The notes under the pieces: generated by a model | What the model saw: the letters and a program-made list of their open reading frames with translations, nothing else | The model's database searches: none | What the model was told of the DNA's origin: nothing | Made by a program: the position numbers and the translations under genes | In this document: piece by piece, positions 1-64,000 of the stretch | How the letters are laid out: every line of letters starts with the position of its first letter | Position numbering within the stretch: position 1 is the first letter of the stretch | Origin: a candidate division KSB1 bacterium | GTDB lineage: Bacteria; Zhuqueibacterota; Zhuqueibacteria; Residuimicrobiales; Krinioviventaceae | Direction of reading: 5' to 3' | DNA: 64,000 nt | NCBI GenBank assembly: GCA_034521575.1 | Contig: JAXHMJ010000005.1 | Span: 1,240,001-1,304,000 of the forward strand

Positions 1-5
1 TTCAT
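1..5 (-). CDS. start of a divergent gene running off the window
   Basis: On the minus strand an ATG lies at 5-3, with a strong Shine-Dalgarno sequence GGAGG at 16-12, six bases upstream. Only the start codon and two further bases are inside the window, so nothing can be said of the product. It would be divergent from the sulfide:quinone reductase gene at 220. Confidence 0.35.
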
Positions 6-219
6 TACAATCCTCCAAAATTTTTATGGTTTTTATGATGAGATACAAGACACTGAAAAAGGATTCATTTTTTTTAAAAACAATATTCTCACAGGATCAT
101 TCCAGGTAAAAAACGGGATTTTTGATAAAAAAAGCATTGTTTATAGTTCAAAAGATTGAATCCTTTTTTTGACGGGTGCATCCTATTATAAATAGAAATC
201 AAATCTAAGGATATTCAGG

Positions 220-1452
220 ATGAAAAAAATAGTCATTTTGGGCGCCGGAACCGGCGGCACGATCATGGCCAACAAACTGAGTCAGCAGTTGCCAAAAAAC
301 GACTGGAAAATTACGATTGTCGACAAGGACAATAAGCACATTTACCAGCCTGGACTGCTGTTTATCCCCTTTAACATTTATTCCTGCAATGATATCATCA
401 AACCGAGGCGCGATTATCTTCCCAAGGATGTCGAATTAATTCTGTCCGGAATTGACGTCATCGAGGCGGATAAAAACCAGGTAAAACTGGAAAACAACAA
501 AGTCCTGCCCTACGATTACCTGATTATCGCCACCGGTACGCAGCTGAAACCGGATGAAACCGAAGGCCTGGCTGACGGCGGCGCCTGGTATCAGAATATC
601 TTTGATTTTTATACCTTTGAAGGCGCCTGTCAACTGCAGAAATTCCTGAAACACTGGAAAGGCGGTCACCTGGCGCTGAATATTACTGAAATGCCGATCA
701 AATGTCCGGTGGCTCCACTGGAATTTATGTTTCTTGCCGACTGGTGGTTTACGGAGCAAGGCATGCGCGACAAGGTGGACCTGACCCTGGTCACACCGCT
801 TCCGGGCGCCTTTACCAAACCCAAGGCCGCAAAATTTCTGGGCGATTTCCTCGACCAGAAAAACATCAATCTGATATCTGAATTCAGTACCGGCAGTGTA
901 GATACATCCAAAAACCAGCTTGTTTCTTTTGATGATCAGAAAGTGGATTACGATCTTTTGGTGACCATCCCCACCAACATGGGTGATGACTCGATCGAAC
1001 GGTCCGGCCTGGGTGATGAGCTGCAGTTTGTTCCCACGCACAAACACACGCTGCAGTCCAAAAATCATGAAAACATATTTGTCATCGGCGATGCCACGGA
1101 TCTGCCGGCCTCCAAAGCCGGATCAGTTGCGCATTTTGAAGCTGAAGTGCTGACAGAAAACATGATCCGCCATATCGACGGCATGCCCCTGCAGGAAGAT
1201 TTTGACGGTCACGCCAACTGTTTCATCGAATCCGGTTTCGGCAAAGGTCTGTTGATTGATTTTAATTACGATATTGAACCGCTTCCCGGTAAATTCCCCC
1301 TGCCCGGGATTGGTCCGTTTTCCCTGCTGCAGGAAACCAAAGCAAATCATTGGGGAAAAATGATGTTCCGCTGGATATACTGGAACATTCTTTTACGTGG
1401 TTCCGAACTTCCCATCCAGGCCCGGATGAACATGGCCGGAAAAATGCGATAA
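220..1452 (+). CDS. sqr: sulfide:quinone oxidoreductase (FAD-dependent)
   Basis: 410 aa. It oxidises sulfide to sulfane sulfur/polysulfide and passes electrons to the quinone pool as a peripheral membrane flavoprotein. The N-terminal Rossmann motif GAGTGGT (residues 8-14), an ATG motif near 105 and the second FAD motif VIGDATDLP (288-296) identify the pyridine nucleotide-disulfide oxidoreductase fold. Cys162 (in IKCPVAP) and Cys334 sit where SQR places its redox cysteines; Cys137 may be the third. No signal peptide is present. It heads an operon with DUF1641, TusE/DsrC-like and DsrE-like genes, which supports SQR over a generic NADH dehydrogenase. The subtype (I-VI) was not determined. Confidence 0.9.
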   Translation: MKKIVILGAGTGGTIMANKLSQQLPKNDWKITIVDKDNKHIYQPGLLFIPFNIYSCNDIIKPRRDYLPKDVELILSGIDVIEADKNQVKLENNKVLPYDYLIIATGTQLKPDETEGLADGGAWYQNIFDFYTFEGACQLQKFLKHWKGGHLALNITEMPIKCPVAPLEFMFLADWWFTEQGMRDKVDLTLVTPLPGAFTKPKAAKFLGDFLDQKNINLISEFSTGSVDTSKNQLVSFDDQKVDYDLLVTIPTNMGDDSIERSGLGDELQFVPTHKHTLQSKNHENIFVIGDATDLPASKAGSVAHFEAEVLTENMIRHIDGMPLQEDFDGHANCFIESGFGKGLLIDFNYDIEPLPGKFPLPGIGPFSLLQETKANHWGKMMFRWIYWNILLRGSELPIQARMNMAGKMR

Positions 1453-1466
1453 GAAAGGAGGCCTTA

Positions 1467-2168
1467 GTGGATAAAGACTTGGAGGCTGTTCATCGTAAAC
1501 TGGACATGATCGCTGAACAGCTGAACGAAACCCGGCGGCGCCAGCAGGAGATGGACGACCTGCGCCGCGACCTGACACCGATCGCCACAGATCTGTTCAA
1601 CACGGCGGCCGAAGAACTCGACAAAGTTTCTCCCTATTTCAGTTATGAGGATTTGATTTACCTCGGCACCAAGCTGCTGCGCAATATCCGTAATTTAACC
1701 TCACTGTTCGAACGCATGGAAAGCGCCGTAGACTTTGTAAATGATGCCGGCCCCTTGTCCAAACAGGTCTTTGACAGCACCCTGGAAAGTCTGGACCAGA
1801 TGGAAAAACGGGGTTACTTTACTTTTTTCTCAACAGTGCTTCAGACTCTGGACACAATTATTTCAAACATGTCAGAGGAGGATATGCAGCAGATGACTGA
1901 GACCCTCCCGAAATTCGCGGATGCGTTTTTGCAGCTCAGCAAAACGAGCTTTGCAGATGATTTGAACGCCGTGGCCGCCGCATACCGGGAAAAACCCGAA
2001 ATGCCGGAACACGTATCGCTTTTTAAAATCATGAAAACCGCGAGCGATCCCAAGGTACGCCAGCTGCTTTATATGGGACTCTCATTCGTAAAAACCATAT
2101 CAATCCAAATGCAGCAATCCGACGGCACACAAAACATGTCGGAATTACAAATTCAACAAGGAGGTTAA
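1467..2168 (+). CDS. DUF1641 family protein
   Basis: 233 aa from a GTG at 1467, chosen because AAAGGAGG (1454-1461) lies just upstream; an ATG-started reading would overlap the end of the SQR gene by 100 bases. The protein is helical and charged, with a probable coiled coil in the first 40 residues, and has no membrane segment or signal. DUF1641 proteins are often found beside sulfide:quinone reductases and formate dehydrogenases, but their function is not established; a scaffold or partner role for SQR is inference. The gap to the SQR gene is 14 bases and to the next gene 4 bases, so all are probably co-transcribed. Confidence 0.8.
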   Translation: MDKDLEAVHRKLDMIAEQLNETRRRQQEMDDLRRDLTPIATDLFNTAAEELDKVSPYFSYEDLIYLGTKLLRNIRNLTSLFERMESAVDFVNDAGPLSKQVFDSTLESLDQMEKRGYFTFFSTVLQTLDTIISNMSEEDMQQMTETLPKFADAFLQLSKTSFADDLNAVAAAYREKPEMPEHVSLFKIMKTASDPKVRQLLYMGLSFVKTISIQMQQSDGTQNMSELQIQQGG

Positions 2169-2172
2169 TACA

Positions 2173-2490
2173 ATGCCTGAAAAAACCATTGCAGGATACA
2201 CGGTTCAAGTGGATGACGAAGGATTTATGACCCAGCCGGATGAATGGAACGAGGACATTGCCAAAGATCTCGCCAAAGAAGAGGGCATTTCGGAATTGAC
2301 CGATCGTCACTGGGATGCCATCCATTTTATACGCAAAGATTTTAAGGAAAAAGGCGCGCCGCCGACCATTCGCAGAATGAACAAAGTGGGCGGGGTTCCC
2401 ACCAAAGAAATGTATTCACTCTTCCCGGACGGCCCTGCGAAAAAAGCAGCTAAAATATCCGGTCTGGGTAAACCACAAGGATGTGTATAA
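2173..2490 (+). CDS. TusE/DsrC/DsvC family sulfur-relay protein with one C-terminal cysteine
   Basis: 105 aa, the usual size of the family. The C-terminal arm reads GLGKPQGCV, so the penultimate cysteine (CysA, residue 104) that carries persulfide is present. The second cysteine (CysB) of true DsrC, expected about ten residues earlier, is alanine here (GPAKKAAK). This resembles TusE, or DsrC-like proteins that cannot form the DsrC trisulfide. The product likely accepts or passes sulfane sulfur between SQR and the DsrE-like protein encoded next. No dsrAB genes are in the window. SD AAGGAGG precedes the start. Confidence 0.88.
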   Translation: MPEKTIAGYTVQVDDEGFMTQPDEWNEDIAKDLAKEEGISELTDRHWDAIHFIRKDFKEKGAPPTIRRMNKVGGVPTKEMYSLFPDGPAKKAAKISGLGKPQGCV

Positions 2491-2502
2491 CAGGAGGTTA
2501 CA

Positions 2503-2976
2503 ATGGCGGAACAAAATAAAATAGAAAAAGTATCGATTGTTATTTCCAAAGGCTCTCTGGATGGCGTGTATCCGGGTCTGATCATGGCAAACGGTGCACG
2601 CATGGCCGGTATTGACGCCACGGTGTTCTTTACGTTTTTCGGACTGGAAGCGATCATGAAAAAACGCGCCGACAAGATCAAAGTATCGACCGTCGGAAAC
2701 CCCGCCATGCATATCCCGTCGCTGGTCGGTATTCTTCCCGGTATGTCATCATTTGCAACGACCAAGATGAAGCAGGAAATGGAAAAACTGGATATTCCCC
2801 CGGTTACGGAATTCATTGAAATGATCAGCGATGCCGGCGCAGGACTGTACGCCTGCAAGGCCACCGTGGACATGTTCCATTTGTCCAGGGAGGATTTTCT
2901 GCCGCAGGTAGATGACGTGATTAATGTGGGCAAGTTTTACGAGCTGTCCGCCGGTGCACAGATTATTTTCACCTGA
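2503..2976 (+). CDS. DsrE/DsrF-like (DsrE2-type) sulfur carrier protein
   Basis: 157 aa. The N-terminal half has the DsrE-type alpha/beta fold (VSIVISKGSLDGVYPGLIMANGA), and a single conserved-looking cysteine lies in GLYACKATVDMF near residue 125, the position of the sulfur-binding cysteine of DsrE2/peroxiredoxin-family proteins. There is no clear membrane segment. It is the last gene of the sqr operon, 12 bases after the TusE-like gene, with SD AGGAGG. The likely role is sulfur transfer in the cytoplasm; the exact partner order is inference. Confidence 0.82.
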   Translation: MAEQNKIEKVSIVISKGSLDGVYPGLIMANGARMAGIDATVFFTFFGLEAIMKKRADKIKVSTVGNPAMHIPSLVGILPGMSSFATTKMKQEMEKLDIPPVTEFIEMISDAGAGLYACKATVDMFHLSREDFLPQVDDVINVGKFYELSAGAQIIFT

Positions 2977-3179
2977 ATATTCAGGAATCGGGAAAAAACT
3001 TGTCAGCGCTTTGCAAAGAAAAGTTTGAAAAGTAATAACGATAACTTTTGCCCCCGATTCTTTAACTCACCGGTTCGGTGCAGGGTTAAATACAAAGTTT
3101 GTTTATCATATCCTGCAGTCATTCAGACGCTCCGGATTGACATATCTTTAATCCCGAGTGTTACAGCGATAATCACAGC

Positions 3180-4163
3180 TCACAAGTCCACGCTGTTCAG
3201 GCGTGAGCGCTCATAAAGGAGAGTTTCCTTGAGGCCTTTAGACAGTGGCCGCGGATGGTATCCCAGATCGCGTCTGGCACTGCTGTTGTCGCCCAAATAG
3301 GTGACGCCGGCCTGCACACGCAGGGCTTCTGAAGAATACAACGGCGGCAACGGCACGATCCATTCGATCAGGGATGAAAAAAAAGCGGTTATCTTGAGCA
3401 GCGCCGGCGGGACCGCCATAGGCGCCTTGAGACCGGTAATCTGTTCCGCCATATCGAACGCCTCGGTCAGGGTATGACAGGGGCCTGTGATCATATAGGT
3501 CGTACCGGGATCAGCCTTTTGCATGGCCAGCAAATGCGCATCGGCAATGTCATCCACGTGCGACCAGCAGAACGCCGAGCGTTTGGGGATCATCGGCAGT
3601 TTGCCCTGCAGATACAGGCGCAAAGACTCATCACTCAGACTGGCGCCGTCCGGACCGTAAATCAGACCGGGCATCAGAATCACCAGCGGTAATCCGTTTT
3701 TGATAAATGTTAAGGCAATCTCATGCGCCCCGGCTTTGGTGCGGTCGTATTCGCTGATGTGTTCACCCATGAACTGAAAAGATTCATCTTTGGCTTCTGC
3801 GTGCGTATCCGAGTTTACAGCCACGGTGCTGGTGTACACGCCTTTGCGGATGCCCAGTTCCTGCATCAATCCCAGGACATTGCGGGTGCCCTGCACATTG
3901 ATTTTATACCCAGGCGACTTGTCGCGTACTCCGATCTTGTACCAGCCTGCCACATGAAACACGCCGTCGCAGCCCTGCATAGCCGCACGCATGCTGTCCT
4001 TGTCCGTCACATCCCCCTGAAAAACCTGAACCCCCAGACGGCGCAAGAAATCCGCCCGATCCGGGTTACGGACAATGGCATTGACTTTATAATTATTGTC
4101 TCTCAATTTCGCAGCGATACGCGATCCAACAAATCCGGTGGCGCCGGTCATAAAGAATCTCAT
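3180..4163 (-). CDS. NAD-dependent epimerase/dehydratase, extended SDR family
   Basis: 327 aa. The N-terminal GATGFVGSR motif (residues 7-15) binds NAD(P), and the catalytic pair YDRTK (about residues 139-143) follows, so it is an extended short-chain dehydrogenase close to the dihydroflavonol-4-reductase / hopanoid-associated sugar epimerase group. The substrate is unknown. The SD AAGGAGG lies just upstream of the ATG. It is transcribed alone, convergent with the sqr operon; the 203 bases between them show no obvious terminator or other feature. Confidence 0.8.
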   Translation of the reverse strand: MRFFMTGATGFVGSRIAAKLRDNNYKVNAIVRNPDRADFLRRLGVQVFQGDVTDKDSMRAAMQGCDGVFHVAGWYKIGVRDKSPGYKINVQGTRNVLGLMQELGIRKGVYTSTVAVNSDTHAEAKDESFQFMGEHISEYDRTKAGAHEIALTFIKNGLPLVILMPGLIYGPDGASLSDESLRLYLQGKLPMIPKRSAFCWSHVDDIADAHLLAMQKADPGTTYMITGPCHTLTEAFDMAEQITGLKAPMAVPPALLKITAFFSSLIEWIVPLPPLYSSEALRVQAGVTYLGDNSSARRDLGYHPRPLSKGLKETLLYERSRLNSVDL

Positions 4164-4240
4164 TCTTTTCCTCCTTGATATCTTTTATCCTCATCCAATA
4201 CATTCAATGGGGATAATATACACATATTTTATCAGATAGA

Positions 4241-4275
4241 AAAAAAAAGCCCGCGCTTGAGCAACGCAGGCTTTT
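4241..4275 (-). terminator. rho-independent terminator
   Basis: Read on the minus strand, GCCTGCG and CGCGGGC form a stem around a nine-base loop, followed by a run of eight T. It ends the two-gene hydrolase unit 8384-4302. Confidence 0.8.
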
Positions 4276-4301
4276 ACCATAGGAGGAGAGAGAGAAAAAA
4301 T

Positions 4302-6149
4302 TTATTTCATTTTAAACGCTTTAAACGAGTGCGCGTTCAAACGCGTCTGGAACCGGTTTTCGGTGACTTGCCGGAATCTGCGGGTCACGGACTCGCCGTC
4401 CAGCACCCGTCCGGTCTCGATATCGATCAACTGACTCACGCCGTCCGGTGTGAACAGGCTTGTCAGCACCGGTTCATCACAGAAAGATTCAACGATAAAT
4501 GTATCATTGTCATACTGGAACACACTGACCTTGCCGGGGGCGCTGACGCGCACAAATTCATCGGGCAACACGGTTTGACGAATGCCGTCGAGCACCGGAA
4601 CCGGCAGACGATACAGATCAATAAAGCTTTCCGGGATCGTCAGCACATACAGAACGGCATTGCCGTATTCGGCCGAATGCAGCAGCGGCCAGCCGTTGGT
4701 GCCGTCCATGGCGGAAATCTCTTCCCAGGAATCATTGGTCAGATAGGCGATCTGCGGGATAAGCATCGACTCATCAATAGAATACATAGACCGCCAACCG
4801 GCGCGGAATTGATCCACCAGGGCCTTGCGCGGCGTGTAGCGCAGTTCAACAATATCCTCCAGTCCGTTATCCTGCAGTGCATTCACCAGCCCGGATGTGA
4901 TCACAATATCCTTGCCGTTGATCAGGCGTGCTTTCATTTTTTCAACAATATTCGGATCATGTTTGGCGGTCTCGGTGAGGATCAGCATATCACTGTCCAT
5001 CGGGAATTCGGGCACCAGATGCACGGGAATGCCGATCATGCCCAGATAGTTTTGCAAAAAGTCCTCACCCGTGGAATGAAACGGTTTATAGGACGGAACC
5101 GCCACTGGTGTGCCGAGTTCTCCGATAATCGGATCAATTTTTTCAAAGGTATAGCCGGCGGCCAATGCGACGGTGGCATCCTCAAAACGATTTCCTTCTT
5201 TTGCCAGGAACGGCGCCATCATTTCATCAAAATCAAAACTACTGCCGCTTCCCTGCCAGTCGGCGCGCCATTCACGGCGAATAGGATACTGCAGCTGGCG
5301 GAAATCGAACAAAGTCTGTTCCGGCGCCTTGGCGAACAGGGTCAACCACAACTGTTCCGCGTAACGGTCCAGAAAGCGCAGTCCACCGGTATCCACCCAG
5401 CCGCCGAGATTGCCGTCGGGTTTCAAATTTTCGAAATAGCGTACGATCTGATAGCCCTGATACGGCTGCAAGTGCTGATGACTGCCGGGGTCCCGGGTTT
5501 CGGTCCCCGTGTACAACCCGTCAAACAGAGCGGGCTGGGTTTCCAGATTAAAACCACATCCCTGAAAGTGCTCGTACCAGTTGGGATATTTGACAATCAC
5601 ACTGACATCCGGATTGACTTTTCTTGCCGGTTTCAGGATTAAATCACGCGCCACCTCGGTGAGCAGCTGCAGACGGAACTCCGGCCAGCTGCGGTCGCCC
5701 TTGGCTTTGATGCAGGATTCGCATTTGCAGTTGGTGAAAAAGAAATCATCTAAAATGACCTCGTCGAAATTGCGCGCCGTAAATTCAATCACCTCTTTGA
5801 GTTTTTTCCGGTGTTCGGGATTGGTATAACAATACGTTTCGAACCGGTTTCCCTCATCCACTGTAATGGTAATGCCGCCCGACGTTTTAACACCGCGGTC
5901 ATGAAAAAATTGTTTCACCCGGTCCAGGGTTTCCTGGTCCACGACCACCATATCCCGGTGTGTTTCCAGATAGACCTTGTCCACCTCGATGTGTTCCTGC
6001 ATCACATCAAAACGGGGTTCCAACCAGTCCAGATCGCCCATTTTAATCGTCTCGTATACACGCGAATAGATGGCTGTGTTAAAATTTTCGTATGCCAGCA
6101 GCGGGACCGCAACCAGCACCAGAATCAGACATAATGTTTTCCTCAGCAT
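4302..6149 (-). CDS. secreted glycoside hydrolase-like protein of unknown specificity
   Basis: 615 aa with an N-terminal hydrophobic signal peptide (LCLILVLVAVPLLAYE), so probably exported. The middle (residues 90-300) looks like a TIM barrel, with a strand ending EVILDDFFFTN that could carry catalytic acids, followed by a cysteine pair CKCESC. The C-terminal 300 residues resemble a glutamine amidotransferase-like plus beta-sandwich arrangement seen in hypothetical glycosyl hydrolases. I do not recognise the family with certainty. It lies 51 bases downstream of the GH3 beta-glucosidase gene on the same strand and shares its terminator, which supports a carbohydrate role. Confidence 0.55.
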   Translation of the reverse strand: MLRKTLCLILVLVAVPLLAYENFNTAIYSRVYETIKMGDLDWLEPRFDVMQEHIEVDKVYLETHRDMVVVDQETLDRVKQFFHDRGVKTSGGITITVDEGNRFETYCYTNPEHRKKLKEVIEFTARNFDEVILDDFFFTNCKCESCIKAKGDRSWPEFRLQLLTEVARDLILKPARKVNPDVSVIVKYPNWYEHFQGCGFNLETQPALFDGLYTGTETRDPGSHQHLQPYQGYQIVRYFENLKPDGNLGGWVDTGGLRFLDRYAEQLWLTLFAKAPEQTLFDFRQLQYPIRREWRADWQGSGSSFDFDEMMAPFLAKEGNRFEDATVALAAGYTFEKIDPIIGELGTPVAVPSYKPFHSTGEDFLQNYLGMIGIPVHLVPEFPMDSDMLILTETAKHDPNIVEKMKARLINGKDIVITSGLVNALQDNGLEDIVELRYTPRKALVDQFRAGWRSMYSIDESMLIPQIAYLTNDSWEEISAMDGTNGWPLLHSAEYGNAVLYVLTIPESFIDLYRLPVPVLDGIRQTVLPDEFVRVSAPGKVSVFQYDNDTFIVESFCDEPVLTSLFTPDGVSQLIDIETGRVLDGESVTRRFRQVTENRFQTRLNAHSFKAFKMK

Positions 6150-6200
6150 AGCTTCTCCCTGTTATATATAAGCATCATACCCCCGATCCGTTTCTCCGGT

Positions 6201-8384
6201 TCATGGGGAATTTATAATTTCCACATTCACTTTTCCGCGGATGTCTCGCGAAGACGTTCCGATCATCAGAGTATATTGTCCCGGCTCGACCTGCCACTCT
6301 GCGTTCGCATCATTGTAATACGCCAGTTCGCTGACCGGCAGATGCAATTTTGCCGTTTTAGTCTCACCTGCTTTTATAAACACTTTATCAAACGCTTTTA
6401 ATGCTTTGTCAGGACGCAGCACCCGGCTTTCTTCAACAGAAACATAGCATTGTACGGTCTCTTTGCCCTCTATTGAACCGGTGTTTTTCACCGCACAGGT
6501 AATTTCGATCACATCCCCACTATGATAAACGGATTTGTCGGTTTCCGGCCCGGAATACTCAAATGACGTGTAGGAAAGACCGTGCCCGAACGGATAAATG
6601 GGATCGATCTGTTTGCTGTCAAACCAGCGGTATCCCACCAGAAGACCTTCTTTGTACACGACGGTTCCGTTTTCACCGGGATAGGCATTCAGCGCATGCG
6701 CGCCCACATCCTCCAGCCGCTTCGGCAGGGTGAACGGCAGTTTGCCGGAGGGATTGACATCTCCAAACAGAATATCTGCCATTGCGCGTCCGGCTTCTGA
6801 TCCGTTGAACCAGCCGTAGAGCACAGCGGGCGCGAGGTTCACTGCGGACTGAATATCATAAGCAGCGCCGGCAAGAAACACCACAATGGTGTTGGGATTG
6901 GCGGCGCACACGCTCCGAATCAGTTTATCCTGACCAAAAGGAAGGGTTAAATCCCGGCGATCTCGCCCCTCGGTTTCAATGTCCCGGCTGGCGCCGGCAA
7001 AAATGATCGCAACATCCGAACTCCTTGCAAACTGTACGGCTGCGTCAATCAAACTATCGTTGGCCGTTTGCGAGGGTATGCGGTGTCTGCTGTTCGCTGA
7101 CTGCATAAACGTCTCTTCATAGCCTCTGGAAAACGTCAACGCAACTTCGGTTCCCAGTTTTGATTTCAAGCCCTGCCAGGGCGAAATTTCGTATTTTGCT
7201 TTGACAGATGCAGTATGGCCGCCCCTTGACTGCGGTTTATGCGCATTGGTGCCGATCACCGCGATGCTGTTAATGGTATCCGGGTTGAGCGGCAGAATAT
7301 TCTGATTTTTCAACAAGACGACGGCTTCGGAGGCCACGTCATAAGCGATCCGGCGCGTTAACGGCGAGGTTTTCTCGCCTTTTGTGCGCGTCGAGTCCGA
7401 TTTTTTCAGATTGTAAATCACGCGCAGGACCCGGCGTGCCTTGTCATTCACCAGACTATCCGGAACGAGTCCCGCTTTTACCAGTTCCAGCAACGGTTTT
7501 GCCATATAATTTTCATCATACGGCTGTCCGGTTCCCATTTCCACATCCAGTCCGCCCCAGGCTGCTTTTTCTGTATTGTGCGTGGCGCCCCAGTCCGAAA
7601 CCACAATACCCTTGAACCCGAATTCATCTTTTAACACTGTGTTATTCAGATAATCATTTTGGCACAGATATTCGCCGCGGAATCGGTTATAAGCGCCCAT
7701 CATAGCATGCGCATCCGCCTGCTGTACAACCGCGCGATAGACCGGCATATAGATCTCGCGCAGAGCGCGTTCATTGATTTGCACGCTGATGCTGCCGCGC
7801 TGTTCTTCCTGATTGTTCAGCGCATAATGCTTGACACAGGCGGCCACGTCCTGACGCTGTACACCGCGTACATAACCCACCGCGATTTCCGCATTCAAAA
7901 ACGGATCTTCGGTAAAATATTCAAAATTGCGGCCGCAAATCGGCGTGCGCATAATGTTCACAGCCGGACCCAGCAGTACATCTTTACCCCGGGCGCGCGC
8001 TTCCAGTCCGATCCCCCTGCCGTACTGCTCTGCCAGCTCCCGGTTCCAGGTGGCGGCCAGCGCCGGTCCGGTTGGAAAAAAAGTCACCGAATCGGTGGTC
8101 AGATTCAGAGAATTCCAGGAGTGACGTTCCAATTCCTCGCGAATGCCGTTAGGTCCATCGGTATAGTGCAATTCCGGGATGCCCAGCCGCTCCACACCAC
8201 CGGAAACAAATTTGCCCGTGCCGTGCAGCAAATGGACTTTTTCTTCCAGCGTCAATTCAGCCAGCACACTATCGATAACAGTTTCATATCGATCCTCAAA
8301 CGTCCACTCTGCATCGGCAGCTTTGCGGTTGGTATTGGCGCAAGCGGCCAATAACGTCAATATAATAAAAAGATATTTTTTCAT
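6201..8384 (-). CDS. GH3 family beta-glucosidase, lipoprotein
   Basis: 727 aa. A lipobox (LLAAC, Cys15) marks it as a lipoprotein. The GH3 (alpha/beta)8 barrel carries the KH(Y) pair at 185-186 and the nucleophile Asp264 in GIVVSDWGA. The second alpha/beta sandwich domain and the C-terminal fibronectin III-like domain follow (GHGLSYTSFEYS near residue 610). It hydrolyses terminal beta-linked glucose or xylose from oligosaccharides in the periplasm or at the cell surface. Length and domain order are normal for the family. It is the first gene of a two-gene unit and is divergent from the gene at 8635. Confidence 0.93.
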   Translation of the reverse strand: MKKYLFIILTLLAACANTNRKAADAEWTFEDRYETVIDSVLAELTLEEKVHLLHGTGKFVSGGVERLGIPELHYTDGPNGIREELERHSWNSLNLTTDSVTFFPTGPALAATWNRELAEQYGRGIGLEARARGKDVLLGPAVNIMRTPICGRNFEYFTEDPFLNAEIAVGYVRGVQRQDVAACVKHYALNNQEEQRGSISVQINERALREIYMPVYRAVVQQADAHAMMGAYNRFRGEYLCQNDYLNNTVLKDEFGFKGIVVSDWGATHNTEKAAWGGLDVEMGTGQPYDENYMAKPLLELVKAGLVPDSLVNDKARRVLRVIYNLKKSDSTRTKGEKTSPLTRRIAYDVASEAVVLLKNQNILPLNPDTINSIAVIGTNAHKPQSRGGHTASVKAKYEISPWQGLKSKLGTEVALTFSRGYEETFMQSANSRHRIPSQTANDSLIDAAVQFARSSDVAIIFAGASRDIETEGRDRRDLTLPFGQDKLIRSVCAANPNTIVVFLAGAAYDIQSAVNLAPAVLYGWFNGSEAGRAMADILFGDVNPSGKLPFTLPKRLEDVGAHALNAYPGENGTVVYKEGLLVGYRWFDSKQIDPIYPFGHGLSYTSFEYSGPETDKSVYHSGDVIEITCAVKNTGSIEGKETVQCYVSVEESRVLRPDKALKAFDKVFIKAGETKTAKLHLPVSELAYYNDANAEWQVEPGQYTLMIGTSSRDIRGKVNVEIINSP

Positions 8385-8634
8385 ATGCTTTGGTTTTCCT
8401 GATATAAAAAGGATTGTATCGCCGTTTTTACATGTTTAATATACTAAATAAAACCAATTCAGTAAAAAAAAGCAATGCTCTATGATAATAATTTACAATT
8501 GATGGCATCTAATGACAATATTGTAATGAACTTTAAAAAAAGCATAAACAAGACATTATTAGTCAAAACGCAGGAATAGATATCTTTTGCCGTTCGTTGC
8601 AATAAAAAAGCATAATTTAAACAGGGCAACTGAC

Positions 8635-9637
8635 ATGAAAAAAATTAGATGGGGTGTTCTCGGTACAGCTGATATCGCACGCAAACAGGTGATACCGGCC
8701 ATGCAGAACAGTACAATCACTCAAATACAGGGCATCGCGTCCCGGGATTTACGAAAAGCCCAGGGCGCGGCGCAGGAACTCGACATTCCGAGGGCATTCG
8801 GTTCTTATGAAGAGCTGCTGGCTTTTGAGGAAATTGACGCCGTTTACATTCCCCTGCCCAATCAGTCTGCATATCGAATGGACAGTCAAGAGCTTGCAGG
8901 CGGGTAAACATGTTCTCTGCGAAAAACCCATTGCCATGCATGCCGACGAAGCGCAAACGCTTCTCCAAACCGCTCAAGATTATCCGCATCTCAAGGTAAT
9001 GGAAGCGTTCATGTACCGGTTTCATCCGCAGTGGATTCAGACTTTGGAATGGGTGCGCTCCGGCACTATCGGAGACCTGACCACCATTCAAACCGTGTTC
9101 AGCTATTATAAAGATGACCCGGAAAACATCCGCAACCGGCCGGAAACCGGCGGCGGCGGCCTGATGGATATCGGTTGCTATCCGATTTCAGTCTCAAGAT
9201 TTCTGTTTGAAAGCGAGCCGCAGCGAGTTTTCGGCTGGATGCAGTACGATCCCCTGCTCAAAGTCGACCGCTTGACCTCGGGACTGTTGGAATTTGAAGA
9301 CGGCACGTCCAGCTTTACAGTGAGCACTCAAATGTCAGCCTATCAACGGGTGCTGGTGTTCGGGCGCACCGGCCGTATCGAGGTGCAGATTCCCTTCAAC
9401 GCGCCGCACGACCGGCCGATAATTTTGCTTTTGGAACAGAACGGCAAAATGCACGAAATCACCCTGCCGGCCGCCAATCAATACCAGCTTCAGGGTGACG
9501 CCTTTTCCAATTCCATACTGGAAAACACGCCGGTTCCGACTCGCTTGAACGATGCAGTAAACAATATGCGGGCGATTGACGCTCTGAGAAAAAGTCACGA
9601 AAACGATGCATGGTGTAACCTGAGGACAAGCCAATGA
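8635..9637 (+). pseudogene. Gfo/Idh/MocA oxidoreductase, split by a frameshift
   Basis: The first frame (8635-8863) encodes MKKIRWGVLGTADIARK..., a Rossmann NAD-binding domain, up to IPLPN. The second frame (8864-9637) continues with SLHIEWT and the hallmark EKP motif (HVLCEKPIA) and the C-terminal GFO_IDH_MocA domain. Dropping one base near 8863 restores one reading frame of about 333 codons with no other damage. This is more like a sequencing error than decay. The ATG at 8635 was chosen because homology begins exactly there; the upstream stretch has no SD. It is an NAD(P)-dependent sugar or polyol oxidoreductase, substrate unknown, and overlaps the next gene by ATGA. The 250 bases upstream are the divergent promoter region with the GH3 gene. 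Confidence 0.82.
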
Positions 9638-10233
9638 GCATGTGGGATCAGCGATTTGACACGCCGGAGCATGTATACGGCCGCGAACCGAATGAATTTC
9701 TTGTTGAACAGTCAGCGCTCATCCCCAAAGGCCGGGTTCTGAGTCTGGCCGAAGGCGAAGGGCGCAACGCGGTGTATCTGGCGCTGCAGGGATACGAGGT
9801 CACGGCTTTGGATGCGTCCCGTGTGGGCTTGCAGAAAACAGAACACCTGGCCAGCGAATCCGGGGTTCCGGTGCATACACTGCACCAGGATCTTGCTCAT
9901 TATGCGTTTGAACCGGATGCCTGGCAGGGGATCATTGCCATTTATTGTCACCTGCCTTGTGAATTGCGCAAACGCATCCATTCAGACATTGTCAAGAGTT
10001 TGGCGCCGGGCGGCGTTTATATCATGGAAAGCTTTTCACAGGAGCAACTCAAATACGGAACGGGCGGTCCAAAGTCTCCTGATCATTTGATGGATCTGGA
10101 TTCTGTTAAAACCGAATTGCAGGGCCTGGAATTCCGACACGCAGCCAAAGTTGAACGACACCTGGACGAAGGCGCGCACCATAGCGGCCTGGCGTCCGTG
10201 GTGCAGGTGGTGGGGGTAAAGGCGCAAGTTTAG
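9634..10233 (+). CDS. class I SAM-dependent methyltransferase, TehB-like
   Basis: 199 aa. It has the SAM-binding motif I LSLAEGEGRNAVYLA (residues 30-44; GEGRN instead of the usual GxGxG) and the acidic end of strand two (VTALDAS). The form WDQRF...YGxEPNxFL is typical of the tellurite-resistance/thiopurine methyltransferase-like group in bacteria. It starts with an ATGA overlap on the preceding oxidoreductase gene, so the two are co-translated. The methyl acceptor is unknown. Confidence 0.82.
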   Translation: MSMWDQRFDTPEHVYGREPNEFLVEQSALIPKGRVLSLAEGEGRNAVYLALQGYEVTALDASRVGLQKTEHLASESGVPVHTLHQDLAHYAFEPDAWQGIIAIYCHLPCELRKRIHSDIVKSLAPGGVYIMESFSQEQLKYGTGGPKSPDHLMDLDSVKTELQGLEFRHAAKVERHLDEGAHHSGLASVVQVVGVKAQV

Positions 10234-10324
10234 AGTGTGCATTCTGCCTCAGCCGGCAAGAGAGTTGAATATTCATGGAAACCGGAACTCATTTCTGTAC
10301 CTTTTCAAAATTGTGCCGCGACCA

Positions 10325-10489
10325 CTCGTCGCACAAAGGAAAATTGTACGACGAGGACAAGTATGGCACGCCAGCATCCGCGATGCTGGCGTGCGGGGCT
10401 CGGCGCCTTGAAATGGATTGCTGTCGTTGGACACCATGCCCGGAATGCGCAGTTTCTGCCTTGACGTGAATCCGTGAAAACTCACGGAT
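10325..10489 (+). repeat. cluster of three hairpins, REP-like or structured RNA
   Basis: Three inverted repeats lie in a row in a non-coding gap. 10325-10336/10344-10355 is a 12-bp stem with one mismatch. 10366-10378/10382-10394 is a perfect 13-bp stem with a 3-base loop (core GCCAGCATC/GATGCTGGC). 10470-10477/10482-10489 is a perfect 8-bp stem with a 4-base loop. No conserved coding frame crosses them. They could be REP-like palindromes or a structured small RNA ended by the terminator at 10535. Confidence 0.45.
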
Positions 10490-10534
10490 ATTTCACTCCA
10501 AAATGATACATTTACAAAAGTCATTCTCAACAAT

Positions 10535-10562
10535 AGCGTCATGGATGACGCTTTTTCTTTTC
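10535..10562 (+). terminator. rho-independent terminator
   Basis: AGCGTCAT and ATGACGCT pair across GG (at least six pairs around a hexaloop) and are followed by TTTTTCTTTT. It would end transcription from the oxidoreductase/methyltransferase pair, or from the hairpin cluster just upstream. Confidence 0.75.
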
Positions 10563-10681
10563 CATAACAATGAAAATTCTTGCTAAAGACATAAAAATGA
10601 ATTAAACTTTTAAATTGAAACGTTATGATTTGCAAATAAATCCATATTGTTATATGGGCATGTTAAAGGAGATCATTTCGA

Positions 10682-11428
10682 GTGAACACAAAACAAAAAA
10701 CAGCGCTGGTGACCGGCGGCGGATCCGGTCTGGGCTATGCCATTGCGTCCAAATTTGTGGAAAGGGGCATCCATACGATCATACTGGGACGCAGTATGGA
10801 AAAATTGACAACCGCCTGTGAGCATTTTGGCGAGCTTTGCAATTATGAACAATACGATCTGGCTGAATTAGACGGCATACCGGATATGGCGGCGACAATT
10901 ATTGAGAAACATGGGCCTATTGATATTCTGGTCAACAATGCGGGAATCCATCAAAAGAAAAGTCTGTTTGATGTCTCGCATCAGGACTTTCTCAAAGTCA
11001 TTGAAATCAATCAAGTCAGCGTTCTCTCCCTGTCCCGCGAAATTGCCAGACATATGGCGGAACACAAAAGCGGCGCGATTCTGAACATCAGTTCCATGGC
11101 ATCGCAGTATGGCATTCCGTACGTGATTGCGTATACTTCTACAAAGTCGGCTATTGAGGGCATGACCCGGGCCATGGCGGTCGAGCTTTCACCGCTGGGT
11201 ATCCGGGTAAACTGTATCGCCCCGGGATTCATCGAAACTGACATGTCGAGAAAAGCGCTGGACAATGATCCGGAACGCAAAAACAAGGTTCTCAGCCGCA
11301 CGCCCCTGGGGCGTCTGGGCAAACCGGAGGATGTGGCGGATGCGGCCTATTATCTCTGTTCCGAGCAAGCCGGATACATCACCGGTGTGGTGCTGCCGGT
11401 GGACGGAGGCAATTCAATAGGATTCTGA
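10682..11428 (+). CDS. short-chain dehydrogenase/reductase, probable sugar acid oxidoreductase
   Basis: 248 aa from a GTG start, with AAAGGAG upstream. Classical SDR motifs are present: TGGGSGLG (residues 11-18), NNAG (85-88), and the catalytic Ser with YTSTK (about 150-154). The 3-oxoacyl-ACP reductase/gluconate 5-dehydrogenase subgroup fits. It lies one base upstream of uxuA, so a role as fructuronate (mannonate) oxidoreductase replacing UxuB in glucuronate breakdown is likely, but that is inference from the context. Confidence 0.85.
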   Translation: MNTKQKTALVTGGGSGLGYAIASKFVERGIHTIILGRSMEKLTTACEHFGELCNYEQYDLAELDGIPDMAATIIEKHGPIDILVNNAGIHQKKSLFDVSHQDFLKVIEINQVSVLSLSREIARHMAEHKSGAILNISSMASQYGIPYVIAYTSTKSAIEGMTRAMAVELSPLGIRVNCIAPGFIETDMSRKALDNDPERKNKVLSRTPLGRLGKPEDVADAAYYLCSEQAGYITGVVLPVDGGNSIGF

Positions 11429-11429
11429 T

Positions 11430-12632
11430 ATGGCAATGGAAAAATGCTGGCGGTGGTTCGGTCCGGGTGATCCGGTTACCCTGTCCGATATGCGACAAAT
11501 GGGTGTGGAAGGTGTTGTCACTTCATTATATGACGTCCCTCCCGGTCAGGTCTGGCCGCGTGAACAAATCAAAGCCGTAAAAACGTCCATCGAACAGGCC
11601 GGACTGCGCTGGAGCGTGGTGGAAAGTCTGCCGGTGGCCGAGGGTATCAAACAGCATACGGAAAGCTATGACGAGCTTGTCGACGTTTACACTCAATCCC
11701 TGCGGCATCTGGGCGAACAGGGCATTGATACAGTCTGTTATAACTTTATGCCGGCGCTGGACTGGGTGCGCACCGATCTGCATCACCGTCTGCCGTCGGG
11801 CGGAGAAGTGATGTACTTTAACCCGGTCAAGTTCGCGGCGTTTGATCTGTTTATCCTGCAGCGCCCCGCCGCCGAAGCGGACTATAGCGAGGAAACCATA
11901 CAACAGGCTGAGTCCCTGTACAACAAAATGCATGTATCGGAGCGCGAAGAACTGGCCTACAACATTATTATCCTCACCCAGGGATTCATTCACGGCGCCA
12001 TTGATAGCGGAGAACAGTATTACCGGGAAAAATTTCTGGAACTGCTAACGAAATACGATGAAATCGACAGAGCCCGGTTGCGTCGGCATCTGGGCTCCTT
12101 TCTCAACGACGTGATTCCGACAGCTGAACAGGCGGGTATCAACCTAGCTATTCACCCGGATGATCCGCCGTTTCCGGTGCTCGGATTGCCGCGTATTGTC
12201 AGCACCCAGGACGATCTGCAGTGGATATTTAAACAGCAAACCTCGCTCGCCAATGGACTGACCTTCTGCAGCGGGTCGCTTTCTGTGCGGCGTGACAACG
12301 ATCCCGCCGCCATTGCAGCGGCATTTGCGGAGCGCATTCATTTTGTGCACCTGCGCAACAACCGCGTTCTGAAAAACGGCGCGTTTTACGAAAGCGGCCA
12401 CATCCAAGGTGATGCAGACCTGCCGCAACTGATCGAATTGATATTGCAGGAACAGCATAGACGCCGGGAACAGGGACGTACAGATACACGCATGCCGGTT
12501 CGCCCGGACCACGGTATCAAAATGCTCTCTGATTTCAATGAAAATACAGCGCCCGGCTATCCGCGTATCGGCCGGTTGTCGGGGTTGATGGAAATCCGGG
12601 GTATGGAAGCGGCACTTGAATACTGTTTTTAA
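11430..12632 (+). CDS. uxuA: D-mannonate dehydratase
   Basis: 400 aa, normal for UxuA. It dehydrates D-mannonate to 2-keto-3-deoxygluconate in hexuronate catabolism, in the cytoplasm. The N-terminal WRWFGPGDPVTL segment, AIHPDDPPF, the cysteine in TFCSGS, FVHLRN and RPDHG match the metal-binding and catalytic blocks of the family (His, Cys, His, Asp-His). Start ATG 11430 follows the SDR stop by one base. The pair forms a small glucuronate-degradation unit; no uxaC or kdgK is in the window. Confidence 0.95.
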   Translation: MAMEKCWRWFGPGDPVTLSDMRQMGVEGVVTSLYDVPPGQVWPREQIKAVKTSIEQAGLRWSVVESLPVAEGIKQHTESYDELVDVYTQSLRHLGEQGIDTVCYNFMPALDWVRTDLHHRLPSGGEVMYFNPVKFAAFDLFILQRPAAEADYSEETIQQAESLYNKMHVSEREELAYNIIILTQGFIHGAIDSGEQYYREKFLELLTKYDEIDRARLRRHLGSFLNDVIPTAEQAGINLAIHPDDPPFPVLGLPRIVSTQDDLQWIFKQQTSLANGLTFCSGSLSVRRDNDPAAIAAAFAERIHFVHLRNNRVLKNGAFYESGHIQGDADLPQLIELILQEQHRRREQGRTDTRMPVRPDHGIKMLSDFNENTAPGYPRIGRLSGLMEIRGMEAALEYCF

Positions 12633-12729
12633 TTCAAAATGCGTCATCGCCCGGGAGTACCGCGGAATGGAATATCCTGCCGGTTATTTTGTTTATAAAG
12701 TTAAAATCTGATCATTTTTTGAGAGGTCT

Positions 12730-13704
12730 ATGATGCAGCGCAGGCAATTTATAAAAAGCACGGCAGCAGCCGGTATCTTAACATGGTCCGGCAGCACAGT
12801 ACACAGCGGAGAGCAGACTATGCAGGAAAAAACAATCATGCCCCGGCGCGTACTCGGACGCACCGGTGAGAAATTATCCCAACTGGGATTCGGTGGCATT
12901 CTGGTGATGGATGTGGAACAAAAACGGGCAGACAATATGGTGGCACGCGCTTTTGATCATGGGATCAATTATTATGACGTCGCCCCCACCTACGGCAATG
13001 CGGAACTGCAGCTGGGTCCGGCATTGGAGCCGTACCGAAAACAGTCTTTTCTCGCCTGCAAAACCGGTCAGAGAGATAAAAAGGGCGCACTGGAGGAACT
13101 GCACGCTTCTCTGAAACACATGCGCACGGATTATTTTGATCTTTATCAGCTTCATCACATCACCACGGAAGAAGATGTGGAACGCGCCTTTGCACCGGAC
13201 GGCGCCATGGAGACGTTTATCCAGGCCAAAAAAGACGGCAAAGTGCGTTATCTCGGGTTCTCCGCCCATTCGGAAAAAGCGGCGCTCATGGCCATGCAGC
13301 GCTATGACTTTGACACGATCCTGTTTCCGATCAATTTTGTCTGTTGGTTTGAGGGAAATTTCGGTCCGCGCGTGCTCAAAGAAGCGAAAAAGACGGACAA
13401 GGGCATTCTGGCTTTGAAAGGTCTGGCCTTCCGGCAGCTGCATGAAGATGAAACCCAGCCCTATCCCAAATGCTGGTATATGCCAATCCCGGAAAAAGAA
13501 GACCGTATGGCGGAAATCGCGTTCCGGTTCACCTATGAACAGGGTATAACAGCCGCCATTCCTCCGGGTTCACCCGTGTTCTGGGATCGCGCCTTTCAGA
13601 TCGCCGCCAATCTGAAACCGGTGACAGATAATGAACTGCAGGAATTAAAAGAGTATGCAAGCGGAAAAACACCCTGTTTCAACGGGTATGAAAACTTGTT
13701 TTGA
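12730..13704 (+). CDS. Tat-exported aldo/keto reductase
   Basis: 324 aa. The N-terminus QRRQFIKSTAAAG is a twin-arginine signal (RRxFxK) followed by a short hydrophobic stretch, so the folded, NAD(P)-loaded enzyme probably goes to the periplasm. The aldo/keto reductase barrel follows: VLGRTGEKLSQLGFGG, the catalytic Asp-Tyr region INYYDVAPTYG, Lys in ACKTG and His in YQLHHI. The substrate is unknown; it follows the uxuA unit with a gap of 97 bases. An ATG at 12733 is an equal alternative start. Confidence 0.85.
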   Translation: MMQRRQFIKSTAAAGILTWSGSTVHSGEQTMQEKTIMPRRVLGRTGEKLSQLGFGGILVMDVEQKRADNMVARAFDHGINYYDVAPTYGNAELQLGPALEPYRKQSFLACKTGQRDKKGALEELHASLKHMRTDYFDLYQLHHITTEEDVERAFAPDGAMETFIQAKKDGKVRYLGFSAHSEKAALMAMQRYDFDTILFPINFVCWFEGNFGPRVLKEAKKTDKGILALKGLAFRQLHEDETQPYPKCWYMPIPEKEDRMAEIAFRFTYEQGITAAIPPGSPVFWDRAFQIAANLKPVTDNELQELKEYASGKTPCFNGYENLF

Positions 13705-13781
13705 ACATGATGCATCATGCCGTCGATATCAGAAAAACATCCTGAAAAAATCAAGAAACATTCTTGAAAGTGTACTTTTGG

Positions 13782-13820
13782 AAAAAAACAGGGCTGTGAA
13801 TGATCACAGACCCTGTTTCA
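13782..13820 (-). terminator. rho-independent terminator
   Basis: An inverted repeat AAACAGGG-CTGTGA / TCACAG-A-CCCTGTTT is followed by seven T on the minus strand. The restored stop codon of the preceding minus-strand oxidoreductase (13806-13804) lies inside this hairpin. It may also stop transcription from the plus-strand aldo/keto reductase gene. Confidence 0.75.
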
Positions 13821-15160
13821 GAAATCCGTTCTGAAGAATCTCGGTCACCCCGGGAACCGCCATTGGCTGATAAGGCACATCCACATCGAAATCATAGCGG
13901 GGCAACGAATAAATTTAGCTGCGATTTGTTCAGCACCCAATCGTATTTGACGGCGCGTCCCGTATAGGCGGTCATACGTCCCAGTACAGCGGTGAGCGTG
14001 CTTTCCGCGATACGCTGTCCGTCGTTCAACCGGCTGATTTCGCCCCGCATGCTGGCAATCAGATCTTTGTGTTCCTGTACCATCATATTCGGCGAATCAC
14101 CGGTGAATTCGTAACTCTTTTTACCTTCAATTTTACCGCTTGACCCCCACAGATACGCGATCCCTTTGCTGCCCATTATGGTCTCAGATACCCGATTGGC
14201 GCAGTTATCCATCTGCCGGCACATACTGGTGACCTGAACACCGTTGGGATATTCGTACTGTATGGTAAAGTGATCGTAAATATTGCCGTACCCGTCTCCC
14301 CTGCGCCGCTGGGCGCCACCGGTTCCCACGGCATTCACCGGCAAGGCGCCGATTCCCCAGTTGACCACATCCAGATTGTGAACGTGCTGTTCCACTATAA
14401 TATCACCGGAAAACCGGGTAAAGTGAAACCAGTTGCGGATCTGATATTCGAGATCCGACCAGTTTTCGACAAATTGCTGATGATAAAGCTTTGGTCCCTT
14501 TTCCCACCAGGGCGGACCTCCGAGCCAGTAAGCCTGAGCGCTGACGATATCACCGATATCCCCGTCATGGATGCGTTTCATGACCTCCAGATACGGCGCC
14601 GAATGCCGCCGCTGGGTACCTGCGACCACGGACAAGCCTTTTTCATCGGCCAGTTTGGCGGTTTGCATAATAGAGCGCGCACCTGCAGGCCCGACCGCCA
14701 CTGGTTTTTCCATAAACACATGTTTCCCCGCTTTAATCGCCGCGTCGAATTGCATCGGACGAAAGTGCGGCGGTGACGCCATAATGACCATATCAATATC
14801 GCATTCAATCACTTTTTTATACGCATCAAATCCCACAAACCGGCGTTCCGGCGGCACATCCATTTGTTCGCCTCGTGATTTTACTTCTTCTCCCTGCCAG
14901 CCGGTGTAGCCCTTGGCCAGACGTTCGTAGGAACTGTCCAGATGATCCTGGAACAAATCACCCATTGCCACAATTTTCACAGCCGGGTCCGCATCCGTGC
15001 AGTTGATAGCCGCACCCGTACCGCGTCCGCCGCATCCGATCAATCCGACTTTGATGATGTCCGATCCGGCAGCACGCACCGGCTGATACACAGCGCCGGC
15101 CGCCGCGGCTGCGGCTGTTGTTTTCATGAATCGTCTTCGCGTCATATCTGTGGTGTTCAT
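13804..15160 (-). pseudogene. Tat-exported Gfo/Idh/MocA oxidoreductase with a frameshift at its 3' end
   Basis: Start ATG at 15160, with GGAGG six bases upstream. The signal MTRRRFMKTTAAAAAAG is a Tat signal. Residues 35-60 (IKVGLIGCGGRGTGAA) bind NAD, and HVFMEKPVA is the EKP motif. Read directly, the frame stops at 13892 after KSQLNLFVAPL. The family's conserved C-terminal tail is found in another frame: LPRYDFDVDVPYQPMAVPG from about 13905 down to a stop at 13806-13804. One indel near 13905 restores a protein of about 451 aa. It shares an operon with the sugar isomerase-like gene upstream; its SD overlaps that gene's stop codon. Substrate unknown. Confidence 0.85.
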
Positions 15161-15161
15161 A

Positions 15162-16109
15162 TCAACCTCCAATTGAAAAATGATCACATTCCCGATAGGC
15201 CTGAATGACAGCCTGTTCACCTTTTTTACCCTGCAGACTTTTGCCATGCTCCATGCACAGCACAGCCTGACAGCCCTTTTCATATAGATGTTTGAATATA
15301 TTCTTGTAATTGATTTCTCCGGTCGTGGGTTCTTTGCGTCCCGGATTATCACCCAGATGAAACGCGGCAATTTCTTCCCAGGCCATATCGATATTGGGAA
15401 TCAGGTTGCCTTCGGTGATCTGCTGATGATAGATATCATTGACGATCTTGCAGGATGGACTGTTGACCGCCTTGCAGATCATATACGCCTGGGGAATTTT
15501 TGTCAGAAACAATCCGGGATGATTGGTCCAGGCGTTCAAGGGTTCAATCACCATCACCAGACCGGCCGGTTCCAAAATGTCACAGCAAAATTTCAGATTG
15601 TCAATCACATTAGCGGTCTGATAATCCCATTCCAGGCCCTCATCAAAGCGCCCCGGAACCACCAGCGCCCATTTGGCACCAACCCGTTTTGCGGTTTCCA
15701 CGCCCCGGCGCATCTTTTTCATCAGCATATCCCGAATTTCCGTATCCCGGGTAACAAAAGATTTCACCTCGAAATCCGCATAGAGTACAAACGGGCCCAG
15801 GTCCATGCCGCGGTTTTGCAATGCGGCGGTAATTTTTTCCTGCAGGGCGGGGGGTTTGTTCATCAAACCGTTATCAAATACCGCCCGGAACCCATGGTCA
15901 TGGATAAACTTGATATTATCAATCGGATTCGGTCCGGCGTGTTCTTTGAACATGTTCAAACCCGGCGCATACTTGAGTTTAAAAGCTTGACCTTCACCAG
16001 CCGATGCCCGGCTATAGAATCCGGATGCAGCCGCCGCTCCGGCTGTCCATGCAAGACTTTGCTTGATGAATCCGCGGCGTGTGGATGTGTTTCTCTCAGA
16101 TGCTCCCAT
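15162..16109 (-). CDS. Tat-exported sugar isomerase-like TIM barrel (hydroxypyruvate isomerase family)
   Basis: 315 aa. The N-terminus STRRGFIKQSLAWTAGAAAAS is a Tat signal. The rest is an AP endonuclease 2/xylose isomerase-like barrel: VMVIEPLNAW carries the metal-binding Glu, NDIYHQQI the Asp and His, AAFHLGDNPGRKEP the His, and LCMEHG the last Glu. These match hydroxypyruvate isomerase-like proteins. It is co-transcribed with the Tat oxidoreductase downstream; in such pairs the two often act on the same sugar, but the substrate is unknown. Confidence 0.85.
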   Translation of the reverse strand: MGASERNTSTRRGFIKQSLAWTAGAAAASGFYSRASAGEGQAFKLKYAPGLNMFKEHAGPNPIDNIKFIHDHGFRAVFDNGLMNKPPALQEKITAALQNRGMDLGPFVLYADFEVKSFVTRDTEIRDMLMKKMRRGVETAKRVGAKWALVVPGRFDEGLEWDYQTANVIDNLKFCCDILEPAGLVMVIEPLNAWTNHPGLFLTKIPQAYMICKAVNSPSCKIVNDIYHQQITEGNLIPNIDMAWEEIAAFHLGDNPGRKEPTTGEINYKNIFKHLYEKGCQAVLCMEHGKSLQGKKGEQAVIQAYRECDHFSIGG

Positions 16110-16805
16110 ATCGTTCCTCCGCTTTTAAGGATATATAACAAGCGTTTCCCATTGATCGAAAACCTTTTAGTTAAAAAATAAGAAACAAAAAAACAGCGAT
16201 AAATGCAAAAGGTTTCTGCAATTCAATCCAAAAAATATTAAAAAATACTCCCGGGGCCGTATTGCAAATCAGGATAAATATTTGTAAATAACTTTATAGA
16301 TTTATTGAACAGGGTTCAACCGGCTTTAGGTTTGGCACACAGGAAGGGAGCTTTGCAGTCATGCAAAGAGTGCAGACCAGGCCGGATGAGCCCTTTTCTT
16401 TCTCAACAATCCTCTTTATTCTCTTGTAAATAAACCGTTTGATTACTATTTTTATGTCACAAATACGTGTTCAACCTGAAAACCAGTCGAAAGGCGAAAA
16501 AATAACAATGCCACTCGTCTGCTTTAATACACCATTCACGTGTAGCCGAATTCGAATGAGGCGCATGCCTTTTTAGCTTATGCCTGTTTCCGCACCGGCG
16601 AGTTAAAAAAAAGGTGAAAATAGTTAAAGAGAAAATCCTGGATTCGAATTCTGACAATAAAACCACCAACATGCTGAAACAAAAAATTGCACAAAAATAG
16701 TATTAAACCATTGAATCCATTATGCATTCAATATTCATGCAATCAATTGTTTCTCATCACCCGGATGTTTGTGTACAATAAACGCGTAATCAAGAGGATA
16801 TTCCT
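16110..16805. other. 696-base intergenic region between divergent genes
   Basis: No coding frame with family resemblance was found here. The only clear structure is a hairpin at 16351-16368 (CTTTGCA/TGCAAAG, 4-base loop). Divergent promoters for the Tat isomerase gene (minus) and the TMEM175-like gene (plus) must lie here, but I cannot name them with confidence. Confidence 0.4.
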
Positions 16806-17549
16806 ATGCCAGAAAAACCAGACAACCAACAGTATGAACACGGATTCCGGCTGCGGGGCATGGAAATGACGCGCCTGGAGACGTTCATGGATGCAGCATT
16901 TGCGTTTGCTACTACCATGCTGGTGATTGCAGGAGGCGAGATCCCGGGCAATTACCCGGAACTGATCAGTGCGTTAAAAGAAATCCCCGCATTTTTACTC
17001 AGTTTCCTCATAATCATGCTGTTCTGGACCGGACATCGGAACTGGAGTCGACGCTACGGTCTGGAAGACAGTAAAACAGTACTGATAAGCATTGGATTGA
17101 TATTTGTCCTACTGGTTTATGTCTATCCGCTTCGTCTCATGTTTTCGGCGTTGTTCAACTGGATCAGCGGCGGATGGCTGCCGTCGCGTTTTTTATTGCA
17201 AACCCAACAGGAACTCGTCGGATTGTTTATCATTTACGGTCTGGGCCTTTTTGCCATGACCGGAATGATGGGATTTCTGTATGCACGCGCCAAAGCAGTC
17301 CGTTCAGCATTAAATCTTACTGAACCGGAGATTATTATGACAAACTCGGAAATCACCGGCTGGACCATTGCTGCTGCGACCGGACTGGCCTCCACCCTGT
17401 TTGCCTGGCTGGCTCCCTCCGGCATCAATGTACTGGCGGGATTCTTTTATTTTATACTGCCCATAGCCATTCCATTGATTGAATTCCGTTATAATAGGAA
17501 AATAAAATCCGTTTCAAATCAGGACCCTCAACAATCAAAATCCGTATGA
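16806..17549 (+). CDS. TMEM175 family (DUF1211) membrane protein, putative potassium channel
   Basis: 247 aa. TM1 carries RLETFMDAAFAFATTMLV (residues 20-37), matching the family signature R..xFSDAVFAFA.T. About six hydrophobic helices follow, as in bacterial TMEM175 proteins, which form tetrameric, weakly selective potassium channels. Start ATG 16806; the charged first 18 residues precede the conserved block. It stands alone and converges on the PAP2 gene. Confidence 0.82.
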   Translation: MPEKPDNQQYEHGFRLRGMEMTRLETFMDAAFAFATTMLVIAGGEIPGNYPELISALKEIPAFLLSFLIIMLFWTGHRNWSRRYGLEDSKTVLISIGLIFVLLVYVYPLRLMFSALFNWISGGWLPSRFLLQTQQELVGLFIIYGLGLFAMTGMMGFLYARAKAVRSALNLTEPEIIMTNSEITGWTIAAATGLASTLFAWLAPSGINVLAGFFYFILPIAIPLIEFRYNRKIKSVSNQDPQQSKSV

Positions 17550-17616
17550 CAACCAATTTGGATCTCTGTACTGGGTTGATTGTCTCTCAAACAGTCGGAG
17601 AACGCACCGTGATTAT

Positions 17617-17647
17617 GACATTAATCCCCCCAGGGGGAATTAATGTC
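17617..17647. repeat. long inverted repeat between convergent genes
   Basis: GACATTAAT and ATTAATGTC (nine perfect pairs) enclose a CCCCCC-A-GGGGG core, so the whole 31 bases can fold into one hairpin. It sits between the ends of the TMEM175-like and PAP2 genes. It has no T-run, so it may be a bidirectional terminator-like element, a repeat, or a protein site. Confidence 0.5.
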
Positions 17648-17711
17648 GCAATCAACTTGCACAATCGATATTGCTCTTTTTTAAAAAAAGGAAAAATACA
17701 ATACAGCCACA

Positions 17712-18470
17712 TCACCAGCGGAACGAAACACGCAATAGCGGCGTTTGTGCTGTTTTTTCGCCGTTCTGACGATGCAATGCCGGGACAACATAGCCGATGA
17801 GTCCGCCGGCCAGAGCCCCGGCAATGACATCCGTGGGAAAATGTCTGCCGCCTAAAACCCGGCAGACCGCTACGGAAGACGCCAGCGCCATACAACCGCC
17901 CCATACCCCTGTTCTTTGAGTGTTGTCCGTTAAATACTCGCTTGTCACCGTTGCTGTATAGGTTGCCGTCGCAAAGGCCAATGAAGTGTGACCGGAAAAA
18001 AATGATTTACGGGCATCTTTTTCCAATTTATGTTGTATTGGACGATCGGGAAAATAGACATAGGGTCGAGTCCGCCGGACCAGAACTTTGGTCAAATTCG
18101 TCACACCGGCAGTGAGCACAGCCGTTTCCGCATACATCAGCGCCAGCGTACCGGCGTCGCCGCGCATATCCGTATGCGCCAGACTCAAAAGGGGCAAAGC
18201 AGCACAACTGAACAGCAAATAATCGCTCCATTCGACGGCCTTTTCGCTGTGCATCCAAACCGCGGGGCGGTCCAAACGATGAATGTCCTGTACTTTCAGC
18301 TGCTGAATCTCTGTTTCAGTCAATGCAGGCAGTTGCGATTGTACAAACAAAGACACAACGCCCGATGTCAATCCCGCTGCTCCCAAAGCGAGGTCGGTCT
18401 CAGTGTTCGATTCAAACGGTGCAGCCGATGCAGAACCCAATACGCATAATAAAATCAAGATTTTTCGCAT
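17712..18470 (-). CDS. PAP2 family phosphatase with signal peptide
   Basis: 252 aa from the ATG at 18470; an earlier in-frame start exists but this one directly precedes a good signal peptide (ILILLCVLGSASA). The acid phosphatase motifs are present in order: KVLVRRTRP (KxxxxxxRP), FSGHTSLAF (SGH), and CRVLGGRHFPTDV (RxxxxxHxxxD). It dephosphorylates lipid phosphates, such as undecaprenyl-PP or phosphatidic acid, or other small phosphates, at the membrane's outer face. The substrate is not fixed by sequence. Confidence 0.87.
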   Translation of the reverse strand: MRKILILLCVLGSASAAPFESNTETDLALGAAGLTSGVVSLFVQSQLPALTETEIQQLKVQDIHRLDRPAVWMHSEKAVEWSDYLLFSCAALPLLSLAHTDMRGDAGTLALMYAETAVLTAGVTNLTKVLVRRTRPYVYFPDRPIQHKLEKDARKSFFSGHTSLAFATATYTATVTSEYLTDNTQRTGVWGGCMALASSVAVCRVLGGRHFPTDVIAGALAGGLIGYVVPALHRQNGEKTAQTPLLRVSFRW

Positions 18471-18621
18471 CGCATCCTTTTTTTGTCTGGATTTTTCGGA
18501 TAAAATGATTATAATACCCCCTAACATATGGGTTTCCGGCATCAAATACAACCCAAACCTGTGCAGAACAAGGAATACAGTCCGGGTATGTCCTGTTGTT
18601 TAATAAAAAAGGAGAACAGGC

Positions 18622-20116
18622 ATGGATAAAAAATCAAATTCTTCAATCAAACGCCGCACGTTTATCAAGACTCTGCCCGCGGTCGGAGCCGGGATCGCCG
18701 CATTTCCCTATATTCATTGCGGGAATTCAAGACCAAAGCCCATGACACGTTCATTCGGCCGGCTGAATCATAAAGTCACCACCCTGGGACTGGGCGGACA
18801 GGCTTCGCTGCAATGGACCCCGTCTGATGTAGATCCGGTGCCTATCATTCTAAAAGCGTTTGATCTCGGCGTCAATTATTATGATACTTCCAACTTGTAT
18901 GGACCCAGCCAAAGCAATTACGGTAAAGCCTTTACGCAGTTGGATATGATTCCCGGTAAAGCCGGATATAATGAATCCCTGCGCCGATCCATATTTCTAA
19001 CCAGCAAAACCCATCTGCGCATGGGCAAAGGCAGCAGTTCTCTGGAAAACGTCAACAACTGGAGCAACGGCGACGGAACCGGCGCCGTGGATGATCTGAA
19101 ACGCAGTCTGAGCCAGATATTCGGAGACGGCGAAGGTGGATATCCCAAAGGCGCCTATCTGGATATGATCCTGCTGCACAGCGTAACCAGCATGAACGAC
19201 GTGGAAGCCGTTTATACCGGACTTTATGATACCGATGCATCAGCCGAACAGATCGGGGCTCTGGCAGCGCTGCGCGATTACCGCGACGGCAGCAATTTAA
19301 CAGGACTGAATCCCAAAGAGGAAAAACTGGTTCGACATATCGGATTTTCCGGGCATTATTCTCCACCGGTGATGATGGAATTGATACAGCGGGACACGGA
19401 GAACGTTCTGGACGCCGTATTGGTGGCCGTGAATTCAAACGACAAGTTTTATTTTAATATGCAAAATAATCTGCTGCCCATCGCATCAGCGAAAAACATG
19501 GGTATTATCGGCATGAAAGTGTTTGCCGACGGCGCCATGTACAGCAAAGGCGCTCACTGGTCCAGAGAACCCAAACACGTGGTGCGCACGGTGGGTTCTT
19601 CCGAACTTGAAAGCGCTCCGCTGGTCCGCTATGCTCTGACGACCCCGGGTGTGCACACGGCAATCATCGGCATCGGTCAGATCAGTGATGACCCCGCCAA
19701 ATGCCAGCTGCAGCAGAATTACGCCGCAGCCCAGGTTGCACCGGACGGCATGACTGAAGAAGAACGCGCGATACTTGAACAGCGAACCAAGCAAATCAAA
19801 GGCAGCAAAACCAATTACTTCCAGAGAGAATACGTTCCTCTGAGCGCTCCCCAAAATCCCGGCGCGGTTTATCATTCAAGGCAAGGGTGTTCGCTGAAAT
19901 GGGATACGGCATTTGCCGGGCAGCATCCTCTGGATCACTATGAAATCTGGCGCAACGGCGAAAAACTCGGCGAAGTCACTACATCAACCGCAGGTGAGTA
20001 AAACGCCGTTTCAGTTCACTGATCCCGGTACATACGAATCATCTTTTCGATATACCGTGGTCGCTGTGGATCAATCGGGACTGCGTGCAGAATCTGATCC
20101 GCTGAAAGCTGTCTGA
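18622..20116 (+). pseudogene. Tat-exported aldo/keto reductase with a C-terminal FN3-like extension, frameshifted
   Basis: The first frame (18622-20001) has a Tat signal KRRTFIKTLPAVGAG, then an aldo/keto reductase barrel: LGLGGQ, NYYDTSNLYG (Asp and Tyr), SKTH (Lys) and ILLHS (His). Near residue 430 a short fibronectin III-like segment begins (PQNPGAVYHSRQGCSLKW). The frame ends early at 20001 after EVTTSTAGE. The neighbouring frame continues PQVSKTPFQFTDPG...YTVVAVDQSG to 20116, completing the FN3 fold. One indel near 19985 restores a protein of about 497 aa. Substrate unknown. SD AAAGGAG precedes the ATG. Confidence 0.8.
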
Positions 20117-20144
20117 AACCGACCCTAAAACCTGGAGAGCGCTG

Positions 20145-20772
20145 ATGAAGAACGTTATCTGTGTGGAACACCCGTTATCTGAACATTCATTAACCATTTT
20201 ACGGGACCGTTCAACACTGACCGCGGACTTTAAGCAACGCACGCAAATCGTCACCAATATACTGTTTGCAGAGGCCACGCGCAGCCTCGCGGTTAAAGAG
20301 AAAACCGTATCCACTCCGCTCACGGATATGACCGGGCACATCATCAAGGACAATATTATCCTGGTTCCGGTCCTGCGTGCGGGGCTGGCCATGCTGTTCG
20401 CCGCTCAGCAGTTTGTGCCCTGGGCAACGGCGGGCTTTATCGGACTGGAGCGGGATGAAGAAACCGCCATAGCCCGGGAATATTATCAGAAATTTCCAGA
20501 GCATTTGTCCAAAAAGAAAACCATTATTCTGGATCCCATGCTGGCCACAGGGGGGTCGCTGCTGAGTACAATCAGCGCTCTCTATGACAAGGGCGCCTCT
20601 GACATTGAGATCATCTGCATCGTAGCCGCTCCGGAGGGCTGCGAATTGATTGCGAATCATTATCCGGATATCAAAATTTATACAGCCGCACTGGATTCGC
20701 ATCTTAACGATCAAAAAATACATTGTGCCCGGACTGGGAGATTTCGGCGACCGGTCTTTTGGTACCGATTGA
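20145..20772 (+). pseudogene. upp: uracil phosphoribosyltransferase, frameshifted in an A6 run
   Basis: It converts uracil and PRPP to UMP (pyrimidine salvage, cytoplasm). The N-terminus, VLRAGLAML, and the PRPP loop ILDPMLATGGS (about residues 124-134) are typical. The direct frame runs past the end with foreign sequence after LDSHLND. The frame shifted by one base after the A6 run at 20713-20718 reads YIVPGLGDFGDRSFGTD and then stops at 20772, exactly the conserved uracil-binding C-terminus. One extra A in the run explains it. Because this is a conserved housekeeping enzyme, a sequencing error is likelier than a dead gene. Confidence 0.93.
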
Positions 20773-20841
20773 ATCATGAGCGGCTGCAATCCCCTGACAG
20801 GGGGGGCGGCCGTTCGAACTCCAGCTCACTCTTGATACACT

Positions 20842-21820
20842 ATGGACGCTCATAATCAAACCATGATATTTACCGTTCCCGAGCAGACGCAAAAGGAACG
20901 GCTTGATAGATTTCTGTCTGAAAAGCTGACCTCCGTTACACGGGCCAAATTAAAGCGCCTGATTGATGAAGGACATGTGTTTGTAAACGGTGAGAACTGC
21001 AAGGCCGGATTTGCGCTGCGCCCCGGAGATGAGATCGTGGTGCATTTTCCGCCGCCGCCGCCTTTGAACCTGCAGGCAGAAAATATCCCCCTGGACCTCC
21101 TGTATGAGGATGAACATCTGCTGGTGGTGAACAAACCGCCCGGCATGGTGGTGCATCCGGCGTACGGTAACATGACAGGCACCCTGGTGAATGCACTGCT
21201 CTATCACTGCAACAACCTGTCGGATGTGGGCGGCAGCATGCGGCCCGGTCTGGTGCACCGTCTGGATAAAGACACTTCCGGTTGTCTGGTCATTGCCAAA
21301 AATGATGTAACGCATGTCGGTTTGGCCAAACAGCTGTCCGCCCGGAAAATGGAGCGAGAATACCGGGCCATTGTCTGGGGCCACGTGATGCAGGAAAACG
21401 GCACCGTAAAGGCAGCAATCGGGCGGGATAAAAAAACGCGTATCAAAATGCGCGTTGACGAGTCGGGCAAACACGCTGTGACGCATTTCAAAATCCTTGA
21501 ACACATGGCCCTCACCTCTTACATTCAGCTGAACCTGGAGAACCGGCCAAACCCATCAGATCCGCGTGCATATGATGCATTTGGGACATCCGGTATTTTC
21601 GGATTCGAATTACGGCGGGCGCGGCAAACAGCTGAATCAGCTGAACCACAGCCAGGTCCAGTTTGTCAACAAGCTGTTTAAACAGTACAAACGGCAAATG
21701 CTGCACGCGCGCACCCTCGCTCTGGTGCATCCGGTCACCGGCCGGGATATGCGCTTTGAAGCTCCCATCCCCGAAGATATGAGATCACTGCTGCAGATTC
21801 TGCGCAAAACAGATGTGTAA
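20842..21820 (+). pseudogene. RluD family 23S rRNA pseudouridine synthase, frameshifted
   Basis: The N-terminal S4 RNA-binding domain (RLDRFLSEKL...VFVNG) is followed by the RluA-type catalytic domain with LVHRLDKDTSG (catalytic Asp). The direct frame ends with unrelated sequence from about 21541. The next frame gives TGQTHQIRVHMMHLGHP through to a stop at 21820. One extra A at 21541-21542 (GAGAACC) accounts for the break. The protein would be about 325 aa, normal for RluD. It isomerises specific uridines in 23S rRNA. An ATG at 20863 is an alternative start. Confidence 0.92.
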
Positions 21821-21978
21821 AATATCTACCGGCTGTGTCTTTTTCACTGTGTAATTTTCCTACACCTGCAATCTGCAAAAATAAACATATCCTTTAGCTT
21901 ATAAACGCCATCATTTTTAAATACTGTTTATATTATACTTATATAATTTTTATGCACCGACGTTCTGTTCTGTAAAAC

Positions 21979-21994
21979 TGGCACAGGGATTGCC
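21979..21994 (+). promoter_or_regulatory. sigma-54 (-24/-12) promoter
   Basis: TGGCAC, five bases, TTGC: the full consensus TGGCACRNNNNTTGCW except for its last base. Transcription would start about 12 bases after it, near 22005, 27 bases before the ATG of the Omp85-like gene. A sigma-54 activator gene is present at 61429. Confidence 0.7.
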
Positions 21995-22031
21995 TGTATT
22001 CTGATCAACAAACGAACAGACGAGGTAAGAC

Positions 22032-23702
22032 ATGCATACGAACAATCCAAGAGGAACCTTATACACACTTTGGTTTACAAGCGCGGTCATTATTCTATTG
22101 ACTCTATTTTTCATGAACCTAGTTTTTGCATCTGATGATGCGTTTTATTCCGGTCTGTCCGATGCAAAGCAGGATGTGGCCGAACGGATGCAGAAAAAAT
22201 ATCTCGGTGATGCGGATGAATTGATGAGATTCAACGGCGATGCCGAAATCAAGACGGATGAAACCATAACCGGACATCTGTTTATCGTATCCGGTACATT
22301 GAACATTCAGGGACGCGTTCAGGGCGACGTGCTGGCCGTATTTGCGGATGTCGAACTGGGACGGCAGGCGCTTGTTGAGGGTGACATTGTCATCGTAAAC
22401 GGTAAATTATGGAACCGCGACGGCTCGATTATACGCGGGGACATTGTAAAGACCACTGTGCCGTTGGAAGCAGGCGAAGCAAAAGATCATGAGGTCATCC
22501 GGCGCCGGGACGATGAACCTTACACCAACAAACGCGACTGGCTGGACGACGATCATGAACCGATGTATGCTGATTACAATCGCGTAGACGGCCTGACCAT
22601 CGGGTATTCCCTGCCCCAGCGCGGCTGGTGGGCTGAAGAAAATCATCGATACGCCATACTCGGATGGGGCGGATATTCCTTTGCCAGCAAAGACTGGCAG
22701 TATAAACTGGCGCTGGAACGCTGGACTCAGTCCGACCACCGCTTTGGAATGGGCATTGCTCTGCATGATTATACCGCCACCCAGGATGCATGGCTGAACT
22801 GCGATCATGAAAATGCTCTGGCTGCCGGATTGTTCAAATCGGATTACCGCGATTATTATATCCGTTCGGGATTCGGCATTTACGCCGGTCAAACGTTGGG
22901 CCGCCGCACTCTGCTCAAGCTGGGTTATTATGAAGATGAGTTTTACAATATTAACAATCATACCAACTGGGCCCTGTTCGGCGGAAAACGCAATTTTCGT
23001 GAAAACCCGTCCGCTCTTCCTCCGGGACTCGTTGTTCAGAAAGGTAAAAACGCAAGCATGCTGATCAAAAGCATAAAAGCTGAATTGACACTGGATACCC
23101 GTGATGATCCGCAGACGCCGACGCGCGGCTGGATGATCAACGGTCTGGCTGAAAAAACGGCGGACGACATCGGTGATAATATCAGTTTTGAACGCTATAT
23201 CCTGGATATCCGGCGCTATCAGCCTCTTAGCTGGGATGAGGTTTTATCCATCCGGGTGCGCGGTGCAACCTCAAGCGGACTGCTGCCCCCCCTGTATCTA
23301 TTCGATCTCGGCGGTATTTCTACACTTCGAGGTTATAAATTCAAGGAATTTACAGGAGACCGGATGCTGCTCGGTAATATCGAATATCGTATGAATGCCA
23401 GTAAAGTGAAAGTGTTTGACTTTGATATTATTCTGTTCCTGGATACCGGCCTCGCCTGGTTTGCCAACGAAGACAATCGCCGTTATGCCAACGGTTGGAT
23501 GCCTGACAAAGGTTCTCTAACTGATGCCAATAATATCGATCCCCGGGACACCTTTGACCGGTTAACCTGGAAAGATATGAAAACCGATGCGGGAATCGGC
23601 CTGGCTGCATCTGATAACACCTTTCGCATTAACATAGCCCGGCGCCTTGATAAACGCGGCAGTGATTTCTATGTGACATTCAGAATTTGTAAAACGTTTT
23701 AA
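22032..23702 (+). CDS. bactofilin-like domain fused to an Omp85/BamA-type outer-membrane barrel
   Basis: 556 aa. One hydrophobic N-terminal segment (TSAVIILLTLFFMNLVFA) acts as signal. Residues 60-140 are a short-period beta-helix like the polymer-forming bactofilin/DUF583 fold (NGDAEIKTDETITGHLFIVSGTLNIQG). The C-terminal 370 residues are a beta barrel with DLGGISTLRGYKFKEF, which carries the RGY motif of surface antigen/BamA proteins, and an aromatic C-terminus (CKTF). It is probably an outer-membrane protein whose periplasmic part is a beta-helix instead of POTRA domains. Function unknown. SD GAGG; sigma-54 promoter upstream. Confidence 0.75.
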   Translation: MHTNNPRGTLYTLWFTSAVIILLTLFFMNLVFASDDAFYSGLSDAKQDVAERMQKKYLGDADELMRFNGDAEIKTDETITGHLFIVSGTLNIQGRVQGDVLAVFADVELGRQALVEGDIVIVNGKLWNRDGSIIRGDIVKTTVPLEAGEAKDHEVIRRRDDEPYTNKRDWLDDDHEPMYADYNRVDGLTIGYSLPQRGWWAEENHRYAILGWGGYSFASKDWQYKLALERWTQSDHRFGMGIALHDYTATQDAWLNCDHENALAAGLFKSDYRDYYIRSGFGIYAGQTLGRRTLLKLGYYEDEFYNINNHTNWALFGGKRNFRENPSALPPGLVVQKGKNASMLIKSIKAELTLDTRDDPQTPTRGWMINGLAEKTADDIGDNISFERYILDIRRYQPLSWDEVLSIRVRGATSSGLLPPLYLFDLGGISTLRGYKFKEFTGDRMLLGNIEYRMNASKVKVFDFDIILFLDTGLAWFANEDNRRYANGWMPDKGSLTDANNIDPRDTFDRLTWKDMKTDAGIGLAASDNTFRINIARRLDKRGSDFYVTFRICKTF

Positions 23703-23773
23703 AATTTGGAAACCTGTGTTACTTTTAACCAATGATTACGTATATTAAATTAGATTTATAGAAAGGTGATATT

Positions 23774-24616
23774 ATGAAACAGTTGAGTACCATCATTCTC
23801 GCATGTTTTTTAATGCTGACCGCCCGAACGAGCACAGCCTTTTCCATGATCGAATACCAAGACACCTTTGTAATCAAAGATCATCTCTCACTGGAGCTGG
23901 ATATTGACGGAGCCGAACTGGAGGTGCGCTCGCATGCCTCAGTCAATCAATGTCAGGTCTATATCGAATACTCGAAAGAAAACTGTGATGTGGATGTGCA
24001 GTTTAACCCGGAACGCGGCACCTTGCACGTATCGACAGACAGCGATTTCTGGAAAATGAAAAACAATAAAGGCAAAGCACCCAGCGTCAAAATTGACATA
24101 CCAACCGGCGTTAAAGTGGAAATCGATGCCAATATCAAGGCCGGAGAGATAGAGTTTAAATTCGGTGAAATTCATTTAACCGGGTTTGAATTGAGAAACT
24201 GGGCCGGAGAAACCGCCATCGAGTTTTCCAAACCCAACCGTGAGCTCATGAAAAGCTTTGACGTCAATTGCAAAGTCGGTGAAGTCAATCTTTTAAATCT
24301 GGGCAATGCCCGATTTGAAGAAGCAGAGATCAACAGCGGGATCGGGGAGCTGAACGTGGATTTTAGCGGCGATTTGTTGGAAAAAGTGATGGCCCGGATT
24401 GATCTGGACCTCGGTGAAACTCATATCACAGTACCGGAAGAACCGGGTGCGAAATTGCGCGTATCCAAAACATTTATTGTGGCGGAAATCAATATCGACG
24501 ACTGGTTTAATAAAGAGGGTCAGTATTACTATTCAAAAAATTATCGAACAGCGGAAAAATCCCTGTACCTGATCATCACCACCGGTCTCGGTGAATTATC
24601 GATAGACAGCATCTGA
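23774..24616 (+). CDS. secreted beta-helical (toast-rack/DUF4097-like) protein
   Basis: 280 aa with a signal peptide (IILACFLMLTARTSTAFS). The remainder is a repetitive beta structure with regular Gly-Glu turns (AGEIEFKFGEIHLTG, SGIGELNVDFSGD, LDLGETHITVPEE), like the toast-rack/DUF4097 domains that occur in LiaF-like and FapA-like proteins. No enzyme motif is visible. It follows the Omp85-like gene by 71 bases on the same strand, with SD AAAGGTG, and is probably part of the same envelope unit. Confidence 0.65.
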   Translation: MKQLSTIILACFLMLTARTSTAFSMIEYQDTFVIKDHLSLELDIDGAELEVRSHASVNQCQVYIEYSKENCDVDVQFNPERGTLHVSTDSDFWKMKNNKGKAPSVKIDIPTGVKVEIDANIKAGEIEFKFGEIHLTGFELRNWAGETAIEFSKPNRELMKSFDVNCKVGEVNLLNLGNARFEEAEINSGIGELNVDFSGDLLEKVMARIDLDLGETHITVPEEPGAKLRVSKTFIVAEINIDDWFNKEGQYYYSKNYRTAEKSLYLIITTGLGELSIDSI

Positions 24617-24627
24617 AAGGAGGACCT

Positions 24628-25235
24628 ATGACTGGAGATAAAAACACTGCAGTAACTCAAGAAATGTCAGTGTCAGCGACTGGTTTCATAAAGGCTGGGA
24701 CCTGTTCACATCTGATACGGGCACGTTTGTTATTATGGGACTGATATACCTGGTCATTGTCATCGTCACCAGCAGCAGTCTGGTCGGAGAATTCCTGTTT
24801 CTGGGACCGCTGCAGGTCGGCATATTTCTGGCCTGCTTTAAAAAGATGCGCGGTGAAACCGTCCGCATCGGGGACATTGGACAGGGATTCACCTTTTTTG
24901 TGGCCGCTGTGCTTTCGAGCATTCTGATTACCGTTTTTTCTTTTATCGGATTTTTGCTGTGCATTATTCCCGGCTTTATTATCATCGCATTATACATGCT
25001 CACACCGGCGTTTATTGCTGAAAAAAACCTTGATTTCTGGTCAGCAATGGAAGCCAGCCGAAAAACAGTTTCTCAATATCTGCTGGAATTTGTATTGCTG
25101 ACTCTAGTACTGTTGGGTATCAACCTGCTTGGCGCTCTGGCGCTCGGCGTAGGCCTGGTTTTTTCCATTCCCCTGTCCTTCGCCATTATCGCCGCCGCCT
25201 ATGATGAACTTGTAGGTCTGGAGCCCCAATCCTGA
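24628..25235 (+). pseudogene. multi-pass membrane protein (DUF975/GDPD membrane-domain-like), frameshifted near its start
   Basis: An ATG at 24628 follows AAAGGAGG perfectly, 11 bases after the preceding stop, but its frame closes at once. The family-like sequence is in another frame: VSDWFHKGWDLFTSDTG then three to four hydrophobic helices to 25235, ending AAAYDEL. One base missing between about 24640 and 24680 would join the two into a 200-residue protein. The WFxKGWxLF...G opening is typical of glycerophosphodiester phosphodiesterase membrane-domain/DUF975 proteins. Function unknown. Confidence 0.7.
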
Positions 25236-25240
25236 ATCTA

Positions 25241-25271
25241 AAAAAGCACACAGGGAACCTGTGTGCTTTTT
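25241..25271 (+). terminator. rho-independent terminator
   Basis: AAAAAGCACACAGG and CCTGTGTGCTTTTT form a near-perfect stem around GAA, ending in a T-run. It closes the envelope unit 22032-25235. Confidence 0.9.
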
Positions 25272-25291
25272 CCTCCTTTTTTCCACACTTT

Positions 25292-25307
25292 TGGCACAAA
25301 ACGTGCT
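25292..25307 (+). promoter_or_regulatory. probable sigma-54 promoter
   Basis: TGGCAC, AAAAC, GTGCT: it differs from TGGCAC-N5-TTGCT at one base. It lies just after the terminator and about 95 bases before the pilin-like gene, leaving an untranslated leader of roughly 85 bases. Confidence 0.5.
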
Positions 25308-25403
25308 ATTATTAAAAGAAAAACTTGCTTTCTGTGAAAATTTTAAGTAAATTTTATTACAATTGTTTACATTGGATAAATATTAACATCTTGGGGTAGC
25401 AAA

Positions 25404-25820
25404 ATGGGACAAATGCAACTACTCTTAATTGTGCTAACGGTTATTCTGGTAGGCATTGCCGCAGTGATCGGCATTTTTCTGGTTGGAAGCAATATCGCAT
25501 CAGCCAATGCGGACCGGGTGGTCAGTGACCTCCTGGATATGGGTTACAAAGCACGCTCTTATTTTACCAAACCGGAATTCATGAGCGGCGGTGAACAGGA
25601 TTTCAGTAACATCACAATGGGCGATGTGGTGCCCAACCCCCCTTTTACCGGCACGGTGTTTACCAATGATAACGGCAGCTACTCTATCGATTCGAAAGAA
25701 ATAAAGTTACTCATCCTTGAAGGTGTCGGCAGACATGACTCTGACAAGGATGGAACAAATGCAACGTTTCACCTCTATGTGTCACCGGATTCGATCAAGT
25801 TTACAACCATTTCCCGCTAA
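25404..25820 (+). CDS. small membrane-anchored protein, pilin-like architecture
   Basis: 138 aa. Residues 5-30 are one long hydrophobic helix (LLLIVLTVILVGIAAVIGIFLVG) followed by a short polar helix and a small globular domain, like type IV pilins or pseudopilins. A classic prepilin peptidase site (G-F/M-T-L-x-E) is not visible, so true pilin processing is doubtful. No database family recognised. A sigma-54-like promoter lies upstream, as for many pilin genes. Confidence 0.5.
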   Translation: MGQMQLLLIVLTVILVGIAAVIGIFLVGSNIASANADRVVSDLLDMGYKARSYFTKPEFMSGGEQDFSNITMGDVVPNPPFTGTVFTNDNGSYSIDSKEIKLLILEGVGRHDSDKDGTNATFHLYVSPDSIKFTTISR

Positions 25821-25862
25821 TCACCAAAGAACAATTCCTGAATCTTGCCTGTACGACGTTTA

Positions 25863-27029
25863 TCATGATTCAAACTCTGCCAACACGTCTTGAACAGCGT
25901 CTCTGTGAACCATATAAGCGAGTATTTTTAGTTTTATATAATCGCCGTGAAAAAAATGGTAACCGTTAAACTCTCCACGCCAGGCACTGGAAGCCGAGTC
26001 TTTGATCAGAAACCAGTCTTCTCCCTGGTATCGTTTGTAACCGATCAGATGCACACCATGATCATCTGTGCTGGATTCATTGTAAAAGCGCAATTCCCGG
26101 GCGCTCTGATCGATAAACGCCGATGGAATATCAAAACTCGGGACAACCGCGATATCATGCCAGCCGTATTTGCCCGGTTCCGAAACATCTCCGGCGATGG
26201 CCGCCGTATATCCGTTTCGAATCGCTGCTTTCAAACTGTTGTAAAACACATCTAGAGGGACATTGTAATAGTCTTTGCTGTGCCAATAATTGTCAGGCAC
26301 CCGATATTCGGCCATCTCCCAGAACGGAGCGTATTTGAACGAAATCAGAGCCACATAGTCATTCAGCGGTATTTGCAAAATCTCGCTCGCATATTCTTTC
26401 GGTGTTACCTCACGGTCGTCCACGTTAATGGTTTGCGGCGGCACACCCAAATGACGATTCAGGATCATGCGCACATTGGCAACACCCTGGTCTTCGTTCC
26501 AGAGCGCATTCCGTTTCACATAATCCAGATAATCACTGATCTCATCAATCAGATCGGCATGATCATAGACCGTCTGCACTCCGACCAATCCGCTGTAATC
26601 CTGTTCCCGCACCGTTCCGTATTGTTTGATGCGTTCGATGACCGCATTGTGCTGCGAGCCTTCCGCCACCAGCGATTCCCCATGCGTTCGGAAATATTCA
26701 CGCACTTTTTCCACATATTCCCAATACACGATATACATACGGGACAATTCCACTTTACCGCGTCCCAGGCGCTCCAGTTCGGATTCCAGAAAAGAAATAG
26801 CGGAAAAACACCAGCAGGTGCCCGTGGTATCCTGCCGAACCGGCGGGACATGAAATTCCGGATCATAAGCCTCTGGATCACGCACATGTGGAAACTCTTT
26901 GACATCAAAGGTGAGTATTTCTTTTTCTTCACCCCAAAAATTCACTCGGGTCTCATAGCGTGCCGTATCCGGCTCCCGGGCAATCAGAACAGCAGCGAAA
27001 AGCATCAGCAAAAAAACAAATCTCATCAT
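25863..27029 (-). CDS. secreted C1 (papain/bleomycin hydrolase-like) peptidase
   Basis: 388 aa with a signal peptide (FVFLLMLFAAVLIA). The catalytic cysteine lies in PVRQDTTGTCWCFSAISFLE (about residues 62-81) and the histidine in DDHGVHLIGYKRY (about 326-338), as in the C1B aminopeptidase C/bleomycin hydrolase group. The third catalytic residue, Asn in NSWG, is not conserved: the matching segment is KDSASSAW, so Asp may take its place. It is probably an exported protease. It converges on the pilin-like gene and is divergent from the MerR gene. Confidence 0.82.
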   Translation of the reverse strand: MMRFVFLLMLFAAVLIAREPDTARYETRVNFWGEEKEILTFDVKEFPHVRDPEAYDPEFHVPPVRQDTTGTCWCFSAISFLESELERLGRGKVELSRMYIVYWEYVEKVREYFRTHGESLVAEGSQHNAVIERIKQYGTVREQDYSGLVGVQTVYDHADLIDEISDYLDYVKRNALWNEDQGVANVRMILNRHLGVPPQTINVDDREVTPKEYASEILQIPLNDYVALISFKYAPFWEMAEYRVPDNYWHSKDYYNVPLDVFYNSLKAAIRNGYTAAIAGDVSEPGKYGWHDIAVVPSFDIPSAFIDQSARELRFYNESSTDDHGVHLIGYKRYQGEDWFLIKDSASSAWRGEFNGYHFFHGDYIKLKILAYMVHRDAVQDVLAEFES

Positions 27030-27169
27030 GTTATCCCGTAATTTTTCATCATCTTTATTTTTTGAATATGCATATTTTTTTGATAAAATTCAAGCCATTC
27101 CGCCTGTCGATCAAGAAATGCATTGATCAAAACCTTTGCTGATTTTAAGCAAAAAATGCAAAATACTTC

Positions 27170-27198
27170 TTGACACTTGGGCGCTATTATCTTATATT
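27170..27198 (+). promoter_or_regulatory. sigma-70 promoter of the double-MerR gene
   Basis: TTGACA at 27170-27175 and TATATT at 27193-27198 are separated by exactly 17 bases. It reads into the regulator gene at 27247. Confidence 0.75.
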
Positions 27199-27199
27199 C

Positions 27200-27215
27200 T
27201 ATACGTTCACGTATA
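27200..27215 (+). promoter_or_regulatory. inverted repeat at the transcription start, candidate operator
   Basis: TATACG-TTCA-CGTATA begins two bases after the -10 box, so a protein bound there would block initiation. Autoregulation by the MerR-like protein is a guess. It is unlike classical MerR sites, which lie between -35 and -10. Confidence 0.45.
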
Positions 27216-27246
27216 CTTTTACTAATCTTAAACGTTGAGGTTCGTT

Positions 27247-27966
27247 TTGCAGAACAATATATACACCCGGCAGGAAATCATGAACAAGACCGGGGTGACA
27301 CCCGAACAACTAAAGGCGTGGCAGTCCTTTAAATTGCTGCAGCCGGTCGGATATACGGATGACAAACAGCCGGTTTATTCTCACCGTTTACTGGAACAGA
27401 TCGAAAAAATCAAAGGTCTGTTGGATATGGGCTATGAGTTGTCTGATATTCAGAAAATTATACGCAAAATCGGCTTGCCGCAGGCAGAACAGAAACCGGC
27501 GGTACCTGCAGATGCGTCATTTCTAACCGTTGGAACCCTGGCGCAACGCGTGGATGCGAGTCCGCGTACCCTGAAATACTGGGAAACCATCGGTATTATT
27601 GAACCGGATATGCGCAGTGAGGGCGGTTTCCGCCTGTACAGTGAACACTGGGTGTATCTATGTCAATTGATCAAAGATCTGCAGTTATTCGGCTATTCAC
27701 TCGAAGAGATCAAAGAAATATCCGATTATTTCCGTGAATTAGCGGTACGCATGCAGGGCCATCTTGAGGCTATCAGCAAATCCACCGCTGCCGCACAAAT
27801 CCAGGCCTGGCAGCATGAGATCGACGCCCTGTTTGAAAAGATAGAACAGTACAAACAGGGCATCCAGCGCTGGGAAGAATTATTAAAGCGCAAACGCAAA
27901 GAAATCAATCAACTGCAATCCCAGAACCAGAAACGACCGGATTCGAAAGGAGCTTCACATGCGTAG
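27247..27966 (+). CDS. transcriptional regulator with two MerR-type HTH domains
   Basis: 239 aa from TTG 27247, chosen because GAGG (27237-27240) lies six bases upstream; TTG 27235 is the alternative. Domain 1 (residues 5-75) has a winged helix, YTRQEIMNKTGVTPEQLKAW ... LLDMGYELSDIQKII. Domain 2 (about 95-165) repeats the same plan, VGTLAQRVDASPRTLKYWE ... FRLYSEHW ... LFGYSLEEIKEI. The C-terminal 70 residues are a coiled coil for dimerisation. Ligand-binding cysteines are absent. Its end overlaps the hydrolase gene by eight bases, so the pair is one transcription unit. Confidence 0.85.
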   Translation: MQNNIYTRQEIMNKTGVTPEQLKAWQSFKLLQPVGYTDDKQPVYSHRLLEQIEKIKGLLDMGYELSDIQKIIRKIGLPQAEQKPAVPADASFLTVGTLAQRVDASPRTLKYWETIGIIEPDMRSEGGFRLYSEHWVYLCQLIKDLQLFGYSLEEIKEISDYFRELAVRMQGHLEAISKSTAAAQIQAWQHEIDALFEKIEQYKQGIQRWEELLKRKRKEINQLQSQNQKRPDSKGASHA

Positions 27967-29248
27967 ACTGATGCCCACTGGATACAAAATCCCTTTTTTC
28001 GTGATGCAGCGTCCCTCATCGTCAATGCATCCGCATTCAGAAGAATTTGATTATTTACGACGCACCTTTGACCGATCAAACTCGGAACAAACGTTAAAAA
28101 ACGGCAGCAAAATTTTGCATATTCCATTTGATTCTGAACATAAATCAACTCCCGCGGCCGGACACCGGCTGGACAACCGGGATCATGTTTTTCAGGCGCT
28201 GCTTCGCTATTACCTGTCGCAAAATCAGTATTCGAACAAGTATATTTTCAACACCCTGCAGGCCCCGGACACTCAAGTGGACGAGAACCGGCATTTTCAT
28301 TTCAGTTTATTCACACCGGATGCGGAGCCGGCCCGTGATATAATTATCCTGCTGCATGGTTTGAACGAGAAATCCTGGGACAAATACCTGCCCTGGGCGC
28401 GGTCTCTGGTCGCACTGACCGGCAAAAGCGTGCTGCTGTTCCCCACCGCCTTTCACATGGACCGCACCCCCAAAGCCTGGAGCGATCCGCGTTTGATGTC
28501 CCGGGTCGCCAAAGAACGCCGGGAGCTGTTCCCGGACGCCTCCGAGATCTCGTTTGCCAACGCCGCCATCAGTCACCGTCTACAGTTTGCGCCGGAACGC
28601 TTTCTGCTCTCCGGGCTGCAAACATTCCACGACATTCAGAAGCTGACGAAAAAAATCCGGGCGGGAAAATACCCGCAGATTTCCTCTGACGCCAGCATTG
28701 ATTTCTTTGCCTATTCCATCGGCGCCATGCTGGGGCAGGTTTTATTGATGAGCGATCCGAAAAAGTTATTTTCTGACAGCCGCCTGTTCATGTTTGCCGG
28801 CGGCGCTTCTCTCAATCTGATGAATCCGGTGTCCCGAGCCATCATGGACCGCAACGCATTCGCGTCCATCAATGAATTTTACGGAAAATTACTTGACCAG
28901 GAGAACAGCGCCAGCCTGTTTGATACGCAAATTGATGCATTCAAATATTTCAAAAGCCTGCTGCACGACGAACGCATGCAAGTTGCCGTGCGCCGCAACC
29001 GCTTTAAACAGATCGGCAAACGCATCATGGCCGTTCCGCTAAAACATGACAAAGTGATCCCGCCGCAGCATGTGCGGACAACCGGACAGGGCAGGCACGG
29101 CAAATCCTTATGGATATGCAAAACCCTGGACGCGCCGTTCCCTTACAGTCATGAAGACCCGTTTCCGCTGTCCCGGGAACAAAGTCTGGTGAATGCGCAA
29201 TTCAACAAGGTCATGTATCTGGCTGCGGATCATTTGGGCAAATCGTAA
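27959..29248 (+). CDS. DUF6051-like alpha/beta hydrolase
   Basis: 429 aa, no signal peptide. DIIILLHGLNEKSWDKYLPWA (about residues 125-145) is the oxyanion strand-turn of an alpha/beta hydrolase. DFFAYSIGAMLGQVLL (about 243-258) holds the nucleophile elbow, with Ser in YSIGA (G-x-S-x-G-like). A late HDKVIPPQHV probably carries the catalytic Asp or His region. I match it to DUF6051 from memory of the LHGLNEKSWDKYLPWA pattern, not from a search. Substrate unknown. It is translationally coupled to the double-MerR regulator, which may control it. Confidence 0.7.
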   Translation: MRRLMPTGYKIPFFVMQRPSSSMHPHSEEFDYLRRTFDRSNSEQTLKNGSKILHIPFDSEHKSTPAAGHRLDNRDHVFQALLRYYLSQNQYSNKYIFNTLQAPDTQVDENRHFHFSLFTPDAEPARDIIILLHGLNEKSWDKYLPWARSLVALTGKSVLLFPTAFHMDRTPKAWSDPRLMSRVAKERRELFPDASEISFANAAISHRLQFAPERFLLSGLQTFHDIQKLTKKIRAGKYPQISSDASIDFFAYSIGAMLGQVLLMSDPKKLFSDSRLFMFAGGASLNLMNPVSRAIMDRNAFASINEFYGKLLDQENSASLFDTQIDAFKYFKSLLHDERMQVAVRRNRFKQIGKRIMAVPLKHDKVIPPQHVRTTGQGRHGKSLWICKTLDAPFPYSHEDPFPLSREQSLVNAQFNKVMYLAADHLGKS

Positions 29249-29582
29249 GGTCAAAGGTCGTTGGGTCTAAAAGTCAAAAGTCTGAAACTCCAGAAGGAAA
29301 AGCCATATTATTTGGAGTGATGATTCATAAAAAGTATTTCAGCTGCTCGACTTTATTTAGCAGTTCAATCTCGTAGTACAGCTGATTTTGCTGTGCTACG
29401 AGTCGTTACAGCGGGAGTTTGAATCCTAATCATTCAGTTTACAAAACAGACGGCTTGACGCTTGTTCGACTTTTAGATTTTTACACAACCTGATGGCTTG
29501 TCTCCTCTCAATTTTTTCTTTTTTTTAAAACAGATTTGAATTTTACATTTTTTTTGATAAATTCATATCCAAATAATTCCCC
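29249..29582 (+). other. 334-base intergenic region with a strong hairpin
   Basis: 29370-29382 and 29390-29402 form a 13-pair stem (CTCGTAG/CTACGAG, one G-T pair) around a 7-base loop. There is no T-run directly after it. Nothing else coding was seen; the AraC-like promoter should lie at the end of the region. Confidence 0.45.
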
Positions 29583-30233
29583 ATGCCAAAACAATTATTT
29601 TATATGACAGTTGATTTTCTGGACATATTGCTGTTCGTGCTGTTTTTTCAGTTGTTATCGTTTGTTCCGTTTTTATCCATCGAGTATAAAAAGCGCAACC
29701 ATGCGAATCTGTTTCTGGCCCTGTTCCTCGGCGCCAAAGCGCTGTGCATCAGCAACATGCTGGCGTTTCGTCATTATGATTTCTTTTTCCAGCATTTCCC
29801 GCACTTGTTCATTTTCGGCAGTTCCTTTACTATATTATGGGGGCCGCTCTTGTATCTTTACACGCGCGCTTTGGTATTCAAAGAACACAGGATGAGAAAA
29901 ACGGATGCTCTGCATTTTGTTCCGTTTCTGCTGCACTTTACCTATTTGAATCCAGATCTGACATTTGAACATCTGTCCGAGATGACACATATCCCGCTGC
30001 GTTCATTATCCGAGGTATTGAACCGCACCCTGAACCAGAACTTTTACGAATTTATCAACAGCTACCGAATTCAGGAGGCCATCAGCATGTTCTCCGACCC
30101 ATCCGCCCGGCACAGCACTATTCTCGAGACGCTGTATTCGGTTGGATTCAACAGCAAATCATCATTCAATCATTTTTTTAAAAAATCCACAGGCATGACC
30201 CCTTCCCAGTACCGCCGCCTCTCCAAAGCATAA
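29583..30233 (+). CDS. short membrane-anchored AraC family regulator
   Basis: 216 aa. The first 110 residues contain three hydrophobic helices (LLFVLFFQLLSF, ALFLGAKALCI, ILWGPLLYLYTRAL), as in seven-TM AraC regulators of the FCB group. The AraC HTH follows from about residue 120 (LTFEHLSEMTHIPLRSLSEVLN ... SVGFNSKSSFNHFFKKSTG). Relatives are usually 350-400 aa; here the membrane part passes directly into the HTH at HFVPFLLHFTYLNPDLTF, so 100 or more residues seem to be missing in frame. It could be a shortened gene or a compact variant. Targets unknown; the secreted PQQ protein gene follows. Confidence 0.72.
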   Translation: MPKQLFYMTVDFLDILLFVLFFQLLSFVPFLSIEYKKRNHANLFLALFLGAKALCISNMLAFRHYDFFFQHFPHLFIFGSSFTILWGPLLYLYTRALVFKEHRMRKTDALHFVPFLLHFTYLNPDLTFEHLSEMTHIPLRSLSEVLNRTLNQNFYEFINSYRIQEAISMFSDPSARHSTILETLYSVGFNSKSSFNHFFKKSTGMTPSQYRRLSKA

Positions 30234-30344
30234 ATAAAACGTCCGGCTCGATGCACTCCGGGTTCATCCGGTCGAATATATACTGTGAAATGGCTATCTT
30301 GGCCGCGAATTCACAATTATATTCAACCCAAATTCGGAGGAATC

Positions 30345-32159
30345 ATGAAAACAATACATATCCTGATTGCAGTAATTGTAACCGCGTTATTTTTAACTCC
30401 TGTCGCGGAAACCGGTATTCAGGCAGCCGACGGCAACACCTCGGCTTTTACTTGGACATTCAAAACCGCAAAAGGTATCAACGCCTCGCCCACGCTTGTT
30501 GACAGCACCCTGTACATCGGCGGTCTGGACCAGAATTTTTATGCGCTGGACGCAGGCACCGGCAAGGTAAAATGGCAGTATCAAACCAAGATCCGGTATC
30601 CGATCCGATGCGGCAGTATGCGGCGACTGGGTCTGTGTCGAAAGCGGCAATCAATTATACGCATTCAGCCGCTACGGCGACCTGAAATGGGAATTCCCTC
30701 TGGCTCCAACCGCAGCCAATAATACCTTTGACAACTGGGATTATTATCACTCATCTCCCGTGATCGTCGACAGCATCGTGTACATTGGAAGCGTGGACGG
30801 TCTGGTGATCGGCGTAGAGCTTTTAACCGGCGAAAAAGTCTATCGCATCCAAACCAAAGGGAAAAATATCATTCGCACCACTCCGGCCGTATCCGGAGAC
30901 ACGCTGTTTTTCGGTGATTATCACGGTGTCATGTATGCGTACAGCCGGTCCAGCGGTGAAAAAATATGGGAATACAACACGTATCCTGAACGGGTCTGGC
31001 ATAGCGGCGCTCAGATTTACCGCGCATCCGGTGATCTGGAATCAATGCCGTCTTTACAGGCGGACGCGGTAGTGCGTTATATTCATTCCGCACCACTGAC
31101 GGTTCCAAACAATGGAAATTCAGCAGTCCGACAAAACAATGGATTGTGGGCGGTCCTGTACTGGATGACGATGTTCTGTATATGGGTACCTCGGATCAGC
31201 ACCTCGTGCGTGCGTTTGACGCTGCCACCGGGACAGTGCTTTGGGAGACCGGAGTGGATCAAAACATATTTGCCGCACCGGTGTACGATGATTCCTGCGT
31301 CTATGTGGTCACAGGAGCTGCATACGCCGACGGCGGCGGTTCTGTCTATGCACTTGACAAACGAACCGGTGAAAAACTGGCCAAACTGCGCCTGCCGGAC
31401 AAGGTCTTTTCCTCCCCTGAACTACAAGACGGCATCTTGTATTTCGGATGCAGCGACACCTATATCTATGCCATTCAAGTCGATGTTTTGCGCAATCTCC
31501 CTGAATTCAAACCGGACCCGGATGCCAATATAAATCTGGGCGACCTGGACATAGGTGGAACCGTTGACACATCAGGCTGGACGCTGTACAACAGCGGCGC
31601 GTTGTCTGATTCGATACAAATTTCCCTGCGTGGATTTTACCGGAATCCGACCTCTGATACAAGCGTTGTCATGCTGACGCCTTCCTGCTTTCGGATTCAG
31701 GCGCAGGATTCACAAAAAATCGACATACAAATCAATACGGAAAAGCTTGAGCCCGGCAGTTATTTGTATTTTATTACATTTACGCCACAGATCGGCGCTC
31801 AGTTTGTAAAAAATATCAGCTTTCGGGTGAATGATCCCAGTGCCGTTGAGGATGAAAATCCGGCCACAGCAGATCAATTCGCGTTGCATCAGAATTATCC
31901 GAATCCTTTTAATCCATCTACAGTGATCCGATTCACCCTAGCACAAACAGCCCATGCCTCGTTAAAAGTTTACAATACATTGGGACAACAGGTGGACAAA
32001 CTGATCAACCGAACGCTGGATGCCGGTTTGCATAAAGTCAACTGGACACCCCATGATCTCTGCGACGGTGTGTATTTTTATTCGCTAATGGTGAGCGACC
32101 CGAATGACGAATCCAGAATCGTTAAACAGGACATGAAAAAAATGATCTATATCAAATAG
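30345..32159 (+). pseudogene. secreted PQQ/beta-propeller protein with type IX-type sorting domain, frameshifted
   Basis: Start ATG 30345 after CGGAGGA. A signal peptide precedes repeats of the PQQ propeller kind (ASPTLVDSTLYIGGLDQNFYALDAGTGKVKW). The frame changes near 30618 (one extra base; GDWVCVESGNQLYAF continues in the next frame) and again between about 31010 and 31045 (GSALYSFRTTDGSKQW). The last frame runs through a beta-sandwich to a C-terminal sorting domain (HQNYPNPFNPSTVIRF ... GVYFYSLMV) like those used by type IX secretion in FCB bacteria. Total about 604 codons. It is probably a surface-exposed or secreted protein. Confidence 0.8.
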
Positions 32160-32229
32160 GCGCAGCATTTCCCGTTTAAGAATGAACATGCAGAATAACG
32201 GATTGGTCAACGAAAAAGTCATTAAAACA

Positions 32230-32256
32230 ACAACGGGAGCTTTAGGCTCCCGTTGT
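32230..32256. terminator. bidirectional terminator-like hairpin
   Basis: ACAACGGGAGC and GCTCCCGTTGT pair perfectly (11 bp) around TTTAG, between the convergent PQQ and DoxX-fusion genes. On the minus strand TTGTTTTAAT follows. Confidence 0.7.
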
Positions 32257-32282
32257 AATTTGATCAAGTTGGAAATTCAGAA

Positions 32283-33843
32283 TCAGGCATACCAATTGCG
32301 TTTACGGTTCTTTAGAGTGTTCAGTGTATTGACGGCAATATTGACGTCATCCACAATTTGAAAATCAAACATGCCCACACAGATAAAATCTGCGCCGTTC
32401 TCAAACGCAAACCGGAATCCATCCTGCGGATGAATGGCGCCGCCGGCGAGCACCTTGAATCCGATGAGAGGAATTTGTTTGTTTTGCATAAACTCGACGG
32501 TTTCTCCCGGAAACAAGCAGAACATATTGTCATGGAACTGATCATGATCACCGGACAGGTTGCCGTCCACTGAGAACGGAATACGGTTTTCTTTGGGATG
32601 CGCCGACCAGTACTGGTCATGATGCAGAGTTTTCATATAAAAATCCGGTTCAATCCCGGCCCGGTCGCAGGCCATAATCGCCTGGATGGAATGCGCGCCG
32701 AGACCGGCTGTATAGCCCTGCTGTTGGATATAGTCGATGCATTTCTGCAGCACATCAATCTCACCGTCGCGCACCCGCCAGTCACAGCAATTGCCCTGAA
32801 TCTGTACCAAATCCACACCGGCATCGATCACCTTGTCCACGTGACTGTAAATATCATCCGCGGTGGGATGAATCTGGGAGATGGTCTGCAGCTTACTGCC
32901 AAAGATACTTTTGTATTTATTAATCAGAGGAAATTGGGTATGGGTGATATTGATGGTATTGATTCCGGCTTTTTCAGCCAACTGCAGGGTTTCAAATACT
33001 TTTTTCTCCGTGTTGTAGGCTTTGAACAGAGACGAGACATAAATGAGATCGCGGGAATGCGCCCAGCCGCCGATGAGATTGCCGCCGATAAACAGACGGC
33101 TGATCTCATGCTCACCGAATTTTGCCTTTGGGCAGTTCGCCTTTTAAATCCTTGATCTGAGAGTCGCTCACCGTAATGGTGGCGCCGCTGATGGCATTGA
33201 CTTTTTCCCATTTGTATTTTTTCACCGCGCCATAGGCAAATCCGCCCAGCACCGGCAGAGTCAAGAGATGGGTCAGCACACCGCGCCGGTCCGCGGAAAA
33301 GGATTCCGCTGGCGCATGATGGCGCTTGGATAAATGCTGGATATGAGTTAGCAGACGCCGGATACCAAAATACGAATCGGTGGGAAACAGGGCAATCAGC
33401 AGCAGTCCGGCCATCTCTACCACATTTTTATTGATGAACAGATAATGCCCTTCTTTGGCCACACCAAAATCCGTGCCGATAAACGGTGGATTCGCTGCAT
33501 AATACAACAGCAGCATCGCGATGCCGAACAGACCAGCGGCGCGTGAAAAAACGCCCAGCAGCAGCGCCAGACCGATAAGCACGAGTCCGGCCATATTGAG
33601 AATATCCACAATCTGCAGCACCTGGGCGTTCGCCGCCATGGCGTGAAACAGATCAGCGAAAATCCAGCGGGACTGCTGCAGATAGGGCGCTGCGCTCCAG
33701 TCCGGGATCAGGATTTTCGACACGCCTTCATAAAGAAAATGCCAGCCGATGATCATGCGCAGCAGCACCAATGAGAGTTTGCGCAGATTCGTTAATCGTT
33801 CCGTATTCATCAATTTGCCGTTCGGGGCGGGTTTGCGTTTCAT
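32283..33843 (-). pseudogene. DoxX-like membrane domain fused to a TIM-barrel domain, frameshifted at the junction
   Basis: From ATG 33843 (AAAGGA upstream) the first frame encodes a DoxX/DoxD-like membrane domain with four helices (LRMIIGWHFLYEGVSKI ... LLIGLALLLGVFSRAAGLFGIAMLLLYYAA). It ends after SQIKDLKGELPKGKIR. Removing one base at 33117 gives GKIGEHEISRLFIGGNLIGGW and a barrel to 32283 (INTINITHT, LVQIQGNCCDW, VDGNLSGDHD, FICVGMFDF), similar in start to aldo/keto-reductase-type barrels (VSRLxLGGN). The restored protein is about 520 aa: a quinone-linked membrane part joined to a soluble barrel. Function unknown. TTG 33900 is a weaker start. Confidence 0.7.
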
Positions 33844-33901
33844 GGGATTGTTTCCTTTACTGCCAGGGGTATTCAAGTACAACGTTGAGACGTTTTTCAA
33901 T

Positions 33902-34123
33902 TTATCTAATATAAGAATTGTGGTTTAGAATTGCACAAACTTTTTCTGAATGGATAGGGAAAAACCGGTTGACTGCATGAAAATTAAAAAGCCTGAATTT
34001 ACCGCAAAAATCGAGGTAATATTGCAGCCACTTTAGAAAAGACGGAATTTTATCAACTGTTATTTTATTATTTTTTAAATATTCAAAATAACGTTTTCTG
34101 ATAGATTCAGAAATATTTTGCAT
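33902..34123 (-). pseudogene. intI: truncated integron integrase (N-terminal fragment)
   Basis: 73 codons from the ATG at 34123, with AGGGGG upstream. Residues 8-42 (IRKRYFEYLKNNKITVDKIP, then FLKWLQYYLDFCGKF) resemble the N-terminal SAM-like domain of integron integrases (the pattern xYLKWLRYYLDFCxKY). After FCGKF the sequence loses the family pattern and the frame stops at 33902. The catalytic domain (R...HxxR...Y) is absent, so it cannot be active. It is oriented away from the cassettes, as intI genes are. Confidence 0.7.
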
Positions 34124-34159
34124 AACGCCCCCTTTTTCCGTTTATCATTACAGTTGCAG

Positions 34160-34180
34160 TGCTAAACGATATGTTTAGCA
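34160..34180. repeat. inverted repeat in the intI-cassette gap
   Basis: TGCTAAAC-GATAT-GTTTAGCA, eight perfect pairs with a five-base loop, 37 bases upstream of the intI start. It could be an operator of intI or part of attI; its CTAAAC/GTTTAG core resembles recombination-site boxes only loosely. Confidence 0.45.
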
Positions 34181-34256
34181 TTCAAGAGTGATAAGAAATT
34201 TATTTGATAAAAGCAATGATTTTTATTGATTTTATAACTAAATTTCAATAGTTTCT

Positions 34257-34284
34257 TTTGAATGCGCATAAGAAACTGTATACT
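34257..34284 (+). promoter_or_regulatory. candidate cassette promoter (Pc)
   Basis: TTTGAA (34257-34262), 16 bases, TATACT (34279-34284), directly upstream of the attI-like core and reading into cassette 1. The match is moderate. Confidence 0.45.
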
Positions 34285-34313
34285 TACTGGTTAGCCATCG
34301 ATAAAGGGATATA

Positions 34314-34850
34314 GTGGTAGATAATAGCCATACTGAACCTCTGAATTCACTTAAACCTCAAGAGATCAAATCCAGGCTTCTGGCAACTAGTATCATTCTA
34401 TCCTCATATGAAATTATAAAATCAATGGTTTTACCGAGAACAAAATTTTCATTTTTAGTCGGTTTTGGATATGGCGGCGACAAATATTCCGATGATTACG
34501 AAAAAGATGTATTAACTCGACACGATAGCCCATTAATAGCAAGTGCAAAATATTTAGCTGAGCATTATGAAGCAATTACGCTTGATGATGTCGATCAGAT
34601 CATAAAAATGAGAGATATGAGAAATCGTATCGCGCATGACCTCCCAACCGTTTTGGTAAAGGAAGAATTCATAGACTTAATTGAATTCGTAAAAAAAGCT
34701 CGTAATTTGGTTTTTAAGCTCGATAATTTTTGGATGTATATCGAAATTGGGCACGACCCGGAGCATCAAGGGACTGACTGGGACACAGCCTATAGCAACG
34801 CAACGATGTTTATTGACCATCTAATTGGGTTAGCCGAAATATATCAGTAG
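34314..34850 (+). CDS. cassette 1 protein, HEPN-like
   Basis: 178 aa from GTG 34314 (AAGGGA upstream). It is all-helical by appearance, with no signal. The segment IIKMRDMRNRIAHDLPTVL (about residues 101-119) has the R-x4-H pattern (RNRIAH) of HEPN domains, many of which are RNases in toxin-antitoxin and defence systems. The rest is not recognised. It fills cassette 1, with its stop six bases before the attC R'' box, a typical cassette arrangement. HEPN nuclease activity is a hypothesis. Confidence 0.6.
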   Translation: MVDNSHTEPLNSLKPQEIKSRLLATSIILSSYEIIKSMVLPRTKFSFLVGFGYGGDKYSDDYEKDVLTRHDSPLIASAKYLAEHYEAITLDDVDQIIKMRDMRNRIAHDLPTVLVKEEFIDLIEFVKKARNLVFKLDNFWMYIEIGHDPEHQGTDWDTAYSNATMFIDHLIGLAEIYQ

Positions 34851-34856
34851 TAAATT

Positions 34857-34915
34857 GGCTAACAAATCACTGGTGCCGACCCAAAAAGCCGGGCGGCACA
34901 GTTCAATCGTTAGGG
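34857..34915 (+). repeat. attC recombination site of cassette 1
   Basis: R'' GGCTAAC (34857-34863) and R' GTTAGGG (34909-34915) flank an imperfect palindrome. CTG-G-TGCCG-A-CCC pairs with GGG-CGGCA-CAG, leaving G and A unpaired on one arm, the extrahelical bases that attC sites use for strand choice. Length 59 bases. Confidence 0.75.
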
Positions 34916-34979
34916 CTGTACAATTCATCAAAGAATTCGAATCATTTTAAAATATTCACACAAAAAAAGGACGTTATCA

Positions 34980-35583
34980 GTGAAGATTATCTCGTTTATT
35001 TCTAGCTCTATTGATGATTGTACAGTTAACACAGAATAAGCTTTTTAGTCAAGACCAAAGTGGGATTATCAAAGGGACTGTTATTAAACTTGAAAGCGGT
35101 GAGAAACTTCCAGGAGCGAACATAATTGTGACTAACACGTTATTTGGGGCATCTTCAAATTCTGATGGAGAATATCAAATCACGGGATTAGATACAGGCA
35201 CATACAACCTTGAATGTAATCTAATTGGTTATAAATCAATTTCAATTACTGATATCCAAGTCAAAGAGGATAAACCAACAGAAATTACTTTTTTGCTCTC
35301 CCCCACCACTCTGGAACATGATGAGATAGTTGTAAGTTTCGAAATGCCTAAGAAAATGCCCAACAAAAATAAGTATGATATTGATCCAGATTTTGCCATT
35401 ATCGTTGATGACTCGATTGATCCAGATATGATAATCGCCGTCGATCCTTCCGTCGATCCCGGTATTTTTTTGAATTCCATCAATCCCACAATGGGAGTAA
35501 AATCAAGCAATGATACATTGAATATAAGGATACTTGATTTAATAAAAGATAAATCAAAATCAAAAAAAGAAAAAGAACACTGA
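34980..35583 (+). pseudogene. cassette 2 protein: secreted carboxypeptidase-regulatory-like domain, frameshifted in the signal peptide
   Basis: GTG 34980 follows AAAAGGA by eight bases, but its frame leaves the coding frame after two codons. One extra base near 34985 joins it to LSRLFLALLMIVQLTQNKLFS, a good signal peptide. The mature part has a CarboxypepD_reg-like beta sandwich (GIIKGTVIKLESGEKLPGANI ... SDGEYQITGLDTGTYNLE, about residues 25-100). An acidic tail with repeated IDPD/VDPS units and a Lys-rich end follow. It is probably exported. Without correcting the frame, translation could begin at TTG/ATG 35011-35014. Confidence 0.6.
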
Positions 35584-35660
35584 AAACCAATGAAGATTTA
35601 TGTGATGCTGCAAATCGAAATAATTTCTTCATTAACTTAATCGATCAAGCAGTAAGGCAG

Positions 35661-35728
35661 CCCTAACGAATAAGCGTTGCATTCGACCTGAACGCAGTGA
35701 AGGTCGATATGCGAACGCGGGGTTGGAC
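35661..35728 (+). repeat. attC recombination site of cassette 2
   Basis: R'' CCCTAAC (35661-35667) and R' GTTGGAC (35722-35728; fits GTTRRRY). Between them GCGTT-GCAT-TCGACC pairs with GGTCGA-T-ATGC-G-AACGC. T and G are extrahelical on one side. Length 68 bases, a typical attC hairpin with a 13-base end loop. Confidence 0.8.
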
Positions 35729-35776
35729 TTGGCCCTGACGACTCGCAGCGAGTTTTAGTAGTGGAGTTGTAAGTTA

Positions 35777-35866
35777 ATGGAATTTACATTTTGGGGAACG
35801 CACTCTACACAACAGTTAAAAACTGTTCAGAAAATATATCTCGGAAAAAATCCCTTAGAAAAATGA
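35777..35866 (+). CDS. tiny reading frame in a possible broken third cassette
   Basis: 29 codons (MEFTFWGTHSTQQLK...) after a weak GGAG, starting 55 bases into what would be a third cassette. No matching third attC (a GTCCAAC box is expected) is seen before the IS91-like remnant, so the cassette would be truncated. A chance frame is equally possible. A 7-bp hairpin (35811-35827) lies inside it. Confidence 0.2.
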   Translation: MEFTFWGTHSTQQLKTVQKIYLGKNPLEK

Positions 35867-35972
35867 ATCGTATCAAATCCTGAGCAAGGTTCAAAACAAG
35901 CTGTAAACAAGGCAAAACTACTGTTTTCTAATATAAAAGACATACGTCACCCATGTCATTGAAAATGATTTT

Positions 35973-36530
35973 TTAAAGTTTTGAGATTGTAAGCCCAATG
36001 TTTGGAGGTCCTCTTCTTTTCGGGATTTCCGCGACAAAAATCAGTGCATGTCCGCAGTCAGGGCATTTCATGATTTTATCGTCTGTGATTAAATCATCAA
36101 TATTTGTTTGTAAACGTTCACCGATCAGTTCTTTGACATATGCCAATTCACCTCGTTTTTTGGTGGCCAATATTCCGAAATAGCGCACTTTTACAAAGCT
36201 TTTTGGAAGAATATGCTGTAAGAACAGATATATGAATTCATTGGCATCCAGTGACCGGGTTTTCACGGTATCTGTTTGAGCATCTTTATAGCGGAATGTT
36301 ACCTTGCCATGTTGTAAGTTTATTATGTTTTTGTCAGAAATGGCTACACGCATGATGTATGGTGCCAAGTATTTAGGGGTGGGATAGATTATTTTGAAAA
36401 GAAAAAGGAAATTAAAAGATATAATCCCACCCCCCTTAAGAGCTGATTGTCCGTTTCCAACTGGTTTGATATGACAAACCCATTTCTTTTTTTGCAATTT
36501 TAGCAGCATCCTTGGCTTCTTTGAAAGCAA
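35973..36530 (-). pseudogene. remnant of an IS91 family transposase
   Basis: The C-terminal part of a Y2-type transposase: KWVCHIKPVGNGQSAL, YLAPYIMRVAISDKNI, EFIYLFLQHILPKSFVKVRYFG and the final zinc-ribbon-like KCPDCGHALI. The N-terminal zinc finger and the HUH/tyrosine motifs are missing, so it is inactive. A short palindromic insertion adds 21 codons between QSALK and YLAPY. The upstream end runs into the integrase remnant near 36505. In FCB bacteria IS91-like genes often sit beside such integrases. Confidence 0.75.
36376..36433. repeat. small palindromic insertion inside the transposase gene
   Basis: GGGGTGGGAT (36376-36385) and ATCCCACCCC (36424-36433) are perfect 10-bp terminal inverted repeats around a 38-base AT-rich centre. 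The translated insert breaks a conserved transposase block, so it arrived after the IS91-like gene. It looks like a miniature, non-autonomous element. Confidence 0.6.
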
Positions 36531-36892
36531 TTTGTATACTTGTCAAAGGAATAGGTTTATCAGTGGTTGGCATAGCGTTTCCACCACGGCCAGGTGCCGG
36601 GAATATCCATTTTGGATTTCGATGTGTTTTGTTGTAGAGGAAGTATTGGCGCAGTTCCTCTTCGGTGATTTGATCAGGTGGTTTTTGGTAATGTGTTGAA
36701 AGTTGAGCAATAGAACGAATGTACATTTCAATTGTTCGTTCCGATTTACCCTGTGAGATATAATATTTTCAAAAATTGAATATCTAAAGCGTTCAACTGA
36801 TTCTGAATAAAATCTATGACGCTAGTCTATCTCACGGGGCAGGTACCTTTGAGTTGCATGTCTTCAGTCATACGTGTACGCCAGTCAGTCAT
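36436..36892 (-). pseudogene. decayed tyrosine recombinase (IS91-associated integrase)
   Basis: From ATG 36892 (GGAGG upstream) it encodes MTDWRTRMTEDMQLKGT, then an insertion stops the frame at TAG. After the insertion it resumes: GKSERTIEMYIRSIAQLSTH ... PDQITEEELRQYFLY, the N-terminal SAM-like domain. It then jumps directly to HRNPKWIFPAPGRGG and TDKPIPLTSIQIAFKEA from the late catalytic domain. More than 100 codons with the first catalytic Arg are deleted, and the final RHxxR/Y part is missing. So there are at least two lesions: an internal deletion and a small insertion. Confidence 0.75.
36749..36839. repeat. second small inverted-repeat insertion, in the integrase gene
   Basis: CCCTGTGAGATA (36749-36760) and TATCTCACGGGG (36828-36839) are 12-bp inverted ends with one mismatch, around 67 AT-rich bases. 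It interrupts the integrase between MQLKG and SERTIEMY, which are contiguous in relatives. Its ends differ from those of the insertion at 36376, so it is another family of miniature element. Confidence 0.6.
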
Positions 36893-36978
36893 CGTGAACC
36901 TCCTTTTAAATAATGTGTTTGTGGTTCACGATGGCTGCAATTTTTAGACAAAAGTGCCCGCCCGTTTTCTGGGCGGGC
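36890..36978. repeat. paired hairpins at the integrase start
   Basis: CATCGTGAACC (36890-36900) and GGTTCACGATG (36923-36933) are a perfect 11-bp inverted repeat that covers the integrase start codon and SD. A second hairpin, GCCCGCCC/GGGCGGGC with a 7-base loop, lies at 36956-36978. They may mark one end of the IS91-like unit or regulate the integrase. Confidence 0.5.
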
Positions 36979-37066
36979 TTGGTTCAACGAGGTGCTGCAC
37001 CGTACTGGCAATTCCGCTGCGCTCCATTCCCGCCGGTGATGGCGGTTATATAAATAAAAACAAAGG

Positions 37067-38642
37067 GTGTCAGGATTGAAACAAAAAAAAATTACTCTCT
37101 CCCAGCTTGAGTCTTTTCTGTTAAAGGCGGCTGATATTTTGCGTGGGAAAATGGATGCTTTGGAGTTTAAGGAATTCATTTTTGGTATGTTGTTTATTAA
37201 ACGTTTGTCTGATGAGTTTGATCGGAAGCGGAAGCAGTTGCGCCATGATACTTTTGCGCATTTGAAGGATCAGCCTGAATTGTTAGAGGAACTGCTTGAG
37301 GATAAAACATCCTATGGTGAGACTTTTTATGTGCCGAAACGTGCCCGGTGGCATGAGACCTGGGTAGATGAGGATGGGAATACGGTTCCCGATTTGTAAT
37401 ATGAATATGATTCTTCATAATATCAGTCGTTTCACCATTGAAAACGGTGATACGCTGGAGGATCCGCAAATACTGGAGAATGGCCAGATTCGTAAATTTG
37501 ACCGTGTGCTTGCTAATCCCCCTTTTTCACAGAATTACAGTCGAGCCGGCATGAAATTTACACATCGCTTTCGGGAGTGGGCGCCTGAGACGGGTAAGAA
37601 AGCCGATCTCATGTTTGTCCAGCACATGCTGGCCAGCCTCAAAAGCAATGGGCACATGGCCACTATTATGCCGCATGGCGTGTTGTTTCGTGGCGGTAAG
37701 GAAAAGCTGATTCGGGAAATATTTATCAATGATGATGTCATCGAGGCGATTATCAGTCTGCCGCAGGGGCTGTTTTACGGAACCGGCATTCCCGCCTGTG
37801 TGCTGGTCTGCAACAAAAACAAACCGGATCAATTGCGAAACACCGTGTTGTTCATTAACGCAGACCGTGAATTTGCCGAGGGTAAGAATCAAAACAAACT
37901 GCGGCCGGAAGACATTGAGAAGATCGACACCGTTTTCACCCAAAAGCTGGAATTCCCAAATACAGCCGGTTGGTAGATACCTCAGAGATTGTTGAAACTG
38001 CACAAGAAAAAGCCGCCTATGAGCCGGATGAAGACGAGAAGGTCAGCGCCACGGTTATCAAAAAGGCGTTGAAGGCGCTCATTGATGATTTGAAGGATAC
38101 GGCCGGCGCATCCGCGAAAAAAGAGCTTGATGAGCTGATAAAACAGGACGCAGCCATCAAATCGATCGAGAAAAAAATCAAAGACGCCAAAGCCGCACTG
38201 AAAGAGAAAACTACCGAACTGATACTGAAACTTGAATTAAAACGTCTGGGCGCTGAAGGGTTTACGGAAGCTGATTCGGAAGGTGGAACAACAGATTGCT
38301 GATCTGGATGCCAACAATAAAGCGGATAAGAGGAAAATCAACGCATTGCAAAAAGACAAGGAAGCTCTTCAGGCACGCATTGACAGAACAGATGCCCTGC
38401 TGGCGGAGATTGGCGGCCAATTGACCGATGAAGAAGCCAAACTTTTAATTTTGAAAAAGCTTTACGACATTGGCGGCCGGGAACTGGAGCGGTATCTGAA
38501 CACGGAAAAACGGGCACTGATTCAGGGAGTTGAAAACCTCTGGAATAAATACGCGATTAGCAGCCGAAAGCTTGAACAGCAGCGGGAAAAGACAATTGAG
38601 GAATTGAACGGGTTTCTGAAAGGATTGGGGTATCTCCGATGA
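37067..38642 (+). pseudogene. hsdM: type I restriction-modification methylase HsdM, decayed
   Basis: The N-terminal HsdM domain (SQLESFLLKAADILRGKMDALEFKEF, from GTG 37067) stops after DGNTVPDL at 37399. The gene resumes from MNMILHNISRF (about 37400) with the NPPF catalytic motif (VLANPPFSQ). The expected block with the SAM-binding motif DPTCGSGG, about 100 or more codons, is missing. Further single-base shifts occur near 37955 (EFPNTAGW against KYSRLVDTSEI) and near 38270, and the coiled-coil C-terminus runs to 38642. Without motif I it cannot methylate. No hsdR is in the window. Confidence 0.82.
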
Positions 38643-39166
38643 AAGCCTTTGAAAATATTATTCTCCCGAGAGTCGGTGAACTTCGCATGGGTGAAACGAT
38701 CATTGAGAAGGACTGCACAGGTGAGGGATTACCGATCTATTCAGCAGATAAAAGCAACCGTCCTTGGGCATATTCAACACATTTCAAGCGCCTAAACCAA
38801 CCCGGGACAATCGTTATTGGGGCGAGAGGTACAATTGGCTACCCGAGACTTCCGAAAGAAGCAGCATTTGGTGCAACTCAAACTACGATTACGCTCAAAC
38901 CAGATTCAGAAAGCTTTGTGCCAAAGTTCGTTTATTACGCCCTTCAACAACTCGACTTTTCGGTTCTTGGTGCTCAGCAGGCGATACCGATGCTCACAGT
39001 CGGCAATTTGGAAACGGTCACTATTCCCTGGTTCCCCAAACCCGAAAAATCCAAAGTCATTTCCACGGTTGATCAGGCCATTGAGCAGACGGAAAGCCTG
39101 ATTGCCAAGCAGCAGCGTGATTCCGACACAAAACAAAGTTTCGTGAGCAATGACGTGCCAAAATGA
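38639..39166 (+). pseudogene. hsdS: HsdS specificity subunit, single-TRD truncated form
   Basis: 175 aa, starting with ATGA overlap on hsdM. One target-recognition domain is visible (GLPIYSADKSNRPWAYSTHF ... GTIVIGARGTIGYPRL ... AIPMLTVGNLETVTIPWFP), then a conserved helix EKSKVISTVDQAIEQTESLIAKQQR. Full HsdS has two TRDs (about 400 aa). Here the sequence ends soon after one, with SFVSNDVPK unlike the family. Half-size HsdS proteins do exist, but with the damaged hsdM and absent hsdR this is best seen as a remnant. Confidence 0.75.
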
Positions 39167-39293
39167 TTTTTTTGGCCCGAGAGGGTGTAGAGATGATGCC
39201 CGGACAGGATTAAAAGTCAATGCAGAAATCCTGAGAATAAAAATATTGATCTTTCGTAACGGCGCCATTGTTCTCAAGAATACCCCTAAACAG

Positions 39294-39319
39294 CATCGCC
39301 CGGAAGCTCCCGGGCGATG
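39294..39319. terminator. strong hairpin between hsdS and the oligopeptidase gene
   Basis: CATCGCCCGG and CCGGGCGATG (10 bp) around AAGCTC, between convergent genes. T-runs are poor on both strands, so terminator function is likely from position only. Confidence 0.5.
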
Positions 39320-39366
39320 GTTGTTTGTCATATACCTATTGTGTCAAATTTCTTTGGTGATCCGGA

Positions 39367-41457
39367 CTATTCGAGTCCGCGCCGCTCCAGCAGCGGTTTA
39401 ATCGTCGGTTCATGGCCGCGAAAGCGTTTGTACAGCACCATGGCATCATCCGAGCCGCCTGTTTCCAGGATATATTTACGAAAGCTTTCAGCGGTTTCCG
39501 GGTCAAACAAACCGTTTTCCTTGAATGCCTGATACGCATCCGCGTCCAGCACCTCGGCCCAAATATAGCTGTAATACCCGGAGGAATATCCGCCGGAGAA
39601 AATATGCATAAAATAGGTGCTGCGGTAACGCGGGATGATCTCGTCGATCAGTCCCAGGCTTTTCATGGACTGATCCTCAAACCCGTTTACATCCAGCTCC
39701 TGCTGTTTTTCCAGAGTATGATAATCCATATCCAGGAATGAGGCTGCCAGGTACTCGACTGTGGCAAACCCCTGATTAAAATGCTTGCTCTTGTCCAGTT
39801 TGGCGATCAGTTCATCCGGCATGGGTTCGCCGGTTTTGTAATGCCAGGCGTACTTCCTGATCACGGACGGTTCAGCCGGCCAGTTTTCCATGATCTGGGA
39901 CGGCAATTCAACAAAGTCACGCGGCACCGAGGTGCCGGATACGCGCGGATAAGTGCATTGGGACAGCAGGTTGTGCAGTCCGTGCCCGAATTCATGGAAC
40001 AGGGTTTCGACATTGTCATAGCTCAGCAAAGACGGCGTATCTCCGGACGGCTTGGGGAAATTGGTGACAATGGACACCACCGGCAGAATGCGCTCGCCGT
40101 CCACTTTCATCTGTTCGCGAAACGAGGTGCACCAGGCGCCGCCGCGTTTGCTGGCGCGGGTGTAAAAATCCATGTACAGGATCCCGAGCCGCGTGCCGTC
40201 CCGGTCAAGCACCTCAAAGGTCTCCACATCATCGTGATACACCGGCAGGCTGGTCAGAGGCCGAATTTCAAGGCCGAACAACCGGTTGGCCAGATCAAAC
40301 GCGCCGTCGCGCATGGCGGTGAGTTTGAAATAGGGTTTCAATTCTTCTTCGCTCAGGGCGTATTTCTGCTGCCGGACTTTTTCCGCGTAATACCACCAGT
40401 CCCAGGACGCCAGCTTAAAATCATCGCCCTGTTCATCGATCATCGCCTGCATGTCCGCAGCTTCCTGTTTGGCCACTGGCAGGGCCGCGCCCCAGAGTTT
40501 GTTGAGCAGACTGTACACACGCTCGGGCTGACCGGCCATATTGCGGTCCAGGACATAATGGGCGTGCGAGTCATAGCCCAACAGATGCGCTTTCTGCACG
40601 CGCAAATTGACAATATTGCGGATAATGCCTTTGTTATCATTTTCATTGCCGTTATCTCCGCGCATCATTACGGCTTTGTAAAGTTTTTCGCGCAGGTCAC
40701 GCCGCTCCGAGTATTGTAAAAACGGAATCCAGCTGGGTTTGTGCAGGGTGAACACGTATTTGCCAGAGTGTCCCGCGTCTTTTGCAGCTTCAGCCGCGCT
40801 GCTGCGCAGCCATTCGGGCAAACCGTCCAGGTCGCTTTCCTCCAGTATCAGCTGGAAATCATTCGTCTCGGCCAGCACATTGTCACCGAACTGGATGGTG
40901 GCCAGAGACATCTGCTGGTTGATATCGCGCAGGGTATCCTTGTCCGTTTCTGACAGATCCGCCCCGCCGCGGACAAAATCTTTATAGATCTTTTCCAGAA
41001 CCGTTTCCTGTTCGCGGTTCAGATCAAATTTATCTTTTTTGTTGTAAACGGTTTTCACACGTTTGAACAAATCCGCGTTCAACAAAATACTGTCGTAATG
41101 AGCGGACAGCTTGGGAGAGATTTCTTTGGCGATTTCTTGTATCTGCGGATTTGAATCCGCGGAACGCAGATTATAAAATACCAATTCGATCTGATTCAGT
41201 TTTTCACCGCTGTAATCCAGAGCGGCAATGGTATTTTCAAAGGTGGGCGGCTGGGTGTTTTCAACAATCGCTTCAATTTCCTGATTATGATCTTTTATCG
41301 CCTGTTCAAAAGCAGGAACAAAATGTTCAACCTGAATGCGATTGAACGGCGGTACCTGAAACGGGGTATCAAATTCCTGTAACAATGGATTCTCCTTTGC
41401 GTGAGCTGTAAACAAGACGACCAGACTCAATAGCCAGACAGTAGCAGCAGATTTCAT
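39367..41457 (-). CDS. M3 family oligopeptidase / peptidyl-dipeptidase, exported
   Basis: 696 aa from ATG 41457 (AAAGGA upstream; TTG 41463 is an alternative). A signal peptide (WLLSLVVLFTAHA) puts it in the periplasm. The thermolysin-like zinc site HEFGH lies in VETLFHEFGHGLHNLL, and the following ETPxxFVELPSQIMENW-type helix (DFVELPSQIMENWP) holds the third zinc ligand Glu. It resembles Dcp, which removes C-terminal dipeptides. Length is normal for Dcp (about 680). It is a single gene, convergent with hsdS and divergent from the AddB-like gene. Confidence 0.93.
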   Translation of the reverse strand: MKSAATVWLLSLVVLFTAHAKENPLLQEFDTPFQVPPFNRIQVEHFVPAFEQAIKDHNQEIEAIVENTQPPTFENTIAALDYSGEKLNQIELVFYNLRSADSNPQIQEIAKEISPKLSAHYDSILLNADLFKRVKTVYNKKDKFDLNREQETVLEKIYKDFVRGGADLSETDKDTLRDINQQMSLATIQFGDNVLAETNDFQLILEESDLDGLPEWLRSSAAEAAKDAGHSGKYVFTLHKPSWIPFLQYSERRDLREKLYKAVMMRGDNGNENDNKGIIRNIVNLRVQKAHLLGYDSHAHYVLDRNMAGQPERVYSLLNKLWGAALPVAKQEAADMQAMIDEQGDDFKLASWDWWYYAEKVRQQKYALSEEELKPYFKLTAMRDGAFDLANRLFGLEIRPLTSLPVYHDDVETFEVLDRDGTRLGILYMDFYTRASKRGGAWCTSFREQMKVDGERILPVVSIVTNFPKPSGDTPSLLSYDNVETLFHEFGHGLHNLLSQCTYPRVSGTSVPRDFVELPSQIMENWPAEPSVIRKYAWHYKTGEPMPDELIAKLDKSKHFNQGFATVEYLAASFLDMDYHTLEKQQELDVNGFEDQSMKSLGLIDEIIPRYRSTYFMHIFSGGYSSGYYSYIWAEVLDADAYQAFKENGLFDPETAESFRKYILETGGSDDAMVLYKRFRGHEPTIKPLLERRGLE

Positions 41458-41608
41458 ATACAATCCTTTCCGGTTAAAATAGGGTTCAACACTTTGACGT
41501 CATTTTCCATTCAATGTTCCCGCTTATCTTTTGTTTTTTATTCATTTTGACAAATAATTTGCTTTTCAGAGGTTCATTTGATAATTTAATAAAAAAGCTG
41601 GAGACCTT

Positions 41609-44425
41609 GTGCAGAACATCAATTACAACTTTATACCATTCACAGCATCGGTCATCGACTCCGCAGTCCAGACCCGGTCAGCAGATCAGTCCTTGCTTGT
41701 TTTCCCGTCTGAAAGCAGTAAAATGGCGGGCTTGCGGCGCTACCAGACCGAATGGAATTTCGAGCGGGTCCGGTTTCTGAGCATGGAAGAGCTGAAAAAT
41801 GAGTTGTTCCACAGCGACCGGCCGATTCTCAAAGAGGAAAAACGCACGCTGGCATTTTATTCATGCCTGACAGATAAAGATAAGGATTTTTTTAAAATAT
41901 CCAACTATTTCCAGTCCATTGACACCGCTCTCAAGTTTTTTTCGCTCTGGGAAGAACTGAACGAAGAGTTGACCAACATGCCGCAAATCCTCGAACAGCT
42001 TGAAGCGTCGGGACTGATGCTCAGCGAGTGGCAACTCCAAATGCTGAACAAACTCGAGGAATTGCTGCAGCGATATCAAGCGTTCATCACGTTGAAAGGA
42101 TATTCGGATACTATTTTTCAATACCATCCGGCTCAACTGGACCCTGAACCTATACGGGATATCCGCCAGATCACGTTTGTGAATCAGTATTATTACACCC
42201 GACTCGAACGCAGCATGATCGAGCAGCTGCTTGGACACAACTATGCGGTCACTCTGATTTATCAGCTTCCGGAAAACTTGCTGGACAAAGAGACCCTGAG
42301 CGTCAAGCCATTCAGTCTGCGCGACCTCCAGGGGCAGACACAAACGATCCGCATTTACGAATGCCGGGATGCGTTCAGCATGTTTCTCACCCTGGTGCGC
42401 GAGGTCCGGCAAACCGGAATACGGCACGTTATCGATCAATCGCGCTTGTCCCAGACCTTTTCCCGCTACTGCTCACCGCGTCACTACCGGGTGGGTCAGT
42501 ATCAATCGGTTCAGGAAACCCCGGTGTATCCCTTTTTGCATACGCTGCATACCTTACTGGATGGTCTGATGTTCGAACCGCAACGAAAAAAAATCCTGCT
42601 GCCGCTGCAGCTGATCTTGCAGGCGCTGCAGGACTCTGCATTCTATGCGTATTTTGCTCCCCCGCCCACGCAGCAAGCTGTTCTGGAGATGTGCTATGAG
42701 GCCATCGACAAGGATTATCATTATCTGGATGTAGACGGCGACTGTCTGCAGGAACGTATGTTTCAAAATACTGACCTCACCGTATTGACAAATCTGTTCT
42801 CACTGTTGAAACGGTTTTTCAGTGTGCAGTCCATTCAGAATTTCATCGATCTCATTGACACGCCGGATGGACTCGAGATCAGCCGATTGACGGATAACCC
42901 GGAGGAACGCGAATTATTCTACAGAACCCTGGCTGATTTTGCATCCATCGAACGCATCAAGCTGATTGATGACTGGCAAACTCTGTTCCGATCCACTGAC
43001 ACGCGCCTGCCTGTGGTTCCGACGGGAATGTTGCGGCTCTTTCTCGATTATCTGGCCCCCAAACGGGTGCGCCGACAAATGGATGTGGACAGCAAACGCA
43101 CGGACTTTACCAGTTTGCTGGACACCCGTAACCTGCAGTATTCCGCCCTGGCGGTGTTCAATCTGGTTGAAGGAGAGCTGCCGCACGCCCCCAGCACACC
43201 GTTTCTGTTTACCGAGCAGCAGCGTCAGATCATCGGATTAAAGACATTCGAGGATATTCAGCAGCGGGAAAAATATTATTTTATGCGTCTTGTTCTCACC
43301 ACTCCCGAACTGGTTCTCTTGACCCGCAAAGACAGTGAAAACAACATCGAGCCCAGTTCATTCCTCGAACAAATCAGGCTCTATGCGCCGGTAACCCTTG
43401 TCCAGGCGGAACCGTTCCGAAACATGATCCCGGCCTATCATGCTCTGCTGAAAACCGATATGACATTTGCTGTCGATTCTGATGTGACCCGAATGCGCTC
43501 CTTTTTCAGCATTCCGCATGATCCGCAGCAGGATACGCGCACCCTGCAACTGAGCACTTATGCGCTCATTGATCTGCTGGACAATCCTTTTACGTTCTAC
43601 CTCAAACGCATCGGCCGACTCCAGGATCGCAAGCGTCGTGTTGAAAACGAAATATCGCATCGGATTTTGGGCAATATGGTGCACAACGTACTCAACCGCA
43701 TCTGGTTCAGTCTTTTGGACCGCGGCATGGCGGGAGAACCTCTGACTTTTGATTTCAGTCACATTGACACGGATTTGATCCGGCGGTATATTAAAAAAGA
43801 ACTGAAAGACAGCCGTTACTACTACAAATCGCCGCACAATTACACCTCGTTGTACCTGGAGCGCATTGTCAGCCGCTTTATCGAGAACGGGATCACGGCA
43901 TTCTTTCGCGAACTGGATAAACGCGGTTTCAGCGGTCAGCCGCTGCACATTTATCCGGAACAGGATGTTCCCACCGTGGGTGACACACAAAAACAGTGGA
44001 TTTGGGCGAACGAGCATCGATTGAATTTCGATATCTTTATAAACGCCAGGGCTGATCTGCGTATCGAGAATGAGCGCACCACGATTATTGATTACAAAAC
44101 AGGGTCGGAACAAAATGCCCATCGTGAGCAGCTGTGGCTGTACGAGTTGTATTATCTGCTGCTGGACTATCCGGATAGAGCCGAACACGTGCAGTCGTTT
44201 TTTTATTTTGTGTTCAAACAAAATTCGAAAGACTATCCCGGCCAGGAGAATGCCGCGCGACTGAAAGCTGAACTGATTCAGAAATTGAATGACGTTTATT
44301 ACAACGGCTATTGCCTTCCGGAGCAAAAATCCAAAATTTCTCAATTTGAAGATATTGCCCGTAAAGACATCTTTGGCTCCCGGCAATTTACTAAAGAACA
44401 GAACATGAAAGAAATCTATGAATAA
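41609..44425 (+). CDS. AddB-like PD-(D/E)XK nuclease of double-strand break repair
   Basis: 938 aa. The C-terminal 250 residues hold a RecB-type nuclease domain: STYALIDLLDNPFTFYLKRI, HRILGNMVHNVLN, then ARADLRIENERTTIIDYKTGS with the catalytic Asp ... D-x-K. The N-terminal two thirds look like the inactive helicase fold of AddB/RexB-type subunits; no Walker A motif is visible. It would act with the AddA-like helicase-nuclease encoded at 50817-47496 to resect DNA ends. Length fits (AddB about 1000). No frameshift. Confidence 0.82.
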   Translation: MQNINYNFIPFTASVIDSAVQTRSADQSLLVFPSESSKMAGLRRYQTEWNFERVRFLSMEELKNELFHSDRPILKEEKRTLAFYSCLTDKDKDFFKISNYFQSIDTALKFFSLWEELNEELTNMPQILEQLEASGLMLSEWQLQMLNKLEELLQRYQAFITLKGYSDTIFQYHPAQLDPEPIRDIRQITFVNQYYYTRLERSMIEQLLGHNYAVTLIYQLPENLLDKETLSVKPFSLRDLQGQTQTIRIYECRDAFSMFLTLVREVRQTGIRHVIDQSRLSQTFSRYCSPRHYRVGQYQSVQETPVYPFLHTLHTLLDGLMFEPQRKKILLPLQLILQALQDSAFYAYFAPPPTQQAVLEMCYEAIDKDYHYLDVDGDCLQERMFQNTDLTVLTNLFSLLKRFFSVQSIQNFIDLIDTPDGLEISRLTDNPEERELFYRTLADFASIERIKLIDDWQTLFRSTDTRLPVVPTGMLRLFLDYLAPKRVRRQMDVDSKRTDFTSLLDTRNLQYSALAVFNLVEGELPHAPSTPFLFTEQQRQIIGLKTFEDIQQREKYYFMRLVLTTPELVLLTRKDSENNIEPSSFLEQIRLYAPVTLVQAEPFRNMIPAYHALLKTDMTFAVDSDVTRMRSFFSIPHDPQQDTRTLQLSTYALIDLLDNPFTFYLKRIGRLQDRKRRVENEISHRILGNMVHNVLNRIWFSLLDRGMAGEPLTFDFSHIDTDLIRRYIKKELKDSRYYYKSPHNYTSLYLERIVSRFIENGITAFFRELDKRGFSGQPLHIYPEQDVPTVGDTQKQWIWANEHRLNFDIFINARADLRIENERTTIIDYKTGSEQNAHREQLWLYELYYLLLDYPDRAEHVQSFFYFVFKQNSKDYPGQENAARLKAELIQKLNDVYYNGYCLPEQKSKISQFEDIARKDIFGSRQFTKEQNMKEIYE

Positions 44426-44918
44426 AAAGACAAAACAAACCGAATATCTCGACCATCCCAGGCCTTCGACGTTGTATATTTTAATGCTGCTCACCGTTCT
44501 GATCATTTTGTGCATTCCGTTTCTGGCGGTTTCGTTTATGATCAATTCAAGCGTGCGGCTGTATCTGTTCCCGTTTCTCATTCTGGTCTTTGCGATATTC
44601 GGAATTTTTCTTCACGCCGCCTTTAGCACTGTTTATAAATTTAAAAATAAAAAGCTGTACATCCGCTGCGGTATTTTTTTCACACGCATCCCGCTTGCCG
44701 ACATTCAACGCATTCACAAAAAACGTTTTATTCCGCGAATTACCGGATGGAACTCGAGATCTATAAAAGGATTTAACAACAGATTTGCCAACGGATTGCT
44801 GATTTTGACGCAAAATCGACAGGTATATATCAGTCCCACACAGCCGAAAGAGTTTACATTGTCCCTGCAGGTCTATAACGGAAAGCCGTTTCCCTATACC
44901 ACATTTACCAGTGATTGA
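44418..44918 (+). CDS. PH-domain membrane protein (YdbS/YdbT-like)
   Basis: 166 aa, overlapping the AddB-like gene by eight bases. Two hydrophobic helices (LYILMLLTVLIILCIPFLAV and LFPFLILVFAIFGIFLHAAF) precede a bacterial PH domain (YKFKNKKLYIRCGIFFTRIPLADIQRI ... LLILTQNRQVYISPTQPKEFTLSL). Such proteins sit in the cytoplasmic membrane; function unknown. Confidence 0.75.
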   Translation: MNKKTKQTEYLDHPRPSTLYILMLLTVLIILCIPFLAVSFMINSSVRLYLFPFLILVFAIFGIFLHAAFSTVYKFKNKKLYIRCGIFFTRIPLADIQRIHKKRFIPRITGWNSRSIKGFNNRFANGLLILTQNRQVYISPTQPKEFTLSLQVYNGKPFPYTTFTSD

Positions 44919-44929
44919 CGAGGATTGCC

Positions 44930-46125
44930 ATGTTACACTCACTCCGACAAAAAGTATATATGAAATCCGCGCGGCTTCGCGGCGTCTTTTACGTACTGAT
45001 TATCGCCTGTATCATCGGCATTGTTTTGTACACCCAGCAGTTGGTCTCTGAACTGCGCAGTGAATCACGCGATATTGTCGAGTTTTACGCCAACACCATT
45101 CAGCGCGTCGCCTCGAATCCTATGAACTCGGAAGCCCTGGGCTGGGTCTTTGAAAACATCACGCAACGCACCAACTTTCCGCTCATCCTCACCACAGCTG
45201 AAAAGGAACCGTCCTCATGGAAAGGCCTGGCCATAGAGGAAACTGACCATTCCACAGAGACCCTCGATAAAGTCAGACGGATGATGAAAAAGATGGGACA
45301 GGAAAATGATCCCGTCCCGATAAAGTACAACGGCCGGGTGATCAATTATCTGTATTACGGAGATTCCAAACACATCACCCGGCTGTCGCATTTGCCTTAT
45401 ATCACGCTGGCATCGATGGGATTGCTGGTGTTGCTGGCCTTTGTCGGGTTTCAGAGCATCAAGCAGAGCGAGCAGCGGTTTATCTGGGTGGGCATGGCCA
45501 AAGAAACAGCGCATCAGCTGGGAACCCGATTTCTTCGTTACTGGGATGGCTGGAACTCTTGCGCTCGCAGGCGCCAAAAGATACAGCCGTGATCGCCACA
45601 GTCGATGACATGCGCCAGGACGTCACACGGTTGGAAAAAATCGCCTCACGTTTTTCACAAATCGGCTCACAGCCTGCGTTAAAAATCCAGAGTCTGAATC
45701 CGCTTTTGGAAGATATTTAGCGCTACTTTGACCGGCGATTGCCACAATCGGGAAAATCGATCTCGATCGAATACGATTGCAAAGAACTGCCGCCGGTGCC
45801 GATCAATCGCGACCTGTTTGAATGGGCGGTGGAAAATTTGATCAAAAACGCCATTGATGCGGTTCAGCGCAAGCAGGGGCATATCGGCATTTCCTGCGGT
45901 GTCCTGGATGATGAACGCGTTTATCTTGATATCAAAGACAACGGCAGCGGCATTCACGCCAAATTCAAATATGACATTTTTAAACCCGGTTACAGCACTA
46001 AAAAACGCGGCTGGGGTCTGGGACTTAATCTGGCCAAGCGCATTATTGAAGAATACCACCACGGTGAACTGCTGATTCGGGACTCGCATCCAAACCGCGG
46101 CACCACGATGCGTATTATCATTTAA
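44930..46125 (+). pseudogene. sensor histidine kinase with one frameshift and one internal TAG
   Basis: Start ATG 44930 after GAGGA. Two membrane helices (VLIIACIIGIVLYTQ and LASMGLLVLLAFVGFQ) enclose a small periplasmic sensor. The H-box AKETAHQLGT is followed by a frame change: one C is missing in the run at 45525-45527, after which PISSLLGWLELLRSQ continues. An in-frame TAG at 45718-45720 (LLEDI-stop-RYFDRR) follows. Then come the N-box ENLIKNAIDAV, DNGSGI, and GWGLGLNLAKRI. The restored kinase is about 398 aa. No response regulator is adjacent. Confidence 0.82.
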
Positions 46126-46151
46126 ACCGGATTGGCACATTGTCCGAAAAC

Positions 46152-46171
46152 AGCGGCGTTTTGCCGCTTTT
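46152..46171 (+). terminator. probable terminator
   Basis: AGCGGC and GCCGCT pair around GTTTT and run into TTT. It lies 27 bases after the histidine kinase gene. Confidence 0.6.
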
Positions 46172-46268
46172 GGTTCAAAAAACTCTCATAAAGCTTGATT
46201 TTGTTGCTTATTCTTTGTAAACTAAAAACGGCTAGTTTCACCCCTTTTCAACTGTAGATGGAGACCAT

Positions 46269-47495
46269 ATGGCTATAATAAAACCTTTCAAGGGATTACG
46301 ACCCAATCCGGCGCTGGTTGAACAGGTTGCATCCCCTCCGTATGATGTTCTCGACCGGCAGCAGGCTCAGACCCTGGCCCAAAACAATCCGCATTCATTT
46401 CTTCACATCATCAAACCGGAAATCGATCTGGAAACAGATGATCCGGAACAAATCTACCAGCAGGGCCGCAAGGCGCTCGAACAATTCCGGCAGCACTATA
46501 TTTTACTGAAAGAAGACTCTCCCTGTCTCTATCTATACCGCCAGACCATGGGAGAGCATGAACAGACCGGTTTTGTCGGTTGCGTATCGGTGCAGGAATA
46601 CAAAGATCAGGTCATCAAAAAACACGAACATACCCGGCCGTCCAAGGTTCAGGACCGGGTTCAGCTGATTAGCGCCTGCAAGGCGCAAACCGGCCCCGTA
46701 TTTTTATCCTATCGCCAGACGGATCAACTGGCATCCTTGAAACACAAGCTTTTGGACAAATGTGATAAAGTATACGATTTCACCAGTTATAACCAGGTCC
46801 GGCATCAATTTTATAAAATCGAAGAGCCGTTTGTTCGCCAGGCGCAGAACGCATTTGACCCGCTCCCGGCGCTTTATATCGCAGACGGTCATCACCGTTC
46901 GGAAGCCGCGGCGGCGTATTGCGACACGCAGCCGGACTGCGGCAGCGGCGATCAGCCCTATAATTATTTTCTGGCGGTCATCTTTCCGGAAACCGAACTT
47001 TATATTATGGCTTATAATCGGGTGGTCAAAGATTTAAACGGCATGAACGCAGACGAATTTATGCAGCGGCTATCAAAAATATTTGATGTCGAACCGATCA
47101 GCGTAACATTTGACGGCCCGGGGCAAAAACATCAATTCGGTGTATATATCAAGGGCAGCTGGCATCTTTTGACGGTCAAATCCGAACAAATCAACCCCGA
47201 GGACCCTGTACAAAGTCTGGATGTGGCGTTGCTGCAGCAACATGTGCTCACGCCGATTCTCGGCATCGATGATCCGCGCACAAATCCACGTATCGATTTT
47301 GTCGGCGGCATTTCGGGAACTCGGGAACTTGAGCGGCGGGTTGACAGCGGAGAGCATCAAGTGGCGTTTAGTCTGTATCCGACCAGCATGCAGGAAATTA
47401 TGCAGGTGGCGGATGCGGGCAAGGTCATGCCGCCCAAATCTACCTGGTTCGAACCCAAACTGTTCAGCGGTATGGTCACGCATTTACTAGAGTGA
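46269..47495 (+). CDS. DUF1015 family protein
   Basis: 408 aa. KPFKGLRPNPALVEQVASPPYDVL near the start, HEHTRPSKVQDRVQLI, and the YIADGHHRSEAA block (about residues 205-216) are hallmarks of DUF1015 (formerly SpoU-like annotation, function unknown). It is cytoplasmic by appearance. SD TGGAGA. It converges on the addA-like gene with no gap: its stop ends at 47495 and the other gene's stop begins at 47496. Confidence 0.9.
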   Translation: MAIIKPFKGLRPNPALVEQVASPPYDVLDRQQAQTLAQNNPHSFLHIIKPEIDLETDDPEQIYQQGRKALEQFRQHYILLKEDSPCLYLYRQTMGEHEQTGFVGCVSVQEYKDQVIKKHEHTRPSKVQDRVQLISACKAQTGPVFLSYRQTDQLASLKHKLLDKCDKVYDFTSYNQVRHQFYKIEEPFVRQAQNAFDPLPALYIADGHHRSEAAAAYCDTQPDCGSGDQPYNYFLAVIFPETELYIMAYNRVVKDLNGMNADEFMQRLSKIFDVEPISVTFDGPGQKHQFGVYIKGSWHLLTVKSEQINPEDPVQSLDVALLQQHVLTPILGIDDPRTNPRIDFVGGISGTRELERRVDSGEHQVAFSLYPTSMQEIMQVADAGKVMPPKSTWFEPKLFSGMVTHLLE

Positions 47496-50400
47496 TCATT
47501 CGATCATGACATATTCGGTTTCGATGCGATAGTTGTTCTGCTTCACCTGAGGCAGGGCCGCCACAGCCGCTTTGTAGCGGTCCAGCTGGTCTACTTCACT
47601 CACCGCGCCGGTTTTAAAATCAATGATCCGGATGATTTTTTTCTCTGTATTGACCATCAGACGGTCAATACGCAGTTCGGCGCCGTCCGGCGCGTACAGA
47701 GTACATTCGGTAAACACGCGGCTGTCAAAATCCTGAAACAGTCGGGGATGCGCGCCGACGAACCGTTCGGTCCGATTTAGCTGATCATTCAACTCTTTTA
47801 GAGGGACCAGACTGCCGTAATACTCGCTGGTTTTTTCGCGCGCATACCGGCGCTGCGAATCCGTGTCCTGACGGATGAATGATAAATAATAATGAATAAT
47901 ATTGCCTTTTTCCGCGCTGCGGTGGTCTACAAACGCGGTTTTCAGATCGACATGCCGGATGCGCTGCCGCAATTCCTGATCCGGGACGCGATAGTCTGCA
48001 TGGTTCATATCCAGAACATTATCCAGAATAGTATCCTGGACCGATTCCGCTTCGGTTTCCACCGGCAGTTCAGGCGGCAGTATCTGTCCGGATTGCCCGA
48101 CAATCTTTGTATCCGATTCATCCCGTTGTAAAGCGCCGGCATCTTTAAAATAGCGCACGACAGCCGCAGCCGTGTCCCATGATGGTTTCGGTTTGGGCTT
48201 TTCATTTGATTTGGGCCTGGGTTTGCTAAAGCCGTCTTTATTCTTAAAAGTCAATCCCAGGAACAAATTCTCTCTGGCGCGCGTCATGGCCACGTACAAT
48301 ACATTCAATTCTTCTATCGCTTCACGACGAATTTTCTCATCCTCCAAAGGCGCAAAACGGGATGTCGTTTCCACAATTCCCTTGTAATTGTGGGTGATAA
48401 AAAAATTACGCGTGCGCAGTGTTTCCGGATCAAGGTCATACAATGTATGAATATCAAGACTGCCCGATGGCGTGCGCGGCGACAGCTCCCAATACAGAAA
48501 CACCGAATCGAATTCCAGGCCTTTGGATTTGTGAACCGTCATCAGCTCGATTGCGTTCATTTCCGCGGTCGCGACCTGTTGCAGAGACTCTCTGTCTTTC
48601 TTGTCCTCACACCAGGTTGTAAATCCCTGCAGGGTGATGGGAACCTGTCGACTGCTGTTCATAAACTCAGTGGTAATCTCGACAAAGCGGTTGATATTCT
48701 TGAGATCACTTTGCAGCGGGAACAGCTGCGTCACATTGTAATGTTCCAGTATGCATTTGACGACATACAATGGGTCCGTCTGCCGGCTTAGCTTGGAAAA
48801 CAATTGCAATGCTTTACGGACCGCCGGTATATCCTCACACCGCTGCATCAATTCGTTTAAAAACAGCCTGTCCCCGGCCTGCAGTCCGCGGTCCAAAAGC
48901 GTTTTCAGGTCCATCGTATCCAACAACACATAATCGGAGCGCAGAAACTCGCATAAATCAAAGACATCCTGAAACACCAGCAGTTTCAAGAATTTCATCA
49001 GCGGCTTGATCGCCCGATGCTCGAAAATCGGATTCGACGACTTGTGTACATAGGGAACCTGCAGCTCATCCAGAATCCGGGCGATATGTTCCAGTTGTTT
49101 ATTCTGGCGCACAAGCACAGCCGATCGAGAAGGATCGATTTCGCCGGTTTGTATACGGCGGTAAATCATAGTTTCAACAAATTCCCTAGTCGCCGTATAA
49201 TCATTGATCTCATGCTCATTATCGCCGACGGCGGACAAATTGCGCAGCCACAATTCGATATATCCCTGACCATTTTTGCGATGCGGTTGCACGCATTCAT
49301 ACGGCCAGTCAATATCGAAATCCGTCAGAGCGGCATGCAGCATCTCATCGGAATAGACCTGATTGATAAAGTCGATGATGCGTTCATCGCTGCGAAATGA
49401 AGTCCTCAGCTGCTGTTGATCGCTGTCCACTGAACAGACGCGGCATGCTCAACAGCAGATCGCGCTCACCGCCGCGCCAGCCGTAAATGGCCTGCTTTTC
49501 GTCTCCCACCACGATGACGCCTCCGTATTCCTTGATGCCGGCGCCGCTGATCACTTCGCGGATGATGGGCATTAAAATCCGAAACTGGATCAGACTGGTA
49601 TCCTGAAACTCGTCGATCAGCATAAACCGGTATTTGGCGGTCAGGTGCTCGTAAAAATCATTGGTCACCGTATCATCGGTAACCATGGACAGTTCAGGAT
49701 CGTAGAGAAATCGATACGTATAGAATGAAATATCCGAGTGGGAAAACACCCGATTTCTCAGGGTAAGCTCGTCATATTCCCGGAGGATTTTCCGGATCAA
49801 TTCGCGGATTTCCCGTTCTTCCGGAACCGCCAGCATCCAAAGCAGATACTCTGCAAGAGATGCAACAAATTCCTGATGCGCTGATAAAAAATGATCTTTG
49901 GCTTCTGCGTATTTGTTTGCTCTAAACACTTTGCCACCGTTCCAGAACGGATCAAACAGCAGATGGCCTTTCTGCTCGAGATGATCACGATCCTCCACCG
50001 CCTGCAAACACTCGTCAGATAGATGTTCGAGGGGGGTATCGGGTTCAATATTGAAAAAGTCTTTTGCATTTTTTTTTAACAAGGCATTGATCCGCGCATC
50101 CGCATGAAATTTCAGCACGTGCTGCTGGAACTCGATGAGCAGGGTTTTTAGCTGTTGACGAACAGCTTGATACAGGGCGTCTGCTTTCGGCGGCGTGTGT
50201 TCAAAATCGCGAGCCCCGGATTCGTCGATCATGTGATACAGCCAGCGCTGCTTGATGGTGGTGTTGAGAAATTGCTCATAAGCCTGGATGGTCTTGCGTT
50301 CTCCGCGTTCCAGGAACGACCGAAACACTTCCCAGAGCTCGCTGTCGTTCAGCAGCATATGAAACAGGTTGTCTTTGACCGCATCGTCCATGACATTATC

Positions 50401-50817
50401 GATCTCGTGATCGTAAATATGCAGAAACGGTGCGATAATTGATTTGAACACCGTATTGGTGAACGAATCAATGGTCATGATCTTCACCTGGTGCTTGTTG
50501 CTCAGCATATCATGATAGCTCCGGCGCAGAAAATGCAGATCATCGCGGCTCAGAGATCGACCGAGAACACTTTCGAGGTTCCGACGCAGCTCTTCACTTT
50601 CACCTTTGGGATTCACCAGTTCATTCAGATGCGTAAAAATACGATCCCGGATCTCTGCCGTGGCTTTGCGGGTAAAAGTGATCACCAGTATTTCTTTGTA
50701 TTGACAGCCCAGATGCCGGTACTGACACAACAGGGACAGGTATTCAAGAGACAATCGATAGGTTTTACCGGTTCCGGCGCTGGCGCGGATGACACGTTTG
50801 ATGAAATTTTGTTGCAT
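47496..50817 (-). pseudogene. AddA-like UvrD helicase-nuclease, frameshifted
   Basis: The first frame (50817-49384) has Walker A in RASAGTGKTYRLSLEYL, ILVITFTRKATAEIR, MLIDEFQDTS and VGDEKQAIYGWRGG. It breaks after SMPRLFSG. One extra base at 49431 joins VDSDQQQLRTSFRSDE in the second frame. That frame carries motifs IV-VI (MTVHKSKGLEFD, LYVAMTRARENL) and the C-terminal nuclease ELRIDRLM ... IIRIIDFKTG, ending at 47496. The restored protein is about 1106 aa, normal for AddA/RecB. It works with the AddB-like subunit from the other strand. A sequencing error is likely since all motifs are intact. Confidence 0.88.
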
Positions 50818-50870
50818 TGTTTTATCGTGACTTTTTGACAGATGAAATCATTTCAATCGGGTTTATAGTA

Positions 50871-51385
50871 TTAAAATTCTCTGTTGATAAAATAGGAAAA
50901 AGATTTATTTCTTATTTGGGCTATTTCAATAGAATAGTTTTTGAGCAACTCTACCATAAAATCAATTCTGGAATCAAAGCTATTTGGTATTTGCTGATTA
51001 AATTGTTCTTTTGTCAGATCATTTGTGTCTTTGAACGGTTTTATTTTGAGTTGTCTTTGTTTTTTCTCGGCTAATCCGGCCAAATACCAACTCTCGATTT
51101 CTTTGATCACAACTTGTATCCTGCCCTGATCAAGATTCCTGTATTTTTGAGCCAATTTTTGCTTCTTTGCAGTTACGCAGGGAGTAGAATTTATATCACA
51201 GATAAAATAATACTCGTCATCCATCGACTTGATTTTATAAAATTCTCGATCCATTTTTTGTTTTTGGATGCATAATGCAAAATCTGTACATCATAGTTTT
51301 TATTTAAAAGTGGTTTTACTATTCTCGCAACAAATCTCTCATCATCCGGACCTTCGACAAACAAATACATCAGTGTTTTGGACAT
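50871..51385 (-). pseudogene. TOPRIM-like / DUF4276-like small protein, frameshifted in an A-run
   Basis: The first frame opens MSKTLMYLFVEGPDDERFVARIV, with an acidic VEGxxDE motif like the first TOPRIM strand. One A is missing in the run at 51254-51259 (T6 on the plus strand). After it the next frame continues FYKIKSMDDEYYFICDINS (acidic second motif) and IKEIESWYLAGL, reminiscent of the (R)ELEAWxLAD block of DUF4276. The whole is about 171 aa. It starts three bases after the AAA ATPase gene's stop. ATPase plus TOPRIM partners occur in OLD-like and PARIS-type defence systems; a nuclease role here is inference. Confidence 0.6.
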
Positions 51386-51387
51386 GT

Positions 51388-52632
51388 TTATCCCCCAAGC
51401 AAATTTTGAATATAAAGCTCTTCAACTCCGATTTCATTCTTTAAAAATGTTTTGACCTGCTGTTGATCTGCGGGACGCGTGATTTGAGAAAACCCGTCTG
51501 CATCCCGGGAAACCAGCAACAACGAGTCCAGATCAGCATGGCGTACCATTTCGGTATTGTGGGTTGTGGCAATAATTTGTTTTTGCTTCGAGGCATCCTT
51601 CATCATCTCCGCAACTTTGGCGATGAGATGCGGATGAATATTGCGTTCCGGTTCTTCGATAATGGCCAGGGGTTTGTTTTCAAAATATAACGCCACAATC
51701 AAGGCTGTGATATTGATTGTCCCGTCCGAAACCAGCGAGACGGGAATGGATTGGTCCGAGTACGTTTCCTGCAGTTTGAAAATCAATTTGTCGGCAGATT
51801 TCTCCACACTTAGATCCGAAATAAACGGCAACAGATCATTGACCAGATTGTACAATTTACGCCGCTTTGCATTGTTTTCTGTAAGGTGTTTAAGAATGAT
51901 GGACAGGTTGCTGCCGTCTTCTTCCAGCTCTGCCTTGCCTGTTATGGGAGTGGCCTTTTTGGGGAGTTTGGGATCAAAATCATAAATGGAGATTCTTTGA
52001 AAAACATTTTTAATAAAAGATAGAGAAAGGTAAGAATTTTGGATAAGTAGCTCATGCGAATCCAATGCATTTCTATTTAAATATGAAAGTAAAATATCAT
52101 TTTTTTTGATATTTACTTCATCTGGTTTATTTATATCTATTGATATGTCATTATAGGTACGAAGAATTTTTATATTTCCAGAGCCAAGAGATTTAAGTGG
52201 TTTTACACTATTATTTTCCAAGTATACTTGTTCATATTCAACTGTGTGGTTCAATAATTCATTTTTAATAACAAAATCACTGTTTTTATTAAAAGATATT
52301 GATAATTCATAAATAGTTTTATTAATAAAGACCTCGGTGAAATAATCACCGGAAGCATTAAACAATGAACTTGAATCTTCATCACTTTCAATTCTAAGCA
52401 CAAACTCATTTGATTCTGCGGACGTAATATTGCGTAAATACTCTGCCCCACCTTGTGCTGATATCGCATTCTCCAAACCATCTTTTGCAATATCATGTAA
52501 AAACTTAAAAATCTGCACAAAATTCGATTTCCCCGCCGCATTGGCGCCAATGATCAAATTCATATTTCCGAGCTCGAGTTCCAGATTCTTAAAGCTCTTG
52601 AAATTTTTCACACTGATCTTTTTAATGCTCAT
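51388..52632 (-). CDS. AAA15/OLD-like ABC-type ATPase
   Basis: 414 aa. Walker A is IIGANAAGKSNFVQIFKFL (residues 27-45), the signature region SLVSDGTINITALIVALYF, Walker B LAIIEEPERNIHP, and the switch histidine ATTHNTEMV. It is of the SMC/RecF-like AAA_15/AAA_21 type found in OLD, PARIS and retron systems. No nuclease domain is fused; the small TOPRIM-like gene directly downstream may supply it. The middle section (codons 60-220) is AT-richer than the neighbouring genes, a possible sign of transfer. Confidence 0.85.
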   Translation of the reverse strand: MSIKKISVKNFKSFKNLELELGNMNLIIGANAAGKSNFVQIFKFLHDIAKDGLENAISAQGGAEYLRNITSAESNEFVLRIESDEDSSSLFNASGDYFTEVFINKTIYELSISFNKNSDFVIKNELLNHTVEYEQVYLENNSVKPLKSLGSGNIKILRTYNDISIDINKPDEVNIKKNDILLSYLNRNALDSHELLIQNSYLSLSFIKNVFQRISIYDFDPKLPKKATPITGKAELEEDGSNLSIILKHLTENNAKRRKLYNLVNDLLPFISDLSVEKSADKLIFKLQETYSDQSIPVSLVSDGTINITALIVALYFENKPLAIIEEPERNIHPHLIAKVAEMMKDASKQKQIIATTHNTEMVRHADLDSLLLVSRDADGFSQITRPADQQQVKTFLKNEIGVEELYIQNLLGG

Positions 52633-52812
52633 TCATGCACCTCATGCATGTTTCAATATGAAAAGTCGTTAATATGGATACCAAAAGTTATCCGTGTTTT
52701 ATAACATAATTAATTCTAATGTCGAAAACAACCGATTTTCATCGGGCAGCCTCATCCTTCAAGCACAATCCCCGGTCCCGCTTTTCTCGCGCCCTTTATA
52801 CAACAATCACAG

Positions 52813-55077
52813 TTATTTTTCAGCCATTAATTTTTTACGTATCCGGGACACCCCGGGCGCAGCGGCCCCGACCAGCAGTGCCAGCAATGCCGCGCCACTG
52901 ATCCAGAGTCCGGTGACGAACGACAGGGGTTGATAGAGAAACTCAATTCGGTGTTCGCCGGGCTGCATAAACACGGATTTCAGACAAACATTGGTTCTAT
53001 AGCTTTTCACCCGCTGACCATCAATAAAAGCGCGCCAACCCCGCGGATAATAATTCTCACTGATTACCAGACAGGACGGCTGGTCCACAAAAACGTCCAT
53101 CTGATAACGACAAGCATCCCGCCGATGCCAGGTGATATGGATACTGTCCGGCGGATGCACAGCCAACGGCGGCGGTTCGAATAACAGCGCGGTTACTGCT
53201 GGATTAAAATTCGCGCTTTTCATGCTATCCAACGCAGCCTTACTATCAGACACCACCATCACGGTATCGCTGAAAAAGGCAAACGGCAGCGCCGTTGTAT
53301 TGCGGTAGACAAATGGACTCTTTTTATTCAGCAATTTATAACGCGCATCCTGAATGCGCAACGCTGAAATGATCGTTCCCACGTTAAACATATCCATACA
53401 GGCATAATCCAGAACAAGCCGTGCCGGCATAACCTGCTGCGCCGGGACCGGCTGTTCCAGCACATCTCCCTGACGAAAAACAGTGCGGTAATATTTGGCC
53501 AAAAAAGGATTGCGTATCCAGGGACGGTCCGGCAGATGATAACCGGTTTCCCTGAGGATTTCATAATAATGTTGCAGACAGTTGCCGCCCCCGCCGGTGA
53601 TGTTCAGTCTTGCAGACGCTGCAGACGCGTGAGAGTTAAAAACACGTTTATTCGTATCCTCCCTTTTAGAGACAGCGGCGGGTTCCGCCTGATTCGAATG
53701 CAGGGCATTTAAACTCTCAAAATTCACCCAGGTAAAATCCGCAACAAGCAAAAACAGCACCAGTCCGCTCCATAGATACAGATTCATTCGTCTTGCATTG
53801 CTGACCAGAATCGCAATGACCGCAAACAGAAACAGATGCAGCGCCCACTCTTCCAGTATCTGATAATACAATACTGTTTTCTGGTTTAGCTGCAACAATC
53901 CAAAAAATTGAATAAATGCATCATAAAGCTGCGACCGGAAAACAAGCAGCGCCGAAAACAAGAGGACAAACAGCATCCCCCAGATAACGGCATAGGATTT
54001 AAAAACCGACTGATTTTTATCTCGCGGAGCCAAAACCGCATCCAGTCCCAACACACTGCCGGCGAGAAACACCAGAGGCAAAGCGACAATGGCGATCATC
54101 GAATGATCTGTAAACAGCAGCCCCACACAAAGCAGCAGCCCCGCAGCCACGGCGAATCCTGCTTTTTTATATTTGGGGAGCATCAGGCCGAAAAAATAAA
54201 GCAGCCCTCCGGTGTAAAGCAGGGGCAATGAAAAATGTGGATGCGTACTTTGCGTCAAAGAAGGCAGCAGTACACTGACGATCTGTAGCGGAAGCACAGT
54301 CAGTTTCTCATGCAACGGTACGGCGGCGCCCACATATTCAAGCACCGGCAGCCAGGTATAAGCGGACAGCAGCAACGCACTCAGAAACAAGGCCGGAACA
54401 AGGACAAGTTTTCCCAGCAATCGCACCAGCGGCAGTTTTTTAAATAATCCCATAGCAACAGTCAGAAACAAGGCGGACCACAGGGTCACAATGATGACAG
54501 GCACACTGCCGCGCTGCAGCAGAACCGCCAGCGCCAGAGTACAGACGGCAAAGGACCACGGACGCAGATGGCTGAACAATCGGTACAGACAAACAAGAAA
54601 CAAAGGCAATAGCGATACGGCCAACAGATGACGCCCGTATTCAATTCCGCTCATTAATAAAAATCCGGGCAGGTTGTAAGCAAGCAAGGCAGTTATGAGC
54701 ACGGCCAGGGGATGCAGATTAACACGCCGGCCCAGCATGTAAATCCCGGCGGCAAACAGTAAAAAATTCAAGAGAATATAGAGGAGATAGATATTGACAA
54801 AACCGGACAGCGGCGTGAGCAGAGAATAAAGCAAGGCATCAGGAATGCTCAATGAAGCGATGCCGTTGGTGTCGCTGTAAACCGGAAGCCCCATAAAGGC
54901 ATCCGGATTCCACAGGTCTACAGCATCCCGTCCCTGAAACAAAATTTCCGTAAAAATGCGATCCGGCTCCGGCGACCAGCCAAACGCCTGGAACACCGCA
55001 TAAAATCCTGAGAGAATCAATATGGACAGCAGAAAAAATACAAGCCACAGCCAGCCATCACGATGATTCGGCATCAT
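52813..55077 (-). CDS. YfhO-like multi-pass membrane protein
   Basis: 754 aa with about 12 or more hydrophobic helices through residue 460, then an extracytoplasmic domain and a last pair of helices. The C-terminal block NYYPRGWRAFIDGQRVKSYR, then QPGEHRIEFLYQP, is a hallmark of YfhO family proteins, which resemble GT-C glycosyltransferases and may add sugars to lipids or polymers outside the membrane. It is the last gene of the polysaccharide operon, starting 20 bases inside the acetyltransferase gene. Confidence 0.8.
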   Translation of the reverse strand: MMPNHRDGWLWLVFFLLSILILSGFYAVFQAFGWSPEPDRIFTEILFQGRDAVDLWNPDAFMGLPVYSDTNGIASLSIPDALLYSLLTPLSGFVNIYLLYILLNFLLFAAGIYMLGRRVNLHPLAVLITALLAYNLPGFLLMSGIEYGRHLLAVSLLPLFLVCLYRLFSHLRPWSFAVCTLALAVLLQRGSVPVIIVTLWSALFLTVAMGLFKKLPLVRLLGKLVLVPALFLSALLLSAYTWLPVLEYVGAAVPLHEKLTVLPLQIVSVLLPSLTQSTHPHFSLPLLYTGGLLYFFGLMLPKYKKAGFAVAAGLLLCVGLLFTDHSMIAIVALPLVFLAGSVLGLDAVLAPRDKNQSVFKSYAVIWGMLFVLLFSALLVFRSQLYDAFIQFFGLLQLNQKTVLYYQILEEWALHLFLFAVIAILVSNARRMNLYLWSGLVLFLLVADFTWVNFESLNALHSNQAEPAAVSKREDTNKRVFNSHASAASARLNITGGGGNCLQHYYEILRETGYHLPDRPWIRNPFLAKYYRTVFRQGDVLEQPVPAQQVMPARLVLDYACMDMFNVGTIISALRIQDARYKLLNKKSPFVYRNTTALPFAFFSDTVMVVSDSKAALDSMKSANFNPAVTALLFEPPPLAVHPPDSIHITWHRRDACRYQMDVFVDQPSCLVISENYYPRGWRAFIDGQRVKSYRTNVCLKSVFMQPGEHRIEFLYQPLSFVTGLWISGAALLALLVGAAAPGVSRIRKKLMAEK

Positions 55078-55615
55078 TCATCTCCCCGCTATAGTGATCC
55101 AGTTGCCGTACAATTCGGGCCGGTACGCCGGCAATCAGAATATCGCCCTGGGGAAAGCTGTGTGTGACCACGGCGCCGGCTCCGACGATGGTATGATCAC
55201 CCAAAGTGACACCGGCGGTAACAATCGCGCCCGCTCCCAGCCAGCAGTTCCGACCGATACGGATGGGTTCAGCTTTAATATACTCTCGGTAATCGCATAA
55301 ATTATGGTTCATGCTGATCACACTGACGCGCGGACCGATCCAGGTATTCTCGCCAATCATGATGCCGTTTCGTCCATCCAGATAACAAAACGGCGACAGT
55401 CCGGGACACCGGCTGCCGCGCTGAATGCGCTCCGGCGATTTGACCACGGACGACGGATGTACCGGCCAGGGCACATGAGCGTTTTTACGCCGGATTTTCT
55501 GCAGTACAGCCTGTTTGAGCAGTTTACCAGCCGGAAACTGGGAGTCACGGAATGCTGGTCCGGCCAAACAGCCCGCCAAAAAATAAGCAATTTTACTGAT
55601 CATAATCTTCCGCAT
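55058..55615 (-). CDS. hexapeptide-repeat O-acetyltransferase
   Basis: 185 aa. The left-handed beta helix is seen in GENTWIGPRVSVISMNHNL, IRIGRNCWLGAGAIVTAGVTLGDHTIVGAGAVVTHSFPQGDILIAGVPARIV (residues 115-170). This is the WcaF/NodL/maltose acetyltransferase type, with the catalytic His in SMNHN. It likely O-acetylates the sugar repeat or a lipid-linked intermediate in the cytoplasm. Start ATG 55615 overlaps the flippase gene by 23 bases; an ATG at 55603 is possible. Confidence 0.85.
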   Translation of the reverse strand: MRKIMISKIAYFLAGCLAGPAFRDSQFPAGKLLKQAVLQKIRRKNAHVPWPVHPSSVVKSPERIQRGSRCPGLSPFCYLDGRNGIMIGENTWIGPRVSVISMNHNLCDYREYIKAEPIRIGRNCWLGAGAIVTAGVTLGDHTIVGAGAVVTHSFPQGDILIAGVPARIVRQLDHYSGEMNDAESS

Positions 55616-56852
55616 GTTTGATAAAATAATAAATTGAAATATTATAAAACAGGTAAAATAATCCAGCCGTAATGGACAGCGCCAGCAGCATGGACCGCGG
55701 TGTCTGATTAAAGATAAACATAGCCAGCAGCCGCAGAATCAGAGACGCCGCAATGAGATAAAACCCGACTTCCTGCCGATTGATAATGCTGAATGTAGAG
55801 CTGATGGGTGAATTGATAAACCGGAAAAACATCCAAAAGGTGATAATCTGCATATAAACACCAGCTTCTGCAAAATCTGAGCCGAAATAAAGAGAAGCAA
55901 ACTGCGGACCCAGCAGCAGAATGAACAACAGCGGAATGACTGCAAATAATGCCAGTTTTTGCACCGTGCTTTTATAGACCCCGATCAGGGCTTCCTTGCT
56001 GTTGTGCATGGCTTCCGAGGCGCTGGCGAAATAAACCTGCTGAACCGACCGTCCCACCATAAACAGCGGTATATTGACAATCCGGTCTGCCATGGAATAC
56101 AGCGCCACAATCTCGGGACCAAAAAAGCGGCTGAGCATAAACACGGGCAGCTGCAGACTGAGGGTGTTGAGAAAAACCATCGACGTATTAATAGTCGGGA
56201 ATTTCCTGTACTGTTTGGCCAACCGCCACAGATCAGCAAGCCGGGTTTTGTAGACCACCAGATGCATACGCAGGATGATCACGGAAGCCAAAAGGTACCC
56301 CAGAACCTGTGCAATGAGCAATGCCTGACTTGAAGTCCAGAACACACCGAACAGTACAGCCAGCACCTGTGTAGAAGCCACCTGAACCACCTTGTTCAGG
56401 GCCAGCACGCCGAACCTTTTCCGCCGCACCAGTATATACTGCACCGCCTGCCAGAGTCCGAACAGAAACACCCCCAGTGCAATATAATGCAAAAACGGCT
56501 GCAGGGAATCCGCGTTCATCCAGTGCAACAGGTCAGGGCCCAGAAAAAGCAGCACCATTGAAAACAAGACAGAAAACAACAGCAGAGCCAACAGTGACAA
56601 CAGCGCGAGGTCGTTTCCTTCCCGATCCTCTTTTGGAAGAACAATCGCCATTTCATATTTCAGAGAAGCAATCACACCAAAGGTGGTGATGGTAGAGATG
56701 AAAATCTGCCAGTCCCCGAGATTCTCCTTGGTGAACAACCGGGTCAGGATGGGCGTGGCAATAAAGGTCGCAACATGGGCAAACGCAGTGCCGGAAAACA
56801 GTTTGACCACATTGCGTGTGAAATCGGATTTAATGACAGGTATCTTGAGCAT
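55593..56852 (-). CDS. Wzx-like oligosaccharide flippase
   Basis: 419 aa with 12 or more hydrophobic segments and the polysaccharide-synthase (MATE-like) opening NVVKLFSGTAFAHVATFIATPILTRLF. It would move lipid-linked repeat units across the inner membrane, so the operon likely uses a Wzx/Wzy-type route. A polymerase (Wzy) is not obvious in the window. The gene lies 11 bases after the FemAB-like gene. Confidence 0.85.
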   Translation of the reverse strand: MLKIPVIKSDFTRNVVKLFSGTAFAHVATFIATPILTRLFTKENLGDWQIFISTITTFGVIASLKYEMAIVLPKEDREGNDLALLSLLALLLFSVLFSMVLLFLGPDLLHWMNADSLQPFLHYIALGVFLFGLWQAVQYILVRRKRFGVLALNKVVQVASTQVLAVLFGVFWTSSQALLIAQVLGYLLASVIILRMHLVVYKTRLADLWRLAKQYRKFPTINTSMVFLNTLSLQLPVFMLSRFFGPEIVALYSMADRIVNIPLFMVGRSVQQVYFASASEAMHNSKEALIGVYKSTVQKLALFAVIPLLFILLLGPQFASLYFGSDFAEAGVYMQIITFWMFFRFINSPISSTFSIINRQEVGFYLIAASLILRLLAMFIFNQTPRSMLLALSITAGLFYLFYNISIYYFIKHAEDYDQ

Positions 56853-56863
56853 GCGTGTCCCGG

Positions 56864-57838
56864 TCAGATAAGAGTAAAGGGGAATTTCTTTTTATGGATA
56901 ACAAAATACGGCGTCTGTCGGGCTCCGAAACCGCGGACAAAGCGCTCGATCGGTTCGATCATACTGCCTTCAAAATCAAATTGCGCGGTCACTTTGGACG
57001 CGAATTGTATAGCAGTCCACATCAGAAGCGAACTGGCGCCGCTGTTTCGCAGTTCGGGATCAGCTCCGCCCATCAGGTAATAGGCGCTGAACGCATCCCA
57101 GGCCAGATAGAGGACGGCATGTTTGCGTCCCTCATCATCCACGGCCGCCCAAATCTTTCTACACTCCCGACGCTCACAGGCATCATCAACGCGCTTCAGC
57201 AAGTCAAAGGAATAAGACGGTGTCTCATTTTGACGAGAAAAGGTCATCTTGTTCAGACGGTAAAATTCCTGCAGGTTCTTCTCCGGTCTGATCTCCAGCC
57301 GGCGCTCAGCCTTGCGGATTTCCCGACGAATATTGTTGCGAAATCCCTTGTACACCGCATCCGTATCCGAAATATCCGGAATGATATAGGAATAGCGAGT
57401 GGTCTGTTTATAACCTTTCCAGTAAAACGGCAGCCAGTTGGTTAATTCATACGAATACTTTTGCATAAACCGGGGCGACGGCGGAAGCTGTTCGATCAAT
57501 TCGCTTAAAATATCCTTTTCAAAGGACAACCGCCGGGTCATCTTTTGCTCCGGCGGATAATCAATATAGATATGATACCACGGCGTCAATTCCGGCATTT
57601 TATACACCTGAAATCCCGCCAGACGTCGCCGTGAAAAAGGCAGCGCAGCGGCAACCTGGTTATTACGCATAACCAGGGCCACATCCCAGTTCTCGGCTCC
57701 GGCGGCAGCATCCAGCCACCAGGGTTGTGAAAACAGCCGGACGGCAGGATTGTTTCGGCAAAACTCTCGATAGTTTTCTTTATTTTTCAATAATCCGATC
57801 CAATATGGTCTGTATTTGTTCCAGTTCTTTTTCTTCAA
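56864..57838 (-). CDS. FemAB/GNAT-like acyl or aminoacyl transferase
   Basis: 324 aa, cytoplasmic. FRNNIRREIRKAERRLEI (about residues 166-183), AVLYLAWDAFSAYYLMGGADPELRNSGASSLLMWTAI and FDFEGSMIEPIERFVRGFGA are the GNAT/FemAB (Acetyltransf_6) pattern found in exopolysaccharide loci. It may transfer an acyl or amino acid group to an amino sugar, perhaps one freed by the deacetylase. Its ATG lies 59 bases inside the sulfotransferase gene; a TTG near 57785 is a shorter alternative. Confidence 0.78.
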   Translation of the reverse strand: MKKKNWNKYRPYWIGLLKNKENYREFCRNNPAVRLFSQPWWLDAAAGAENWDVALVMRNNQVAAALPFSRRRLAGFQVYKMPELTPWYHIYIDYPPEQKMTRRLSFEKDILSELIEQLPPSPRFMQKYSYELTNWLPFYWKGYKQTTRYSYIIPDISDTDAVYKGFRNNIRREIRKAERRLEIRPEKNLQEFYRLNKMTFSRQNETPSYSFDLLKRVDDACERRECRKIWAAVDDEGRKHAVLYLAWDAFSAYYLMGGADPELRNSGASSLLMWTAIQFASKVTAQFDFEGSMIEPIERFVRGFGARQTPYFVIHKKKFPFTLI

Positions 57839-58736
57839 TATGCTCGCCCTTTAAGGGGCGGGACGGCGGAAACGATTCGGGGATAGACGTCAAATCCGCG
57901 TCCGCCGGTATGTCATGCCCGGTCAAAAATTTACCGATCGCCTCCAGTTTTTGAACCGGATTGGTGCACAGCTTGGCATAATTCACCTCATGCAGCCGGT
58001 TGTTTTCTACTTTTTGCAGATCGCGTTTGATATTCATTTCAGTATAATAGACCTGATGACACACCTGCTCCAGTTCGGACATTTTTTTTATCTCGGGATA
58101 CTCTTTCGGCATCACCGACCACCAGGATTTACCTTTTTTCCTGCGGATATTTAACAGCGAAGCGGCGGAATGCACCGGATTTCTCTGCATATGAACAAAC
58201 AGAGCGTTCGGGAACATTTCCAGCAGAGGTCGGATTCTAACACTCATTTTCACATTTTTCGTCAAAAAGGGAGCGTTAAACATGTTTTCAACATTGGCAA
58301 CGAATGTAACAATACGGTTTTTCGCCGGTTTTGACAAATAATGCGCCGGTGTATAATTGAATCCCTCGCGTTTTTCATAAGGAAACCAGCGATTCCAGAT
58401 ATTGCCGGCCTCACTCGGCGCCATGGCGCCTTTTTCATAACCGTGCACACTGGAAAAGCTGGAAGAATACGACGGACATAACAACCGTCCCATCCTGGCA
58501 GCCGTTACCGGCATCATGTACCAGGTATTTGAAATATTGGGAATATAGGAAAAATGAAATGCAGACATGAGTAACTGGTACAACAGGGTGGTTCCCGAGC
58601 GCGGCGGCCCAACGATAAAAACCGGCGGCCATTTGCACAGGATGCGGCGTTTCAGGATCAGCGATTCCACCAAAGCAGTGGGCTGATGCAGAGTTGCGAT
58701 TCCCTTGTGAGCTATCACTTTTATATGATCAATCAT
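57780..58736 (-). CDS. sulfotransferase (PAPS-dependent)
   Basis: 318 aa from ATG 58736 (GGAGA six bases upstream; overlaps the deacetylase stop by ATGA). The 5'-phosphosulfate loop is FIVGPPRSGTTLLYQLL (residues 40-56 of this start), and the 3'-phosphate site is FVHMQRNPVHSAASLL with the conserved Arg and Ser. This is the family of bacterial Stf and heparan-type sulfotransferases. It would sulfate a hydroxyl or amino group of the polymer. Its place between a deacetylase and a C5-epimerase gene suggests polysaccharide sulfation. PAPS synthesis genes are not in the window. Confidence 0.88.
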   Translation of the reverse strand: MIDHIKVIAHKGIATLHQPTALVESLILKRRILCKWPPVFIVGPPRSGTTLLYQLLMSAFHFSYIPNISNTWYMMPVTAARMGRLLCPSYSSSFSSVHGYEKGAMAPSEAGNIWNRWFPYEKREGFNYTPAHYLSKPAKNRIVTFVANVENMFNAPFLTKNVKMSVRIRPLLEMFPNALFVHMQRNPVHSAASLLNIRRKKGKSWWSVMPKEYPEIKKMSELEQVCHQVYYTEMNIKRDLQKVENNRLHEVNYAKLCTNPVQKLEAIGKFLTGHDIPADADLTSIPESFPPSRPLKGEHIEEKELEQIQTILDRIIEK

Positions 58737-60205
58737 AATTGTCTCCACCAGTCATGCAACTCATCAAGCGTACACAACCAGCCGTTATGTTCGGCAGTCC
58801 ATTCGAGTATAGTGCTGTACAATTCTGAAAATCCGGACCAATCATCTGCAAACAGATCGGAATTGTGCCAGTTCACAGTCAGGCAGGCCCGGTTGATGCG
58901 CGTTTCTTCCAGCAAGTCAAAGACCACCTGGTGCGAATTTGCCGCGCTCAGGCCCTGTTTGCTTTCCAGAAACAGTACCGTGTCCATCAAAACAAGCGGA
59001 ATTTCGATCAGGGACATTTCCTGCTGTGTATCCGGATCCCAGGGATGATAGGGAAAGCCGGTTCCACAGCGGTATCCCGGAGCATTCGAGAATCCGACTG
59101 TCGAATCATACGAAAACCCGGCGTCCTGCAAAATCCGCCAGGTCATCCCGGAATCAAAAGTCAGGTAATGCTGGCGGCAGCCGTTCACGGTTTTCCCGAT
59201 GACCCGCTCCAGGCCGGATTTTTCATGCTGCAATTTCTCGGCATTCCTGTATGCACCGGAGGTTCCATGCAGCCCAATAGCTGCCCCCGCCTTGTCAAGC
59301 GCTGAAATACCCCGCTGCAGTCGACCGGATGTTAATGAATAACCCGGATCAATGGATGAACGCCGCTGCTGGACAAAAAAGAAGGTGGACGCGGCACCGT
59401 ACTGCGATTCCATTCGGGTGATGGTTTTGAAGTTACCGGCCCAGTTTTCAGGGCGTGCCATCGAGCGCAGCAGATAACCGGCAGCAGGCAGAACGGCGGA
59501 TAGGCCGCGCGATTTCAGGACCGGTGCGATGGCACGGCGTGCCTTGCGCAGCGTCCAGGTGCGGATGCGGTCCACATCATGAGACAACGCCACAGCGAAC
59601 GGTTTGTGATCCGGCCAGATAGCGGGATATGGAACAATCCCGGGTACTTTCGGCGCTACCAGCAGTATCTCGATCAGCCTGACGATCCGATCCACGACCG
59701 GCATATCATAAAGTGACGACTCTCGTGTAAACTCACGTTGAAAGCGTCCGTGTTCATCGCGGGTCGCAGTGCGGTTTTCCTGTTCCAGATTCAGCATGTA
59801 AAAACAAGTTGCGATCAGATCGCAGGTACAGGAAACGGTCTGTTCGGAATGACTAACCAGCGGCTGCCGGTCTGCATCCAGGTACAATATTTCTTCAAAA
59901 GACGGCATATCTCCCGTGAACAGATAAAGAATGCGACGGGGCAAGTTCTGCGGCGCACTGCCGTCCGCCACTGCACGGCGCACATTGGCGTTGTCAGGCA
60001 GATATTCCGGAACAGCGCCGATACACAGCCGGCGTTTTCCGGATGAATCGGGCATCTTGCCGTAAAACAGTTCGGCCCGTACGCCATCCCGATCCCCCCC
60101 TGCCCCGTTAGCAAAGACCAGACCGGTCATCCGGCTCAGTTGGCGCAGGACATACCAGAACGGCGCTTTGAACGACGCCGGTCCATGATATTCGACTCTT
60201 ATCAT
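58733..60205 (-). CDS. polysaccharide deacetylase family protein (NodB-like)
   Basis: 490 aa. An N-terminal 180-residue domain (DUF7033-like from memory) precedes a NodB-type barrel: FAVALSHDVDRIRTW carries the metal-binding Asp-Asp equivalent (SHDVD), AAIGLHGTSGAYRN the His motif, and HYLTFDSGMTWRIL the Arg/Asp motif region. A C-terminal LTVNWHNSDLFADDW holds the last His. It would remove N-acetyl (or O-acetyl) groups from a polysaccharide or its precursor. No signal is seen. It overlaps the epimerase gene by four bases and the sulfotransferase gene by four. Confidence 0.85.
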   Translation of the reverse strand: MIRVEYHGPASFKAPFWYVLRQLSRMTGLVFANGAGGDRDGVRAELFYGKMPDSSGKRRLCIGAVPEYLPDNANVRRAVADGSAPQNLPRRILYLFTGDMPSFEEILYLDADRQPLVSHSEQTVSCTCDLIATCFYMLNLEQENRTATRDEHGRFQREFTRESSLYDMPVVDRIVRLIEILLVAPKVPGIVPYPAIWPDHKPFAVALSHDVDRIRTWTLRKARRAIAPVLKSRGLSAVLPAAGYLLRSMARPENWAGNFKTITRMESQYGAASTFFFVQQRRSSIDPGYSLTSGRLQRGISALDKAGAAIGLHGTSGAYRNAEKLQHEKSGLERVIGKTVNGCRQHYLTFDSGMTWRILQDAGFSYDSTVGFSNAPGYRCGTGFPYHPWDPDTQQEMSLIEIPLVLMDTVLFLESKQGLSAANSHQVVFDLLEETRINRACLTVNWHNSDLFADDWSGFSELYSTILEWTAEHNGWLCTLDELHDWWRQL

Positions 60206-61194
60206 AACCGTCCTAATTGTTTCAACGCCCGGTATTTAATCCGGTACATTTTCATAATATTGAAAAACCGGTCATAGTCCCGCCATTTTTCCGCAAACTC
60301 TTGAAATACAGTATCCCCGGTCAGGGTATAAAACAGACGCAGCTGGGTATTGACCAGTCGCAGATATCCTATAGTCGCCGGATCCGGATCCGGATAAAAC
60401 GGTTGCCTGCAGTAATTGTAGCGGATCCAGAATCCGAGATCGTATTCCGGCAGCCACTTTTTAATACTGTCCAGACCGGATTCAAAAAGCGCAGCCGCAG
60501 GCTCCGGATCATCAACGGCGCGCATATATTCATGCAAGCCGCACATGGAAAAAAAGAATCCGTCCAGCACCATGGTCGGGAAGGATGCGGGATATTCTTC
60601 GTAAAACGGACCGTAATCGGTAAAGGTGGTCACTCCGCCCTGATCCGCCGGTACTGCAAAAATGTTCAATGCATCTTTTACCACGTCAAGATACGGTTCA
60701 TGTTCCGTCATCTGAAACGCCCGCAGCAAAATGGATATCGCGCGGCTTTGGGCAAAGGCTGAAGGCCAGGGTTCATTAATTTTAAATTCCGGTTTCGGGA
60801 CGTCGGTCAGCCAAAACGTACCGCGTTCCGGTTCCCGAATGCGGTTATCATAAAACCACCTGGCAATATTTAAAAATCGTTTCCGGTCATCATCGGCTCC
60901 GCTTGCGAGATACGTATGATAAATCGCCAGGCCGTATTGACCAATCGAGATGGGGTAATAGATCATTCGACGGTCTTTCACATCGATATAACTGGGAATG
61001 ATAGGAATGCCATCGTCATTGAAAAAAAAGTTTTGACTGTGTCCGTTCAGCAATTCCTGTTCATCCATGAGGAAATAATAATATCCCAACTGCCGGGAAT
61101 GAACGTCTAAAGTTAGCTGATAAATATCAGCATCTCTTCCGATATCCTTGAGCAGTTTTTTCAGCATGAATATTGATTTTTCTAGTTTCCGCAT
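60202..61194 (-). CDS. D-glucuronyl C5-epimerase-like protein
   Basis: 330 aa from ATG 61194 (AGGA just upstream); an ATG at 61260 would add a hydrophobic stretch. Conserved GLCE-type blocks are present: YPISIGQYGLAIYHTYLASG (about residues 92-111 of the longer form), NEPWPSAFAQSRAISILLRAF, YEEYPASFPTMVLDGFFFSMCGLHEY, and DLGFWIRYNY. The family inverts C5 of glucuronic acid to iduronic acid in heparan-type polymers, or of related uronic acids. The AQSRAISxLLRA and VLDGFxFSMxGL motifs make this assignment firm at family level; activity on glucuronate is not proven. First gene of a seven-gene operon. Confidence 0.87.
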   Translation of the reverse strand: MRKLEKSIFMLKKLLKDIGRDADIYQLTLDVHSRQLGYYYFLMDEQELLNGHSQNFFFNDDGIPIIPSYIDVKDRRMIYYPISIGQYGLAIYHTYLASGADDDRKRFLNIARWFYDNRIREPERGTFWLTDVPKPEFKINEPWPSAFAQSRAISILLRAFQMTEHEPYLDVVKDALNIFAVPADQGGVTTFTDYGPFYEEYPASFPTMVLDGFFFSMCGLHEYMRAVDDPEPAAALFESGLDSIKKWLPEYDLGFWIRYNYCRQPFYPDPDPATIGYLRLVNTQLRLFYTLTGDTVFQEFAEKWRDYDRFFNIMKMYRIKYRALKQLGRL

Positions 61195-61428
61195 AAGTCC
61201 TGACTCTGTTCGATAACAGCTAAAGATAACAAAGTTCACTGAAAATATAAAGTAAAACATGACAATACAACGTTCAAAGCGTTTGCCGGCAATACATGCA
61301 CTTTCGGAGAAACTGATACAAAAGAATTAAATATCTTCACGCATGACGCTTTTATTAACGTATATAGCAGAAAATATTCAGGAAAATCAGAAACAATTTT
61401 ATTATATTATTACAGGATTCATTTATAC

Positions 61429-62514
61429 ATGACAGAACGTCTCTACGATCTGCAGCTGTCACCGCAGGAAGACAATTATCTGAATGACACACAGAACACC
61501 ACCGGTTCTTATACAAAATTTGAACTTTACTATCCCAAAATAAGCCGCGTTCAGCAAATGCGGGATATGTATCAGCTCATTCTCAAAATCGCTCAGAGCC
61601 AGGCATCCATATTGATTCATGGAGAAACCGGCACAGGCAAGGAACTGGTGGCGGCCGCGATCCAGAACAAAAGTCCACGCTCAAACAAACCGTTTATCAA
61701 GGTAAATTGCGCAGCGCTGAATGAACATTTACTGGAAAGTGAACTTTTCGGGCATGAAAAGGGGGCGTTCACCGGCGCTCTCAGTCTGCGCAAAGGCAAA
61801 TTTGAAAAATCGGACGGCGGCACCCTGTTTCTGGATGAAATCGGAGACATGGCCCTGTCCACCCAGGCAAAGATATTACGGGTTTTGCAGGACCAGACTT
61901 TTAACCGGCTCGGCGGGAACCTTGACATTCGTGTAAACGTTAGAGTCATCGCAGCCACCAACAAAGATCTGTGGGTACAGATGCAGAGCGACAAATTCCG
62001 CAACGACCTGTTCTATCGGCTGAATGTGGTCTCTCTTGCGATGCCTCCGCTCCGGGACCGCAAAGAAGATATTCCGCTGCTGGCGGAATATTTCCGCAAA
62101 AAATTTTCAGTAGAACTGCGCAAAAAGGTGAGACCGTTTACGCGGAATGCCATGCAAATGCTTATGGATCATCACTGGCCTGGCAACATTCGTGAACTGC
62201 GCAACCTGCTTGAACGAGCGATTTTGATCGCAAAACCCGGCAAACCCATTGCTTCACATGCTCTAAACATGCCGGGAACCGCCTATTTCGAGGCCGGAGC
62301 CCATGAAAAAAGGCAAGAAGAACGCGACGGAACCAATTTCAAAACATTGAACCTTCAGGAACTGGAACGGCAAGCCATCGTCACCGCGCTGATGCGCGCA
62401 AAATGGGTGCAGCGGGATGCGGCAAAACTGCTGGGCATTTCCCCCCGGGTTTTAAACTACAAGGTATCACAGCACGACATCAGACATGAGAAATGGCGAA
62501 AATATCATGATTAA
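61429..62514 (+). CDS. sigma-54-dependent transcriptional activator
   Basis: 361 aa. AAA+ domain: Walker A HGETGTGKEL (64-73), the sigma-54 contact loop GAFTGA (112-117), Walker B GGTLFLDEIGDM, and the arginine finger region FRNDLFYRLNV. The C-terminal Fis-type HTH is LMRAKWVQRDAAKLLGISPRVLNYKV. There is no receiver or sensor domain, only a 35-residue N-terminal leader, so it may be controlled by a partner or by abundance, like PspF. It is divergent from the exopolysaccharide operon. Confidence 0.93.
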   Translation: MTERLYDLQLSPQEDNYLNDTQNTTGSYTKFELYYPKISRVQQMRDMYQLILKIAQSQASILIHGETGTGKELVAAAIQNKSPRSNKPFIKVNCAALNEHLLESELFGHEKGAFTGALSLRKGKFEKSDGGTLFLDEIGDMALSTQAKILRVLQDQTFNRLGGNLDIRVNVRVIAATNKDLWVQMQSDKFRNDLFYRLNVVSLAMPPLRDRKEDIPLLAEYFRKKFSVELRKKVRPFTRNAMQMLMDHHWPGNIRELRNLLERAILIAKPGKPIASHALNMPGTAYFEAGAHEKRQEERDGTNFKTLNLQELERQAIVTALMRAKWVQRDAAKLLGISPRVLNYKVSQHDIRHEKWRKYHD

Positions 62515-63118
62515 CCAGCTTAAACGGATCAACTTCCGGAACACGTTGAAAATACTAATCATCACCTCTCTGCTATTGATTCCTGTTGAATCAATAGCGC
62601 TTACATTGGTCTGGGACCCCGTTCAAAACGATGATATTCTCTGCTACAAAGTCTACTGGGGACGCGAATCCGGACGCTACACGAATTCCAAGTACGTGGG
62701 CAAAGAAACACAATATAAAATCACTTTTGAGGACAGTGTTGTCTATTATATCACCGTGACTGCGATCGACATGTGGGGCAATGAAAGCAATTATGGCTCT
62801 GAAATCAAACTGATCGGCGGTGTGTCAGAGCCGGTTGACCGTGAGGACAGCGCCGCGCTGAGTCTTTATCCGAATCCGGCCCAAACCCATATCAACATCC
62901 AATTTAATTTGGAAAAAAGGCAGAATGTGTACATCAGCGTTTACAATATCATGGGGCAAAAAGTGACGACTCTAATCGAGCAATCATTCAGCCGCGGCAG
63001 TCACACAGTCCATTGGAACAGAATGTCTGCAAACGGCGGATTAGCAGCTGCCGGCATTTATTACTGCCGGATCCGGACTGATTCTCAAACGACCATACAG
63101 AAAATTACGTTGCTTTAA
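62507..63118 (+). CDS. secreted FN3-like protein with type IX-type sorting domain
   Basis: 203 aa from ATG 62507 (ATG 62486 is an alternative; both overlap the activator gene). After a signal peptide (LKILIITSLLLIPVESIA) comes one fibronectin III-like domain (LTLVWDPVQNDDILCYKVYWG ... YYITVTAIDMWGNES). Then the sorting domain follows: LSLYPNPAQTHINIQFNLE, VYNIMGQKVTTLIE, AAGIYYCRI (residues 125-203). Such C-terminal domains direct export by the type IX system and attachment to the cell surface. Probably an adhesion or matrix protein of the neighbouring exopolysaccharide. Confidence 0.8.
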   Translation: MINQLKRINFRNTLKILIITSLLLIPVESIALTLVWDPVQNDDILCYKVYWGRESGRYTNSKYVGKETQYKITFEDSVVYYITVTAIDMWGNESNYGSEIKLIGGVSEPVDREDSAALSLYPNPAQTHINIQFNLEKRQNVYISVYNIMGQKVTTLIEQSFSRGSHTVHWNRMSANGGLAAAGIYYCRIRTDSQTTIQKITLL

Positions 63119-63195
63119 AAATTTCATTATATTGCAATAAACTATTGAAATAATCGGTATGGTTGTCTATATTTCAATAAAAACAAGGGTCTTTT

Positions 63196-64000
63196 ATGAT
63201 AAAGCGCATCCTCACCGCCCTGATGATGCTGGCGCCGGCAGTGTCTGTTCTGGCCCAAAGCAGCCAGGATGTATCGCAGATTGGGCAGACTCCGGTTACC
63301 GGTGCCGGTGAGAGTCAGCAAATATCAAAAGCTTCAGCCGCCCCCCAAGGCGATCTTCAGCGATTTGGCGCCAATTTATTCAGCGGCCGCACAGCGGAAA
63401 TCAATGCAGCCGGTTCTCTCCCCTCAGATTACCAGCTGGGTCCCGGCGATCAACTGGCCGTGTATATGGGTGGCAAAGTTCAGCAAGAGTTTGACCTCGC
63501 CGTCACAGCTGACGGTAAACTGTACGTTCCCAATATCGGGGTCATCTCTGTGAACGGCATGACCATGAACCGTTTTAAAGGCGAACTCGATCGCAATCTC
63601 AAACAATATTACAGCGATTATTCCCTGGACGTGATGCTGGCGCGTCCGAAACAGATCGGAGTCAGTGTCATCGGCGAAGTCACAAATCCCGGTAATTATA
63701 CCGCCGGCGCTCTGGCCGGCGTGCTTGATTTACTGATCATGGCACAGGGACCGACCCCCAACGGCTCGCTCCGCAATGTGCAATTGTACCGCCGGGACAC
63801 TCTGTATGCGCGCATCGACCTGTATAACTTTATTCTCCGGCCGGTCGGCCACAAACCCGTTGTCCTTCAGAGCGGCGACCGGCTGTATGTGCCGATCCGG
63901 CAGGCTTCAGTGGATATTGCCGGTGAAATCAACCGGCAAGCCAATTATGAACTGAATCCTGTGCAAACAGAACATTTGAGCGACCTGTTAAAATTGGCCG
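63196..64000 (+). CDS. Wza-like polysaccharide export protein (partial)
   Basis: 268 codons to the end of the window, which cuts it off. Start ATG 63196 after AAGGG; signal peptide ILTALMMLAPAVSVLAQ. The polysaccharide-export domain opens with DYQLGPGDQLAVYMGGKVQQEFDLAV (about residues 75-100), followed by SLBB-type repeats (QIGVSVIGEVTNPGNYTAG and VDIAGEINRQANYELN). It forms an outer-membrane channel for capsule or exopolysaccharide. No lipobox is seen, unlike classical Wza. It probably serves the operon on the other side of the sigma-54 activator gene. Confidence 0.9.
   Translation, partial: MIKRILTALMMLAPAVSVLAQSSQDVSQIGQTPVTGAGESQQISKASAAPQGDLQRFGANLFSGRTAEINAAGSLPSDYQLGPGDQLAVYMGGKVQQEFDLAVTADGKLYVPNIGVISVNGMTMNRFKGELDRNLKQYYSDYSLDVMLARPKQIGVSVIGEVTNPGNYTAGALAGVLDLLIMAQGPTPNGSLRNVQLYRRDTLYARIDLYNFILRPVGHKPVVLQSGDRLYVPIRQASVDIAGEINRQANYELNPVQTEHLSDLLKLA

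Follow-up and report, generated by a model that had tools for sequence, protein, structure and literature searches.

Pairs of an OLD-type ABC ATPase and a separately encoded TOPRIM protein (TOPRIM-linked OLD-ABC pairs) are described as a recurrent kind, with PARIS among them, in an excerpt of PMC12839542. In PARIS, according to an excerpt of PMC12409363, a hexamer of AriA sequesters inactive AriB, the released AriB cuts tRNA, and the system senses Ocr-like triggers. A further candidate of similar layout, HEC-01, is modelled in PADLOC; the abbreviation HEC denotes Hma-embedded candidates, as PMC12988326 explains. A literature search that reached few subscription papers returned no description of HEC-01 and none of DUF4276, a Pfam label that attaches to some of the small proteins considered below. 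Krishnan 2020, as cited in such papers, reportedly deals with ABC ATPases.

The window, by which we mean the whole stretch of 64,000 nucleotides analysed here, contains a gene pair of this layout on its minus strand. The first gene, taken from the ORF list, encodes an ABC/OLD-type ATPase of 414 aa (52632..51388, minus), and the ATG of its smaller TOPRIM partner lies at 51385. The partner ends at 50871, and an AddA/RecB-like helicase-nuclease gene, a neighbour that we place outside the system, starts at 50817 and extends to 47496 on the same strand. The coordinates thus bear out the sequence-only reading, which had the ATPase stop and the partner start two bases apart and the pair 53 bases upstream of an AddA-like gene. 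Both genes of the pair are AT-rich, with a GC content of 0.32 for the partner and 0.37 for the ATPase, compared with 0.49 for the AddA-like gene and 0.50 for the next gene upstream. No convincing flanking repeats that would mark an insertion site were found around the pair, and promoter-like and terminator-like sites occurred near the level of shuffled sequence (7 against a shuffle mean of 8.2, and 3 against 1.7, respectively). Because the upstream gene (52813-55077) does not adjoin addA in the loci of relatives, no empty site could be demonstrated.

The partner is present as the sequence-only reading had it, but not as one ORF, a point which that reading had overlooked. Frame 0 from 51385 encodes the N-terminal third (LFVEGPDDERF...), and the rest lies in another frame; the first piece carries the conserved TOPRIM glutamate (VEGPDDE) and the second the CDIN and KEIESW motifs. 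A profile built from alignment A1, which comprises 18 intact homologues, matches the two as overlapping pieces in different frames: positions 1-59 of the profile fall on 51212..51385 (minus; E 2e-13), and positions 42-171 fall on a 127-aa ORF at 50871..51254 (minus; E 4.3e-49). The frame shifts between 51241 and 51212, where the window has 29 nt against 11 codons in 16 of the 18 homologues. The AddA-like gene, for which the spacing had been given correctly, had likewise been taken as whole; it is split near 49384-49430 into one ORF at 50817..49384 and another, in a different frame, at 49430..47496. Of the listed relatives that match it strongly, most have it as a single open frame of more than 1,000 aa. 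The assembly also breaks rpoB into two pieces in different frames, and rpoC is likewise split across frames; since both genes are indispensable to a living cell, the assembly must carry coding indels. The breaks in the partner and in the AddA-like gene are therefore probably assembly indels as well, and split genes in this assembly are no evidence of pseudogenes, a reading of the partner that we did not adopt. A programmed frameshift was set aside because the 18 intact homologues need none.

Several other features of the assembly were recorded alongside. The rpoB and rpoC breaks lie within 104997-109131 of contig C3 in this genome (G000), and a histidine-kinase gene at 44915-46125 of the window also looks broken. 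At 33900-39170 the window is AT-rich (GC 0.35-0.40 at 34-36.5 kb) and then holds fragments from a Type I restriction-modification locus, an N6 methylase and a specificity subunit, which are also frame-broken; no restriction subunit was recognised among the ORFs listed.

The ATPase matched the Pfam families AAA_21 (3.6e-26) and AAA_15 (8.2e-21), and its best PADLOC match was to the HEC-01A models (1.8e-51). Across the 24 close homologues aligned in A2, the residues around G29-S36, SDGT at 302-305, EE at 326-327 and H358 are conserved, which we take to be the Walker A motif, the signature, the Walker B motif and the switch histidine, respectively. A structural model of the protein (pLDDT 87) matched the ABC-ATPase heads of SMC, Rad50 and retron PtuA with Z of about 19-22, and the second best row in a Foldseek search was an OLD nuclease; the A2 profile matched PDB chains of PtuA, GajA, OLD, SMC and AriA. 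Residues 73-213 (51994..52416, minus) stand apart from the remainder of the protein, with a pairwise identity of 0.27 against 0.63. This region of the model is rich in long β-strands (76-94, 97-114, 120-139 and 142-159), and it accounts for the observation, made earlier from the letters, that the ATPase gene is AT-richer in its middle, the GC content being 0.27 for residues 73-160 and 0.23 for residues 161-213, whereas other parts of the gene have 0.39-0.45. We take this insert to be a candidate surface that probably senses phage. To our knowledge, no sensor role has yet been reported for an insert of such a kind in OLD ATPases.

The fold and acidic residues of the partner were assessed on intact homologues. 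When the model of one of these (L029; 178 aa, pLDDT 90.6) was compared by VIA-align, the top 14 rows were without exception TOPRIM regions from GajA or OLD, with Z from 7.8 to 6.4 (middling by the tool's own scale, being below 8), rmsd of 4.5-5.1 and 147-157 of the 178 residues superimposed; the next row scored 5.7. The rows did not include AriB or other TOPRIM proteins, and this absence does not count as exclusion. The four best Foldseek matches of the same model were C-terminal regions of OLD (E about 0.006-0.012). All 18 partners share five invariant acidic residues (E11, D15, D66, E98 and E100), and position 68 is either D or N, with N in half of them. This block of related structures, together with the invariant acidic residues, supports the assignment of the partner as a putative TOPRIM nuclease, and the TOPRIM fold on which the sequence-only reading had hung its case was found with both structure-comparison tools. 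Sequence profiles were less uniform. Pfam OLD-like_TOPRIM was matched, weakly, by 14 of the 18 partners at E<=1 and the HEC-01B model by all 18 at E<=0.1; among solved structures, a sequence search with the partner returned nothing beyond two weak, unrelated rows. The earlier label of TOPRIM/DUF4276-like can thus be kept in its first half, its second being a weak one: at E<=1, DUF4276 was matched by 8 of the 18, the best value being 2.9e-6, and Pfam found no DUF4276 in the two pieces of the window's partner.

We then asked how widely the pair occurs. The 39 loci collected from named genomes comprised 21 full-length members of the window's clade, 2 cut by contig ends (L072 and L079) and 16 distant ones (L080-L095); the 21, together with two loci (L028 and L029) from the class to which the window belongs and the window itself, form a clade set of 24. 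An intact partner lies directly downstream of the ATPase in 19 of the 23 other members, one of which (L068) was left out of A1, and this retention takes the pairing far beyond chance. In a further locus (L058) the partner runs off the contig, and in three the partner is lost or damaged while the ATPase is intact (a remnant in L028, truncated in L060 and absent in L074). The spacing between the two genes ranged from -44 to +9 nt in the 20 loci made up of the 19 with an intact partner and L058. In a tree of 46 ATPases the 24 clade members grouped together with support of 99/90 and in 98% of 200 bootstrap trees, the bootstrap being rough by the tool's own note; several outgroup rows, including the plasmid locus L118, end in long branches, which makes their exact placing unsure. 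Clade members come from 11 named phyla of bacteria and archaea, the archaeal ones (7 of 24 ATPases) including Heimdallarchaeota and Methanoperedens. Across 82 genomes of the window's phylum, a search with the partner found it adjoining the ATPase in the window and in G046, and as a remnant beside the ATPase in G040, so that 3 of the 82 carry the pair, one of them as a remnant; G053 gave a distant partner match, with no ATPase within the 2.2 kb stretch. Viral contigs scanned with either the ATPase or the partner yielded the same single contig (IMGVR_UViG_3300011829_000020), on which the two genes are adjacent. This copy (4986-6778), 37% identical, has an SSB-like gene on one side and other phage-type genes on the other, the gene names being our own reading. 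The conserved pairing that the earlier reading had anticipated was therefore found in cellular genomes and on a viral contig. Judged from these sequences, the cassette was acquired by horizontal transfer, given a well-supported clade of mixed phyla, its occurrence in 3 of 82 genomes and its low GC content.

By our reading of the ORFs, clade members mostly stand alone among apparent housekeeping genes, and when 10 suspicious neighbours were chosen for a scan, one strong match was taken as specific, a PifA-like gene in L078. The helicase of L106 matches DpdJ strongly and reads as a general Lhr-type helicase. In L068, a second OLD/AriA-like ATPase followed by a 158-aa ORF lies just downstream of the pair (7232-8952); the 158-aa ORF had no PADLOC match.

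From the pair itself, its ATPase motifs, the TOPRIM fold and acidic residues, the conserved pairing, the scattered distribution and the one phage copy, all read from sequence or models, we consider it likely that the locus is a cassette of two genes, for an OLD-type ATPase and a TOPRIM partner, that acts against phages (or mobile elements) and works like PARIS. By analogy, the ABC ATPase would be the sensor and would keep the small TOPRIM nuclease inactive by sequestration; a trigger made by the phage, probably met by the variable β-rich insert, would free or activate the nuclease, which could then cut nucleic acid as its substrate and stop the infected cell. Counting against a defence cassette are the housekeeping-type neighbours, the middling Z of the partner (<8) and the N at position 68 in half of the partners. 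A further point against it is that one OLD-family protein, Cran1, is reported as not a defence protein in an excerpt of PMC12796447.

The same excerpt has Cran1, an archaeal OLD protein, acting in the cell cycle (PMC12796447), and an ABC-ATPase/TOPRIM pair with a housekeeping task in DNA repair or chromosome maintenance would suit both the ordinary genes that often flank the pair and an ATPase fold equally close to the heads of SMC and Rad50. A housekeeping function accords poorly, however, with a pair so sparsely distributed within its phylum, with a clade that mixes bacteria and archaea and includes a phage-borne copy, and with the 3 of the 23 other loci in which the ATPase is still open but the partner has been lost or broken; we regard it as unlikely. 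Somewhat less probable again is a toxin-antitoxin or addiction module in which the TOPRIM nuclease is the toxin and the ATPase its inhibitor, without phage sensing. The coupled two-gene layout would fit such a module, as would the sequestration of inactive AriB by the AriA hexamer (PMC12409363, in excerpt) and the ATPases found without an intact partner in those 3 loci, and gene order alone cannot separate this arrangement from one with a sensor; a large ATPase with a fast-changing insert would, however, not obviously be needed by a pure inhibitor.

The sequence-only reading had gone further and suggested that the pair might be linked to the adjacent AddA-like nuclease. In that case it would guard or work with AddAB and sense an attack on the nuclease, by analogy with P2 OLD and its link to RecBC; P2 Old kills recBC mutant cells, according to an excerpt of PMC10568477, and the shared strand and 53-base distance in the window speak for such a link. 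The neighbourhoods of other loci argue otherwise. The earlier reading had proposed to check whether an ATPase-TOPRIM-AddA neighbourhood is conserved; ATPase and TOPRIM recur together, but no AddA adjoins them in the 23 other loci of the clade, as far as the stretches compared extend. The L061 locus has a weak UvrD-type match (E 6e-5) about 4 kb from the pair. In the loci of relatives, addA lies directly beside addB, without the pair, in 11 of 11. The window's AddA-like gene is 41-52% identical to the addA of these relatives, has no second strong match in its genome and scores better with the RecB-like/AddA model than with GajB. Its addB, a 938-aa ORF at 41609..44425 on the plus strand and likewise a neighbour outside the system, is parted from the minus-strand addA by several genes. 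Either addA moved in the source genome or the region is misassembled, and the pair stands at the 5' side of addA by chance; the juxtaposition thus follows from the parting of addA from addB and looks like an incidental coincidence of one genome. The clade of 24 also includes seven archaeal ATPases, and AddAB would not be expected in archaea. We therefore rejected the guard of AddA as very improbable. Weaker still, and scarcely credible, is a split Gabija system with the pair as GajA in two pieces and the adjacent UvrD-type gene as GajB: the TOPRIM model does match GajA, and the UvrD half matches PADLOC GajB models at 1e-21, but that gene is the host's own addA and no UvrD gene follows the pair in other clade loci.

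With this attractive but unsupported AddAB link removed, what remains is a defined and testable group of bacterial and archaeal proteins, with alignments of 24 ATPases and of 18 intact partners, in which the invariant residues can be targeted for mutation and the mapped variable insert can be exchanged.

Among the known systems, Gabija GajA and the class 1-2 OLD nucleases share with the pair an ABC ATPase core and the OLD-type TOPRIM fold, including its helical part, and they are the best structural matches of the partner. They are single-chain proteins, however, and Gabija has a GajB helicase alongside; the genes here are split, and pairs of the window's type lack such a helicase in other loci. 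The ATPase is also similar to AbiLi (1e-29) and to MAD3 of MADS, whose mad4 is matched by 8 of the 18 partners; its NCBIfam score of 132 bits is far under the MAD3 cut-off of 420 bits, which leaves it outside MADS. PARIS (AriA/AriB, class 4 OLD) resembles the pair in having ATPase and TOPRIM effector as separate adjacent genes and in the conserved acidic residues of TOPRIM, but it is not the best-matching family for either protein: the AriA model gave 3.7e-26 for the window's ATPase against 1.8e-51 with HEC-01A, and the AriB model matched 8 of 18 partners against 18 of 18 with HEC-01B. DUF4435, presumably AriB's Pfam label, was found in 3 of the 18.

The closest family is HEC-01, with the same order of an ATPase and then a small TOPRIM/DUF4276-like protein, the best PADLOC match for both proteins and profile similarity over nearly the whole ATPase; the proximity of the pair to known or candidate defence families, as first proposed, is thus upheld. 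Three plasmid pairs that are HEC-01 by score served for comparison, and their ATPases are 24-26% identical to that of the window. One, on E. coli S30 plasmid C (L118 3480-5164; NZ_CP010234.1), belongs to a BREX-1 operon, where pglX and pglZ flank it; one is on a mobilizable plasmid and one is beside SNF2, WYL and methyltransferase genes. We count these surroundings in favour of a defence cassette. The L118 genes are annotated merely as an AAA family ATPase and a hypothetical protein. With HEC-01A the window's ATPase scored 173 bits against 482-604 for the plasmid ATPases, and with HEC-01B the best E among the 18 clade partners was 2.4e-11 (L029: 28.9 bits) against 263-330 bits for the plasmid partners; the window's clade is separate in the tree (99/90) and, by our reading, its members mostly stand alone rather than in defence operons.

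The two-gene TOPRIM-linked OLD-ABC kind is defined by an ABC ATPase that carries the Walker A, signature and Walker B motifs and stands beside a TOPRIM protein, and by its sequences and models the pair belongs to this already known kind, within a divergent branch of which little has been described. Tentatively, and as a single reading that we hold possible without favouring it, the clade might be a lineage of split OLD immune systems that is sister to HEC-01 and not within it: a compact, mostly solitary cassette traded among bacteria, archaea and phages, in which a TOPRIM of about 175 residues would be a minimal effector and trigger specificity would change through the fast-evolving β-sheet insert of the ATPase.

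Follow-up and report, generated by a model that had tools for sequence, protein, structure and literature searches.

Seven clustered genes on the minus strand of the 64,000-nucleotide stretch of KSB1 DNA analysed here (hereafter, the window) probably place sulfate and an altered uronic acid on a cell-surface sugar chain. With a probability of roughly one half, they form a Vim-type operon that tailors a Wzx-dependent glycan of the cell surface, in which sulfation is conserved and a GLCE-type epimerase was recruited in one lineage. The set looks more like the known bacterial route that exchanges the acetyl group of an amino-sugar for an amino acid than like animal heparan sulfate synthesis, with a heparan-type epimerase added. 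Sulfation of bacterial surface glycans is poorly known, and this syntenic combination of GLCE-type epimerase, sulfotransferase and Vim-type deacetylase and aminoacyl transferase offers defined, testable enzymes. It could reveal how uncultured Calditrichota/KSB1 produce sulfated glycans that bear iduronate, show whether Wbp/Vim chemistry reaches beyond Bacteroidota, and yield compact single-domain epimerases for heparin-type chemistry.

Architecture of the operon and the adjoining export genes

The genes run from 61194 to 52813 and are listed below in their 5' to 3' order, followed by two plus-strand genes of the adjoining export cluster.

60202..61194, minus strand: epim, putative GLCE-type glucuronyl C5-epimerase, helical catalytic domain only (PF06662, 131 bits)
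58733..60205, minus strand: deac, predicted VimE-like N-deacetylase, DUF7033 with a divergent CE4-like domain (PF23019, 33.5 bits; NF053580, 114 bits)
57780..58748, minus strand: sulT, PAPS-dependent sulfotransferase, Sulfotransfer_3 (PF13469, 91 bits; PF00685, 31 bits)
56864..57838, minus strand: femAB, FemAB/GNAT-fold transferase, probably of VimA/pepcterm_femAB type (PF13480, 49.7 bits)
55593..56852, minus strand: wzx, MOP/Wzx-type flippase (PF13440, 69.6 bits; PF01943, 46 bits)
55058..55615, minus strand: hexAT, hexapeptide sugar acyltransferase (PF00132, 49.4 bits; WbbJ-like, 64 bits)
52813..55077, minus strand: yfhO, candidate YfhO/PgfM-like multi-pass membrane glycosyltransferase (YfhO, 25.6 bits)
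61429..62514, plus strand: sigma-54 activator, divergent, at the head of the export cluster (PF00158, 233 bits)
63196..63999, plus strand: Wza-type polysaccharide export protein, running past the window (PF02563, 50.6 bits)

Successive junctions within the operon measure -4, -16, -59, +11, -23 and -20 bp. Five of the six overlap; femAB and wzx are separated by 11 bp. The operon is real, and its description in an earlier note as seven overlapping genes was nearly right, failing only at femAB and wzx. A second TTG start of femAB, at 57790, is a better fit to the orthologues and would give a sulT–femAB junction of -11 bp instead of -59. Six of the genes occur in identical order in a relative (L041/L071), which argues that the order is not due to chance. 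Scans for promoter-like sites (18 versus 11.8 expected) and terminator-like sites (13 versus 11.0 expected) were not informative.

The flippase, acetyltransferase and FemAB-like genes that had been proposed alongside the modifying enzymes are borne out by matches to PF13440, PF00132 and PF13480. The YfhO-like protein scores just below the family cut-off (28.5 bits), with PgfM2 at 24 bits; it contains many hydrophobic segments, and related YfhO-like genes flank the loci of most relatives. No clear membrane segment is seen in the products of epim, deac, sulT, femAB and hexAT, and the first three are predicted to be cytosolic. Beyond the window, the Wza-type gene is followed by genes for Wzz, a hexapeptide acyltransferase, Wzi and Wzx, and by further genes.

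Candidate modifying enzymes

The epimerase gene encodes 330 amino acids from the ATG at 61194, in a longer frame that is open from 61260. Its recognition as a glucuronyl C5-epimerase-like protein is well founded: the C5-epim_C domain scores far above its cut-off of 23.3 bits, GLCE sequences in the PDB are matched with E = 2.4e-22 by phmmer and 7.8e-49 by profile, and the predicted structure, which is mostly helical with a pLDDT of 83.7, finds its best Foldseek matches in human GLCE (6i01/6hzz; 2.2–2.3 Å over 212 columns, E about 1e-12). The match is to the C-terminal domain of GLCE only, and the beta-hairpin and beta-sandwich (dimer) domains are absent from epim. The catalytic residues listed for GLCE, namely E499, Y500, N510, Y560 and Y578 (PMC13308652), align with E200, Y201, D211, Y259 and Y277, respectively. 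Four of the five are thus kept, including the Tyr and Glu residues for which this alignment had been suggested, but N510 is replaced by Asp. The same position is Asp in the four closest orthologues and Asn in L045. Sequence and model together make epim a putative GLCE-type C5-epimerase. According to PMC13308652, bacteria have so far yielded a single characterised glucuronyl C5-epimerase, and a literature search on C5-epim_C in bacteria returned nothing useful. Uncharacterised paralogues with PF06662 occur almost throughout the class; scanning genome contigs for the epimerase returned 10 loci with an alignment as the query and no match with a single protein.

The second gene had been termed a polysaccharide deacetylase, a label that is imprecise. 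The protein matches DUF7033 and, over profile positions 79–429 of 431, the family NF053580 of VimE, a UDP-diacetamido-glucuronate deacetylase; the score of 114 bits is far under the equivalog cut-off of 440. There is no match to Pfam NodB, and identity with the heparan-type (NDST) deacetylases was rejected on the family scores. The corresponding deacetylases of five relatives give VimE-like matches of 102–332 bits, the highest being in L121. Residues H209, D210, D212, H313, R344, H346, E401, W446 and H447 are invariant in 10 homologues. The AlphaFold model of this protein has a pLDDT of 38.6 and was left uninterpreted.

For sulT, the proposed PAPS-type sulfotransferase is confirmed by the PF13469 domain and the PAPS-binding motifs, a PSB loop (PRSGTTLL) and a 3'-phosphate motif (RNPVHSAAS). 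Comparison with the heparan sulfate sulfotransferases shows it to be no closer to these than to others: the best matches of its profile are to PKS and tyrosine sulfotransferases, whereas NDST is reached only at E = 0.0056, in an alignment over the PSB loop.

Family relationships suggest that femAB is probably an aminoacyl transferase of the VimA/pepcterm_femAB type. TIGR03019 is matched by five of six FemAB family members, the window protein itself not being among them, and by VimA (PMC7468200). The family profile also matches the aminoacyl-tRNA-dependent FemX (6snr) at 2.9e-7. Given a VimE-like deacetylase beside a VimA/FemX-like neighbour, an amino acid would be no less likely than sulfate to end up on the freed amine.

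Recurrence among relatives and genomic context

The adjacency of three enzymes resembling those of heparan sulfate maturation is confirmed in four related genomes, where epimerase, deacetylase and sulfotransferase lie side by side, but the enzymes are not obligately linked. The sulfotransferase is near the deacetylase in eight of the 11 loci from relatives, with FemAB present or not, and the epimerase is found in only four; the deacetylase is absent from half of the eight readable epimerase loci. The stable core across relatives is deacetylase and sulfotransferase, with or without FemAB, and the core of all three recurs across families of the class. Gene content otherwise differs: an eps_aminotran_1-like amidotransferase is added in L075, a Gfo/Idh-hexapeptide (WbpB-D-like) fusion in L118 and L119, and DegT aminotransferases in L116, L118 and L121.

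Genes for PAPS synthesis and for UDP-glucose dehydrogenase were sought, and both kinds were found elsewhere in the genome (APS kinase and ATP sulfurylase; UDP-Glc-dehydrogenase-type and UDP-sugar dehydrogenases). None of WbpA/B/D/E is encoded in the window operon; a WbpB/D/E-like set lies away from it, at C5:1740546-1744466, and could serve another glycan. The genome contains 147 Por_Secre_tail matches and six C25 peptidases, consistent with a type IX secretion system (T9SS) with C25-type sortase candidates. The CTD gene close to the operon (62486) was given no weight as a T9SS link, since chance alone would be expected to place one there in a genome with 147 of them. A literature search on exopolysaccharides in Calditrichota found nothing useful.

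Proposed tailoring route and its alternatives

In Porphyromonas gingivalis and Tannerella forsythia, the Wbp/Vim linking-sugar pathway comprises VimE, VimA, WbpA/B/D/E and WbpS; VimE and then VimA exchange acetyl for Ser or Gly, and the resulting amino-acid-bearing sugar anchors T9SS cargo (PMC7468200). The window operon likewise joins a VimE-like deacetylase with a FemAB-family transferase, WbpB-D-like, DegT and amidotransferase genes accompany this pair in the loci of relatives, and the host genome encodes many T9SS CTD proteins and C25 peptidases. It differs in the added sulfotransferase and, in four genomes, epimerase, in the sub-equivalog score of deac, and in the location of its Wbp genes outside the operon.

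In the preferred, Vim-type reading, deac would remove an N-acetyl group in the cytoplasm from a nucleotide- or lipid-linked sugar, most likely an amino-uronic acid, and the VimA-like enzyme could install an amino acid in its place. Sulfate would be transferred from PAPS by sulT. In this lineage, epim would also act on the lipid-linked oligosaccharide as it grows, converting a uronic acid from the D-gluco to the L-ido form by inversion at C5. Acylation by hexAT would be followed by flipping of the glycan unit by Wzx, and a further sugar may be attached at the outer face by the YfhO-like protein. Since the products of epim, deac and sulT are predicted to be cytosolic and are encoded with Wzx, they would be expected to act on the lipid-linked unit before export, not on a finished polymer. 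The Agl32 system of Halobacterium salinarum similarly epimerises a lipid-linked oligosaccharide before flipping and includes sulfotransferases (PMC13308652, PMC11980604), but Agl32 lacks the GLCE catalytic residues that epim keeps.

The product would be a sulfated, acidic, N-modified glycan, serving as capsule or exopolysaccharide or, by analogy with Porphyromonas and Tannerella, as a T9SS-anchoring glycolipid. That it is a sulfated T9SS linking glycan bearing an L-iduronate-type (C5-inverted), N-aminoacylated uronic acid appears quite unlikely; if so, heparan-type chemistry would serve to tether secreted proteins at the outer membrane. Deacetylase, FemAB and an asparagine-synthase-like amidotransferase also recall the XrtA/PEP-CTERM exopolysaccharide clusters (pepcterm_polyde, pepcterm_femAB, eps_aminotran_1), but the family scores are weak, and membership was rejected because the genome has no PF09721 (exosortase) match.

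An ordinary capsule, exopolysaccharide or O-antigen operon, whose tailoring enzymes each serve a sugar of their own and which lacks both a T9SS role and any single heparan- or Vim-like logic, is conceivable, if somewhat improbable. The flippase, acyltransferase and YfhO-like genes are generic, a Wza/Wzz/Wzi system adjoins the operon, and gene content varies among relatives; the recurrent core and the six-gene order kept in L071, however, argue otherwise.

The earlier note had favoured a sulfated, glycosaminoglycan-like exopolysaccharide that is N-deacetylated, C5-epimerised and sulfated as in heparan sulfate (by NDST, GLCE and the sulfotransferases). The GLCE fold and residues, the PAPS-dependent sulfotransferase, the precursor genes, the N-deacetylase candidate and the export cluster agree with this, as does the N-sulfated, glycosaminoglycan-like exopolysaccharide reported from Pontiella, whose cluster has a PF13469 sulfotransferase, a TuaB-type flippase and glycosyltransferases; the Pontiella text, however, names no C5-epimerase and mentions deacetylases only with fucoidan breakdown (PMC7356697). 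We nevertheless consider the heparan-like polymer unlikely: deacetylase and sulfotransferase belong to other families, the enzymes are predicted to be cytosolic and Wzx-coupled, the epimerase is usually missing where the other two occur and often occurs without them, and no GlcA-GlcNAc polymerase or heparosan synthase-like gene was seen among the cluster genes read.

It is more doubtful still that the epimerase converts a Vim-type diamino-uronic acid to its L-ido or L-gulo form, giving an N-aminoacylated and possibly sulfated linking sugar. The epimerase is the adjacent first gene of the Vim-like operon in four genomes, and Asp in place of N510 in the closest operon clade alone suggests a changed substrate, but the same subfamily occurs in loci that have no deacetylase (G004, L074, L076 and L077). 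That the PF06662 protein is no epimerase in vivo, being inactive or catalysing another reaction on uronates, would accord with the missing GLCE domains, the N510D replacement and the uncharacterised paralogues throughout the class, but is very improbable given that E499, Y500, Y560 and Y578 are all kept.

Gene content of the operon and the epimerase

The operon runs on the minus strand from an ATG at 61194 to 52813. Its seven co-directional genes, which stand at gene level as the earlier note had proposed with small corrections needed, are separated in 5' to 3' order by −4, −16, −59 (or −11), +11, −23 and −20 bp. Pfam assigns them as follows.

Gene 1, minus strand: C5-epim_C protein (epim)
Gene 2, minus strand: DUF7033 protein (deac)
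Gene 3, minus strand: Sulfotransfer_3 protein (sulT)
Gene 4, minus strand: GNAT/FemAB-like protein
Gene 5, minus strand: Wzx-type flippase
Gene 6, minus strand: hexapeptide acyltransferase
Gene 7, minus strand: YfhO, weak match

Just downstream, at 50871-52632 on the minus strand, an AAA/ABC-type ATPase matches PADLOC HEC-01A (173 bits) and is followed by a small gene with a weak HEC-01B match; the pair is a candidate defence system. A single UvrD-type helicase gene (47496-50817, minus strand) is split into two overlapping frames, corresponding to its N-terminal and C-terminal halves, by a frame break or assembly error.

Epim (330 aa) matches human and zebrafish GLCE with E=2.4e-22 as a single sequence and 7.8e-49 as a family profile, and corresponds to the helical catalytic domain only. 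The predicted structure (pLDDT 83.7) returned 6i01/6hzz as top Foldseek hits, at 2.2–2.3 Å over 212 columns. The catalytic residues described for GLCE (E499, Y500, N510, Y560 and Y578; PMC13308652) align with E200, Y201, D211, Y259 and Y277 of epim. Their loss, named beforehand as grounds for rejecting the earlier note's reading, is not seen, since four of the five are kept; Asn510 is replaced by Asp in epim and its four closest orthologues. Among named records, those with the closest epimerases are metagenome-assembled genomes from Calditrichota and from candidate division KSB1. Cytoplasmic epimerisation and then sulfation has a precedent in the archaeal Agl32, which acts on a lipid-linked tetrasaccharide that is sulfated afterwards (PMC13308652), although Agl32 lacks the GLCE catalytic residues.

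The deacetylase and its FemAB-like neighbour

Deac, previously read as a polysaccharide deacetylase, has no Pfam NodB match. Its match to NCBIfam VimE reaches 114 bits against a cut-off of 440 and spans nearly all of the profile, and its homologues in relatives score 102–332 bits. Residues H209, D210, D212, H313, R344, H346, E401 and W446–H447 (window numbering) are kept in 10 deac homologues, a pattern that would be expected for a CE4-like metal deacetylase; among solved structures there is a weak match to a polysaccharide deacetylase (3rxz, E=0.0017). The FemAB-like family profile matches the aminoacyl-tRNA-dependent transferase FemX (6snr, 2.9e-7), and five of its six members match TIGR03019, as does VimA (PMC7468200). 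For P. gingivalis and T. forsythia the proposal is that VimE deacetylates 2,3-diacetamido-glucuronate at C2 and that VimA then adds Ser or Gly; the resulting sugar joins cargo of the type IX secretion system (T9SS) to LPS. The pathway also employs the asparagine-synthase-like WbpS, an eps_aminotran_1 match (PMC7468200). The heparan-sulfate analogy drawn earlier, with N-deacetylation, C5-epimerisation and sulfation on one polymer, holds for the epimerase alone, whereas deac and the FemAB gene point to Vim-type chemistry.

Conservation of the locus among relatives

C5-epim_C proteins of some kind occur in 47 of 60 relatives, most at ~30% identity, and many of these genes, where read, sit in a class-wide block of epimerase, GT4, M23 peptidase and rhomboid protein. 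The block, a near-universal feature of the class with an uncharacterised function, is seen at L047, L048, L050, L051 and L054, and in the window's own genome (G000) at C5:840000-844588 (L006/L007); it holds a second, divergent C5-epim_C protein, with an optional rhomboid protease.

Window epim falls in a subfamily apart from these (47–66% identity), for which 12 loci were examined, some with flanks ended by contig ends. Deac adjoins the epimerase in four of these (the window, L041/L071, L042/L075 and L044/L072), all of which also carry a sulfotransferase; L041/L071 has six genes in an order identical to the operon. L045/L077 has the sulfotransferase only, and no deac was found in the readable flanks of G004, L074, L076 and L077. 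Counted from deac (n=11), a sulfotransferase lies within ~10 kb at 8 loci, a FemAB homologue is present at 6 and the epimerase at only 4; by chance a sulfotransferase is expected within 10 kb of ~3% of places, because the whole 5.26-Mb genome has seven PF13469 matches. Vim-like deacetylation and sulfation therefore form the stable unit, to which the epimerase was added in one lineage. Further genes at the relatives' loci encode an eps_aminotran_1-like amidotransferase, DegT aminotransferases, GT4s, YfhO-like proteins and a Gfo/Idh–hexapeptide fusion resembling WbpB+WbpD.

Sulfation, export and possible products

SulT is a PF13469 protein with intact PAPS motifs. Its profile does not separate N- from O-sulfation, because the solved structures nearest to it are sulfotransferases of the polyketide-synthase and tyrosyl-protein types, whereas the match to NDST is confined to the PSB loop and has E=0.0056. 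At C3, G000 encodes ATP sulfurylase (two frames) together with APS kinase, and three nucleotide-sugar dehydrogenases in the genome exceed their subfamily cut-off, one being nearest to the UDP-glucose 6-dehydrogenase TuaD. The sulfurylase (L056) is seemingly split by a frame break, of a kind that recurs in this long-contig assembly.

PAPS is cytosolic, no clear membrane segment is found in epim, deac, sulT or the FemAB and hexapeptide proteins, and Wzx is encoded in the operon; on these grounds the simplest reading, we infer, is that modification would take place on a nucleotide- or lipid-linked unit before flipping by Wzx. Por_Secre_tail is matched 147 times in G000, which also has six C25 peptidases and WbpB/D/E-like genes at C5:1740546–1744466; this is compatible with, and not proof of, a T9SS-linking glycan. 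As the main alternative, the product may be a capsule or an EPS that leaves the cell through the divergent Wza/Wzz/Wzi cluster next door. No exosortase was found in the G000 genome; an EPS cluster at C5:555756-557612 (L123) nonetheless includes a gene with strong homology to eps_aminotran_1 (690 bits; its cut-off is 817).

A further glycan cluster at C5:1319632-1328435 (L003/L004) encodes a sulfotransferase broken in two frames, a PMT-like membrane protein, GT4s and a WecA-like transferase, and is adjoined by a C25 peptidase gene that is also two-framed. At C5:1348711-1351566 (L005), ~48 kb beyond the operon, two neighbouring genes read from sequence as sulfatases, so that sulfated glycans may be broken down as well as produced by this organism.
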